Source: Brachionus manjavacas
Taxonomy: Eukaryota > Rotifera > Eurotatoria > Ploima > Brachionidae
Direction: 5' to 3'
DNA length: 64,000 bases
NCBI GenBank assembly: GCA_019054805.1
Contig: JAHQIY010000016.1
Location: 496,001 to 560,000, forward strand
Under the pieces are notes generated by a model. That model was not told the DNA's origin, made no database searches, and saw only the letters and a program-made list of their open reading frames with translations. Positions 1 to 64,000 of the stretch are shown here, in pieces; positions within the stretch are counted from its first letter, which is position 1, and each line of letters starts with the position of its first letter. Both the position numbers and the translations under genes were made by a program.

Positions 1-110
1 AGATAAATTCAAATATTGTCTAAATGAGCTCGAAATTTTGTATAATTTCACTTTTGTAATAAAATTTGTTCTATTTTGTTTTAATTTTTTCATAATAAAA
101 TTTTTTATAG

Positions 111-1695
111 AGTCTGTCAAATCAACGTCTCAAATTGCTGAATCAATACAGCGATTTCGTAAAACAAATAAACGATGAAATATTTTACCTTGATCAAAAG
201 GAACAAACAGAACTGAATCGCGACTGGTCTAATCCAAGCAAATTGGAGAGCTCTAGCCTGAAGCAGTACAAACAAAATCTAGATTATGAATTGGAAAGAC
301 GGCTCGTTATCAATATTAACCCAATTAAGCTGTTGGCTCAAACAATGGTTAATGAACAGCATCCAGCAGCTAGCCACGTCAAAGTATTTTAATAGAAAAT
401 TTTAATTAAAATTTTTTCAATTATCTTATTTACAGACCTATACTGATACTTTAGTCGAACATTTCAATTGGGTTACTCAACTATCTTATCTTTTATCAGT
501 CCATTTGAATCAATTAATCGATCACGAAAACGTAAATAAAAATTAAGTTTAGAAAATTTTTTTAGAAGATTTTATTTTTTAGTTTAAAAATGAGCATAAA
601 AAATTATGTGATCGAGTTGAAGAGCTGCGTAGTCAGTTGACAGATTTGATATCAAAATCAAATCATAAAAATCATGAGGATTCGATTAATAAATTGGACA
701 AAATGAGCATGGAAATAGTGAGTCTGACTACCAAGTTTGATTGTTGGTCCAACAAAAGCAAAACATTGACTCCATTCCAGCTACGAAGACAAAAACTCCA
801 TCCTCCTCACAATAAGTGCAAGTTTTTGGTTAACTACCGTAGATCACAAGTAAAAAATGGGAAAAAAATTTTCTTTTAAAATTTATCTAATTGATTTAAA
901 AAAAAATAGATAAATTTGGATAAAAATGAAGAGTGCATTGTTGAGGATAATAGTCAAAAGATTAAGTGGAAAATTCGCAAGGCTGGCTCCGATCAGACTA
1001 TTTTTGTTCCCAGTGTATGCTTGGAAATACCACCGCCTGATGAAGAAAGTCTCGATTTAATCCAACAGCTTAAAATTAGAATCGAAAGCTTAGACAAGCA
1101 AATATTGAGCTATAGACTTCAATTCAAAAAAGATCGATTGTTCAATAAAATGAACAAGATTAAAATATGTGATTTTGATGAATATGAGGAAAGAAAAAAA
1201 AGCGCTGATGCCACCACAAATTTTGATTTGATACTTAATAGTGTAAAATATGAAATAGAGGAATTGATAAAGCAATCGACCGTGTTAAATGGGAAAAAGT
1301 GCAAAAATCAGCATTTTATAGAGTTCTCGAATAGTGATGCCAAATTGTTGATTGATAGCTACGATGCGTGCTGCAAAAAACTAAATGATTTTAATGAAAA
1401 GTCAGCAGAAAAAAATCAATGTCAAAAATTTGAAAAAAAATTAAATTCAGACCTGGAGTGCCTTGAATTAAAACTTAAATATTTAGCTGAAAAATTGACC
1501 AAAATACAACAAACTGAACTAAAAAATTCGAATGGTCCCAAAATCATTGACAAAATCCTATCTCATTATCAGGTAAGTAAAACTAGAAGACAAAAATATT
1601 CACACTTTCTTGATATCTTCTAGAAAACGCTGATATTCTATCGATTTTCGATCTGGCACCCTCTGGCAAAACGCTTCCGAAAAGTAGGAAGTTGA
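111..1695 (+). CDS. Plakin-domain exons of a plectin/spectraplakin-type protein, 5' end outside window
   Basis: Exons read by eye: 111-383, 436-531, 583-849, 910-1572 and 1624-1683 (or 1624-1695 if terminal), all in one frame with GT/AG borders. The product is the first part of a plakin domain, the spectrin-repeat array that ties membrane junctions or the cytoskeleton to filaments. Early exons match the plectin pattern of a repeat followed by a conserved EHPA-like segment (here NEQHPAASH). The fourth exon carries the SH3-like strand ending VPSVCLEIPPPDEES, very close to the plectin segment ending VPSVCFLVPPP. The actin-binding CH domains expected upstream are outside the window. The last exon is odd: it can end at a donor after 1683 or run on to a TGA at 1693-1695, 25 bases before an AATAAA. 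So this may be the end of a short isoform or the first half of a longer gene. Family assignment is strong; the join to downstream exons is inferred. Confidence 0.8.
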
Positions 1696-1720
1696 AGAGA
1701 AAATTTTAATGCTGAAAAAA

Positions 1721-1726
1721 AATAAA
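1721..1726 (+). promoter_or_regulatory. Poly(A) signal behind the possible terminal plakin-domain exon
   Basis: AATAAA lies 25 bases after the TGA at 1693-1695, and a second AATAAA-containing run is near 1750. This fits a real 3' end for the upstream exon chain, although AATAAA arises often by chance in such AT-rich DNA. Confidence 0.35.
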
Positions 1727-2985
1727 ATTATTAAGAGTTTATTCTTTGAAATAAATAAGATTTTTCTAATCAGATAATTGAGTTTGTGATTCGCATCAGC
1801 AACAACAACAGAAAAACCAAAACTAAATAAATAACTAAAATTTATACAATTGCTAATCTTTTTCGAATATCATGGGGGAATATTTTCAAATGAGTCAATT
1901 TGTTGATTTAAACTTAGAGAATAGGTTGTCAGATTGTATTTTATTTGGTGCTCAATCAATCAATTTGAAGATTTTCTTTTTTAATTGTCGATTTATATAT
2001 ATCCAAAAATAAGTTTAGTTATGTAATGATATTTTTTGTATTAATTCAAAGAGGAGAGATAATAGAGTCTGGCAATGATAAAAAAAAGGTCGAAATTCGC
2101 GACCCAATGGCTTAAATTAAAAGAAAAAAAAGTGTTATTTTAAAAATTAATGATAGGATTTGAGTGTTTATTTTTTTTCCAAAAAGATTAATCAGTTTAA
2201 AGATAAATTTTGGATTGAATGTAAAAAGTATAAACATTTCAGGATTTAAACAGTGAGTTAAATCGCTCAATTGTTTATATTTAAAATTTACATTTTAATT
2301 AAATAGAAAAGATTTGGAAACAGTTCGAACAGCTTAACTAAACCACGCTATATATTTACTTAAGGTTAATACTCTTAAGACAGTAAGAAAAGAAACCTTT
2401 AAAAATTGTATAAATTTGAAAGCTTAAACTTTAGTTTTCGATTGATTTCATCCATTCGCATCAATTGCATAACAATTCAACAAGTTCCGAGATTAGCTCA
2501 GCTATTTTCGGATCATTCAACATCAAGCTTACATGAAGCTACATGCATGCAACTAAAACCAAGCCAACTTGGTATCTAATAAACACATCTGTTTGCTTTA
2601 GGATAAAGATTATCTTATCTAAATTTATTAATCGATTCAAACAAAACCAAGGAACAAAATATTTCTACAGATAAGGCCTTCTATATATTTCAAACTTTTT
2701 CATTTTTATTATATAACTAAATTTATTTGCAGCAAATATCATTTGCCAATGTTTAGATGAGATTTATAATTTCAACAGACACTTTGAGAACTCATGGAGA
2801 AACAGTGGGCTCCTAATGAATTGTTTTGTTGAGCAACTTTCAAGCTTTTAAAACAATATTAAATAAGTTAATCTAAGAATATCGAATAATAACTTTCAAT
2901 ATTGTTTTTCCTCAAATAAATTTGTTTAAGCAATTTGAATTGTAATTCAAGTAGATGTTCAATTAAAAATCCCCCCGATTCATCT

Positions 2986-2992
2986 TATATAA
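2986..2992 (+). promoter_or_regulatory. Candidate TATA box for an internal plakin promoter
   Basis: TATATAA lies about 104 bases upstream of the ATG at 3096, just after a short GC-richer CCCCCC run. It could drive a transcript starting with the Ser/Arg-rich head exon. The motif is weak evidence in AT-rich DNA. Confidence 0.3.
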
Positions 2993-3095
2993 TAAAGCAC
3001 ATAATATTAGAGCTTCTGTTTAGAGAAAATAGAATACATTTGTTTATTTGTTTATTTGATTGTGCAAGGATACTATCGATTGAGTTGTTGGTGCC

Positions 3096-3557
3096 ATGTG
3101 GGATCCAGCCAGTGACAGATTCGTTTCCAAGCCTCCTCAGCACATAAATCACATTCAGTTGTGCACAGATTTTAGTCCCTTCAGAATCTGCAGGAACATG
3201 CGCGGAGACAAATCGCCTCCCAAGAGACTCTCTTTGTCCCAGTTTCCCATTCACTTTACTTCTGCCGAGGATCGCTCCTCCAAACGGGCTAATTCAATAG
3301 CCCGATTTATTTATGACGATGACTTCGATTCTCACCTTCATGACACAGAGTCATTTAGTCCTTTTACATACATAAAAACAACTTCAATTAAACGAGTGCC
3401 CAGACTTGCCAGTTCGAATAGATACATTTATAAATCAGATGCTGGATCGACTAGATCGACTCCAAATAGATCAGTTAAGCAGTCGCCTAGTTTAAGGGAA
3501 TCTCGTTTTTCTAATAGATACTCTGAGCTAAATCCATTCGAAAATTATATTAGAAAT
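3096..3557 (+). CDS. Alternative first exon: Ser/Arg-rich head segment
   Basis: Begins with a true ATG, MWDPASDRF, and encodes 154 residues rich in Ser, Arg, Lys and aromatic residues (SPPKRLSLSQ, RSVKQSPSLRESR). It has no spectrin-repeat character. The frame is open only back to about 3084, and the frame joins exactly to the spectrin-repeat exon at 3620 through the donor after 3557. Vertebrate plectin and dystonin also use many alternative first exons, so this could give a plakin lacking the actin-binding domain. It could instead be an internal linker exon with an acceptor near 3084. Ser-Pro and Arg-x-x-Ser motifs suggest possible phosphorylation sites; that is inference. Confidence 0.5.
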
Positions 3558-6500
3558 GTGTGAAGAAATTTTTTTTGTTTTTTTTTTTAATTTTTTGTTT
3601 TCAATTTAATTTATTTTAGGATTTTGAGAGCACTGACTTGAAATCATTTGAGAGTGAATTGGAAAAATCGTTCAAAAAATTTGAGAGCTTCGAAAAAAGC
3701 AGCTCATCTCATCTCGTGAACACGAGTCAAATGCGACAGCAGCTTGACTCTATGAGAACTGAGAGCGAAAATTTGCGCAATAATTCAAATATTTATCACC
3801 AAAAGTAAGACAGTTTTTTTCAATTTAAGTGACAGATTTTTGGTTTTAAAAATTCAGTTGTGTTTTTATTTAGATTTTTTTTTCAAAAATAAATCAATTA
3901 TTTATCATTAATGGAAAGTTCTTTGAGAGATCAGCTAAAAGAATTATTATCTTAAGAATACTCATACGATAATTATATCAAATCCGACTAGAAAAATAAA
4001 ACTCTCTGTAATAATGATAATAATAATTCAGTAATTATTCTTAAGTTTCTTTTGAAAAAAAAACAACGTAACTTAAGTGTTAGACAAACAATCTTTATTA
4101 TTAGATAAATTTTAATTACATTCACTAAAATAAACTGCAAAATATTAATTAAGTTTTAAACAAAAAAAATTTATTCTTAAAAAATACTAATTTTTTTATC
4201 AGTTGAAAAAATTTTCTTTGCCTATTAATTTTTCTTTCTTCATGAGTCTATGAGATTCAGTAGTAGTTAAATTTGAATTAAAAATAAACATTAATTGTAT
4301 ATTTATGTTGAAAAAAAAAATTAATCTAAAATTATAATCATTAAAATCTGTAAGTATTAGAACTTAATTTTAATTAATTGTTATAAAAAAAAATGACTTG
4401 ATAACAAAATATCAAGTCAAAGATCAACAATTTTTATTAAAATATTCTAATTAATTTTCGTTCCGTCTACTTCTGCAATAAGAAAAATTTTGCAGATTTC
4501 TGCTGATTTAAAAAATTAAGTTCAGAATTAAAAAAATACTTAACACTTTATTTAATAATTTTTTTGATCATCAACTACAAATTGTCTGACTTGACACAGT
4601 ATTGATGAGCTGAGCCAAAGAAATTCGATCTCACTTAAAAGTTTCTTGCTGTTTAAATTAATTTCGGCTGAGAAATTTTTCTAATATTGAATATCCAACT
4701 CCATTGTGTTATTGCTACCTTACAATTTCTTCTTTTTCCCTGAACAATCAATTTTTTAAAAATATGTATCCTTTAACTCTCTAGTTCAATTTCATTAATT
4801 TTTCTCTATTTTAAACCATTTTATTACATTTTATTTTTTTAAATTTTTATTCTATCTTATTTAACTTTATTTTATTTTGATTTTTTTTTTTTAATCTGAA
4901 GGAGTTTATGCTCGGTACAGAAAACAAATAAATAAAATAAAATAATAAATTTTTCTAAATTAATACAAAATTAATTAAGATTTTTTGAGCTTAACATTAT
5001 TTAAGAAAATTTTACCAAATTAAATAAAATAGAATTTATAAAATCAAACATGATTTTTTATTTTGTTTAGCTTGAATTTGGTCAAAAATTTGATCAGTCT
5101 GCTGGAGGGAAGTAATGCTTGGATCGCAAAACTGGAACAAAGACTCTGTGGTCAAGAGAGTATGAAAAATTTAGAGAATCTAAATGGTGTTTTAAGCCGT
5201 CTAGAACGAGATTTGGAAGTGAGATTGTGACAATTTTTGTCTAGGATTACTTAAATTAAAATAAAATTAGGATGTGGCATCTTCCGCTAAACAAAGACAA
5301 AACGAGATTAAACAAATTAAAGATTTGACTGAAAAAATAAAAGCATCCAAGTCAAATATAGCTAGTGATATTTTAAATCTGTCGGAGATATTAGAGATTG
5401 CTGAAGAGATTAAGAAACGCTTTAGCAACATACTTTGCCAAATAGCTGAAAGGTTGGTGTCTTTTTTACAACAAACACGATAAGCTTGATAATATTAAAT
5501 ATTTTACATAGGCAAGTATTGCTAGGTGACATTCAACACAGCTTGGATTTGTACGAAAAAGCATACAAAACCGAGACCAAATGGATTAGCATGCTAAAAT
5601 CACATAAAGAACAAAATCAAACAATTCTCAAACTAAACGAAAATATTTTTCAACAAACAAACATGCAAGATGACATTACTGAGCTGAAAAAAACATTTGA
5701 TCCAGTAGCGGTAAGTTGAACAATTAATCACCTTTTATTTTTTCACCTATTTAAACTTGAATCTTAAAGCAAATATACACCGAACTGGGAACACGATCAA
5801 GCCAAGTTGATTTTTTGAACGAAACTGGTATTCAACTAGTCAGTCAGCTTCGGGTAAAAAAAAATATTTTTTTTTTGTTTTTGCTCAAATATGCGCTATT
5901 GTTTTCATTACTTTGCCTCATAGTGATAAGTTTTTTCAATTAAATTCAAAAAAATATTTAGCCATCAAAATAATTTAATCTTGTCCTCAATCAGGATCAG
6001 ATTTAAATTTTTCTTTATTCTTCATTAAGCTAAGCAAATATGTGCGCGTCATAGCTTCGATTCTGTCAAAATTTATTCAAATACAAATATTTTTTTTCAA
6101 TTTTACAAGCACCTATAAATCGCCGATTTACAAGCTTGGCTCAGTAGTTTGGATAATTTTTTTGACAATTTTTTGGAGACCTTTTGGTCATGAAGCGCGT
6201 TTGGCTAAATTTCAAACAGATTAAAAATTGGTTATTTATGCTTGTAAAAACATTCGTGCCTAATCCCTTAAACAATATTTACACTCAAGTTAAGAGATAA
6301 ATCTAAAAATAAATAATTATCACAATTCTTTTGTTTAAGTCACATAGAGTCAATTTAGAAAAAAATTTCAATGCTTTGAAATTTAATTTCTGAAAGATAT
6401 TTTTTGCATCCTAATTAGAAAATAAAGTCACAATAGATCTATTTTAGAGTGATTCTAATATTCAGGTTTAAAAATTTTTAACCCAAAAAACATCCTCACT

Positions 6501-9500
6501 CTGAAAAGAGGAATTAAACCGCTCGAAACTGTCCAGGAGTCCAACTCCTAAATTATTTTTCAAATAAATTAATTTAATTTTTTTTTATTTAAATAGAAAT
6601 TCAGTGAAATATTAACTGACTATAGAGAAAAAACGGTACATCAAGCCTTAGATCTAGCGGCCGGGCCTGATACAATTGTCAATCAGATACGATCAGAAGT
6701 GAACAACTTGAACAGGTAATTTGAAAATAAATTACTATAGCTCAAAGTTTAATTTTACTCTGTGAAAACAAAATTAAAACATTTGTATTTTCAAGGTAAC
6801 AAAATAAAACACCTTTTTTTCCAAAAGTAATAAATCTTGAAATTTTCTTATAAATTTTATTTTTACAGAGAATACTCAAGCTTGCTGAAAGAATATAATC
6901 AAAAAGTGAAAACAATTGTAAACTCGCTTTCCAAATCGGATAAACAATTTACGGTATGTTTAATTTTTTTTCTTTTTATATATTAGCTACTGTATCTAAC
7001 TGAAAAGTTTTCATAAAATCAAACATTTTCCATATTAGTAAAGCAATGAGGGAATAGTAAATTTGCATACAAAACACTTCTTTATTTAATTTAAAGCCGA
7101 GGTTTCTGCTAAAGACTTAAAAGTAAAGAAAATGTTTTTTTTTTTTTTAAATTGGAAAAGAGCTTATTTTGTTTTTGATTTTTTTATGATCTTGTTTTTA
7201 AAAAGCATTTTTTTTTAAATAAATTTTGTTGTCGGCTTTTTCTTCTTTGGGTTACTTTTTCCAAGCATATTGCTAGATTATTAAGGTCAACACAAAAGTA
7301 CTCAATCGATTCGAGTGATGATGGACACGACAGGGCTTGAATTTAAATTAATAGAAAAAATATTTAAATCTTTAATTAAACGGTGAGCTTTTAGAATTTT
7401 CATTAAGTCCATAGCCAGCGGCTATTTAAAAAAAGCAAAAAAAAGTAGGGACTTTATTCAAGTGGGTAATTTTATTGCTTTCATAAAGTATGAACCTCTA
7501 ATAAAAAAAGTATTGAAAGCAATTAAATTTACATTTTGATTCATCGTTTTGCATATTTTTCCAATTTTTAATTACTTTAAATCTATGTCAACCAAAATTG
7601 ATATTACGGCTTCCTTTTGGAATATTTCTAACCACAAAAAATCTATTTAGCTTACTCAACCAACAATCTATCTATTTATCTTTGACAAAACTACATTTTA
7701 ATAGTCAAAGTAACAAAATAAAAAAAAAAAACTACTTATACTACTAGTACTACTTGTGAACAAATAGATAGGTAAAAATGCAATTTTAATTAATTATAAA
7801 TAAAACAGATACTAAGAAAAATTTCGAAACCCAAAGATAAGATTTTGAATTTATTTTAAAATTGTAAAATTTTTAAACTAAAAAAAGAAAAACAAAGCAG
7901 GGTGAACATTCGCGACCTGGTTTCCAATTCACCTCTCTTTCTCTCTCATTCTCGTTTTCTTTTTTTGGCTCGTTTTCAAATTATAATCCTTGAGTAATTT
8001 TCTAATCGTGAAATTCTTTCAATTCAGATAAAACTATTTTTATAATTTTATTTTCAGCTCATGAATCATTTTCTCTAATTAATCACGAACAACAGCGATA
8101 AGCTAGTGAACAATTGTTTTAGCGTTCATTCAGCAACCAAAAAAAATCTATAAGATTAGCTCAAAGTCAATATTGAGCCGATTGTGGTTGTTGTCAATGG
8201 CAATAGCCAATTTCCGTGTATACCTTAATTAATTTAATCAGATCAAGCGCTTTCATTTTCTCCAAAGCCCTATTTTGCAAGCTTTTAAACTTTGTAAGAT
8301 TTCAAATCTGTAGCTCTCTTAAAAGCTGTGTTCTAAAGTGCAGTAGCAAATGTTTTGTTTAACTCGACTAGAACAGTAAAAAAAACTATAAAAAATATAA
8401 AAAATAAAAAGCACATGCTAATCGCATTTGCTTTAAGATCTAGTTTATACTAGCAATTATTATAATTTGGCAAGCGTTATAACTAAAGGGAAATTTTGCA
8501 ACAATTTCCCGTACAACAAAGTCAAAGCAAATTACGTGATTTTTTTGTTGCCAAATTGTTGTCATTAATATTAAGGAATTGTGAGTTTTGTAAAAAATTA
8601 GAAATTTCACTACGTTTTTTTCTCAAAGACCAAAATTGCTTCTGTAATTAGAACCAGCTGGCACACTAAACGCACCACCTAAATCCAGAGCCTGAGCAAC
8701 TAATAAGTGCAAAGTATTTGGTTGCGATTATCACAAGAAAGTTTTACTAGACTTATAAAAAAATTATTCCATTTTGTTCATTTAACTAAAATCTCTGAGA
8801 TTGATCAAACTTTTTTTTAGTTCAGCAAGACATTTTTGCTAAATTAGCCTGCTAAAAAAGTACTGTTTTGAGTCTGGTCTCTTCGGCGTACAATTAAAAT
8901 TTTGCAGGTATCAAGTTGGCACATTAAATGTACCAGCTAAATGCGGGTTTTGCAGAGTTTTTTTAATTTTTGCAGAGGGCAGCATTAGTAGGCAGCTTGA
9001 AGATGCCGCTTGGTTAAATTTGGACTCAAAACATTAATTAATTTTTTTGATTTTTGTTCTAAAATTCACAATGCTCAAATATTTAGCAATAATTTATTAC
9101 TAGAATGGCAAGACATAATTTTGTTATCTTGAGCGTTAAATTGAGTGCTATGGTGAAATACCTAGGGGAGAAACGCGCTTAATCGCTCGGCACATAATCA
9201 TCAAGGCTAATAGGAAAAAAAAAATTCTATTTTTATTGAAACTAATTAATTAAAAAAATGTTGAAAAAAAAATAATTTTTTTACCAATTTAAAAAAAAGG
9301 TGCATATTACGCTAGAAAATGCGGAGCCACTAATCGAAAAGTACAGTCAAGATCAATTCGAACGCTACGATCTAATCCACAGCTCTAGCTCAAGCCAAAA
9401 CAACTACTATTATTATGATACAAGCGAAAAAAACCTGCTCAACATAAACTCAATCATGGAGCCTAGGACTACTAGCAAATCGTGTGCAATCAACTTCATA

Positions 9501-12500
9501 GACGCGGTCAACCGCAAACAACTGGACTTGGAGACGGGCCTGTTCAAGGACCCGGCATCGAACACTTTTTCGATGAGCCTGGCGCAAGCTTTGCACCAAA
9601 ACCTGCTCAATGGCAAATCGGCGCACATCACCGACCCGCACTCGCTGCGCTCAAGCGACCTGCTCGAGTCGGTGAACACGGGCCTGATCACCGGCGACAA
9701 CAAGGTGCTCTTGTCGCCCAACTTCACACTGAGCCTGGCGGACGCGTTGAAAACGGGACACTTGAAAATTGGCGAAGTGGTGGCGCGCAACTGCAGCGTG
9801 TCCAGCGAGACCCAGTCGATGTCCATACGCAGCATCAAAGACCCGAAGAGTGGCGAGTTCTTGGCGCCCACCGAGGCCATCAAACGAAAGCTGCTCGATC
9901 CGTACAAGGGCCTTTTTTTCAACTCGGCCAGCAACGAACACATGTCGATCAGCGAGGCCATCCAAAAGGGCTATGTGCTCGTGGAGGTGAACGAGGAGGC
10001 GTTGGTGGCGACGCCGGTCGAGTCGAGCCGCGCCGATCAAAACGTGGTGAGCACAAGTTTGATACGCGAGACCAAGTCGTACCATTTGCTGGCCGTGTTC
10101 GACCCGAGCAAAAACGACGAGATAAGCATCAAAGAAGCGATACAGCGCGGCATCCTGGACCGCAAGCGCGGCCTCTACGTCCACCCGCAGACCAAGGCGA
10201 CGTTCTCGATCAGCGACGCGATAAACAAGGGCGTTATTAGAGCGCGACTGCTCGAGCGAGCGTCGCCGGCCCCGCTGCCGTCTACAGGCCAGCAAGACTC
10301 CTATCAAACGTTGGTATCGACGTCGCGCTTCGAAGAGAACCGAAGCTACACAATAACAGGCGCCGTCGATCCTCGCAACCGAGCCAAAGTATCGCTCTTC
10401 CAAGCGATCAAAGACGGCATAATAGACCCCAAAAATGGCACATATGTGAACGTGACGAGCGGCGAAACCATCCCTATAAACAAGGCGATCGAGAGCAAGC
10501 TTGTTTTGACCGACACTGAATGGCACAAGCCTGCGATCAAAGCGGCCGCCACTGTCCAAATAAAAACGCTCAATATTGAGCACGTAAAGGACCCGCGCAC
10601 TGGCAGAAGCGTGAGTGTGAGCGAGGCCATGCAAATCGGCCTTTTGGACAAGAACACGCTAAACTACAACAATCCGCTGACTCACCAGAGCCTTAGTTTG
10701 AATAGAGCGTACGAAAAAGGACTAATTTTGGGTCACTATAGCGAGTCGGGCGCAAAAAGCCACGCCAGTTCGGTGAGACGCGACGAGCAGTCCTATTTCA
10801 TTGTGGACATGTACGATCCGGTGTCGAACAAGTCGGTCGATTTGGACCAGGCCATACGGCAGCGTTTGTTCGACCACAGCCGGGCAGTGTACGTGCATCC
10901 GGTGAACGGAGAGGAGATGTCAATTGGCGAAGCGGTGCGCAAAGGCCTCATCAACGCGCAAATATTCACGGCCGAACACGAACTCGAGCACGAGCCCAAG
11001 CGCTTCGATGCCCGGCTGCCCGTCGGCCACTTTGGCATAGACAAAAAAATTCGCTCCATCCGAACCAAATTTAACAAGGACGGCACCAGTGTGCTGCAAA
11101 TCGACATCGAAAGCACCAAGCCCGTCAAGGGCGTCTACGAAGTGGACGAAATAGAAGAGTTGACGTGCAACGAGCCCATTCAGGCGGACGCCCGTCAGCC
11201 AGCCCATCGACAAGTAATCGACATTAGCTCGGTGCATTGTTTGAGCGAGCAGCAGCAGCAGTTGCAGCACCGGGAGCCTGAGGTGCCTGTGTGCAATCTT
11301 TACAGAGACAAAAATGTTGTCAACATAGCCATAAATAAAGAGATTGGCGCGCATCTGTTCGACATCAAGCGCATCGAAGATGTGCTCGACGACGAACGCT
11401 CAGGCGTCATCACAATAAATGTGGACAAGAACAACAACAGCAGTGGCAGTAGCAGCAAACAAATTGTGGAGAGAAAGAATGTGATGGAAGCAAGTGAGAG
11501 TTTGCAGCCGCCGTTGATCATAGACGATTCGAACAGTAAGCTAAAGCAAACATCGATTAGCATCGATGGCCAGAGGCACGTGTGCAAAAATGAAGTGCAA
11601 GTGGCGGACTCGTCGGCAACGAGCAGGCCGACCAGCGAGCTGTTCAACGCCACACAGCAAAGCGTGTGGCAGCTGGACCAGCGGCTGCGCTCAATGGAAA
11701 GAGACAAAAATCAGCAAGTCAAGGTCAAATCGGCCGAAATAGTCGACAACTATGCCAAGAGACAATCGAGCTATTTTAACATCGAGCAGGACACCGTGGT
11801 AAACAGGGAGCGTCGCATAAATGTCACTGTTGACATAAAGACCGAGACCAAGCCGCAGCACATACCGGTCGAGGAGATCTACGAGCCAAAGGAGACAAAA
11901 AAAAGCGACGCCAAACATTTGTACGAGGACACGACCATAGTGGACAAAATTGACGTGCCGCCACTCACTCAGCCGGAACACGAGGACGAAGAGGAAACAT
12001 TCGAAGAATGGACCGAAGTGTACACTATAACAATACGCGGCATGCGCTACAAAATAATCTGGGTCAACGATGCTCTCAAATGCGAGAACGTCACTTTGGT
12101 GGAGGCGATCAAGCGCGGCATTTTGGACCTCAAAAACGGAGTGTATCACAATCTCAAAACGTCGCATAGTCTGACTGTGAACGAGGCTGTGGACGACGGC
12201 CTTATCGGCATCGAACAAGACACCAGTGCAATGACCATCCAAGTAAACGGAATCACATATACCATTTACTGGGTTTGGGATCCTGTGAAACGCAAGCGGA
12301 TCAGTCCACAAAGAGCCATTGATCGAAAGGTTTGTCTTTTTTTTCTTTCTTTCTTTATTCAATTATTTATTTGTGTATTAAATTGTGTAATTCAAATACA
12401 AATTGAACTGAAAAATTCTTCCTTTTTTAATTAATTAAAAGTAAAGATATTATTTTATTTTACAGTACCGATTTGACAAGTGGATTTCTGGTAATTTTAC

Positions 12501-15500
12501 GTAAATTTACGTATTTTTACGTAATTTTACGTATATTTACGTAAATTTACGTAAAAATTGGTAAAAATGAAAATGCCAAAAAAAAGCCCGATTTTTTGAA
12601 TTTTTTATTATTTACGTATAAAATTTGAAAAAATTAGTTTCTATTTATTAAATAAAATTTTACCAAAAGTTACTTTTTTTTACCATATTTTACCATTTTT
12701 TACAAAAATTTACGTAAAAATTAGTAACATACGATAAAATTTGAAAAAATTAGTTTCTATTTATTAAATAAAATTTTACCAAAAGTTACTTTTTTTTACC
12801 ATATTTTACCATTTTTTACAAAAATTTACGTAAAAATTAGTAAAAAAAAGTAACTTTTGGTAAAATTTTATTTAATAAATAGAAACTAATTTTTTCAAAT
12901 TTTATACGAAAATAATTACGTAAAAATACGTAAATTTACTTTTTGTTTCAAAGTAATTTTACGTAAAATTACGTAAATTTACGTAAAATTACCAGAAATC
13001 CACTTGTCAAATCGGTACTGTATTTAAAATATAATTTAGAGGAAACATTTCCTCTTGGCAGCTTCGAACGGCGTATTGCCTTCTTTTCAGCCAGCCCGTT
13101 AGGAATATTTTTGGAATTTATCAACGTAGATTATCAAAAGGGTGGTATTTATTGTATCATCAAATATCTAAAATTTATCATCAAAAATTGAGTAAATAAC
13201 ATCAAAATTTTAACATCAAAAAAATGAAATTTATCACCAAAATATTTTTATTTTCATCACCAAATTTATTAAAATTTCATCAAAAAAAAAAATACATGAA
13301 TCAATTAAAATAAATTCATCATTTAAAAATACGAAAATTTAGATTAATTAAATAGAGAGTATGCATCAAAAATTTTTTTTTATCATCAAATAAAATAATT
13401 AGTATAACCAAAATCAAGTGGAATATAAAATATAAAAAAAAACAATCTCAATTGAGCTTTTTTGACTAGTTTAGTTTAGGTCAACCACGAGTTCGTTTTT
13501 AACTAGCATCAAGTGCTCTAGGATTGTCAGAATTTTGGTATATTATTCTGAACAGCAATATAACATAAAATGTTTGCATTTTTAACATTTTGAATATCTT
13601 GGACAATAATATAAAATTCTCGTATTATTATAACCAATTATTTTCATTTACATCAGCTGGTATTATATGCTTTCATTATTTACAAAATCATCGAAATATT
13701 TTCTAATTTTTTTCATATTCAAATCTTGGGCTTTTTTGAGCTAACTATTGATTTAATTTGAATTGTGAATTGAAAGATGTCGATTGAAAATAAAATATAC
13801 AATTATTTGCTTACAAAACTACTGGTATAAGCATTTATAAATCATTGTAGGATTCCATAATTTTTACAAAAAATAACGTATTGCTGATTGATTTCAAAGT
13901 AATTTAATTTTGAAGTAAAATTTTTATTAAATGCTTTATTTATTTATTTTTGAAGCGTATTTTTTTTTATTTGATTTTGAGAAAAAAAAAATTGATGTAA
14001 AAAAATATTTTGTTAAGTTATTTTTTATTTGTTGTTAAAAATTTAATTTTGGTGGACAAAATTTTATTTTGATGATAAATTTGAGTAAAAATTTGATGCC
14101 AAATTCTGATTTATTTGATGATGAAAATATTTATTCCCTTATCAAAACTGTTCTGAATTTTTGTTTTGATTCATTGGGTCTTTAAGAGAGGTAATCTTGG
14201 ATTTCTTTTGCGATTAGTTCATATTGGGCTCTCGTTTTCATAAATTTAATGAAAAGTTGGTTTGATCTATCTTCAATTTTTTCGATTTTAAGCACTCAAT
14301 ACATAGTATCAATTCTTGTTTTGAGAGGAAAAAAATTTTTAATTCTCAGAATCCTGTTTTGCATTTTTTGTAATTTAAGCTTTACTTTTTCTGTTCCCGA
14401 ATTTAAAATAATGAAGCAATAGTTAAACAACGAGCGGATTAGAGTTTTATTGAAATTAAATTGATCCTTAGGGATGAACTCCATTTAAAGCTTTTAATTT
14501 TACGAATTAGATTCATTTTTGGCGCTTGTTTCTTTATGACGTCTTGTAGATGTGCTGTGTAGGCAATTTTAGGATCCAGTTTGATCCCTAAAAAGGTTGT
14601 ATTTCTCTCTAAAAATACCTCTTCTTGCTCAAATTTGATATTTAGCTTGTATTTTCTTTCGTAATTGCTTCTAGCACCAGCTCTTGTGAAAGTAGTGTGG
14701 CGTGTTTTTGTTTTATTAATTTTGAAGCCCCATTTTTTCAAAACTCTACGATTTTCTCTATCGCATCTTGAAGGAGACGCTCAATTTCTTTTTTGGAGGT
14801 TCTTGTGATCCATATGCAAAGATCATCCGCAAACAGTGCAATTTTTACTTCTTTTGGCAGACTGTAGGCAATATCACTAAAGAAAAGAATAAACAGGGTC
14901 GGTGAGAGACAACTACCTAAAGATAATATGATATATTTGGAAAAATAATGCTACATAGTTTGTGGCACCTTTTTTGCCTAAAATAAAATCTTTATTTTAC
15001 TTTTTTTTTTGTTTTAAATCAAATTATTTAAAATTTATTTTTTGTCTTGTTTTAACATTTGAAAATTTTTTCAGGTAAAAAAAGGTGCAAAAAACTTTGT
15101 TGCAGTTTTTTTTCCAAATATTTAATTTTAGAGCCTGTATAGCCGAATGGTTTGCGTGTTAGTCATCGGCTATTGCAATCACTTTTTCCAATTGTTAGTT
15201 ATGAGTCTTGAAAGATAAACAACTTTTTGTTGGAGAGCGAACTTCCAGACCCTGGTACCAACAGACGATGAAATTAAAAAACTTTAATCACGTGAAATCT
15301 AGGCTATTTTTAGGCTTAGGATTCGCCTATAAATAATATGGCATTGTGAATTTTGGATCAAAGAAAAAAAAAATTCAAAATGAAACAGCTTTTTTACTAT
15401 GAGTCTAAAAATTTTTCTGCAAAATGTATCACTTGATACATACTTTGTACCTCCTAAATTAAGTCTCTGCAAAATCTCTGCAAAAACTCTGCAAATCTGA

Positions 15501-18500
15501 AAAGTATCAGAAAATCATTAACACTAGAAGCACCAAATGGAATTTTAATAGAATCTAATGAATAAAAATTAATTATTTGGATAAATCTATTCAAAACTTA
15601 ATTTTAATTGAGTGAAAATCAGAGTTGTTTAAAAGTCTCAAAAAAAAGTCCAAAAATTTTTTTTTTCAAAGTTCAAGTCAGGACTTTAAATTTTTATTTC
15701 TTTTTCTTTTTAGATAATTAATTAATGTAAATAAAAAAAATAAGCATAAGCTTTTGAAAAAAAAAAGTCCGGACTTGCACTTGACTTGAGACTTGTGACT
15801 TTTAAACAACTCGGTTGAAAATACAAATTTGGCTAAAAAAGTATCTGGCAAAAATTTTATCTTCTAATGAATTCATTTCTTTTTGAACCAATTCTTCGTC
15901 TTTCATGTAAAATACGCAAAATATAATTTTTGCATTTTTTAAATCTGCTTATCTTCGTTCAAGTATTAGGATTTGAGTCAGTTTTTTAAAGAATTGTATA
16001 TTTTTAATTAATATTTTTTGATTCAATCATTGATTTTGTTATGTGATGCTTTAAGTAGTACATACTTGATTTTGTACAAAGGATTTTTTTTTATTTGAAT
16101 TTAGTTAATTTAGAAAGTTATTCTTATTTTTATGCTGATAATAAAAAAATTGAATTAGATTTTAGCGGCCAAAAATCGAAAAAGAGTCATTTTGACTCAT
16201 TGGTGCTTCTAGTGTTAAAATCCAATTGCAGAGATTTTGCAGAGATTTTGCAGACTTAATTTAGGAGGTACAAAGTATGCATCAGCTGATATATTTTGCA
16301 GAACAATTTTTAGACTCATAGTAAAAAAGCTGTTTCATTGTAAAATTTTTGTTTTTTTTATTTGCTTTGATCCAAAATTCACAATGCCCTTTCATATCAA
16401 TTTTTAAAAAAATGAAAAAAATACCTTGGTTTAAAGGCGTTAAGCGTGCTTTTAAAATTCTAAAAATAATTTGATCTCCAATTGACACTAAAGTAAAATT
16501 TACCATTTTAAAAGGTGTTGGATTTGCAGAATAATTGGTATCGCAACTATGCCAACGGAGAGACTATATCCATACACGAAGCGGTGTACATGAAATTGAT
16601 TGGCGCTTCGGACGATTTGACCAACATAGAACAAGAGCTCACTTTGACCATCGACAGTACCGAGTATCGCATTTGCTGGGTGAAAGACAGCCGGACTGGC
16701 GAAAAGCACAAGCCGCGCGAGGCGCTGCGACGCGGCCTCCTCGACCTCACCAACTATTTCTACAACAAGTACGACACGAACCAAACGCTGACGATCAGCG
16801 AGGCGATCCGACAAGGCTTTGTCGGCCTGAGCGATGCCAAGGAGCCCGAGAGCGAGTGCTCGAGCGACGGCGAATTCGAACGACAAGACTCGTTGTCCTC
16901 GCTGGACGACGAAGAGCTCACAATAAAGACCAAGACGGCCATCTATGTCATCACAGGCCTGGTGCATCCGGAGACTCAGAAAGAGATCAAAGTGTCCGAG
17001 GCAATCAAAAGCGGCATTCTCAACAAAGAAAACGGATACTACAAAGACTTTAAGACAAATGTGACGTACGAAGTGGGCGAAGCGATCAACGAGGGCTTTG
17101 TGTTCGCCACTGTGACCGATCTGCTGCAGGACGAGACCGCCTCGACCGAGTTCATTCGCGAAGAAATCAAAAAGTTCATTGTCAAAAGTGTGATTGACCC
17201 GCGCAGCAAGCAACGCATCGGCGGCCTTCAAGCCCAAGCGGCCGGCATACTCAACTACGCCCAAGGCATGTACACCAATCCGGACACCAGCCACACCATG
17301 TCCATCACAGAGGCCATCAACCGCAATTTGATCCAAGTGACGCTGCAGGAAGAAACCTCCCACGAGGAATTCGACGCCGAAGTGATCACCGAAACGCTGA
17401 TGGAGCGAACTGTCACCGTGTACAGGATCACAGGCGTCCTTGACCCCTTTACCAATGACATTATATCGGCCGGCGACGCTGTGCACAGACAAATAATCGA
17501 CACTGAGACCAACAGCTACATTGATGGCGCGTCCGACCAGCAGCCGATACCAATCAAGGAGGCCGTTAGACGCAATCTGATCAAGGCCCAAGTGACCGAG
17601 AGAATTGAACGCAAGCCGCTGGGTGTCACGCTGCAAAATGCCATACGCCTCGGCCTGTTCAATGTGGAGACGGGAAAGTTCAAGGACTTGTACACAAACA
17701 AGTACTTTGATTTGAATCACGCGGTGGACAAGGGTCACGTGAACGCGAACGGCGCCGCTGTCGCCCAAAGCTCCACTGGCTCAATGACTCTCAACGAAGC
17801 GTTCAAGTATTCTATTTTTGACAAGAAAACTGGCGTCCTTGACCGCACTCGGCTTGCCATGTTCAAGGCCAAGATAGTCGAGGCCAAAGTTTACAAATGG
17901 AACTTTGAGGACGCGGTCAAGTGCGGCTTGGTCAACTTAAAAAGCGCCAAGTACAAGCATCAACAAACGGGCGAGTCCATGTCGATTAAGGACGCAGTGA
18001 ATCGGGGCCTGATTGACGGCGAGTCGGTCATTTTGGACGATGTGCTGACGGGCGCGCCCATGACTTTGCGCCAAGCGCTCGACACCAAAATTTGCATTGA
18101 CCACAATGGGGACATAGTGGACGCGGCCACCTCTGCCGTGGTCATGTCGCTGGAGCAGGCGTTCAATACGCGCAAGATATTTTCGGCCTTTGACGAAAAT
18201 ACCGGAGAAATATTTTTAGTAAGCCTGGGCAAATTGGTGGCCTTTGAGAAAGCGATTCGAAAGAACAAAATGGACAAGTCGATACGCGTGTTCGACCCCA
18301 GATCGAACAAGGACTTGAGCATCGGCGATTCGCTCGAGAGGTGTCTGATCGACAAGACCAGTGGCATGGTCATCGATCCGAAGGGCTGTGGCGGACTGCT
18401 GAGCATCAAAGAGGCGGTCAAGAGGGGCATTTTGTCGATCACGGGCGCTCCCTTGGTCACAGGACACCACAACTCGGAGACCATTGAGGCGCCCGTAATT

Positions 18501-21500
18501 ACCTCGCGCAAGACAAGACACATTTTGCACAAATTCGACGACATCACCGAGCCAAAGCCTCACCACACTCGACACCACAAGCAGAAGAGTGAGCACAGGC
18601 CGCCGCTCCGAACTCCCATTGTTTACGACAGCGAGTACTTGAACAGTGATGTGATCAGAAGCAATCCGGGCCTGGTCGACCGCTCAGCAGTTACCAATGT
18701 AAAGTTGACTAATGAAGAGCATAGGAGGAGAACAAGCGCAAGCGGAGTCAAAGAGACACTCAAGGCCGACTACAAGGAGACGCTTATTAGACCCGGTCAG
18801 GTGCCTGTGGTCACGTCGTCGGCCAACTATGAGAAAGAGTATACAAACGCTTTGGGTGATGACAGTTCAATTAATAATCTTCAGACTAGATTTAGTGTTA
18901 AATCGAGCGATCAAGGTAAGGACTAGAGATCAATCGCCAAGTTAAATTGTGTATAAAAATATTTGAAGAAATTGATGATTTCCTTATTCTTTTTTTTCTC
19001 TTTTTTTTTCTCTTTTTTTTTATCAACAGACAATTTAAATAATCGACAATGAAACGAAATCAAATTATTTTTTTGTTTAATTTTTTTTTTAATTTTGCTT
19101 AATATTAACTATATAATTTTTGTTTAGTTATTATTTTTTTTAATTAAATTTAAAATTTTTAATATTTTGAGTTTTTTTTAGTTTTTTTTTTGTCGATCGA
19201 AACAAAAGAAATTAATTATTTACAAATAATAAAAGATTTATTTTTTAATTCAAATTAAAATTTTTAATTTTAAACCCTATTTATTTTTTTCTAACTAAAT
19301 ATTTAACACCATTTCAAATAACATTTTATGATGAATTTCACACTCAGAAATATATGTCTTTTTTTAAAAAATTCACACAATTTAAAAAGGAGAGTGAAGT
19401 TGGGAGCAAAGAAATTTTTTAAAATTGTTTAATATAAAGGTCCATAATTTTTCCTCCCGCTAATTTTAATTAAAATACCGCTATTTTAATAAAAAATTCG
19501 CTATTTTAGTAAAAAGAAATCTAATTTACTAAAGTAATGTCTAATTTTATAAAAATAATCTATACTAAAAAAAAAAATAAAATTAAATAAAAAAAAATTT
19601 ATTTAGTTTTTGAATTGCATCTGGAACAAAAAAAATATCTTCTCTTAGCCATTGGCATGTTGCAAGTTGAGCACAATTTATTTTCTTCTTTTTGAGTACC
19701 ATTGTCCAGTTTTCAGTCCTAAATTTTTCCTTTTCCTCTTGTAACAACAACAGCTTCTTCATCAATATTATCAGCGTCCAATATTGACTCGTCAGGGTTA
19801 TTCAAGAGAATACTTTCACTACTTGATAATTTGAAATTTTTTGCTAAAATAATTTTATTTTTTTTAAAGTTTTTAAATAGCTGTAATTTATTTATTTGTT
19901 AACTGTACCGAGCTTAAGCTCCTTCAGAATAAAACCAAAAAATAAAAAAAAATTAAATAAAATAAAAATAAAGTATATTTTTATTTAATTTAGAGGGAGG
20001 TGTTATTAATTTAGACGTATTTTTATTTTTTTAGATGAGTTTCTATTTATTTAGATGAGTTTTTTTTATATTAGAGGTAAGCTTATTGAATTAGCGGAAT
20101 TTTTAAAAAATTAGCGAAGTTTTTTAATAGCGGTTAAAAAATTAAATGCTTCATTATTTAATTCTATATTTTTTAATTTTTTAATTGAATTTACATCGCC
20201 AGAATTGGCGCTAATTGAGTAAATAAATTAGCGCTAATTCTGGCGCCAATTTTATTTCATCGAATGCTTTAAAGGCGATGTAAAATAATAATAATAGTTT
20301 ATTAATAAATATTTTTTAAATTTTAACAAAATTAGTTATTTATTGTTAAAAAATAATTTTGTGCCAATATTCATTTGAAATAGTTATTCATATTTTATTT
20401 GAACAAAATTACTTTGTTCCAAAAAATAGCCCCCAACTTCACTCTCTCAAATTCAAAAAAATTTTCATGATCCTGATTAAAAATTATCTTGGAAATTTAA
20501 ATGCAAATACATTTGACATATGAGTAGCAAACCATGTTATACCATACCGGAATATTGTGAATGCATAGAATTTTTGGATATTTGCCGAAATTCGCAGATA
20601 AAATTTAAGGATTACTATAAATGTTTACTTTGAAAATATCCTTTTTATTTTGATAATTTCGCCATATTTTTTTTTCAATAATCATTTAAAAAACTTCTTT
20701 TAATGATAGTTTTTGAATATTATCACTTATTTTTTCCAAAAAGTGTATGTTGCACTAATGCGGTTTTAATTTTGTCCTGCAAGTAAAACAGTTATTGTTT
20801 TATGATATTGATTAAGCTTTTTTTAATGATTATTAAATTCTGATTTGAAAAATATCGGATCGATCTGATTGACATATAGAAGAAATGGAATTTGTTATTT
20901 TGTTCAAGCCTTTTTTTTAATTTTTATTTTTTTTAATCAAAAATTTTTTTAAAAGGAAAATTTAGAAGTATTGAAAAATAAAAAACTAATTAATTTGCAG
21001 AATTTTTTGAAAATTTAACATAGAATTGCTTCATTCAAATTTTATTATTCTCGGAATTTTGAAATTTTGCAAAATCTTTTCAAATTGAATTGAAAGTGAA
21101 TGAAAAATTTAATATTTTAATGGGGTTGGGAAAAAATTATTCTGGCTTAATTGATTAAATATTTGCTTTAGAATTCAAGTGAAATAGTTTTAGATTTCTG
21201 GTCTTTTATAAACCAGATTATTTAAATGTTTTTAAACCAGTTTATTTCAGGAAGAAACAATTAGCATTGTTAATTGAGGATTAATCTTGTTTCCTTGGTT
21301 ATTTTTTTCCGACATTCTTCAATTTCCGTATCTATTAGCCCACTCTTGCTGAAAAAAAGAGACTACCATCATAAACCGAATGCAAATTAAGGAATTAATC
21401 GTTTAAAAGTAGTTATTCGATACCAAGATTAATATTTGACTAAAATCGATCAATATCAAATTTTTTCATAGCCTCTAGAAAAGGAAAAAAGCAACGTGTT

Positions 21501-21790
21501 GTTTTCTTTTTTGCCAATAAATAAAAAATAATGGTACTTTAAATTTATTTGTTTTATTAGATTCGTTTGATCGAATATGTAAATTTGTCGATGATTTAAT
21601 ACACGGTGGCGAACTAGAGTCAGCTACATCAATCAAAAAAATAATCAATCGAAGCCAAATGAGCAAGAATTTAGATCCGTCAGACAGAGATCTCATAGAT
21701 TTTTTACAATTTTACAAGAAAAAATTCAACAAAATCAAAGATATTGATTTCGTTTCTGAAGTAGATTTAAACACTTATGATAAGGAATAA
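3096..21790 (+). CDS. Plectin-type plakin: Ser/Arg-rich head, spectrin repeats, plakin-repeat domains (multi-exon)
   Basis: Proposed join: 3096-3557, 3620-3804, 5071-5218, 5271-5452, 5512-5710, 5770-5853, 6597-6715, 6869-6953, 9300-12329, 16515-18915, 21561-21790. The total is 7125 bases, an exact multiple of three (2374 residues), and every junction keeps phase with GT/AG borders. Order: basic head, helical spectrin-type repeats, two large plakin-repeat blocks separated by a charged linker, short C-terminal tail. There is no GAS2 or EF-hand module in the window, so it resembles plectin or the nematode VAB-10A isoform more than the microtubule-binding spectraplakin form. Plakins link actin and intermediate-filament-like networks to adhesion sites. 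Exons 111-1683 may precede this chain in a longer isoform, because 1683 also ends in phase 0. Exon borders are my reading and have not been tested against transcripts. Confidence 0.7.
3620..6953 (+). CDS. Spectrin-repeat exons of the plakin domain
   Basis: Eight small exons: 3620-3804, 5071-5218, 5271-5452, 5512-5710, 5770-5853, 6597-6715, 6869-6953, entered from 3557 in phase 0. They encode long amphipathic helices with heptad-like Leu/Ile spacing, for example NLVKNLISLLEG, AWIAKLEQRL and EIAEEIKKRF, typical of spectrin repeats. The chain ends KSDKQFT in phase 0 and joins the plakin-repeat exon at 9300. The intron 3805-5070 contains a LINE 3' end at 4895; the others are short except 5854-6596. 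Counted with the head exon there are eight exons here; without it, seven. Confidence 0.65.
4895..4950 (+). mobile_element. LINE 3' terminus with hairpin and (TAAA)-like tail, copy 1
   Basis: TCTGAAGGAGTTTATGCTCGGTACAG followed by AAAACAAATAAATAAAATAAA. The same end occurs at 19883-19930 and 37923-37959 on the minus strand. The GGAG...CTC halves form a small stem, better preserved in copy 2 (GAGCTTAAGCTC). A conserved stem just before an A/T-rich microsatellite tail is typical of non-LTR retrotransposon 3' ends used for priming. It sits in the intron between exons 3620 and 5071. No coding part is visible next to it. Confidence 0.5.
6954..9299 (+). other. Long plakin intron, 2.3 kb
   Basis: It joins KSDKQFT to the plakin-repeat block. 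It is AT-rich with no coding stretch I can support. It holds an imperfect direct repeat of about 27 bases (8650-8676 and 8912-8938, core GGCACAYTAAA). No transposon ends were recognised. Confidence 0.5.
9300..12329 (+). CDS. Plakin-repeat exon 1 (about 15 half-repeats plus charged linker)
   Basis: A single 1010-codon exon, phase 0 at both ends, with acceptor AG at 9298-9299 and donor after AIDRK at 12329. It carries tandem plakin repeats of about 38 residues with the signature S-x-x-E-A-I-x-x-G-x-x-D (for example ISIKEAIQRGILD, IPINKAIESKLV, MSIGEAVRKGLIN), followed by G-x-Y/F-x-x-P. Roughly residues 570-890 are a linker rich in Asp, Glu, Gln and Ser with no clear repeats; repeats then resume (VTLVEAIKRGILDLKNGVY). 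Plakin repeats build globular modules that bind intermediate-filament-type proteins. The last half-repeat is cut by the intron and completed by the next exon (AIDRK then VLDLQNNWY), which supports the splice. The exon is strikingly GC-richer than the flanking introns. Confidence 0.85.
12463..13020. mobile_element. TA-flanked palindromic MITE (Tc1/mariner-like)
   Basis: Both ends begin CAGTACCGATTTGACAAGTG and continue as near-perfect inverted copies for about 50 bases, then degrade into ACGTAAATTT-type repeats. TA flanks each side (12461-12462 and 13021-13022), as expected for Tc1/mariner target duplication. There is no ORF. Inside, a unit of about 110 bases is tandemly duplicated (about 12614-12720 and 12729-12838) and partly repeated in inverse (about 12840-12908), so the element can fold on itself. 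It lies just inside the plakin intron, 133 bases after the donor. Confidence 0.8.
13131..14148. repeat. Degenerate foldback repeat built of ATCATCAAA units
   Basis: The left part is dominated by irregular ATCATCAAAA/ATCACCAAA units. The right part (14040-14148) has the complementary TTTGATGATGAAA units, and the outermost blocks (TTATCAAAAGGG and CCCTTATCAAAA) also resemble each other in inverse. The match is imperfect and no target duplication was found. It could be an old palindromic element or simple-sequence expansion. Confidence 0.35.
14160..14926 (-). pseudogene. Non-LTR (jockey-like) reverse transcriptase fragment, broken
   Basis: Read on the minus strand, the stretch contains RT motifs in order: GSCLSPTLF, then ALFADDLCIW with the catalytic F-A-D-D box, then KKWGFKINKTK, FLGIKLDP and a later block IRSLFNYCFIILNSG. 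The parts lie in different frames: a one-base shift falls near 14745 between IVEF and KKWGF, and another near 14480. Both the N-terminal half (endonuclease) and the 3' end are absent. It is a dead 5'- and 3'-truncated insertion in the plakin intron. Confidence 0.8.
14931..15123. mobile_element. Short foldback element of about 190 bp
   Basis: The left arm (14931-14979, ATATTTGGAAAAA ... GGCACCTTTTTTGCCT) is matched imperfectly in inverse by 15072-15123 (AGGTAAAAAAAGGTGC ... TTCCAAATAT). There is no ORF. It fits a small MITE. Target duplication is unclear. Confidence 0.5.
15132..15339 (+). mobile_element. Possible tRNA-derived SINE
   Basis: Starts with a tRNA-like 5' half containing TAGCCGAATGG, which fits the RNA polymerase III A box (TRGYNNANNNG). 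About 50 bases later GTTATGAGTC is a weak B box. A body without coding potential follows, with a small GCTATTTTTAGGC-type stem near its end. It cannot fold into a functional tRNA as far as I can see. Copies elsewhere in the genome would be needed to confirm it. Confidence 0.35.
15522..16214. mobile_element. piggyBac-type MITE with TTAA target duplication
   Basis: The terminal inverted repeat is CACTAGAAGCACCAAATG on the left and its inverse on the right (CATTGGTGCTTCTAGTG). TTAA lies on both sides (15518-15521 and 16215-16218), the hallmark of piggyBac transposition. The subterminal palindrome GAGTCATTTTGACTC sits just inside the right end. There is no transposase ORF. It is inserted in the loop of the foldback element at 15340-16388 and is itself interrupted at 15620-15814. 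Confidence 0.85.
15620..15814. mobile_element. hAT-type MITE with 8-bp target duplication
   Basis: Begins CAGAGTTGTTTAAAAGTC and ends with its inverse (GACTTTTAAACAACTCGG). The flanks GTGAAAAT (15612-15619) and TTGAAAAT (15815-15822) match 7 of 8 bases, as expected for hAT target duplication. The interior has AAGTCC/GGACTT runs. Related ends occur at 40351 and 52565-52619. It is nested inside the piggyBac-type MITE, making it the youngest insertion of the stack. Confidence 0.8.
16515..18915 (+). CDS. Plakin-repeat exon 2
   Basis: Enters in phase 0 after AAAAG and completes the repeat interrupted at 12329. It encodes about 800 residues, mostly plakin repeats (ISIHEAVYMKLIG, LTISEAIRQGFVG, MSITEAINRNLIQ, MSIKDAVNRGLIDG, LLSIKEAVKRGIL). 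A short acidic Ser insert follows the second pair of repeats (SECSSDGEFERQDSLSS). The last 150 residues or so are a His/Lys/Arg/Ser-rich tail without repeats. The donor is CAAG/GTAAGG with the exon ending at 18915 in phase 1; reading through gives a stop 9 bases later, so a variant ending GKD is possible. Several repeats have lost the consensus Gly or Asp, so the array is old and diverged. Confidence 0.85.
19883..19930 (-). mobile_element. LINE 3' terminus with hairpin, copy 2
   Basis: On the minus strand: ATTCTGAAGGAGCTTAAGCT followed by CGGTACAGTTAACAAATAAA. The GAGCTTAAGCTC stem is a perfect 12-base palindrome. It shares its design with copies at 4895 and 37923. It lies inside the element at 19390-20446, so it inserted later or was carried along. 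Confidence 0.55.
20191..20285. repeat. Hairpin with GGCGCTAATT arms
   Basis: TTTACATCGCC at the left pairs with GGCGATGTAAA at the right, and inside them AATTGGCGCTAATT pairs with AATTAGCGCTAATT. It resembles a tiny foldback insertion within the 19390-20446 element. Confidence 0.5.
21561..21790 (+). CDS. Short C-terminal plakin exon
   Basis: AG at 21559-21560 is followed by a stretch that restores the phase-1 frame from 18915 and stays open for 76 codons to a TAA at 21788-21790. The peptide (DSFDRICKFVDDLIHGGELE, then an acidic and basic helix ending DLNTYDKE) has no repeat I recognise. It is too short for an ATG-based ORF search to flag. Support comes from the exact phase match, the consensus acceptor and codon-like composition inside very AT-rich DNA. 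If it is wrong, the gene would end soon after 18915. Confidence 0.5.
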
Positions 21791-24700
21791 ATTTTCCTAT
21801 TAGAAAAAATACTTATATTTTCAAATTTATTTTTATATTTGTTAAAACATTATTTTTTTTTTTAATTTATTTATTTTTGTTCTATTATGTTATTTAAGGA
21901 ATGTAACACAATTCCGGAATCCTTTAAAAACTAATTTTTTTCTTTTTTGTTTTTTATTCCGATTCGTATGCGTTTTTTCAATTGATTAAATCTTGAAAAA
22001 TCAATAATTTACCTTTTTTTTTTTAAAGATTTTTTTTAATCATACAAAAAATTTTAATAAAATCAATTATGCTTTATTCAATCACTTACGTTTTAGATAA
22101 AATGATCTGAGCTGATATGAGAGCCTCTTTCCTTTCTAGAGCTCATGTGATCCGACCAATTTAGCCAATTTAAATTTTTAATTTGATATAATAGGAACAC
22201 AATTTTTGAAATAATAATTATGTAATCTTTATTTTTTGAGAAATATTTTTCTCGATCGCTTGTCAGCTAATTTATTTTTATGAGAGAATCGCTATATTTT
22301 TGAGTGAATTTAAATTTATAAATGCTAAAATCACCTGAAACAAAAAGTCAAATTTTGAAATTAAAAGTTAACTCAAATGAGTTTATTTTGAACACTTAAA
22401 TGCTTTTTTGTTGATTTGCTTTTGTATTTTTTAGCAAAAATTAAGAAGCCAGATAATATTTTAATGTTGTCAATTTTGTTGTTGGAATAATAATAAAACT
22501 AGAAAAGCGTCAATATTTTGTTGACTCGAATATCAATCTATTATCAAACCTTATTACATATCAAATAAATTTGTTTTTAATTTGTTAATTTTTTTTTTCT
22601 TAGATGATGATTAATTTGGTTCAGATTCTAAAGTTCAAAATAAATTAAAATCAAATAAATAGCTATTTGTTTACGAACTAGTTTTGATTTTTGATAATTT
22701 TGATCATCTAAAATATTCAAAAAGTAATTTTTAATTTTTAAGTGGAGGTTTAGTCAACAGACAACAAAATGCTGGCATAGATTAACTCAGTAAAATCTGT
22801 GCTAAATTGTGCTAACCTACGGTTTATCAGGAGTAGAAAAATATTAGCTCATGATCTAATTTAACCGGCACAAGCCTTATCACCGAATATTTAAATATTT
22901 TCATTCAAATATTTGCTGGAGTTCTAAATTTAAAATTAATTGCTTTTAGCGTTGAAAGCATCAATCTATTCCCAAATAATGAATGAATTGCGCAATTGGG
23001 CTACATAAATCTCTTAAGACCTAGTACAAATATTATTTTGATTGACATTTAGTATAGGTATGCAGTTAGGCAACACAAATTTTGAATCCGATGTCTTTTT
23101 TTGAACATCAGCTGAAAGAGTCGTTAAGGATGACAACTAGAACGTGCATTTGTAACGCTAAATGAACCTTTCATCAACTTAAACTTTATTTAGTGTTCAA
23201 TGAACGAAGTGAAAAAGCTTTATTTCTTACTTTTTACAAATATTTGCCGCATTTCTATTAAATAAAAATTTTAGCAACAAAACGAGTTTTTAGTTTCTAA
23301 TAATTCATAAATAGTATTTACCTTAAGTTTTTTTATTATAATTTTCAAAGTCTTCATTGTAGTTTAAATCGAACTATAATAATTGCTTATGGAGCATTCG
23401 AATTTAAGATTTGAAAAAAATTGCTAATTTTTATTTTAAAATAAAAGATTGTTTGTTTATCATAGCCTTGATTACATCAACTAGATTCTTTTTTTTAATT
23501 CAAATATTTCTACTAGTCTTAATTAAAATCTTGTTAATCAAAATTGTTTGATGATGTAGGATTTGAAGAAATTCATTTGGTCATGATTATTTTATAAGCT
23601 AAATACTGACTCAATTGAATTTATTTAGAAAAATAATTTCACCAAAGTATTCGAGTTCAAATCAATAGTTTTTAATTTGGAAAACAAAAAAAAAAAAACA
23701 GAATTTTAATTTTGGAATTTTTCAAAACTAAATTAATTATACCGGTATAATTAATTCAATGCCGAAAGTTAAATATTTAATACAGGTTAACAAGCTTCGA
23801 ATTCGAATGGAGTGATTTAAGTAATTAGAAGCTTTAAGCAAAATGCTGACCAAGAAAATAAATTTTTTATTTGCGGGGTTGCATTGCGGAGCAAGATAAG
23901 ATTGAATTAGTAAATTTTAGCATTTATAGAATAATATCATAAATATGTCATTAATAAAAGATCAAGATTAAAAAAGAATTATTAAGTAAATCTTTAATCT
24001 TATCTAGTCAAAGATAATGCTAGGTTTTGATTATATAACGCTGCGATGGTGATCGTGTTGTGGCAGAAGTTTGCCAAGCGTAGTTGCTAGAAGTTAAATT
24101 ATCGATTGAATTTAATTTTAGCACTTAAAAGAATAAATCTCAACTTGCATCGCTGTCTAAAAATTATATTCCTTTTAGTTGATTGTGCTGTTTTTTCCAT
24201 ATCAAAGGCGTTCAGGCATTAATTCAGTTTAGGGTTTTTTTTTGAATTTAATTTAAACCGAAAAAATATTTTATTTAATTTTTCAAATAATCAAGCTTTT
24301 GAATTATCACTTTTACACGTAAACAAATTATCAACAACAACAAAAACTTTTTTTTTTATTATTTTATTATCTTTTTTTTCTTAGCAAAAAAGAAAAAGAA
24401 AAACCGAGATCAGTTACAGCGAGTTTATTCATTTTTAAACAAAATTATCATTCTATTTAGACACATGACTTGGCCTCCAAATCTTAAATTCAACAATTAA
24501 TTATTATTTTAAAATTTTTATCTCCAAAATTTCTATTCAATTTCAGTGGTAAATACTATGTTGAAAATGAAAAGCCTTTTTCTCTTTTTATTTCTTTTTT
24601 AGAAGTTGTCTTGTCGGCGGTCAAAAGTTGTTGTTGTTGCTTCTTAAAATGACCAAAATAAATAATCAACTCTAAAAATTTTATTTTTCCTTACTGGTTT

Positions 24701-24890
24701 AAGACGAACCGCAATCGTTAAGAGTAATGATTAATTCAAAAATACTAAAATATCAGAACTCGAGCTTTAAATTTTATTAATAGCCAAAATTTTGCTATTG
24801 TTGCAAAGGCTTAGTAATTTGAAAAAAAAAAAGCTTTTCCTAATTACTTTACCTATTTTTTAATTTTTTCAAATAAAAAAGCATTCTATA
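21791..24890. other. Intergenic gap of 3.1 kb between the two plakin genes
   Basis: AT-rich, with no coding stretch or transposon end that I can support. It contains the perfect 26-base palindrome at 23731-23756. Its right end runs into the GA-rich block before the intronless plakin gene. Confidence 0.5.
23731..23756. promoter_or_regulatory. Perfect 26-base palindrome with ACCGGT core
   Basis: AATTAATTATACC followed by its exact reverse complement. The ACCGGT centre resembles the core bound by Grainyhead/CP2-family factors (AACCGGTT), regulators of epithelial genes. It lies about 1.2 kb upstream of the intronless plakin ORF. A regulatory role is speculation; a chance palindrome of this length with a GC core is unlikely but possible. 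Confidence 0.3.
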
Positions 24891-24926
24891 GAGAGAAAGA
24901 GAACTAGAGAGAGAGAGAGAGAGAGA
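24891..24926 (+). promoter_or_regulatory. (GA)n tract upstream of the intronless plakin gene
   Basis: An almost pure GAGAGA run follows CTATAGAGAG at 24886, 70-100 bases before the ATG at 24994. GA-rich tracts recruit GAGA-type factors and mark promoters in several animals. It supports a separate transcription start here. Confidence 0.4.
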
Positions 24927-24993
24927 CATGTATTAAACAAAGCTTATCTCAGTTTAGATAGAGAAACTCTGGTCACTCGAATGTCACATTAGG

Positions 24994-27900
24994 ATGAAAA
25001 AAATAACCATACTGGATGCATTTGAGCCTTTTAAAGAAGAATTTGTTCCCATCAAACAAGCTATTAACCAGGGGCTGTTCAATACGAGCACATACTTGTA
25101 TTTTAACCCGGTGGAGAATCGGCACTATTCGATTACGGAGGCGGAAAAAAATGGCTTCTTGCGACTGGCTATCGACCAAAGACCGGAGGCGTTGGTGGTC
25201 GAGCGCATCAAAGTGTCCCAGCAGGTTTCGCTGGTGTCGGCCAGGGACCCGCAAAACAAGCAACGCCTCGTGCCCATTAGCCAGGCCATCTACTTGGGCA
25301 TAGTCGACAACAAGTCCAAAGTCTATGTGGATTCTGTTCAGGGCAAAGAAATCGACTTGGGCGACGCGTTCGATTCCGACTTGATCCAGGGAAACATTGT
25401 GCGAGAGTTTACCGAAAAAGTGACCGAGACTTTGACCGAGCAGAAAAATCCGCAATCAATTGGCCTGTTGAAAAAAACCGAAACACACACATACGGAATG
25501 GGAGACGATGAGCCACAGGAGCTGACCCGGGTGAACGGGGTGTTTGTGTTTGACCGGACCAAGTCGGTCAGCATCAACAAAATGATCAAAAAATTCGACG
25601 ACGAGATCATGGCCGGCTTCATATCCGAGCCGGACTCGTGCCGAATGCTGGGCCACGAGTCGAGCGACCAGGTGATTGACTTTGGCGATGCGTTGGCAAA
25701 AAATTTGGTCATTATGCCGGACAGCTTGACATTTGAGCAGCATGTGTTGTACGCTCTGGACCTAGGCTCTGGCAACAAGTTCGACTTTGAGGCCGCTTGT
25801 GAAATCGGCCTAATCGATGTCAAAAATAGGACTTTTTTCGACACCAAGCTAAACAAATCGATAAGTCTATTTGAGGCGTTGGCCAAAAATTACATTGTCA
25901 TGAAAGACGAGCTGAACACCAATTACAACCAGAGCGAAATCGACGACCAGTCGAACACAATTAGCTATTTGGATTTGAAAAGCATGTTCGACCCGTCGTC
26001 GGGCATTCAGGTGACGCTCAAGCAAGCGCTCGATTTGGGCATACTGAGCAAAGACAAGCAATTCTACGTGGACCTGTACAATGGAAAAAGAATGGGCTTG
26101 TACGAGGCGGTCGAAAAAGGACTGGCCATGCTCAAGCCCGAGAGGGTCAAGCACAAAGTGAACGAGGGCTACCAGTACTTGGTCATCAACGGTGTCTATG
26201 ATCCGGTGCAGAACAAAGAGATGAGTTTGGCCGAGGCCATTAGTTGCGGATTCTTGGACTATTCCGAGTCTGAATTTCACGACCCGTTGACCGGTCAGAC
26301 CATGTCTTTGCTGGACGCCTACGACAAAGGATACTTGAAGACCAAAATCACCGACTCGGACCACAATGATGACGAAGCTAAAAGTGACGCGGCCGGATCA
26401 GCAGAGCAAACTTTGGACAGCCACGCTGACCAGCACACACGTGAGTCTAGGGTGGACGCTGGCGCCACCAAATTGCTCAGCAAGTCGTATTCAGTGTCGC
26501 CGAGGCGGCACAATGGCACAGTGGCCAAAGTTCGCTCGGCGTCTGCCTTCGACGTCAAATCGGTGGACAAGTTGTCGACGGTGAGCCGCCAGAGTGTCAT
26601 GTCGAAAATAAAAGCCAAGCTGCTGGGCAAAAAAGCCAAGTACAATCAATTCAATGAGTATTTGATCCAAGAGTCGATGAAAATTGTGGACACCAAGAGC
26701 AAGCAAATGTATCAGCTAAAAGAAGCCATCGAGCACAATTTGCTAAGGCCAAACGAGCGGGTGGTTGACGCCCAGAGCCAACACGACTACTCGATCAACG
26801 AAGCAATACAAAATGGACTCATAAAGTTTTTCCATCCCTTGAACAACTTTGAATTCAAGTACAACCAAAGTTGCTGCATTTTCAAAGACGACATGCTCCT
26901 GCTGGTCAACTATGTGATCGAGCCGAGAACCAAGCGCAAAATTGGCCTCAAATCAGCCTTTCAACATGAAATAATCGACCAAAAAAAATCCACTTATTTC
27001 AAAAAAAAACACATCGATCTAATAAGAGCAATCGAGAAAAGCTACATATCTTGTGAAATAATCGACTTGAATTTACTCAACTCAATAGTTGCTTCGAATG
27101 TGTTCAAATTTTGCAAAGACCAAAAACCATCACCACTCTCACACTCACCCTCATCCTCACCACCATCCTCACCACCAACATCACCACCAACATCACCACC
27201 AACATCACCACCCTCACCACCACTATCACCAGTAATGCGTCAACACAGCAAGAAAGATGACGAGTCTGTGTCAGAATGCGACCAGTTTAAAGAGAAAGCA
27301 GAGCGCAAACACCATCACCAGCACCACCAGCACCACCAGCACCACCAGCACCACATAGCCAACAGCATCCTAGCACAATCGGGGCTCAAGTACAACCCTT
27401 ACGGACACTACTGCATTGCCGAGGTGTTCGACTCGGACAAGTCGGCTTTTGTCAGCCTCAAAAAAGCTCTCTCACTGCAAATATTCGACTCGGACACAAA
27501 CGAGTACGTGGACTCGGCGAGCGGTGAGTCGATGAGCCTGCTGAGGGCGATTCGGCGAGGAAAAATTCGCTTCACAGAAGTCAAGAGTGAGTCGAGTGGG
27601 GGCAAAAGTTTTTGCGATTATGACGAGATTGAAGAGGAGGAGGAGGAGGGCGGGTTGCCGCGCTTGACCTCGACCCTGAAGAGCTCGCCGGCCTACGAGT
27701 CTCTTCCCGACGAGGAAATGGACGCGCCAAAATCGCACCTTAGCCAAACACCCTCGCTCAATTCAGCGCCTGCCGCCACCGAGCTTGACCTTGACATTGT
27801 CAGGACTTTGCTGTACAAAAAGTCTTCCAATGGCCGGTACATTCGCTTCGACCGGGTCCTAAAGCACGGCCTGTACGAGCCCGCCAATGCCACTTTCAGC

Positions 27901-29892
27901 GACGTCGCACACAACCAGTCGCTGTCGATTTATGACGCGCTCAAAAAAGGCCTGCTCAGGTTCAATCATCCAAATGTTCTATTTGACGATCATGGCGTCT
28001 ATGTGGTCGACTTTGTGCTGGCAAATAGCCGAAAAATTGCTCTTACCGAAGCTGTTCAAAAAAAAGTCGTCGACAAGTCGAGAGCTTGGGTCAAATTTTT
28101 GAACCAACACTACACTTTCAATGAAGCCTTTCGCAATGGCTACTTCCACGCCAAATTGATTACTTTTGCCGAGATCAAATGGGCGTTGGACGATTTTGCC
28201 AAGCGAAGAGACAAAAAATTGAGCAAACTCAATGGAGACACCATTGCCGCTCTGTACACGCCAGTCTCCGTGTCCAAAACAAACGCGCCTGACTTTGGCA
28301 TATTTGACAGTGGCACCGATTCGTACATGTGTGTGAGCGAGGCGGTCGCGGCCGGTCTTTTGCTCAACGATCCCGTTCGAGTCCTAGACCCGGCTACCAA
28401 CAACTACATACTGCTAAAGGACGCAGTGCTCAAAGGTCTGCTCAGCTGTGAGCCCACGAAAATGGTCAATTTCAAGAGTTCCTTTTTGGCGCACAACCGA
28501 AAAAGCTACTTGGTAGACTGTGTCTACGATCCGAGAAAAAATACCAAGTATTCGCTGTCGGACGCGATCAAAACCGGTGTGTTCAACAATGGCAGCTACA
28601 AAAATTTCCTAGAAGGCAAATTGCTGCCGATGGACGAGGCCATTCAGAATGGCTTTGTCAAAGCCAAGCTCATCGACTTTGATTTGATCGAGATGAGTGT
28701 CAAGAGGTGGATGCGCGAACAGTCTTCTTCTTCGGCTCCTCGCAGCAGGCCAAGTAGTCGAGGAGCATTGACCGACGAAGAAGACGACGAGGCGCAAACG
28801 CGCCAAAGACCCAGGACTGAAAGTCTCGATACAAGAAGAAAGCAGAGCACTTTGGACACGAGGTCGAGGATGGAGCCGTACTCGGCCCGCATTGTCTCTG
28901 TCCAAGATGTGATCAGTGGCAAGTACATCAAAGTAGACGATGCGGTCAAGTATGGCCTGATCAATTTCCGCGAGGGAAATTTCAAAAATTCGCTCACTAA
29001 CCAAACTTTGAGCATCAATGAAGCCATGAATAGGGGATTCATTTTGGTGGAGAGCAACTTGGACAGGCTGCAATCAAGGAAACGAGCTCAGAGTGTGCGA
29101 AGCAGTCGAACACTGGACTCGGCAAAGAGCAGTGTTGACTTTTTGGAAACGAGCCGCATCGAAATAGGCTCGGAGTTGAAAATTTTGTCTGTTCTGGACC
29201 CGATTAGAAAGGATTATTTGAGTTTGAGCGAAGCAGTGGAAGCGGGAATATTTGACGTCAACTCGACAATGTATGTTGACTTGCGCACTGGCAAAAAACT
29301 CACCATGGTCGACGCCATTGACCAAAATCTGATAAAAATAGCAGACCAACATTTTCGGCCTTCTTTCAAGCTAACTGTCGAGGAGAACGATAGAAATTTT
29401 GTCAAAAACATAAAAATACTGTCCATCCGCTTCATAGTTGACTTGTTTACGCAGCAAGTCATACCGGTTAATGTGGCTAGTCACAAGAAGCTGATCAACA
29501 CCGAAAATGGCACCTATGTTGCATTCGAAAAGATCATGAGCCTCAAGGAAGCGTATGATAGGTGCTTGGCGTTGACATGTGACGATTTGGATAGGCAAGA
29601 CTCTGCGAGGAGCAAATTCCGCGTTGTGTGCGTTCGCAAGTCGACCACTGGCAAGAACATGAGTCTAAGATCGGCGCTGGCCAAAAATTGGATCAATTTG
29701 GACCGCAGAGTCTACATAGACAAAATGACTAATCAAGAAATGCCTTTTTCACAAGCGGTCGACATGGACTTGTTGGTTCTCAAGTCAAGTGCTGATGATC
29801 AAATGGTGCCTAGCAAAACAACTGCTAATTCTATGTCCAGGAGCAAGAGCAAAGACGGCTACTTCAATAGCTATTCAAGTCGGATATTTTAG
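24994..29892 (+). CDS. Intronless plakin-repeat protein, epiplakin-like
   Basis: An uninterrupted 1632-residue ORF, ATG to TAG. Nearly all of it is plakin repeats (VPIKQAINQGLFN, MSLAEAISCGFLD, LSIYDALKKGLLR, LSINEAMNRGFIL, LSLSEAVEAGIFD). It has no CH, spectrin, GAS2 or other module. Low-complexity linkers occur near residues 450-550 (Ser/Lys/Arg), 710-750 (Pro-Ser-Thr), 770-790 (His-Gln) and 1240-1290 (Ser/Arg). The tail SRSKSKDGYFNSYSSRIF recalls the Gly-Ser-Arg tails of plectin and desmoplakin. Vertebrate epiplakin is likewise a plakin-repeat-only protein from one exon. A likely role is binding filament proteins. It is probably a separate gene: the exon ending at 18915 (phase 1) cannot join the nearby acceptors at 24952, 24957 or 24992 in frame. 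A splice from a phase-0 donor (6953 or 12329) to 24958 is still possible. AATAAA lies just after the stop, at 29900. Confidence 0.85.
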   Translation: MKKITILDAFEPFKEEFVPIKQAINQGLFNTSTYLYFNPVENRHYSITEAEKNGFLRLAIDQRPEALVVERIKVSQQVSLVSARDPQNKQRLVPISQAIYLGIVDNKSKVYVDSVQGKEIDLGDAFDSDLIQGNIVREFTEKVTETLTEQKNPQSIGLLKKTETHTYGMGDDEPQELTRVNGVFVFDRTKSVSINKMIKKFDDEIMAGFISEPDSCRMLGHESSDQVIDFGDALAKNLVIMPDSLTFEQHVLYALDLGSGNKFDFEAACEIGLIDVKNRTFFDTKLNKSISLFEALAKNYIVMKDELNTNYNQSEIDDQSNTISYLDLKSMFDPSSGIQVTLKQALDLGILSKDKQFYVDLYNGKRMGLYEAVEKGLAMLKPERVKHKVNEGYQYLVINGVYDPVQNKEMSLAEAISCGFLDYSESEFHDPLTGQTMSLLDAYDKGYLKTKITDSDHNDDEAKSDAAGSAEQTLDSHADQHTRESRVDAGATKLLSKSYSVSPRRHNGTVAKVRSASAFDVKSVDKLSTVSRQSVMSKIKAKLLGKKAKYNQFNEYLIQESMKIVDTKSKQMYQLKEAIEHNLLRPNERVVDAQSQHDYSINEAIQNGLIKFFHPLNNFEFKYNQSCCIFKDDMLLLVNYVIEPRTKRKIGLKSAFQHEIIDQKKSTYFKKKHIDLIRAIEKSYISCEIIDLNLLNSIVASNVFKFCKDQKPSPLSHSPSSSPPSSPPTSPPTSPPTSPPSPPLSPVMRQHSKKDDESVSECDQFKEKAERKHHHQHHQHHQHHQHHIANSILAQSGLKYNPYGHYCIAEVFDSDKSAFVSLKKALSLQIFDSDTNEYVDSASGESMSLLRAIRRGKIRFTEVKSESSGGKSFCDYDEIEEEEEEGGLPRLTSTLKSSPAYESLPDEEMDAPKSHLSQTPSLNSAPAATELDLDIVRTLLYKKSSNGRYIRFDRVLKHGLYEPANATFSDVAHNQSLSIYDALKKGLLRFNHPNVLFDDHGVYVVDFVLANSRKIALTEAVQKKVVDKSRAWVKFLNQHYTFNEAFRNGYFHAKLITFAEIKWALDDFAKRRDKKLSKLNGDTIAALYTPVSVSKTNAPDFGIFDSGTDSYMCVSEAVAAGLLLNDPVRVLDPATNNYILLKDAVLKGLLSCEPTKMVNFKSSFLAHNRKSYLVDCVYDPRKNTKYSLSDAIKTGVFNNGSYKNFLEGKLLPMDEAIQNGFVKAKLIDFDLIEMSVKRWMREQSSSSAPRSRPSSRGALTDEEDDEAQTRQRPRTESLDTRRKQSTLDTRSRMEPYSARIVSVQDVISGKYIKVDDAVKYGLINFREGNFKNSLTNQTLSINEAMNRGFILVESNLDRLQSRKRAQSVRSSRTLDSAKSSVDFLETSRIEIGSELKILSVLDPIRKDYLSLSEAVEAGIFDVNSTMYVDLRTGKKLTMVDAIDQNLIKIADQHFRPSFKLTVEENDRNFVKNIKILSIRFIVDLFTQQVIPVNVASHKKLINTENGTYVAFEKIMSLKEAYDRCLALTCDDLDRQDSARSKFRVVCVRKSTTGKNMSLRSALAKNWINLDRRVYIDKMTNQEMPFSQAVDMDLLVLKSSADDQMVPSKTTANSMSRSKSKDGYFNSYSSRIF
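27128..27231 (+). repeat. In-frame minisatellite coding Pro-Thr-Ser repeats
   Basis: ACATCACCACC-type units encode repeated SPPT inside the intronless plakin ORF. It keeps the frame, so the unit number can vary without breaking the protein. It probably forms a flexible linker between repeat modules. Confidence 0.8.
27308..27355 (+). repeat. In-frame repeat coding His-His-Gln
   Basis: CACCACCAG-type units give a run of HHQ triplets in the linker just before the next plakin repeat. It is coding low-complexity sequence. Confidence 0.8.
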
Positions 29893-30270
29893 GCTTTGAA
29901 ATAAATAGCTTCTTTTTTTTCCTTTAGTCTTCCTTAATTTTTTACTTCACTATGCCTGATAAATGTGCATTTTTGTTCAACCGTTCATTTTAGGCTAGAT
30001 TTTAATATCGTGTATGTTTAAATTTATAATGTTTAATCCAGGAATGATGCATTTTTTTTAAGTCGAGATAAATTTATTTTAATTATATAATAAAATTCAA
30101 AAAATTTAAACTTTAAATTCATTATTCATTAATTAAAATTGAATGAACAAATTTTTTTTTTTTTTAATATAAATTGAAAATGATGCATAGTAAATTCGAA
30201 TTGGGAAAATTTTATGATACAATTTTAAAAAAGCTTGTATTTAAATGATCCGTATTTTAATTAAATTTAT
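29893..30270. other. 3' flank of the intronless plakin gene
   Basis: Contains the AATAAA at 29900-29905. Otherwise AT-rich with no feature I can support. Confidence 0.5.
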
Positions 30271-30278
30271 CTGTGAAT

Positions 30279-30970
30279 GGATCTTGCCTGTTATGTGACC
30301 AAGGGGGTCATGTAATATGTGACCTGTCAGTTTGGTGACCGGATATTTTTTTTTCGGGTCACATAAGTTTGGGTCACACATTATATGAACATCGATACCA
30401 AATATTTACAGATTTATAGGTCACCAAAATATTTTAATGGGTCACAAAAGTATTCTGATGGGTCACCAAAATTTAAATAATTCCAAATTTTTTAAAGACA
30501 AAAATTTTAATAAAATAATTCTTTCAACTGGTCCAGATGAAGCAGGTATTGATAAAAATTTTTGTGCAAGTCATGAATTGACTAAATTTTTTTTTTTCAA
30601 GTCAAAGTTATGACTTGCACAATAATTTTTATCAATACCTGCTTCATCTTGACCAGTTGAAAGAATTATTTTCTAAATCTGGTTACATTTAGAGACCACA
30701 TAGGTCAAGATTAACGGCCAGGAATTTGGAAGCAACTACTTAATTGGTATCAAATATGGATTTATTAAATCATTGACTTGACTTGTGACTTAAAAACAAG
30801 TCTGTTTTTAAGCAAATAATTAAATGGGTCACCAAATATTTTGATGGGTCACAAAAATAGTTTGGTTTAAAATAAAAAAATAAGAAAAAAAATTATCCGG
30901 TCACCAAACTGACATAAGTCATCAGGTCACATATTACATGACCACCTTGGTCACATAACAAGCAAGACCC
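30279..30970. mobile_element. Inverted-repeat element with GGTCAC motifs and 8-bp flanking repeats
   Basis: Ends GGATCTTGCCTGTTATGTGA and, in inverse, GGGTCTTGCTTGTTATGTGA; similarity continues for about 65 bases (to GTTTGGTGACCGGATA). The flanks CTGTGAAT (30271-30278) and CTGTAAAT (30971-30978) match 7 of 8, a hAT-like target duplication. Many GGTCACAAAA/GGTCACCAAA units line both halves. There is no ORF. A further hairpin is nested at 30515-30671. Confidence 0.75.
30515..30671. repeat. Long hairpin nested in the 30279-30970 element
   Basis: Arms 30515-30574 and 30608-30671 are nearly perfect inverse copies (AATAATTCTTTCAACTGGTC ... GTGCAAGTCAT) around a loop of about 33 bases. If transcribed it would form a stem of about 60 pairs, similar in shape to a small-RNA precursor. 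The simplest reading is a tiny foldback transposon. Confidence 0.65.
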
Positions 30971-30978
30971 CTGTAAAT

Positions 30979-32018
30979 AATACAAGTAAAATGTATATGG
31001 CAAGATTTTTGTTTCATGAATATATTTTTAACCTTAGATTTATATGTTTTTTCTTTAAGTAAAAATTAAATTTTTTTTAACACATCAATAACACTTATAT
31101 TTTATGATGATACAAAAATTCATTCTTCTGCTACATAAATAACATTAAAAATAGATACAAAATTTCAACAAATGATAGAATAAAAAAAATGTATAGATAG
31201 AAAAATTAATTATGCTGATATCTAAATTAATTTTTTGGTGTATAAAAAATAATAATAAAAATAAAAATATAATTTGCTAAGTTGATTATGCTCATAAAAA
31301 TTTTCAATTAGTGTTTAATACGAAAAAATAATTTTTTTTTCTCTCAAATTTATGAATTGCTTTTTCTCTATTTGAGTTTAATTAAAAGTCAATCAAATGA
31401 CCGAATCCAGTACAAGTTACGAATTCGTGCCACGCGCAAGATCTGCAAAACTACATCTAGTCTCGCTCCACAGGTCTCCTGCTGTAGCTTATTATTATTA
31501 TTATTAATAATAAAAATACAAAGTGAGCATAATTTTAATAATTAATTTTTGATGCAAAAATTTAATCTAAATAGTAAAAATTAAATTCAAAGTTTGTATT
31601 TTGATTTTTAAAAGATATTTAAAAGATAAATGAATAATAATTAAAAAATTTTAAAAAAATTTAATTTTTACTTTAAAAAAAATACCATATTAATGTAAGG
31701 TAAAAAATGATTTTATGAAATAAAAATTTTGCAATATATTGACAACTTTTGATGAATATAAATAATAATTATTTAAATTAAAAAAAAATAACATTTCAAA
31801 TTAAATTATGAAATATTTTATTAAATTTTTTAGAAAGCACTTAATCATAGTCTTTTTTATTATATTTTATTTTTATAACTTTTTTTTACACCCCCTTAAT
31901 AAATTAATAAATATTAATGAATTAACTTTTAATAAAAAATCACTTAAGAATATAAAAAATTATAGTTTTAAATCACTACAGCAAACATTTTTTCTTTTAT
32001 AATTAGGATGCATATTAA
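30979..32018. other. Intergenic AT-rich stretch
   Basis: Short ORFs here (31357-31545, 31808-32002) are Lys/Phe/Ile/Leu-rich and look like AT-bias artefacts. No other feature supported. Confidence 0.5.
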
Positions 32019-32235
32019 CCCGTCATATCAAAAATTAAATTGTCAAATGGATAATTAAATTAAAGATTTTAATTCATAAAGAATTAAATCATTAATTTTA
32101 ATTTCAACTAATAGTTCTATAATCTACAACATACCCGAATCCCTAAACTAGGACTCTGCCCCGGACCTCGTTTAATTTTTATATGACAATCAATTTTGTT
32201 TTTATATGACGATTTAATCATTGATATGACGGTTT
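32019..32235. mobile_element. Foldback element of about 217 bp
   Basis: The left arm CCCGTCATATCAAAAATTAA (to TTGTCA) is matched in inverse by the right arm TGACGATTTAATCATTGATA TGACGG over about 29 bases. There is no ORF. It fits a MITE. It lies immediately before another element at 32256. Confidence 0.5.
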
Positions 32236-32255
32236 AATATTTTTCCTTGAAATTA

Positions 32256-32944
32256 TAGCCCTCACCATCAGGAGACAAATGAGGAAAATTTTAGGCTCAA
32301 AACTAATATCTGTTAAATATCCTTGAGTAGTTTGTATTTTATTCTCTGCTATTTATTAGCTAACCAAAGTTGAGCAGTTATATTTGTGTTAATAGGCTAC
32401 ATAAAAACTATATAGTCCAACATTATTTAAGCAGTACATGTGCAAAGCAAACATTTAATCGGTCTTGCAATCAAGTTAAAATTTATCAAACCAGAACCAG
32501 CAGCAAAAGATGTCACGATTGACGAAAAACGTAAAAAAAGAAGACCAAATTATACAACAAAAGCTTTTTTGAAAAATTAAATTTTTATTTTTTAAATTAA
32601 TAAAATAAGCATTAAAAATTAATTGATTTATTTTAAATATCTTTTTTAATTAAATATTTTAATGATCATTATATATTAAACACTAATTAAAATTCTAAAA
32701 TACTGATCAATATATATATACCCTTTTAAAAAAATGTTATGATGAACAGGAAAATATTAGACAAGAAGAAACTAAAATACAAAAAATTAAGTTTGATAAA
32801 TTGTGATGAAAAGGAACAGGGCCAAATAAAAAAGTACAAAAAGTACAGAAAGGAAAATGATTTTTTAAAAGTTTGATCTCATTGTCTATCCATGGGTTTT
32901 GAGCCTAAAATATTTCCTCATTTGTCTCCTAATGGCGAGAGCTA
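32256..32944. mobile_element. Terminal-inverted-repeat element of about 690 bp
   Basis: The left end TAGCCCTCACCATCAGGAGA continues to GGCTCAAAAC; the right end, read in inverse, is TAGCTCTCGCCATTAGGAGA continuing to GGCTCAAAAC. About 48 bases match with few changes. There is no ORF or transposase remnant. Target duplication is uncertain (TA at both ends). Confidence 0.65.
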
Positions 32945-33752
32945 CCATTTAAAAAAAATATTTGCTGTAATAATATAAAACAAAAAGTTTTCATTATCAC
33001 TTGATTTATCGTTAGTTCAGATTTAAATAAAGTTAAAATGAGGTTAGCGTATTTTTGAAAACCTTAAATCTTAAATCAGTCAAAATTTTTAATTTAAAAT
33101 TATTATTATCTTCTTTTTAAGTTTCATTTTTATAAGAGTTTTCATTTTTACTTTATTTTAAATTTAATTCTAGTAAAGACTAATTATTTATAAATATTGT
33201 AGATAATGAGCAAATATACTAAATTGTATTAAATAAATAATACTTTGTCACTAAAAGTTTACTTTTATGGTAAACTTTAATTCATTTTATTTCTATTTTT
33301 TCTATAGTTTTTATTCTATTTCAACAACAAATTTTTTGCTTCAAATGCAAATATTGAAAAGAAAAATTTAGCTAAAAGATTATTATTAAAAAAAAGGGAA
33401 ATTAAAATATTTATTCCTTTAAATTTCCTATTAAATATTTTGTCACACTATTTTTTTTTAATTTAAGGCAACTTTAAAACTCATTCAAAAAACTAGAAAT
33501 TATAAAAAAAAATGAAAAAACACACCAAACATTTATTTCAAGAAAATAACTAACAAATAAACAACTTTTTTCAAAATATATTTAAAAACGACATCATACG
33601 CACATGATCTTTTTGTAAAGTTTATACCGTTCATAAATTAATTAAATTCATTTAAATAAAAATAAAATTTTAAAACGTATTTTCTTTATTTTTAAAAAAA
33701 ATTTTTGAATAAATTAGGATTTAAAAATATTTTGTTTTTAACGATTCGAGCC

Positions 33753-36700
33753 ATGATAGACCTGAGATCCGAAGTAGCCTTTGCTAATCATAAATTCTAA
33801 GCTTAATTTAATCATTAAGTCTCCACTTATCCAAGCGGTTTTTTACGGTAATATTGAAGAAGTAAAATCATTGCTCAATAAAAAAGTGGAAGTTAACTAT
33901 CAAGTAATGAAAATAATTTTTTTTTGTTTTTTTTCTATTTTTATCAAGAGCCCTTATGGCAAACTGAGGCCACTACATGTTGCTGCGCACTGTAGTGGAA
34001 ATTTCAAACCAGTTCAAAAAGAAGATAGCCAAGAGTCGAATTTGAGTGACGAAAACTTGCATGACACCTACTTACAAATAGTAAAGCTTCTTTGTCAGAC
34101 AGGAGCCAGAGTAAACATCAAAGACTCAAATCAACTTACACCTCTTCATTATGCTTGTCGCTCAAATAGCCATGTAAAATCTCTGGTCAAATTTCTGTTT
34201 TAGTTATCAAACTCTAATTTATCTAAATAAGAGAGCTGTGGAAATTCTGCTTGGCTACAGTGCTGATTCAAACGCAAGAGACAAAAACTGGCAAACTCCA
34301 TTACACATTTGTTCAATGTATAACGCGGTAGAATGTGCTCGCCTTATCCTTCCTTACATAATTAACATAGACGCATCAGACAAACAAGGTCGGTCTTCTT
34401 TGGCACATGCATGTTTCAATGGTAACTACGAAATGGTCGAGTTATTGCTACAAAACGGTGCCAACTCCAACATTCATGATAAACATGAGCGAAAACCCAT
34501 TCACTGGGCTAGCTACATGGGCTACACAGACTTGATAAATTTGCTCATCAAACATGGCGCTGACGTCAATTCTCTAGATAAAGATGTAAATACTAAATAA
34601 AAAAATTAATTAATAAAATTTTTATTTAATTAACCAAAAGTTGTACACACCTTTGCTGGCTGCGTGTGCGAGCGGAAAATCCGAGGAAACTATCAAACTT
34701 TTAATTGACTTGGAAGCTGATGTAACTTCTACAACACTTCAAGATTCAAGCATTTTTCATTTAGCTTGTCTAAATGGGCATGATCATGTAGTTCGAGAGC
34801 TTTTATACACTCACAATTTGAGTATCACCCAAAATTCCAAAGGCTACCATCCCTTGCATTATGCTGCGAGTTGTAGACGAGGAGCTTTTTGTGTCGAGTT
34901 GCTAATTGGTCTTAATTACGATGTCAATATGAACAGTCACGACAAAAAGACACCAATGCACCTAGCCGCTCTTCATGGTATCACTTCTAGCGCCCAAGTT
35001 CTCTATTCAAATGGTAGCTGAAATCAAAAATAGAAATAATAGAAAGAAATAATAAATTAATTTATTTAGGTGCTTTGATTAATGTTAAAGACAGTGATGG
35101 AAACACACCTTTGCATTTGGCCGCATCCAATGGCCAAACATCGATGGTAGAATTTTTAGTTGAATCTGGTGCTAACATTTATATGTAGGTAAAAATTCAA
35201 TTTTATTATTTTTCTAAAATTAAAAAAATAGTAAAATTAAAATTTCCTAAAATAAAAAAAACTTTTTATAGTCGAGGACAAAACGAAATGCTGGCATGGG
35301 GGCTTGCAGCTGCCAATGGTCACTTTGAATGCTTTAAAGTATTGGAAAAAATAGTGCCAACTATTTCAAGTATGAAACAGTATTTTGAAACCAGAGATGA
35401 GTTCGGCCGAACTTTTATGCATCTAGCGGCACAGTCAGGGTAAAATAAATGAAAAAATTCAATCAAAAATTACAAAATATATTTTTTTTAAGAAATTTTG
35501 AGTGTCTTTTGATGTTTGCTAAATGTGACTGCGATATTAATGCTCAAGATAAATACGGAAAGTAAGATTTAAAATTTTTCCTGTTAATTGAGAAATTTTT
35601 GAAAATTTTCAGCACTCCACTGCATTATGCCGCTGCAGGTTCATTTTTAAAATGTGTCGAGTTGTTGATTAGATCGGGAGCCGATGTTAACGAAACCAAT
35701 AATTGTTTGTATGAATTAGAAAATGTTGATGTAGATGATTCTACTGTCCTAGGACAATGTGCAACATCTCTTATGTTGGCTTGTGCTTTTGACCAAGAAG
35801 GATATGTGGTTAGAGAGCTTAAATTCAGCGCTAGAGCACGTGCTGATTTAGAGGACAAAAATGGATATAATACTTTACACTATGCCGCTATGCAAGGAAA
35901 TAGAAATGTCATCGAAATTGTAAGTCTTTTTTATTTTCAAGTTTCTGACATGGCTAAAATTTTGCTAAGATTTTGAATGAATGCAAAAATCTGGATCAGC
36001 AAAATAATGAACAGAAGATATCTCCTTTACATTTATTGTGTCATTTTGGCCATCGTGAAGCACTGGAATTTTTGTTGAGAACTGGCTTTGAGCCTGATTT
36101 ATTTGATGCAAAGGGACGAACACCTTTGGACATTGCTTGTTTTAATGGTGAATTACTTTGTGTTGATTTTTTGGTAACTTGGGGCGCTAATTATGAAGTA
36201 CAGGACAATATAAATGGTCGCACTCCAATTCATGCCGCAGCTTACACTAACAATTACGAGTGTTTAAGATTTATTTTTAACTATCACAAAAGCAAATTGG
36301 CAAATTTAAGCTCAAGTTCTGATAATGTAAATGATGAGTTGGTAAACATTAGGGATAACTATCAAAGAACACCATTAATGTACGCCGTTGAACAAGGCCA
36401 TCTAAATACTATTAATTTTTTGATCGATGAGTTTTCTGCTGATGTCCTTTTAAGCGATGACAAGCAAAGAACTGCACTACACAGAGCTGTAAGTAATTTT
36501 TTTTAAATTTTTCAAATTTTAACCAAAAATTTTTATTACATATTTTGCTATTTACAAAAATTATTTATTTTTTAATTTTTTTTTACAATTAATAATAGAG
36601 AATAATTTAATTTTTTGAGAAAATTTTAAGAATTGTTAAATTGGCTTATAATTTTTAATCACTAATTAAACTTCAAATGTACTAATTTACTTATATCTAT

Positions 36701-39700
36701 ATAAAATAAATTTAGTAGTTTAAAACTATTTTATTAAGATAAAAATATTTTTTATTTTAAACAGTAAAAAGTTTCAAGGTTAATCAAAAGGCTAGTTAGT
36801 GCCTTTGCAAAAATCGGTGCAAAAAAGACCGATTTACACTTCATTTATTCAAAATAAAATTTAAATTTAGTTTAATTGTGTATTAAAAAATTAAAAATTT
36901 GGCTGAAAAGAGTTTAAAATGTTAATGTTTAAATAAAAATTTATAAAATTTTTCACAAAATCTGTAAAAATTAAGTTAATACTGTAAAATATTGAAAGCT
37001 TAAATGTGGAAAATTTCAAAATTGATCTCTTGATTAAAAATCTATTAATTATTTTTTCTCCCTTAATCGTTTTTTATATTGATTCGATCAGATTCAAATT
37101 ATTACTTAAATTATAACTTTAATTTTTTGAGTCATTTTTTAGCAATTGAAGTTTAAGTTTTTTAGGTGAATTATAAAGTTAACCACATAAATTAATTCTA
37201 ACCTGGATATTGATCTTATTATGGGAAAGGATCATACAAAACATTTTGGACTAGTTAATATCAATTTTACTATAAAAACACCAATAACTTAGGTTTGCAA
37301 AGTATTTTGGAACTGTTTATAAATTTTTATGCTTATAAATTTTTGTTAATTGTCGTGTCATCAGCAAAAAATTTTATAATAGCATTCTTAATTATAAATG
37401 GCAAGTCATTTACAAAAACAAGAAAAAGAAGCGGACCTAAGACTGATCCTTGCGATACTCCTAATTTAGCTTAGATATTAGCTTAGAGTTATCATTTCCA
37501 GGAGGAACTATTTGTGATTTATTCCTAAAATAGTTGGACAGAAGACTTAAAGAATTTTTATCAAATCCATAATGAAATTACTTTAATAGTAGAAGTTTTG
37601 AATCAATTAAAACGAATGTTTTTCTAAAATCAATAAATAATGATAAGGTTGTTAGCTTCTTGTCTCTGGCTAAGTTTAAATCGCTAAGGTATTCGTAAAG
37701 TGCTGTTTGACATGAATGTCCAGGTCTAAACCATGCTGAGCATTAAAAAAAACATGATGCAACTCAAAGTTGATGAAAAGAGTCTTTTTAAATAAAAAAA
37801 TGATTTTTATTTATAAAATATTATTTTAAATGGATGCAGCATTTTAATGAAGTAAATTTTTTTTAGTGATAAAAAAAAGTAATTTTAGATACAAAATAAA
37901 TTTACAGTCATTAAAATCGTTATTTTGTTTTCTGTACCGAGCTAGGGCTCCTTCAGAATAAATTTAAAAAAAAATGAAAATCAAAATAAAAAATAAAATT
38001 AAAGTTAATAAAATGAGTAAAAAAAAATCAAAATAAAGTAAATAAGCTAAAAAAAAATGATCATATTTTAACTTAAGGAAAGATCTGACTGCTGTATCCT
38101 GTATTGCTTGTACGTTTTTGATATTATTTTCTGAAAATGAATTCAAGCAAGGAAAGCTCTGTTTCAAATTTATTTCCTCAAAATCGAATTCAAAATTTTT
38201 GGACATAAAAAAACTAGAAAACTTGAACTCAAAAATTCTATTGAATTAACACTAATCAAATTATAATTTCAAAATAATTAAAATAACTGATTAAAATTAA
38301 CAAATTTTTTTAAAAAAATTTTTGAACACTGGTTCATATCATTTTTAACAAATTAACTTATAAAAATTGAACTTTAACTGCAGTTATCTCAGGTTTAGAA
38401 TTATTAGATATTTTTAATTAAATATAATCTAATTTGATCAAAGAATTTATTTCAGTTCAAAATAGATAATCATCTACTTTTTGTTCATTGAATTTTATAA
38501 CGCAATAGGATTTTAGTCATCAGCCATTTTAAACAAAAATAAATAAATATTTTTAATTGAAATAGGCAGCCCTAGGCTACGAAGAATGCTGTCAAACTAT
38601 TTTATCCCATAATGCATTTACTGCCAATCAACGTGACATCAATGGTTTATTGCCAATTCATTACGCAGTAATAAATGGCCATGCATCTTTGATCCAAATA
38701 ATTTTTGACTATCACGTCACGATTGGAAACTTTAACAAACTGCTAGATAAAGACAAACTTTCTTTGCTTCACCTTGCATGCTACAATGGTCATTCAACAT
38801 GTGTTGAAACAATATGTGATCTGGCCGAAAACCACGAATGTCTCAACGAAATGCTCTTCGAAAAAATAGATAAATACAATTTATTCTCTCCATTGCATAT
38901 GGCTTGCCTGAATGGTCATGATGCATGCGTTAATTATTTACTAGATAAATACAATGATCGAGTGGAAACTATGGTTGAATTGGAAGACTTGGACGCCAAT
39001 CGACCTCTTCATATATGCGCTATCAAAAATGAATACGACAGTGCCTCTTTGTTACTTGACTCAAATTGTCAGCTAAGTGCCAAAAATATTCATGGTCAAA
39101 CTGCGTTTATGCTCGCAGCATATCACAACTCGTTTTCAATTATGGAACTTTTGTTAAGTGATGATCCGCACAAAACTGAAAACACAGCCAATTCTAATCT
39201 AAAGATAGACGTTAAAATAGATTTGAACCAAGTGGATAAAAATGGCAATTCTGCTCTACACTTGGCATTATTGAGCCAGCAAGAAAATTGCATCCTGTTC
39301 ATCTTAGACCATTTGGAACCTAATTCGAAATTGATTAATTTAAAAAATAAAAAAGGTGATTCGCCGCTTCATCTGGCTTCAATGAACGGCCTGGTCACCG
39401 TGGTTGAAATTTTGCTGAGCAAAGGTGCTGACATATGGGCCAAAAACGCCAAGAACAAAACTCCTCTGCTAAGCTGTGCCAAAAATGACCAAGTGGCCGA
39501 CTGTCTTGAAATACTAATATCCCGGTTGATGCTTACATTTAGCCAAAAAAATAAGCCTGTCCAAAGTGCTCACAATACACCTTCTTTTTTGATGATAATG
39601 GGTCAAAATGCCTCATCAGCTCTCAGTTCGTATAACCGTGAGATAAGAAATAACATGAACAATAGCATGAATGATTTTAAATTTAGTGAAAATTTTAAGA

Positions 39701-40053
39701 AGACAAAGAATTTGATTGCCGAATCTTCATTCGGAATTAGAACCCCGGAAATCATAATCAACGATGGTCAAATGAGTCAAATGCCAGATAGTTCGACCAA
39801 TTTGGAAACAAATGAAAAAGAGAAAAACATTAATTTAAATAATTTAAATTCAACACTTATTCTAAATGAGAATGAAATATTGGAGAGCAATGTGAGCTCG
39901 ACTGTCGGATCAATTGAAGGACTTAATATGTTTAATTTGAATTCGACAGCTAATGATGAAAAAAATAAGCCGAATGATAATAATGATAACAAGTTCAATG
40001 TACGCATTAGTTCGGTTGAGTCTTTGGCTTCTAATGACTCGGAGTATTTTTAA
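33753..40053 (+). CDS. ANKRD28/44/52-type ankyrin regulatory subunit of protein phosphatase 6
   Basis: Exons: 33753-33773, 33820-33903, 33949-34173, 34232-34585, 34641-35013, 35070-35184, 35272-35439, 35493-35561, 35613-35919, 35970-36488, 38566-40053. The sum is 3723 bases (1240 residues), with every junction in phase. The start MIDLRSE/SPLIQAVFYGN parallels the human LRDQPSLVQAIFNGD. Ankyrin repeats run nearly end to end (for example DKNWQTPLH, KPIHWASYMGY, NGNSALHLA). The C-terminus VESLASNDSEYF parallels the human ending VDELNDSDSETY. The family scaffolds the PP6 catalytic subunit with SAPS subunits. At residues near 1100-1200 there is an Asn/Ser-rich spacer longer than in vertebrates, and the protein is longer than the usual 1050 or so. 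Intron 10 (36489-38565) is enlarged by retroelement debris. A poly(A) signal lies at 40078. Confidence 0.88.
37300..37745 (-). pseudogene. Non-LTR reverse transcriptase fragment, degenerate
   Basis: On the minus strand the motifs read WFRPGHSCQTALYEYLSDLN, then FIDFRKTFVLIDS, HYGFDKNSLSLLSNYF, then in another frame GVSQGSVLGPLLF and finally KFFADDTTI with the catalytic F-A-D-D. At least one stop (near 37573) and one frameshift (near 37465) break it. The order and spacing match the palm domain of LINE reverse transcriptases. It belongs to a different subfamily from the fragment at 14160, judged by motif wording. Confidence 0.8.
37923..38206 (-). mobile_element. 5'-truncated LINE: reverse-transcriptase C-terminus plus 3' hairpin tail, copy 3
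   Basis: On the minus strand, 38206 to about 38060 encodes SFPCLNSFSENNIKNVQAIQ then DTAVRSFLKLKYD, a C-terminal RT pattern (IQ-x-x-AVR-x-x-LKLKYD). It is followed by A/T-rich filler and then TTCTGAAGGAGCCCTAGCTC GGTACAG, the same 3' end found at 4895 and 19883. Here the hairpin end is physically attached to RT coding sequence, which identifies the shared motif as a LINE 3' end. Confidence 0.6.
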
Positions 40054-41302
40054 AAAAACTTGTAATCTTTTGTAAATAATAAAGTATTATTCACATAAGC
40101 TTCATTTTGTATTCCAATTAGAAAACTTTTTTTTTTTAATCTCGAGGATTTTTTACAATTTTAAAATAAAAATTTAAATAAACATAAATATTTTAACTTT
40201 TTAAAAACAGAGTGTTAAATCTCTGATATTTTTTATTTATTAACATTTGTGCATACCAAAAGAATATTTAAATAATTTTGTTCTAAAAGAATCCATTATA
40301 TTTTTTTAGTTTAAAAATATAACAACCATGTTTATTCATGGTATTAAATACAGAGTTGTTTTAAAGTCACAAGTCAAGTAAAGTCATTGACTTAATTTTT
40401 TTTAAGGTTAATTAAGTCTTTTAAAAAATTCAGATAATCCGATAAGATGAGATAAATTAGCTGAATAAAAATACATTACTAATTTTGGAGTTTTAGAAAA
40501 AAAAAATTTCTAAAATAAATAATTCTTTTTTCAAATTTATAAAATTTTTGAAAGATGCCGCAATTTCGCTTCCGAATTATTAATGAAATCAAATTAAACA
40601 CTTAAAAAATATCAAAAGAAACTGAAAAATAAAATATAAAACTTTTGATTTAAATTTTAAAAAAGTTTGCTTAAAAACTTCGTTAATGAGAGAAAATTTG
40701 ATTTAATTTCCAGATGAATTTTTTTCAATTAAATTTTGGATAAATTCTGATTTTGAAAAACTTTTAGTTAAAGTAAATTTATGCTGTCGCTTTTAATTAA
40801 TAGAAATAAAGAGTTAAAAAAAAAACTGATTTTGGCGAAAAAATTCAATGATTTTTTTTTTTTTAATCTCAAGATAATTTAAATCAGATGAAGAGATAAA
40901 AAACAGCTTAAAAATTTTTTTTTAAAATTTCTTCTCATTATTTCTTTACTTTGTTTAACAAAAGCTGTTTAGATTTAGTTCATATTGAGTCTCATTGAGT
41001 CTCATTCAAAAATAAAGTAATCATCATTTTAAAACTTTCTAAAAATTAACCTTAATAGTTATTTTCAAGCTAGTTCTTTAAGATTTATATCATGTCACAA
41101 AAATTATTTAAGTCTGTGGATGCACTTAACTTATAAGATCCAAAAATTTTATTTTTAATTTCAATAGAAAAAATTAATTCAAAATGCCATCTAAATTAAA
41201 TTTCTGTAATTTTTTTTAACAATTTTTATTAATTCAAAAATATGCCTGAGATAAAATTTTAAGTATTTAGATTTAAAAAAAGAAATAAATTTTAATACCA
41301 AG
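40054..41302. other. Intergenic gap between the ankyrin gene and MRE11
   Basis: AT-rich. Contains the poly(A) signal at 40078 and one hAT-type terminus at 40351. No gene or RNA recognised. Confidence 0.5.
40351..40398 (+). mobile_element. Single hAT-type MITE end
   Basis: CAGAGTTGTTTTAAAGTCAC AAGTCAAGTAAAGTC matches the left end of the MITE at 15620 and the inverse of 52619. No opposite end was found nearby, so this copy is truncated or decayed. Confidence 0.5.
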
Positions 41303-44300
41303 ATGGATTTGTCTTCTTCAGATGAAGAATTAAATGACTCAGCCATATTCGATGAACAAGATTCAGAAGACGTATTCCGGATAACAGTCACAACTGACAA
41401 CCATTTAGGCTTTATGGAAAAAGATGCCGAACGAGGTATGGACTCATTCATCTCATTCGAAGAAGCGCTCGAAATTGCCAAAGAAGAACAGGTTGATTTT
41501 ATTCTATTAGGAGGAGACTTATTTCATGAAAATAAGCCATCACGTGATTGCTTGACCAAATGTCAAAAACTTTTTCGTGAGCACTGTTTTGGCGAAAAGC
41601 CGATTGAATTCGAAATATTGAGTGACGAAGCTACAAATTTTGGTCACACTGGTTTTCCAAGAGCCAATTTCAATGATCCAAATTTAAATGTGTCCATTCC
41701 AGTATTTAGTATCCATGGCAACCATGATGATCCCACCGGACAGCAAAATCTGTGTGCCATGGACACGTTAGCTGCGGCAGGTTTAGTAAACTATTTCGGA
41801 AAATCTAATACATCATGTGACCAAGGCGTGAATATAGTTCCAGTTTTGCTGCAAAAAGGCTGCACCAAAATTGCCATTTATGGGCTTGGTGCCATTAAAG
41901 ACGAACGCTTGTACAACATGTTCGAAAAAGGCCTGGTACAATTTATCCGTCCAGCTGAAGACTCGGACGACTGGTTCAATATTTTTGTAATTCATCAAAA
42001 TCGTTCTGCACATGGCAAAAAAAATTACATACCAGAGACTTTTCTGCCGGATTTCTTGGACTTGGTAATCTGGGGTCATGAGCATGAATGCCGAATTAGA
42101 CCTGAATATAATGAATTACAAAGATTTTTTGTGTCGCAGCCTGGCTCTTCAGTAATTACTTCGCTTTCTGAGAGCGAACTTGAGCCCAAACACATCGGAC
42201 TGCTGAAAATTTATAAGAAAAATTTTAAATTGGAGTCTGTGCCATTGAGAAGTGTTCGCCAATTTATGATGACCAATGTGATTTTGGCTGAGAGTGAATT
42301 AAATCCTACAGACAAAAATATTGAGCTAAAAATTGAACAATATTTGGCTAAAAAAGTCATGAGTTTAATTGATAAATGTCAAAAAAATAGATATTGCTAC
42401 GAAAAACAACCTATTAAGCCTTTAATACGAATTAAATGCGATTATACAGACTATGAGCCAATTAATGAAATAAGATTTGCCCAAAAAATGGTCGATAAAG
42501 TTGCCAATCCAAGAAATATTCTTCAATTCTACAGGTTTAATCTTTTTAAACCATTTTTTTTAATTTTGATAAAAATTTCCCTAGGAAAATTCTTTCTCAA
42601 GGTTGTTGTCATTCTAGATAACTTTCAAGCAAATAGATTAAAAAAAATTTTTAAGTTAAGAACTTTTCAAAGAATAAAAATTACTAAATTTTCAAGTAAG
42701 ATAAAAAGTGTCCAATGTTGTTCTAAAAAATAGAGATAATATTAATAGATTTAGTAAATTTTAGAAATTTACCAAAAAATAATAGTTGAAAAAATTTTAA
42801 CGAAGAAAATTATTTTTTTTAATTAGAACTTTGCGATTAAAAAAGGTTAAAATTTTGACTAAGAAATTAATGAGTCAGACATTTAAAAATCTATTTTTGA
42901 GCGCAAATATAAAAAAGATAATTCCAAGAAATTTCAGAACTTATCTTAATATAACAATTTAAAACGCTAAATCTAAAAGATAATATTCTATCGTAAAAAA
43001 TTTTTAAATATTGGCTGCAAAATACTAAAAGCCTTGATAAGCATTTTTGAAAAATTTAATCAGAAGTGTCAGATGAATATGATTTAAATATTAGAACTAT
43101 TTAAGTCTTTTACAATAATAAAAAATAGAATAATAAAGTTTTGTTAATCAAATTCCTTTTTTCTTTTAAATTTTTTAAATAAAAATTAATTAAAAATTTT
43201 TTCAAATTATGTAGAGACTTTCCATTACTCTTGATCGCTTTCTCCTTAGTGAAGGTATTCGAGATTTTCAATCTACTTTATTTAGTGAAAATTTAAAAGA
43301 ATTCCTCCAAAAATTATATTGATCAAATTACTTAATTCTTGATCTGGTAATCGTTGCGCTCATGGAATTATCATTAAAGATTTTTTTGATTACTGTTAAT
43401 AGAATAATGAAGAAAAAACTATTTTTTTATATTTTTATTTACAAGAGCTAGCAAGAGAAAAAAGAGATTAGTTTTAAATTCTCCAAAATTTGAATTAAAA
43501 TTTTTTTTTCTAAAACTAAAATAAATGCTTGAAAAAAATTTTATTTTACTTGTTTGTCAATTTTTTTTAAACAAGGACGTTTTTTATATTATTTTTCGAT
43601 TGTTTTACTTATGATCAATGATAAAAAAATGTCATACAAGACTGATTAATCGAAAAATAAATAAAAAGAGCTAATTTTTTAAATTTCGTGAATTCTTTTT
43701 TTCTCTTGGTATGTATTTTGTATTTGAAAATTTACAATTCTTTTTTCAAGTTTCGCCAAAGCTTTAGAATTTAGCAATGAATGAATTGAATTTTAATCAA
43801 GTTTAAATTTTAAATGAATTAATTTAGCAAATGAGAATTAATAAATTTAAAAGTAAATTAAATAAGAAAAATTACCTGGATAAGGCGTAATTTCGAAAAG
43901 TAAAAAGGCAAAAAATAATCCTTAATATATTTTTACTCTTTTTTTCTATACTTCCTCAATGAACTAAACAAATTTTTAGTTTCTTAAATAAGTCAACAAT
44001 TAAATTTTAAAATAGCTAAAGGGTAATTTTGAACCATTTTAGCTAATTTTGTATTTTAATTTTCTAAAAAAAAATCTTATTTATTTTTGTTTTTTATATT
44101 TATATAAGAAAACCGACCGAACACAAAGCTGAAGCTAATCTTGATGTTGAAGCCACAAAATTTTTACGAATGAATGGTGGTGGCGAACAACTAGAATATG
44201 TAAAGGTACAAGATTTAGTCCGAAAATACTTCAAAAAAGCTGATGATAAGAGCAAAATGGTTGCTATAACAGAAAAGGGTCTTAGCGACGCAATTCAAGA

Positions 44301-44991
44301 GTACATTGAAAAAGACGAAAAAGACGCCATAGGCGAACTCATCAACTATCAAATAAACAAAATTCAGACTTATCTAAAAAAGGAGATTAAGTGGCAAAAT
44401 GAGTTCCAATTAGAGGAGGAAATCCGAAATTTTCAAAAAATTCGTTTGACAAACAATGAAGAAGAGGAAAAAGAATTAAAAGAAGTATTCGAAAAAAGAC
44501 GTAAAAATACTCAGTACAGCGCCAGAACAAATGAAAGTGATGAAGAAACATCATTCAGTCATAAAGCTTATGATTCGGATGAAGTCGAAGAATTAAAAGA
44601 AAAGTCGAGCTCTGGACGCGGAAGAGGCTCAAGAGGAGGTTCAACACGAAGTAGAGGCAGAGGTAGTCGCACCACTAGAGCTGGACGAGGCGCAAAAACA
44701 TCAGTCCAAGAAGAAAAATCATTTTTCTCAAGCTCTTCTCGTCCAGTAATCAAAATAGAGCAAATAAGTCTTGATTCAGATGAGGAAATAGTTACTTTGG
44801 ATCAAAAAGCCAAACCAGTTAAGTCAATGTCTGCTACACCAAGTATACGCCGACCAAGAATTGATTATGATGATGATGATGATGACGAATATATGAGCTC
44901 AAAAAAGACTAAAATTATTGATTCTAAATTAGGAGATGATGATATATCAAATACGTTTAGTATTTTTAAGAAAGTAGCAAAAAAAAAGTAA
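41303..44991 (+). CDS. mre11: MRE11 double-strand-break repair nuclease
   Basis: Two exons, 41303-42534 and 44109-44991, joined in phase 2 (FY-R-KPTEHKAEANLD), giving 704 residues; human MRE11 has 708. The phosphodiesterase motifs are all present: TDNHLG (D32, H34), LLGGDLFHENKPS (D72), HGNHDD (N140, H141), HQNRSAHG and IWGHEHECR. The C-terminal half holds the DNA-binding cap and a Gly-Arg-rich stretch (SGRGRGSRGGSTRSRGRGSR), as in animal MRE11, followed by acidic Asp runs. The enzyme works with RAD50 and NBS1 in nuclear break sensing and end resection. The acidic N-terminal lead (SSSDEELND) is about 20 residues longer than the usual start. The 1.57-kb intron holds nothing recognisable. Confidence 0.93.
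42535..44108 (+). other. MRE11 intron
   Basis: AT-rich. The ORF continuation past 42534 is an artefact of an open frame with Lys/Phe/Ile bias. No gene, RNA or transposon end recognised. Confidence 0.55.
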
Positions 44992-45383
44992 ATTTCTAAT
45001 CCAAAATTGCAAAAGTGTTAAATATTGTATATTCTTATTACGAAAAGTTAAAAAATTTACCTTCTTACTAATTCTGATTTTTTAAATAGCATAAATAGAA
45101 ATATAAAAATATAGAGTAACACTGGAATTCAGTCTCAAAATTAAATTGAGCACCATTAATTTAAAAGCAAGCGAAACTTGCGGAAAAAAGTTCAAAGTAA
45201 TTTTTTTCTTCAAAATTCTCAATTCATTAAGTTTACCATTTTAAAATAAATTTTGAAAAATATTTTTTTTAATTTTCAATTTTTCTTTGAGGATTAATCA
45301 TCCTTGAAAAATTTAGATTTTTGGAAAAAATATACCAAATTTTTAGAAATTTAGGAAATGATTTTAGACCATAAAATTAAAAC

Positions 45384-47706
45384 ATGATCGAAGTAAAAGA
45401 CAAAATGACGCAAGGAATAACGCTTAAGAATTTGGTAAGTATGACGAATGGTGTCGTCGGCCTGTCAATTCTTACAATGCCCTATTGCTTCAAAGAAGTA
45501 TTTTTATCAAATGCTAAAATAAAATAAATTAAAAAACAATTAATTAAATACCAGTGCGGCTTGTTATTAGGAACATTAACTCTTTTGTTTTGTGCTTTGA
45601 TGTGTTCTTATTCATGCAAATTAATTGTAAAAGCAATTCAAATGGCTAAGATCAACTCGTTTGAGTATCTTGCTTTTAAAACTTTTGGAGAAAAAGGCAA
45701 ACTTTTAATTGAAATATGGTAAATTTTGATGAAAAAATTATTTGATTCTAATTGTTAATTGATTATTTTAGTATAATATTATTATTATTTGGTAGTCTAG
45801 TCACAAATCAACAAGCACTATGTGACACTGGTCCAGCATTTGTATCAAAATTATTTAATTTGCACGTTAGTTGATTAATTTAAATTAAAATTGAGTTGAT
45901 TGTCATTTTTTTTAAATACTCGCATTTTTGTAAAGTCATTACTCTAAATTGTTTCTCTATTTAGGCTAAAATTAAATTAATTTTTAATTTGAAGATAGTT
46001 TAGAATGATTCATTCAAAATTATTTGATTTAAAAAATAATAATTTATTTAAATATTAATTTAAATATTGAAATTAAATAATTCGAAGAAAAAGAAAGTCA
46101 GAATGTGTTCCCAGTGAGAAGGAAAATTTAACATATAGCAAAAAGTGAAAAATAAAAGACGAGATATTTGATTAAAAATCTAATTTAATAAATTAACCCA
46201 AAAAATAAATCAAAAAAAAATCATTGATTTTAGAATTTAAAATATTTAAAATTAGAAAAATTAATAAAAAATGATGATGTTACTTTAGTTTTTTTTTTTT
46301 TTTAAATTTTTCTAAAGGAAAAAGCTATACCAAGATCTGTTTTTATGTTTGTATTCACCTTGTTAATCTCTCTTCCTTTGGCATTATCAAAAAAACTAGA
46401 AGCTCTTCACAGTCTAAATGCCAGCGCAATTTTATTTTATTTCACGTTTGGCCTTTACGTAAAGTTTATGAATATAGATAATCCACGCTCTGGACCTAAT
46501 TTTTTTTAAAGCTTATGTGGGAAGCTGGCTTCAAACTTATGGATCATGTTTGGATTGATAAGATAAGATGGTGGCATTTCAATGGTTTACTTAAATGTTT
46601 TCCAATATTCTCTATTTCATTTTCATGTCAAACGTTGGTATTCTTTAATTAAATAAAAATTTTAAAATAAAATATATGATTGTGTAGAGTACTATTTGTA
46701 GTCTACGGAGAATTGGAAAGCAAAGAAATTATTTTTAATTTGAGCGACTTAGGAATTTTCATATCATTTATCTGCTATTTTTTGGTAAAATTAGATTTTT
46801 GAAATAAGATTAATAAATTATAATTTTTTTTTAAGACAGGATTTTTTGGTTATTTGGCTTATTTTGATGTGCCAATATACGGAAACATTACATACAATAT
46901 TCCGACTAATTTTTTTACTCAGCTGTTCCTATTTGGATTTGTTATCTGTGTTATATCTGGATTTCCTTTTATAATATACCCATGTCGCACAAGTCTAAAC
47001 ACGCTTTTATTTTCAAGAGTATATTTAATTTTTATTTTAAATTTTTTTTTTTAAATTATTCTAAAACAAGGATGATTTAATTGACAGTGAAGTTTACATT
47101 CCAGAAGACCGATTCAAAAATTTAACTTACTTGCTTGTTTCGTTAACTGTAATTACTGCTGTTATGATTCCAAATCGTAAATTGTTTGATTTATTTTTGA
47201 GAAAAAAATTATAAATTTGTTCAAGTGGAATTTGTGTTGAGTCTGACAGGTGCCACTGCCGGATCTTTGATCGCTTATGTCTGGCCTTCGATGATTCACA
47301 AGTTTTTAAGAAGAGAAAATGAACACAACAAGGAATTATTTTTGAATGTGATTTTAAATAATTTATTAATTTTTTTTAATAATAAGCTGTGTCTTTAAGA
47401 TATTTCTTTTTGTCGGAATCGTGATTTTTTGCATCTGTTCAATAGCCACATTTTTCGAGTTCGAACCAACTAAAGAAAATGATGAAATTTTGTCAAATGA
47501 CAGAAATTCATTTACCACGACAAGTCCAAAAAGAAGTTAATTTATTTATACATATGTTTATTTAAATTTATTTTCCAATTCTTACAGAAATGGTTTTACC
47601 TATGGATAGAATACTAAAAAATATGGTTTCATCCAAAATGAACATCCTTCATGAGCAAATGACTGGGAAAAACAATAATTTGCGAGAAAAAATTGAGGAA
47701 AGATAA
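45384..47706 (+). CDS. SLC38A10-like amino-acid transporter
   Basis: Exons: 45384-45497, 45555-45718, 45773-45865 (or from 45796), 46318-46458, 46512-46633, 46688-46784, 46836-47018, 47071-47176, 47226-47347, 47400-47535, 47588-47706. The product is a multi-pass protein of about 465 residues of the AAAP/SLC38 fold: VVGLSILTMPYCFKECGLLL in the first helix pair, KCFPIFSISFSCQ in the middle, SGFPFIIYPCRTSLNTLL and LSLTGATAGSLIAYVWPSMI late. These closely follow SLC38A10, a neutral amino-acid transporter of intracellular membranes. The long cytosolic tail of vertebrate SLC38A10 is absent. Junction 2/3 has a one-base phase conflict if exon 3 starts at 45773; an acceptor at 45795 keeps the frame but drops 7-8 residues of a helix. 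A poly(A) signal lies at 47733. Confidence 0.8.
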
Positions 47707-50286
47707 TTGAAAAATTCATCTTCTTTTTGATAAATAAAATTTTAGTGCACCAAAATTTTTATTAAATTAATACTGAAAGAAAAACTTCATAGAATTATAA
47801 TTTACATTAAATTATCTCTTGGTATGATGTCTTTTGGCAATCAATTTGAAAATAGAATACAAATTTTTAAAATCTAGAAATTTTAGATAAATCTAGACAT
47901 TTGTTCATAAGTGTCAATTAAATGACCTAAAAAATTAAGTATATGCTCTCGATAGACTTCGAATGAAAAAATTGTACACCCTCGATCAGTCATAACCTAA
48001 AATTTGTGCTGACCGGATAAAATCAAACTGGACAAGAATATTATTAATAAAAAATTCTTCGGGCCGAAATAAAATATATTTTCCAATTTAGTTATCAATT
48101 TACTAGAATCTCAGAAGAGTATTTCAAAGAAGGAATTGATAGTCTCAACAATCTAGTAGAGCTTAGAATTGTTTATAGGTCGTCTAAATGACACTTGAGC
48201 ACAAATGTTCATCGCTATCTTAAATAAATATATTAACAAGCTTTTAAAAAAATTAAATTTGCATTTTATATATTTTGAATAAAATTCAAAACTAAGAGAT
48301 TAGCGGTAAAATCATTGTTTTGAATAAAATCCGGGAGATTATTTTTTTCTTGTTTATTTCAATAGAAATTTAAGAAAATTTTTCGGACTTGAATTCAAGC
48401 GCAAAATAATACACCGGATCTATTTGAAAAAAAAATCCTTTGGTAATTTAAAAAGCATTTAATGAAAAATCCATTCAAATACTGGGCCAAATTTCGTCTG
48501 AATAAAATAGTCATTACAAATTTTAATGTATCTGATTAAATGCAGCCTGGATTTTGCATTTATCTACGAGTTATAATCTAAAATTTTTCATTTGCATTTA
48601 TTTTGGTTTAATTTAATGTTGGTTGATGACCAACAATTTTCTATTCAGAGATTAGGTCTTTTTTATAATAAATTTAATTTTCAATATGTTTAGCATCTGA
48701 GAGCTAAATCCCTTAAGCAATAGTAATATTGTGTAATTTTTTTAATCAATCTTTTTGTTATTATAAATAAAACAATTAAAGTAAATTTTTATTAGAAATT
48801 TAACTCCAAAGCTGCCTGGATGACCTGGCAATTCATGACTATTGAAGAGTCCGCTCTGCTCAATGGTCCGTCCTCAATTGTTCAAGTCACTTAAGTTCGA
48901 TTAGCTCAAATAAGTCAACTCGGGGCCTAATGAGCTTTAAATATTTAAGAATCAAATTAAAGCAAATCAATTTCCGCAAGGATCAAAATAGATGGGAAAT
49001 GTCTATTCCAAGGAAAGGAAATTCAAAGCCAACGCAAATATTAATAATGACAGAGATAATTTGCAAGCAAACTAAAGCAAATAGTTAAGAGATTAACTAA
49101 TTATAAATGTAAATAATTACAATAGATTTCAAACGTGGCTCTCTTAAATAGTCATTAGTATTTTTCAACTTCAATATTAATTTCTCATTTTCGAAATTAG
49201 CCTTGTTCTTTTTTTCTCTCTTTCTCAAGAGATAGGCGAATTTAATTAACAGGAGGAAAATGTTACAAAACTTTCTCAAAAAGAACAATTCATGAGAGAT
49301 AAAATGTCTAATTGCAAAAAAGATAATTTTTTTTTATTTTTTTTTAATTAAATCTCAAATTATATAAGTTTAGGATTGTATAAAAAGAGGGAAAATTTTT
49401 CAAGAATTTTCAAGTGTCCTCTCTGAGCACCAAAAGAAAGAGAGAGAAAGGTTTTTCTCGGCTCATGCTTTAATTACTTAATAACAAAAGGATTACGAAA
49501 TTTTTCGATTAAGTAGAGATTACATAGAGGAAATTTGAGAGAGAAATTTTAATTTTTAAATTAATTCTTATGTTTAATTTGAAAATGGTTTAATAATCTC
49601 CACGTATTTGGAGTATATTGAGCACCACCAATTGGTGTAAACAAACTTTCTTCAAACAAAGCTTTAGCCAGTATTAGGCAACCACCAATTTGAGATTTTA
49701 TTTTATTTTACTTTATTTGGACTCTAATAAAATTTATTTTCCAATTTTGAACTATTCCAAATTTTGTTCTGTTGAAATTTTAGCAGACACTGTCCGAAGC
49801 GGTCAAGACGCATCCAATTCTCCTAATGAGTGTTTTCAAAAGAGATCAGTTGTTTTGTTTGTGGATTAAAAAATGGCTCATTAAGCTCAATTTATGTAAA
49901 CACTCAAAAACGAACTGTAAATAGATACATATAAATATGGTTGACGCCCTTGAATAAATTTAGATTTGGCCGTCACAGTCGGCCTGCAGCACAGGTGATC
50001 GTGATCGCCAATATGCTTCTCTAATTGAGCCAAGGATCATAAATCATTGCACTCGATGAAGCTTCGACACAACAAATCTTTGTCTGGCAAACAAATCCGA
50101 CGCGCTTAGCTGAACTTAATGCGTTCAAGATGAATGTTGGCCAAAAATCGATCCATTGATCGATAAATCATAATTATGATCACGTTTATCGATTCATTTA
50201 AAATAAACCACATTTTCTCTTTCTTTATTTTTCATTAAACAGTTTAAATTAAAAAAAAATGAAAATTATTTTTTTAGATCTTTAGA
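47707..50286. other. Intergenic gap before fascin
   Basis: Mostly AT-rich. Around 48810-48900 and 49930-50180 base composition is more balanced. The latter, just before fascin, carries GATCG and ATCGAT-type clusters (for example TTGATCGATAAATC) and could be its promoter or 5' leader. No coding sequence supported. Confidence 0.45.
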
Positions 50287-52100
50287 ATGGCTTCTAGAAT
50301 AATGACTATGCCAGCGCCGCACTCGGCCAGCTCAAAATTCAGTCCGAACAATTCCAACCTGATGGTGGCCAGCACTAGCAGTCACTCGAGTGGCTCGAGC
50401 TCTAACTTTGACAACGATTCATCTTCTTCTCGTTCATCATTCAATTACCTCACTCACAGTCCCAATAACATGTGCTACGCAGCGGCCAAGTGGACCATTG
50501 GCCTGATGAACTGTGACGGAAAGTACTTGACTGCAGAAAACTTTGGTTTTAAAGTCAACGCAACAGGAAATACGCTGAGAAAAAAACAAAAATGGTTGAT
50601 TGAACAGGACAATGACGAGTTTGTCTACTTGTCAAGTCCCTTGCAGTGCTATCTGTCGACTGACAAGTATGGAAAAATTTCATGTGACAAACAAACGCCA
50701 GACAATGAGTGCAAGTTCTATCTAGAGTCGAATAACAATGGAAAGCTGGCTTTCAAAAGTGTGGCACATGGCTACTACTTTGCTGGCACTGGCGACAGAC
50801 TTCACTGCTTTAGCAAGACGCCAGAGTGGTGGATTGTCCACTTGGCTATTCATCCGCAAATAAATCTACGCCATGCGCTGAGAAAGAGATATGCCCGAAT
50901 GGAGGATGACGAGATTCATGTGGACGAGCTGATTCCGTGGGGCTCAGATAGCTTGATAACAATCGAGTTCAGGGATGAAAAGTATGCCATTCGCACCAGC
51001 AATGGCATGTACTTGAATAGAGATGGAAAATTGGTGCCTTTGCCAAGCGAAGACACTTTGTTCAATGTTGAGTTTCACAAAGGATGCGTTGCTTTTAAAG
51101 TAAAAGAAAAATAATAGAAAATTTTATTGAAAAATGAGTTTTTTTTGTTGTAAAGCACAAGAATGGAAAGTATTTGACTGCTGTTGGGCCTCAGGGCATA
51201 ATTACGGCCAGAAGTAAATGTGTCACCAAAGACGAGCTATTCACGTTTGATCCAAATCATGTTCAAGTTAGCCTAGTGGCACACAATGGCAAATTGGTAT
51301 CTGTCAAGCAAGGTGTTGACGTTTCGGCAAATCAGCCCGAAATTGCCGATTCGGAAACTTTTCAGCTGGAAGAAGATTCTATGAATGAAAAGTGGAGTTT
51401 TAGAACTAACAAGAATAAATATTGGAAATTGGATTCTAATAGTGGGATTCAATCGACCGGCGAGTCAAAGTAAATAAAGCGTTATTTAGTAGCTTTATTT
51501 TTTATTTTTTTTCTATTCATTCAAAAGAGAGTCCGGTTGTTTATTTGATTTGATCTGGGTGAAAACAGGACATGTTGTCTTGCGAGCTTCAAATGGAAAA
51601 TTTGTTTCGGCTGCTGCGACTGGACACATGCGAGCCACAAGTGACACAGTTACTGATCTTGAAGTATTCCGTTTGTCGCTGGTAAATCGGCCAATTCTTG
51701 TTCTCAAATGCGATTATGGTCTAGTGGGATACAAAAATAAGGCCAACTACAAATTAGAATGCAATAAAAGTCAATTTAATGTAGTTATGCTCGAAGAGTC
51801 CGATGACTTGAACGGCTCTTATTGTCTCAAAGGTATAGCTAGGAAAAAAATTAAAAAATTAAAAAAAAATTAAATATTTTTATTTTAAACAAAGGTTCGC
51901 ATGGATTGTATTGGGACATTGGAATAGATAACACGCTAAGTGCCAACAGTCAGATTCCCACCAAATTTAGCATAGAAATGTTGCCCAATAATCGTATGCT
52001 TATCAAAGGACCAAATGGTTGCTATTTGAAAGGTGAACAAAGTGGAAATTTGACCTCAAATGTCCAAGATCCCAAGCTCGCTACGCAATGGGAATTTTAA
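50287..52100 (+). CDS. Fascin, actin-bundling protein
   Basis: Exons 50287-51099, 51156-51469, 51528-51832, 51895-52100 sum to 1638 bases (545 residues), all in phase. Four beta-trefoil domains can be followed: GKYLTAENFGFKVNA and DRLHCFSKT (first), ELIPWGSDSLITIEF and AIRTSNGMYL (second), DVSANQPEIADSETFQLE and KYWKLDSNSGIQST (third), VVLRASNGKFVS and PNGCYLKGEQSGNL, ending LATQWEF (fourth). Human fascin ends PASLWEY. An N-terminal extension of about 60 Ser/Asn-rich residues precedes the first trefoil, longer than in vertebrate fascin. Fascin cross-links parallel actin filaments in filopodia, bristles and microvilli. AG stands just before the ATG, so a 5' leader exon is possible. A poly(A) signal lies near 52179. 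Confidence 0.93.
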
Positions 52101-53833
52101 ACTTAATCATTCAGAAACATTTTATTTTGTATATTTTTAAAAAGACAAAAAAAACTAAGTGCTGATGTAACTAGACTTAATAAAATCATTTCCATTAATC
52201 TTAGAATGTTCTTTAGTTTAAAAATGACTTAAGCTTTAATTGTTTTTATTCCTATTTCAATAGTATTTTAATTTACTTTGCAGTAACATAATTTAAAGCC
52301 AAACTCATTTAATTTACTTTAAATAAAGTTAATTTAAAAAATAAATTTTTATTTGTTTTTTATTGTCTCATTTTATGCCTATTCTGACAATCAAAATTTC
52401 ATATCTATTTCATATTTCATAATTACGAAAACAAAAAATTTTTAGAACCAAAAAAATTTTTGAGCATTAAAATTTATCTTAAATTAAATTATCATTAAAA
52501 ATATAAATATAATTTCATGCTGATGGATTGACGATGCTATTTATTTGACTCAGTTTTTAAATAATTAAAATAAAAGTCTTTGGCTCGGACTTGGGACTTG
52601 TGACTTTTAAACAACTCTGGAAAAAACGAAACCAGTCTCGGCTGAATAATATTTGCAGAATTGAAGATCAAATCAATAAGTAATCTCTGTTTCAGATCGG
52701 AGCATTCGCTAAAAAGATACCGAGCGATAAGCGATATTCTCTATGGATAGAGAGGAAAATTTCAATCATTATTTAATTCAATTTAATTAAAAGTAGTGTT
52801 TTAGATAAATATCATCTGAATTTACTTATTAATTAAATTTTTTAATTTGTATTTGAATTCAAATTTTGTACTTAAATTCATTTCTTATTTAAAATAGTAA
52901 ATGAATTAAATTTTTATTGTGGTAAAAAAGACCAAAAAACTTTATATTAAAATAGGAAACTTTCATGTCTATTTTTTTGTCAAAAACGGGACCATATTGT
53001 TAATAATTCTACAAAATCTTCTTAATTATTTGAAATTTTTTCTAAAAAAATGATTGTCCAGATTCGATGAATTTAAGTTTTCTTTAATTCAATATTTAAA
53101 AGAATAAATAAATTAATTTTCCATTTTCAATAGATATACCAAATTGGCTTTAAAAAGTAAAGAATTTTAAATTCATTTGGTTTTACTAATTAATGATTGC
53201 TATCAAAAAAAGAAAAAAATATTAATAAATGAAATATCTTGTATCTAATTAGTATTATTATTATATTATTAATATTTAAATAAATTAGATAATTCATGAA
53301 TATTCTTTGGCTCTTTTCTTAATAATTCTGTTTTTTTTTAATTTAGCTAATTTAGTGTTAAAAATTTATTTTCAATTTTTCAAAAAGAATTGATCTAGAT
53401 CTACTTTTAAAAACTTTTAATTCAAAATTTTAAATTTTTTTTACAGGAACAAATTTTACTCATCATTTTTAGATGCTAAAAAAAAAAAATTATCGTAAAA
53501 AAAACATTGCTATTTTACACATTTTCTTAAATTTCAATTTTTTAAAAACTTAAGTTTTAAACCCAAGCATTTTATGTAAATATTCAATTAATTGTCAATA
53601 ATTTTAATTTATTTAAGATTTTTAATGACAAGATTGAAATCAAATATTTGATAAAAATTTAAGAAAATTTTGCTTATAACAAAAAAAAAATAATCATATT
53701 CAATTTATTAAATTAAGAAATATTTCATCACTACACATAGAACTATAAATTTGAAAGAAATATTTCAAAATAATTTTGCTATAAATAGAGTTAACTAGGT
53801 TCAGCAAAAAAAATTTTTTCGTCTTTTAATAAA
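52101..53833. other. Intergenic gap between fascin and GHITM
   Basis: AT-rich, with the poly(A) signal of fascin and a hAT-type end at 52565-52619. No gene recognised. Confidence 0.5.
52565..52619 (-). mobile_element. Single hAT-type MITE end
   Basis: GGACTTGGGACTTGTGACTT TTAAACAACTCTG is the inverse of the CAGAGTTG end seen at 15620 and 40351. The opposite end was not found, so it is a partial copy. Confidence 0.5.
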
Positions 53834-54932
53834 ATGATCTTGTCAAAGCTAGCTCGAACATCAGTAATCTTTTCTCCTAAAAGTTCAAATGTAATTAAAT
53901 TTTAATTGAATTAAATTTAAAATTTTATTTAAACTTTTAACTCTTTTTAGAATTATGTCACTGCTTATCGAAATTTCGCTTCTCAAGCAAGAGAAAGCAC
54001 CGCTCGTAAAACAGTCCGATACAGGTTTGGACAAAAGGCTGGCACAAGTGTGACTGGAACAACCGGACTAGAGACTCGTAAGCCTCTTAACAGTAAACAA
54101 AAAAAAATTTTAATTAAAAATTTCAATTTTCTTAGCAATTAACATTGGAAGAACAATTTTAGCCGGTGCTTCGGTATTTGGCCTGGGATCATTGGCTTAC
54201 TATGGTTTAGGAATTTCTAAACAATCGGGCTTTCTTGATCGCAGCTCTCTTTGGCCACAGTATGTCCGAGAGCGAATTCATTCTACTTACAAATATTTCG
54301 GAGCAGGACTCGGTATTACCGCAACCTCGGCATTAGCTGTTGCTCGTTCTCCTACTCTAATGAATTTAGCAATGAAAAATTCAATCGGAGCCATGTTAGT
54401 CTCAATGGTCCTTTTAGTTGGCAGCGGTGCTGTTGTCAGATCAATACCATATGAACAAGGCAAATTTGGTTCGAAACAACTAGCTTGGGCGATGCATGCT
54501 GGTCTACTAGGAGGATTCCTGGCTCCGTTGACATTGCTAGGAGGACCATTGCTAGTCAGGGCTGCGTGGTACACTGCTGGCATTATTGGTGGACTGAGCG
54601 TTGTTGCAGCAACAGCTCCAAGTGATAAATTTTTGAACATGGCTGGACCTCTTTCAGTCGGTCTAGGACTTGTTTTTGCTTCGTCAATTGGTGGAATGTT
54701 TTTTCCGCCTACAACCAGACTTGGTGTTAGTCTTTATTCGATATCTATCTATGGAGGTCTGATTTTATTCAGCTTGTTTCTTTTATACGACACTCAAAAA
54801 ATAGTGCACCGCGCCGAAAACTCAATGCATTTCGATCCTGTCAACCAATCTATATCAATTTATTTGGATGCTGTAAATATTTTTGTCAGAATGGTGACTA
54901 TATTGGCTCATGGTGGAAATAGAAGAAGATAA
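53834..54932 (+). CDS. ghitm: GHITM/TMBIM5, mitochondrial inner-membrane Bax-inhibitor-family protein
   Basis: Exons 53834-53890, 53951-54077, 54136-54932; 981 bases, 326 residues (human 345). A basic, Arg-rich N-terminus without acidic residues at first (MILSKLARTS) fits a mitochondrial import signal. Then follow about seven hydrophobic segments with the family landmarks YYGLGIS, WPQYVRERIHSTY, LVRSIPYEQ, LTLLGGPLLVRAAWYTAGI, APSDKFLNM, LFLLYDTQKIVHRAE and the ending GGNRRR (human GGNRKK). The family keeps cristae organised and exchanges calcium and protons. Its 3' end converges on TTC38, with 59 bases between stop codons. Confidence 0.93.
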
Positions 54933-54991
54933 ATTTTGAAAATTTTTATTTAAAAAAATGTAAAAACCTTTAAAAATAAAATTTGTTATAT
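54933..54991. promoter_or_regulatory. Shared 3' region of convergent GHITM and TTC38
   Basis: The 59-base gap between opposing stops holds AATAAA on the plus strand near 54974 and TTTATT (AATAAA on the minus strand) near 54945. Each gene's poly(A) signal lies so close to the other gene that the 3' UTRs must overlap. Confidence 0.5.
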
Positions 54992-56431
54992 TCAATGCAA
55001 TAAAAGTCTTGTCTGAATTCTTTTGGTTAAATTTGAGCCAGGCTTTAGACCAAATCTTTCATTTATTAAACCTAAGCCGAACTTTTTGTTCTCTTCATTA
55101 CTTGACAAAAGAGCAGAATGGACCAAAATTTGGTTCAAAATATCTCTTTGTGCATTTGAACCTCCTATCTTAACAATGTCATAGCGAATGGGTCGAAGGC
55201 AATCTACCACTTTATCATACTCACTCAATTCAAAATGCTTTATAGCATCAAAAATGTTAACTCCAATATTTCGATTTATTTTTTTTACATAATTTTCCAT
55301 ATTTTTCATGCCAATTACATTATTACAATAATCAATTACCACATCTTGATTATCTTTATTTAAATACTTTTTCAAGGAGTCGAAAAATTCCTGCTCTCCT
55401 TGTTTGTCTTTGCATGAACAAAGCATTAGGATCAAATGCGTATCATTGAAAATGTAGCCATGATCGCTAATTCTATTCTTAAAAACACCCATCAATCTTG
55501 ACCATCTCTCACTAAGATCAATTTTACAATTGTCTAGTTTGAGTCGGTAAAGTAAAGAGATCACATCTACCATGTCCAATGTCCGGTTCATTTCTAAATA
55601 CTGGGTAATATTTTGGTCGAATATTTCCAAAGCTGCCTGATGCTCTCCTCGTTCTATATGGTACAAGGCAAGATGCCAGTAGTTATGAGGTGATATTAGG
55701 TTGCAACTGGACCAATCGGTCTCGGTATTACGCAAAAATTTGATGCCCTCATTAAAGTTGTTTCTGTATTCATTAAAATGACAGATGGTGTGAGTGGCCC
55801 ATCCATCATTTCGATTTATCTCTAGAGCTTTTAGTGCACTTTCTTTAGCCTCTTGGAAAAAATTGCTCTGAACATATCCAAATGAATGCATTCCATGCAA
55901 ATAGCCACTCATTTTTACATCACTTTGCCAAAATGGCAAAACTCTGGATATGCTATCTCGCATTTGTGCATGCTGACCAGTATAAAAATACGTGTCATGA
56001 GCAAATTTAATTGCCAACATATCGTTCGGATGCTGCACTAAAATAGACTCCCAAATGTCACATGATTCATCCAAGTTACCATAATGTAAATTTTTTATCG
56101 CATCTACATGCAGCAATTCGCGCTTGGTCAAGTCTTTTTGACATTTTTTAACCAAATTTAAAAGCTGATCGATTGCACGAGGATTGTTCTCGTGAAAACC
56201 ATTACTTGAGCCTATTAGCTCAAGACCGCTTTTAATCACGTGGCCCATGACAAAATTTTCATCTGCACTCATAATTCTGGCAATAGAGCCATCTATTCCG
56301 CCAAATTGGTCATCTTCTTTCCAGGCTACTATTTGATCAAGGGTTAGGTCAAAGAATTTACAGGCTTCATTCGAAGTCGTGTTCATGCCAAGGCCTTGGC
56401 TTTTCCACCATTCGCAACTTTTAAAACTCAT
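54992..56431 (-). CDS. ttc38: Tetratricopeptide repeat protein 38 (TTC38)
   Basis: A single-exon ORF of 479 residues; human TTC38 has 469. The N-terminus matches well: LGMNTTSNEACKFFDLTLDQ, then GGIDGSIARIMSADENFVMG. TPR-like helix pairs follow (for example LLHVDAIKNLHYGNLDESCD, DTYFYTGQ, GYLHGMHSFGYVQSNFFQEA, WATHTICHFNEY). The biochemical role of TTC38 is poorly known. Only 114 bases separate its ATG from the stop of the upstream minus-strand gene, and the AATAAA for that gene falls near 56462, about 30 bases before this ATG. Confidence 0.92.
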   Translation of the reverse strand: MSFKSCEWWKSQGLGMNTTSNEACKFFDLTLDQIVAWKEDDQFGGIDGSIARIMSADENFVMGHVIKSGLELIGSSNGFHENNPRAIDQLLNLVKKCQKDLTKRELLHVDAIKNLHYGNLDESCDIWESILVQHPNDMLAIKFAHDTYFYTGQHAQMRDSISRVLPFWQSDVKMSGYLHGMHSFGYVQSNFFQEAKESALKALEINRNDGWATHTICHFNEYRNNFNEGIKFLRNTETDWSSCNLISPHNYWHLALYHIERGEHQAALEIFDQNITQYLEMNRTLDMVDVISLLYRLKLDNCKIDLSERWSRLMGVFKNRISDHGYIFNDTHLILMLCSCKDKQGEQEFFDSLKKYLNKDNQDVVIDYCNNVIGMKNMENYVKKINRNIGVNIFDAIKHFELSEYDKVVDCLRPIRYDIVKIGGSNAQRDILNQILVHSALLSSNEENKKFGLGLINERFGLKPGSNLTKRIQTRLLLH

Positions 56432-56545
56432 TTTAGGTAAAAAATTAAAATCTATAAACTTTTTATTTAAAAAAAATTAAAATAAATAATTTAGCGTTAA
56501 ATTTAAAATGCAAAACATTAAGCATTCACATATAAAAAAAGCTGC

Positions 56546-57268
56546 TTAACTAATGATACACGAGGATTTTTTATGATTTTTTCGCATATTACTTAGCGTT
56601 GTGCCAAATACACCCAAGTTTTTTTCTTTTCTAATGTCAACATTTTCATTCAGTTTCGTTGAGCTTATTTTTTCATTTAAACATTCTATATCTGATTTGA
56701 ATTGCTTTAGGCTGGCTTTAAAGATTTTTATCTCTTCGCTCAAATTTTTCAAACTAACATTGTGCTCTTGGATACTCTGTGCTAGATTGTCTTGTTGGTC
56801 AACTTTATCTCTAGATCGTTTAAGCAAAAATATCACTGCTGTCTCAAAATTTTCCAAATTGTGGCCGGTATCCGATTCCAGGTACGATTTAAAAGCTGAA
56901 TTTAAACTCTCTACAAACAACTCTGGACAACTTGGAAATAAATTAAATTTTAAGCTTATTTTAAAAAACTTTTTTATTAACTACTTTTTTTTATTTTTGG
57001 ATAAAATCCTAATTTTACTGTTATTATCCGGCAGTTCGTTCTCAATTAGAATCCAATCCTGGTAAAATTCAGACCAAAATTCAATGTGGTGATCATTCAA
57101 ATTAAATTTTTGATCCACTAAATTGCGTAATTCATCAGTACTAGAGACATTAATTTGTCTTTTTTCATCTTCATTGATCAATAAATAACTATTTTTATTT
57201 ACTGACAAGTTTTTGTTTTTGATAATGTGTCTCTGACAAGGAACCAAATTTTCTTCATCAAAACCCAT
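56546..57268 (-). CDS. Unrecognised coiled-coil protein with C-terminal CaaX box
   Basis: Two exons on the minus strand: 57268-56985 and 56930-56546, joined in phase 2 (KKK-N-CPELFVES), 222 residues. The first 95 residues look like a compact beta-rich fold (SYLLINEDEKRQINVSSTDE, HHIEFWSEFYQDWILIENEL); I do not recognise it, and a ubiquitin-like or PB1-like fold is only a guess. The second half is a long helix with Leu/Ile heptads (LSEEIKIFKASLKQFKSDIE). The protein ends SSCIIS. Cys-Ile-Ile-Ser is a good farnesylation (CaaX) box, preceded by a basic stretch KNHKKSS, which suggests membrane tethering. It lies between TTC38 and the TIR-SAM gene, same strand. Confidence 0.7.
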
Positions 57269-57693
57269 TTTATTTTAAAATAAATCTAAATTTTTATTCA
57301 AAAAAATTTTTTTTACGAATAGATAAACTAAAATAAATAATCAAAGTAATTTATATAAATTATCAATTAACCATCTAGAATTTTTAGGACAGAATAATCA
57401 AACACTGACATGGTTTATCAATGAATTTAATTAAAATTTTTCAAAGTCTCACGGATAAGGGTTAGCAAAATTTAGACACGTTTGGATTCAGCGAAATTCG
57501 TGTTCTAAATTGTTTATTTTAAAAAAATCATTGAAAATGTAAGGAGCAATAAATTAGAAATCCACTTGACATTTACAAGTTTTACTTTGAAATAAATATC
57601 TTTTCTTAAATTTGATCACTTGAGTGATACTGTACATTAAAATTAATTTTCACTAGTTCGAAAACAAATTAAATTTTAAAGCCTTGGAAATTT
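57269..57693. other. Short intergenic gap
   Basis: 425 bases between the ATG of the CaaX gene and the stop of the TIR-SAM gene. AT-rich; nothing else recognised. Confidence 0.5.
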
Positions 57694-59505
57694 TTATTTA
57701 TTTTCCAAAAAAATTTTTAAAAAATGAGTAAATTTCATAATTGAATTGAGGCCAATTTGTTCCTGATCATTCATTCTGAAAGATTGAAAATAAAACTCGG
57801 GCGCATCTCGCCTAATTTCGTACAATTGTTTGAGAATAACACCGTCAAATGGTGAAAATTTTACAAAAATCCTTAAATCTAAACCATTTTTTTCAAACCA
57901 TTCTTTCACTTTTGTTTCGTTCCATTTTTCAATTTTTTCTTCGCTGTTGATTTGGTTTTTTGAAAAGGTTTTGTCAATTCTTAAAGCTAAATCTACCTCT
58001 TTTTCCAATCTTGTCATGCACTCCTCAAATCCGTACTTGGTAAAATCCACAAAAATCTTATCACTCATCATTATTCCGAGCCATCCATGCACATTTTCGT
58101 AGTTTTTCTCCATTATTAATGGAATAATGGGCTTATTCAGCTTATAAGCATACTGTGCTTCGGACTGGCAATATATTGACTGACGGTATTTCTCAGTCAC
58201 ACATATTAGTACACAAAAACTTTGCTCGACAGCTTTTGCCATCGAGTCCAGACTTGAGCCATGTATGTTCTCAACATCTATCCACACCTGATAGCCCGCT
58301 TTTTCCAAAGCAGATTTTATCTTTAAACACAGAATTCTTGATCCACTATTATAACTAATCATTATATGCTCTCTGACACTTGATGGTAAGCTAACAGTTA
58401 TTTCTTTTGACTGTTCTATGTTCCATAAAATATGTCTACACAATTTATATTGGGAAAACTCACTGTCTTTACAATTGATAAAATTCATCAATTCTGCATC
58501 TTGTTCCAATTTTTTGCAAACCCCTTTGTCAAATGTTAACTGACCGTAAAGTTTTAGGACATATTTAGCCTCTATTTGGTTTGAGTTCAACAAAATAATT
58601 TTAAGATGAGAACTAAAATTATTTTTAAAGAATATGTCTTGTCTAATCTTGTTGTTTATCGATAATCGGTAAAGTCCGGACACTAAGACAAAAAGAGAAA
58701 TGTAGTCTCCATTTGGTCTTTGAATGCAATGAACTTCTACATTGATTATTTCGTCCATGTCAATTATTTGTCGTGGCATTCGATTAAATTCTCCTCTTTG
58801 AAATGAGCAAGAAATGTGATTTATAATATCATGGATGTAGTCTATTATATCATAAATTTGGGGTAAATTCTCTAAATGTTTATCATCTACAATGTTTATA
58901 ATGGTTAAATATGAGTATAGTATTGTGTTGGCTGATAATGATGCTGTAAATAAGAGAACGTTGACTGCGTCCAAATCAGCCCATTTGGAAATTGTTAAAT
59001 GACTACTCTTGCTGAATATGTAAAGATTTGATAAGATTTTTTCAATCAAATTACATTTAGTTTTATTTCGGTCTAATATGTCCAAATTACAAAATGCTGT
59101 GTTAAATAAAGGGTCCTTGAGGTATTTAAAATGTGCTTCAAGTCCATTTTGAGACGAAACAAAGTGTGAAAATGCGACTGATTTTAAACAAGCTTGGTTT
59201 AACAGTGACAAAGTTGACAAAAGCAAAGATATTTTGTTATTATTTTGATTCGATGTATCGCCTAAATCCAATGTTTCAAATTTTTTATCAAAACTTATCT
59301 TTGAATTGTTAATTTCGAGTAAAATATTAATTAAAACTTGATGGAAATTTTTCTCACCTAATAAGTCAAAATTAATGTAACTGCTTGAGTGGCTGAGAAA
59401 TCTGATCTCATCGTCCAAGTTGGAGTCTTGTAGAAGCTGGTTCTTTTCTAAACTTAGTAAAAAATCGATTGAATTCGAAATTTTTACTTCGTTAGCATTA
59501 GCCAT
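57694..59505 (-). CDS. TIR-SAM protein with helical N-terminal half
   Basis: A single-exon ORF of 603 residues. Residues 1-375 are all-helical, ARM-like in spacing but without a clear consensus. The TIR domain spans about 379-507: HIMISYNSGSR (first strand and loop), GYQVWIDVENIHGSSLDSMA, VLICVTEKYRQSIYCQSEAQ, KPIIPLIME. E449 in CQSEAQYA aligns with the Glu position that is catalytic in SARM1-type NADase TIRs. A SAM-like domain follows at about 525-600 (WNETKVKEWFEKNGLDL). The order is ARM-like, TIR, SAM, whereas SARM1 is ARM, SAM, SAM, TIR. Proteins of this layout are frequent in marine and freshwater invertebrates and are presumed to act in innate immunity or NAD-linked cell death; the activity is inferred. 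Confidence 0.8.
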   Translation of the reverse strand: MANANEVKISNSIDFLLSLEKNQLLQDSNLDDEIRFLSHSSSYINFDLLGEKNFHQVLINILLEINNSKISFDKKFETLDLGDTSNQNNNKISLLLSTLSLLNQACLKSVAFSHFVSSQNGLEAHFKYLKDPLFNTAFCNLDILDRNKTKCNLIEKILSNLYIFSKSSHLTISKWADLDAVNVLLFTASLSANTILYSYLTIINIVDDKHLENLPQIYDIIDYIHDIINHISCSFQRGEFNRMPRQIIDMDEIINVEVHCIQRPNGDYISLFVLVSGLYRLSINNKIRQDIFFKNNFSSHLKIILLNSNQIEAKYVLKLYGQLTFDKGVCKKLEQDAELMNFINCKDSEFSQYKLCRHILWNIEQSKEITVSLPSSVREHIMISYNSGSRILCLKIKSALEKAGYQVWIDVENIHGSSLDSMAKAVEQSFCVLICVTEKYRQSIYCQSEAQYAYKLNKPIIPLIMEKNYENVHGWLGIMMSDKIFVDFTKYGFEECMTRLEKEVDLALRIDKTFSKNQINSEEKIEKWNETKVKEWFEKNGLDLRIFVKFSPFDGVILKQLYEIRRDAPEFYFQSFRMNDQEQIGLNSIMKFTHFLKIFLENK

Positions 59506-61370
59506 GTTGAGTGAATTTTTACGGAATTTATTTGGAAATTTATTGTTCGTAGATTGCCAAGGTAACTCTTAGGAATAATTTTTTTTGTCAATGTTTAAGC
59601 AGTATCTTTTTTTCAGCATGTTACAGAATGAAACTATATTTATAGAAAAATAAAAATAAAGTTTTAATTAAAGTCAAAAATTTACGCAGAAAATTTAGCT
59701 CAATTTTTGAATTATCAGGAACGCTTTTTGATCTATAAAATAATGGTCAGCATTCTTAATTTCAAGTAATAGAAATAATTTCTTTCTTTAAGAAGGAATA
59801 TTTTTTTTGTATTAATTAAACTGCAAAAAAGCAAAATTTTTAAACCTAAATCATAGTTAAACAAAAGCAAGTAGTAAATCTATGAAATATCATTCGAGAA
59901 AGTAAGAATTATCTAGCACTGAAATGATTAATCAAAAATCTAAAGGTAATTTTAAATTTTAAAAGCTTTTGATCTAACAAAATTTAATTTGATTTGAATT
60001 TAATATCAATCGAGTTATTTAGATGAATGCTTACGAATGTCTAACATTCATGATGTTCATTTTATGATGTTTTCGTTTTAAAAATATCAAAATAAAACAT
60101 TCATTTTTTATATAATCATTTATTTATTGATAAAGTTGAATTTTAAAAAATTATTTTTTATGATAATTCTTTTTTGAAGCCTTTTTTTTTCTTCTAAATC
60201 AAAAAAATCATTTGACTCAAATAGGTTAATATTTGTTATTTTTCTACTAAATGGCTCTGCTTTAATTTCAAGAATTTGGTTTTAAAAAGGAGCATTACTA
60301 GAGAAAAAGTTGAGCATCATTCAATTCTTTATTTAAAATTTTGTTTTTGTTTTTTGATATTTTTTCAAAGCTTTGAAAAGAGAGCAATTAATATTTTTTC
60401 AAATTTATTCATGGTTCCAATGATGGTAGAATTAGTCTAGAATTTATTTAATTATAAAAAATTGGTAAAGATTGATACATTTACATTTCAAAAAAATAAA
60501 TTATCAAGCAACGACAAGAAAAAAAAAGATCTTTATTTGGCAAATTAAAAAAAATAAACAGTCAAAAACTCTTGTTACATTTATAAGATAAAACTTTAAT
60601 TTTAAGTTTTAAATAGTGAACTTTTATGTTATCAGAAGTAAAATAAAAAAAAGTGTTAATCATCATCATGGTCAGAGAAGTTCACTAAAAATAACTGTCT
60701 AAAATTTATTTGTTTATTAGATTTTAATGTCTTGTCATAAATTTAGAATCACGACTAGACAGTCTATCAAACAATTAAAAACAAAACAATAAATTAGCAA
60801 TTTTAAAATTTTGTTCGGCTTGACCGCAAAAAATATCAAAGCTTCATTTGAATTTTTTTTGAAACTCATTAAAAAAATGAAATTTGATAAAATTTACTAG
60901 AAATGATGCTGCTCTTAATAGAAATTTTAAAAATATAAACTTTTTATTTTTAAATTTTTAATTAAAATAAAGAATTTAAAATTTTGATTAAATTTGGGTT
61001 TAATTCATCCATCGCTAAACATAGAATGATTTCGTCAAATATTTTAAAATATTGTAGGAATAAATCTTATTTTTTATTTTGTGATTGCATCATTTTTGCT
61101 CAACATTAACTTAGAACTAAATTTAAACAAGAATTTAATAGATTAAAATGTTAGTATAAACAAATTACAAACCCAAACATATTCCTTTTATAAAAGCTAA
61201 ATTCTCGGAATTAAAAAAAATCTTGATTTTTCAAAGCTTCTTTTAAAAATAATATGCATTTTGTTTTTAATTAGGAGATAAGGCTTGATCATTGCTAAAT
61301 TACATAATAATTTGATAAAGTTTATTTAAAATTACACAACAATCAATGGAAATGTGATATATTTATTTTG

Positions 61371-62018
61371 CTCAGGTAGAAGTTTATTTAAAAATTAATT
61401 AGGCTTGTTTTTGTTTAATTTAAATAGAGAAAATTAGTCACTGCTTCATTTACCTAAATTTCCATTCGAATGAAACAACTTTGGTAATTTTTTTTTCTAA
61501 TAATTTCATTAAATTTTTTTTGTTCAAATAGCATCAAGTAATTGAGCCCAAAAATTGAATTTAAACTTTGAACTTAATTGGGGCGATGAAGTTCGGAGCA
61601 AAAAAATTAATTCAAAGCAAAAATATTTTAAATTTAATAAATAAAATTAATAATTTTAAAAATTTTAGCATTAAAATCAAAAATTTAGTCAAAAAACTTA
61701 ACATTTAGTACTGTTTCTACCAATATTCGATCTATTCTCAAAATATAAAAATTTATTTATTTTTTCCTTTTAACACGCTTGACAAATTTCTTTTAATAAT
61801 GTTAAACAGAAATTTTTAAATAATTGTAAATAATTAAAATAAAATTGTGTTTCAATTTAATAAAAAATATTTTGCTACAGTTTTTACTCCGAATCAAATA
61901 TCACCGTCGTACTAAAATCAAACAATCAAAAATTCAAAAATCTATCATTTTTTAATCTTTATTCAAAATAAATTTAGAAAATAAAAATTGAATTGATTTT
62001 TAAATGATTAGTTCAATG
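61371..62018. repeat. Direct repeat, copy A
   Basis: Two blocks are shared in order with 62409-62768: 61371-61533 (CAGGTAGAAGTTTAT ... TCACTGCTT ... AATTTCATTAAATTTTTT) and 61920-62018 (AATCTATCATTTTTTAATCT ... GATTAGTTCAAT). Between the blocks this copy has about 390 bases, the other about 95, so one has gained or lost sequence. Confidence 0.65.
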
Positions 62019-62408
62019 TTATTATAATAATTATTTATTTGAAAAATACCTTAGAGGCGGTCTAAGAATAAAATAAAAGAAGAATTTAGAAGACGAAATA
62101 GGGATTTAATTGTTTCTAAATTGTAAGATGTAAGTTAAATTTTTAAAATCTATAATTTTGCGAATTTTTATTTTCTCTTCTCATCCCGTTTATTTATGTT
62201 TTTGTATTGATTTTGAATTAAAAAAATCAATTGAATAGCAATTGAAAATGATGTAGATTAGTTATTAATGAGAATTGGACTTAGGAGATTTTTTTAATCA
62301 ACTATATCATCCGTCTCTGTATTTCATCTAGGTTTATTTTGTTAAGGCAAATTTTTTCCTCATCCTTTATTTTTTCTTTTATCGATAAAATTTGATTTTT
62401 AAATTTTG

Positions 62409-62768
62409 TTCAGGTAGAAGTTTATCAAAATTATTTTAACTTGTTTTGCTTAATTTAAATAGAAAATGGAAAAATTTCTCACTGCTTAATTAACTTAAAT
62501 TTTACTTTGAATAAAACAATTTTGTGAATTTTTTTTCTAATAATTTTATTAAATTTTTTCGTTTTTATTTAAAAAAAAAAGCAAAATGAAAAAAAAATTA
62601 GTAAATCAAGTAATCAAATCAATAAAGTGAATAATAAACTTTGAACCAAAATCAAAAAATCAAACATTCAAAAATTCAAAAATTCAAAAATCTATCATTT
62701 TTTAATCTTTATTCAAAATAAATTTAGAAAAAAAAAATTGAATTGATTTTTAAATGATTAGTTCAATA
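62409..62768. repeat. Direct repeat, copy B
   Basis: Blocks 62409-62567 and 62661-62768 match copy A. The second block is nearly identical over about 95 bases, with one extra AAAAATTC unit at its start. No terminal motifs point to a transposon, so a local segmental duplication is the simplest reading. Confidence 0.65.
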
Positions 62769-63361
62769 TATTTAGTTTATTTACATTTTGGAAAGTCCAA
62801 GACCTTTTGAAATAAAGAGTTGAAGATAAAATTTTACAAGTATAAAGCTAAAAAATCAATAAAGCAAAACTAAAGATAATCAAAAATAATGGAATCCTGT
62901 TGTTCGAAAGACTTATCAATGGAAAACTTGACAAAATTATTCAGTTACAAAAAATCAAAAAAGAAAAAAAAATAGGAAAAACATTACTGTTGTTCAGCTT
63001 TAGGTAAAAAAGCGAAAAAAAGCGAAAAAAAAAGAGAAAAAATTGGAATTTTGTTCAAGATTTTTAATCTCGGTGGGCTTCGTTACTCACCCTGAAATAG
63101 CAAAAAAAAATTCCTCAAAATCACTGTATCCTTTATCACAACAACAACAACAAAAATCTTTTAAATCTCATTTTCAAGGATTTATTCTTTCTCTTCAGGC
63201 AGTTTTCTTTACAATATCAACAGAGAGAAAAAAAAAAAAAGGAAAAAAAAAACAATAACTAAAAACAATATTAGATGAATTTAAAAAGAAGAAAAATAGA
63301 AAAAAAAAAAAGAAATTATCATTCTATCTTATGGAATCATTAGTGGAAAGTACCGAGTTTG

Positions 63362-64000
63362 TTAGCTCGTGGCCGTGTGGTCAACATCGGATGTTTTTTT
63401 GATCAAATTTTCACTTGCATTGGACAACTTTTGAGGATTGTGTGGCTTGCGGCGCTTGTTTCGGTTGAAATCGCCACTGGGCAAATTGACCGAATGCTCG
63501 TCGTCCTCGTCTTCGTCCAAATTTTGCTCATAAGCCTCTTCATTAGGCTGTTCATAATCGTAGTCCTGGTCTTCGGCAAAATCTGTATTGTAGTGCATGT
63601 CGGCGTCATTGTTCTCTTCTTCGTTGTACTCCTGATAGGACTGGTCTTGGTTCTCGTCCTCGTCCTCGTAGCCCTCCTCGTCTTCGGTGCCGTGGCTCTG
63701 GGCCCCCGTTTGCACATTGGCAAGCAGGTTCAAAAAGTTGGTCTTGTCCGTCATCTTGTTGAGCTGTTCTAGAACGCCCTGAAACTTTAGGTTGGAGAGT
63801 CCGGCATTGAAGGAGGCGGCGCGAGAGTGCAGCGTGTTCGACAGGCTGGATATGTCGTTGAGACTGGTCGATTGGCTGCTGCTAGTGCTCTGCGTGTTCT
63901 TGTATCGGATCCTCATGCGGTGATTGTGGAACCAGTTGATTACTGTGCGCGTTTGAAGCCCGAGCTTGGCGGCCAGCTGCTGCATTTGGTTGACGGCCGG
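63362..64000 (-). CDS. Cut/CUX-class homeobox transcription factor, C-terminal part
   Basis: Open from the window edge to a TAA at 63364-63362, about 212 residues. It begins inside the third-helix end of a homeodomain: QLAAKLGLQTRTVINWFHNH then RMRIRYK. WFHNH-R with His at homeodomain position 50 is the Cut/CUX signature; CUX1 has INWFHNYRSR. Downstream is a Ser/Thr-rich stretch, a short helix (FQGVLEQLNKMTDKTNFLNL) and a strongly acidic Asp/Glu/Tyr/Asn tract of about 80 residues, then a basic tail (FNRNKRRKPHN). The cut repeats should lie outside the window. Cut proteins control sensory and epithelial cell identity. The GC-richer coding DNA contrasts sharply with the AT-rich gap to its left. 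Confidence 0.85.
   Translation of the reverse strand, partial: PAVNQMQQLAAKLGLQTRTVINWFHNHRMRIRYKNTQSTSSSQSTSLNDISSLSNTLHSRAASFNAGLSNLKFQGVLEQLNKMTDKTNFLNLLANVQTGAQSHGTEDEEGYEDEDENQDQSYQEYNEEENNDADMHYNTDFAEDQDYDYEQPNEEAYEQNLDEDEDDEHSVNLPSGDFNRNKRRKPHNPQKLSNASENLIKKTSDVDHTATS

Follow-up and report, generated by a model that had tools for sequence, protein, structure and literature searches.

In the rotifer Brachionus manjavacas, an open reading frame (ORF) of 1632 codons encodes a predicted protein of ~185 kDa that consists of plakin repeats and linkers only and lies in tandem, on the same strand, directly behind a plectin-like gene. Judging from the sequence, we hold with moderate confidence that the ORF is a gene of its own. 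It was found in a window of 64,000 nucleotides (C16:496001-560000; positions without a contig name refer to the window), and genome searches covered 114 Mb in 61 contigs. In this reading, the ORF would be transcribed from a promoter of its own and translated from the ATG at 24994, and the protein would therefore be made without an actin-binding or plakin-domain end. The features on which the argument rests are collected in Table 1.

Table 1. Features of the plakin locus, in window positions
Feature	Position	Strand	Details
SH3_10 (plakin-domain SH3) exon part, neighboring gene	910..1032	+	Pfam
E1, plakin-repeat exon, neighboring gene	9300..12329	+	Donor aag/GTTTGT, phase 0
E2, plakin-repeat exon, neighboring gene	16515..18915	+	Donor aag/GTAAGG, phase 1
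E3, probable last exon of neighboring gene	21561..21790	+	T-rich acceptor, phase 1; 75 codons; TAA overlapping AATAAA
(AG)10 tract	24906..24926	+	Read from sequence
Upstream out-of-frame ATGs (24928, 24981)	24928..24992	+	Stop in frame after 1-2 further codons
Open, noncoding-like stretch	24958..24993	+	Candidate acceptors 24958 (phase 0), 24962 (phase 1), 24993 (phase 2)
Plakin-repeat ORF	24994..29892	+	~31 half-repeats, ~14 paired modules and linkers; Pfam, own profile, coding model
AATAAA	29900..29905	+	Shortly 3' of ORF stop

The uninterrupted frame and the plectin-type gene beside it had both been recognized in the first-pass annotation, and both were borne out. The frame is open throughout 24958-29892, with its earliest in-frame ATG at 24994 and its stop at 29890-29892. 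With the stop frequency of the flanking noncoding DNA, 7.7% per codon, the chance of an equally long open run has a log10 probability of about -57, and a coding model for which the ORF was left out of the training data, and E1 and E2 included, gave it a score of +757 nats. The ORF is a member of the plakin repeat family (PF00681): Pfam Plectin matched the whole protein with an E-value of 6.2e-50 and 167 bits, the family cut-off being 20.5, and was the only Pfam family matched, with no hit to CH, SH3, spectrin, or GAS2.

Using a profile built from the window, we counted 30 half-repeats in the ORF at >3 bits and 31 at >2.5 bits, both of which are lenient cut-offs. The half-repeats are mostly paired, 24-28 residues apart. 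A complete first module begins at about residue 3, directly behind the ATG, and the C-terminus is a short Ser/Arg-rich tail. The description of the protein as almost entirely plakin repeats was thus right about the repeats and too strong about their share, since 31 cores of 27 residues make up 51% of the protein. For comparison with solved structures, we used a profile of 11 window segments, four from the ORF and seven from E1 and E2. By this mixed profile, the plakin repeat domain fold is predicted to be related to the solved domains of desmoplakin (3.5e-21, with an 11-residue gap at the repeat spacing), envoplakin (5e-12), plectin (5.4e-12), and periplakin (0.0062); a single-sequence search of solved structures with the ORF alone gave no match at 0.01.

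The lack of introns in the ORF is nothing special, because E1 and E2 are likewise giant uninterrupted exons and, elsewhere in the genome, 8 of 13 intermediate-filament match rows cover nearly the entire rod profile in one open frame. Just 3' of the ORF, we observed nested inverted-repeat elements at 30279-30970, with arms at 30279-30326 and 30923-30970 enclosing a second hairpin at 30507-30677, whose arms measure 73 nt; sequences of both parts are seen again elsewhere in the genome. An ankyrin gene lies downstream of the ORF, as does, on the minus strand at 57694-59568, a gene for a TIR-domain protein (TIR_2, 4.5e-20).

The neighboring gene can be followed upstream to a partial CH domain near C16:494450, outside the window and on the same strand as the ORF. 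We presume that all these exons, from CH and SH3 to the repeats, belong to a single transcript. Matches to GAS2 were found in the genome on C22 and C36 only, and we therefore consider the neighbor plectin-like. The intron between E1 and E2 splits one repeat that reads cleanly across when the two are joined; the acceptors of both exons are in phase 0, and the E2 donor ranks first of the 38 GTs around it in a small splice model. Phase 1, as left by this donor, fits the acceptor of E3, which is probably the neighbor's own end. The intron between E2 and E3 contains an interspersed repeat at 19380-20450, with short inverted ends seen by eye and with pieces that match many sites in the genome (102 rows including its own copy).

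The repeat exons differ from the rest in base composition, GC3 being 0.69 in E1, 0.69 in E2, and 0.62 in the ORF, compared with 0.31 for the plakin-domain exon (910-1620) and 0.29 for E3; the other nearby frames range from 0.24 to 0.70. This contrast could reflect separate expression of the repeat part. The GC3-poor E3 ought to share transcripts with the GC3-rich E1 and E2. Long open frames on the minus strand at 9651-10658 and 16500-17780 are shadows of the GC3-rich repeat exons.

The probable terminal exon E3 of the neighbor and the complete first module after the ATG both favor an independent gene. The sequence before the ATG bears on the same question. The 12 codons (36 nt) preceding it have a log-likelihood ratio of -1.7 nats, a value so low that it was found in only 1.2% of 36-nt exonic windows. 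With such noncoding-like sequence before it and a whole module right after it, an ATG at this place would be a coincidence if it were inside a longer exon. The start is less clean in another respect: the mini-frame of the ATG at 24981 stops one base short of the main ATG and both upstream ATGs lie within 66 nt of it, an untidy picture for a translation start if they are part of the leader. For Brachionus plicatilis, ESTs gave 5' leaders averaging 52 bases and revealed no spliced leader (PMC1925144). The 294 bases 5' of the ATG had no second match in the genome except for 39 bases over the AG tract.

The marks of an independent transcription unit listed in the first-pass annotation, namely an ATG of its own, a GA-rich tract upstream, and an AATAAA after the stop, are all present in the sequence, and they differ in what they are worth. 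The ATG is the first in frame and is followed by a complete module, with the two out-of-frame ATGs before it counting against it. The GA tract lends no support to a start site. Among 20 (AG)10 tracts, 10 per strand and taken from 100 listed of 189 overlapping matches, three lay within ~800 nt of a same-strand open frame with a score of at least 30, in one case with the opposite strand scoring higher, vs. 28 of 400 random stretches (7%); the difference is too weak to count, and we rejected the tract as a promoter sign. The AATAAA is real yet a poor argument for a gene end, since chance alone places one in the 20 nt after a stop in 7.5% of cases.

It was also stated that nearby acceptors do not restore the frame from the last large plakin exon, and this did not hold: the acceptor at 24958 requires phase 0, as left by the E1 donor at 12329, and that at 24962 requires phase 1, as left by the E2 donor at 18915. 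The ORF could, then, serve the upstream plakin gene as an alternative 3' end, used to the exclusion of E3, with some transcripts ending at E3 and others skipping E3, or also E1 and E2, into 24958 or 24962, yielding a plectin-like protein that carries a second repeat array. We regard this as possible though unlikely. Consistent with it, the acceptor at 24958 scores 0.93 in the small splice model and so exceeds the phase-0 acceptors of both E2 (0.42) and E1 (-3.8), the raised GC3 is common to E1, E2, and the ORF, and invertebrate plakins such as VAB-10 have alternative isoform ends. Of 275 nearby AGs, 16 are better than 24958, fewer than outscore the E3 acceptor, and the acceptor at 24962, which sits four bases past a competing AG, reaches -1.73, on a par with that of E3. 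AGs in all three phases occur between 24943 and 24993, and the compatibility of the acceptors is therefore expected by chance. Joining at 24958 would, moreover, add the 12 codons that look noncoding and leave the in-frame ATG before a complete module as a coincidence, and the join from 12329 to 24958 breaks the repeat that is rebuilt by 12329 and 16515.

Quite improbable, in our judgment, is that E3 is no exon and that a single large plakin gene constitutively ends with the ORF as its final repeat exon. The strong E2 donor has to join something, and E3 has its weaknesses: its peptide matched no Pfam family and, elsewhere in the genome, nothing convincingly, its coding score is unremarkable (the 150-nt mean was reached by 25.6% of 559 overlapping open noncoding windows), its acceptor is middling (-1.6, outscored by 56 of 275 nearby AGs), and none of four gene-finder parses used it. 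Against this, E3 has 75 open codons in the right phase behind a T-rich acceptor, and its stop overlaps AATAAA. From 18.9 to 25.0 kb, no other YAG acceptor has 10 or more pyrimidines among 15 bases and is followed by 50 or more open codons. In 300 simulated noncoding sequences of 6 kb, a phase-1 exon as long as E3 appeared in eight, and the length together with the coding score in none. The in-phase acceptors left for a direct join from E2 are 24962, with the competing AG before it, and 25037, which is inside the first repeat.

The predictions of three home-made gene finders, giving four final parses, are to be read with the flaws of the programs in mind: the splice models of the first became poor as it ran, the second took up antisense shadows of high-GC exons, and the third was trained on five introns. 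Three of the four parses started the ORF at 24994, apart from E2, and two of these three wrongly extended it into the downstream ankyrin gene. In the third gene finder, a gene cost of -6 gave a clean separate ORF and a cost of -12 joined E2 to 25037. The gene-finder evidence on a separate or a joined ORF thus hinges on one cost setting and is undecided.

By origin, the ORF is an old offshoot, or else it belongs to an old array. That it is a recent copy of the neighbor's repeat exons, made by tandem duplication or retroposition, as suggested by the tandem position and by the similar totals (31 vs. 30 half-repeats and 14 vs. 14 paired modules), is extremely improbable, as module identity between the ORF and the neighbor averages 22.6% with a best pair of 37.9%, module order is not collinear (P value 0.61), the modules of the two interleave on a poorly resolved tree, and no further copy was found in the genome. 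We therefore rejected a simple or recent duplication from E1 and E2. The same low identity, missing collinearity, and interleaved tree, together with a genome search in which the ORF matched, besides itself, only E1, E2, and an exon on C22, are our reasons for an old origin, for which an old duplication followed by turnover is a possible source.

The relationships among modules are correspondingly diffuse. Mean identity is 20.9% within the ORF and 25.1% within the neighbor, and mean BLOSUM scores within the two sets are 38.5 and 54.0, the ORF repeats being the less alike. In the neighbor, modules next to each other resemble one another more than the average pair does (P value 0.04), which is not so in the ORF (P value 0.63), and closeness within and between arrays does not differ significantly (P value 0.19). 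A phylogeny of individual modules against the neighboring gene, part of the check proposed at the outset, placed them in interleaved order, with 10 label changes vs. a shuffled mean of 10.5 (243 of 500 shuffles were as low), and a single clade of ORF modules was neither supported nor rejected (AU P value 0.067; no starred fork). A profile search of prokaryote genome contigs and viral contigs found no relatives, as expected.

The closest parallel in architecture is vertebrate epiplakin (EPPK1), which consists of repeats only, has a single coding exon, and has PLEC on its 5' side (PMC8782857). The ORF likewise sits downstream of a plectin-type gene on the same strand, and, if it is a complete gene, it shares with epiplakin the lack of a plakin domain, CH, and GAS2. 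The likeness ends at the repeats. Epiplakin has B-type domains with 4.5 repeats of 38 residues, whereas the ORF half-repeats are paired at 24-28 residues; the ORF modules average ~21% identity, unlike those of epiplakin; and human epiplakin is 552 kDa (PMC5979291), compared with ~185 kDa. Because repeat spacing and module divergence differ, we do not class the ORF as epiplakin, and of the proposed epiplakin-like arrangement the repeat-only reading unit and its match to the PLEC-EPPK1 layout stand. By analogy, the ORF protein may nevertheless work like epiplakin. EPPK1, described as a unique member of the plakins, has been dated to jawed vertebrates, having been found in Gnathostomes but in neither lamprey nor sea squirt (PMC8782857). 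Given this dating and the different repeat spacing, an old partition of plakin function shared with vertebrates, which the first-pass annotation had offered as one explanation, is not supported.

Among invertebrate plakins, the ORF shares the repeat family with plectin and VAB-10A-type plakins such as its neighbor, and differs in having no CH, SH3, spectrin, or GAS2 match itself. The same genome contains a Shot/MACF-type spectraplakin at C22:710-729 kb, which also carries plakin half-repeats, far fewer (10 found) than the ORF, and differs from the ORF in its SH3_10 and GAS2 and in a GC3 of 0.30 in its repeat exon. An SH3_10 match on C27 was considered as a third plakin and rejected, since the opposite strand encodes a protein with UIM and SH3_1 and the region has no plakin repeats. 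For molluscs, brachiopods, insects, and flatworms, spectraplakins with large numbers of plakin repeats have been described (PMC9145010); these repeats lie inside spectraplakins, unlike the ORF, and the main text of that paper names neither epiplakin nor a rotifer. The name epiplakin appears in two expression studies of ascidians, in one of them for a Ciona gene given as a plectin/desmoplakin/epiplakin ortholog, closest to plectin, and in the parts drawn upon here neither states a repeat-only architecture (PMC7397655, PMC9953650). Among the titles listed in searches of the open-access literature, none concerned such a gene.

Candidate partners for the encoded protein are present in the genome. 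At 10 places, intermediate-filament matches exceeded the family cut-off (11 of the 13 rows, two of which share one frame), whereas 5 of 14 control genomes gave matches, none over the cut-off. Intermediate filaments are bound by plakin repeat domains, probably through a basic groove (PMC5979291, PMC9145010), and other partners have been suggested as possible for protostome repeats (PMC9145010). Following this, the many weak repeat modules on flexible linkers would bind intermediate-filament rods at several places simultaneously, the products of the 10 places being possible partners, and the ORF protein would bundle, cross-link, or shield filaments without tethering them to actin or junctions. 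Epiplakin is thought to bundle or protect keratins in this manner, and the rotifer intracytoplasmic lamina is built of an intermediate-filament-like protein. This lamina is contained in the rotifer epidermis (PMC13403294).

We see the balance as even on whether an epiplakin-like linker of intermediate filaments, made of repeats only, has arisen independently in a nonvertebrate animal, in tandem behind its plectin-like gene and alongside a separate spectraplakin and a set of ~10 intermediate-filament genes. If the ORF is instead an alternative last exon, it would show how one plakin gene switches between repeat arrays. An independent nonvertebrate case would show that free repeat arrays are useful by themselves and would add an animal for testing the effects of repeat-only plakins on intermediate filaments. 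It would mean that the plakin-repeat tail repeatedly escapes into a gene of its own where epithelia lean on intermediate filaments.
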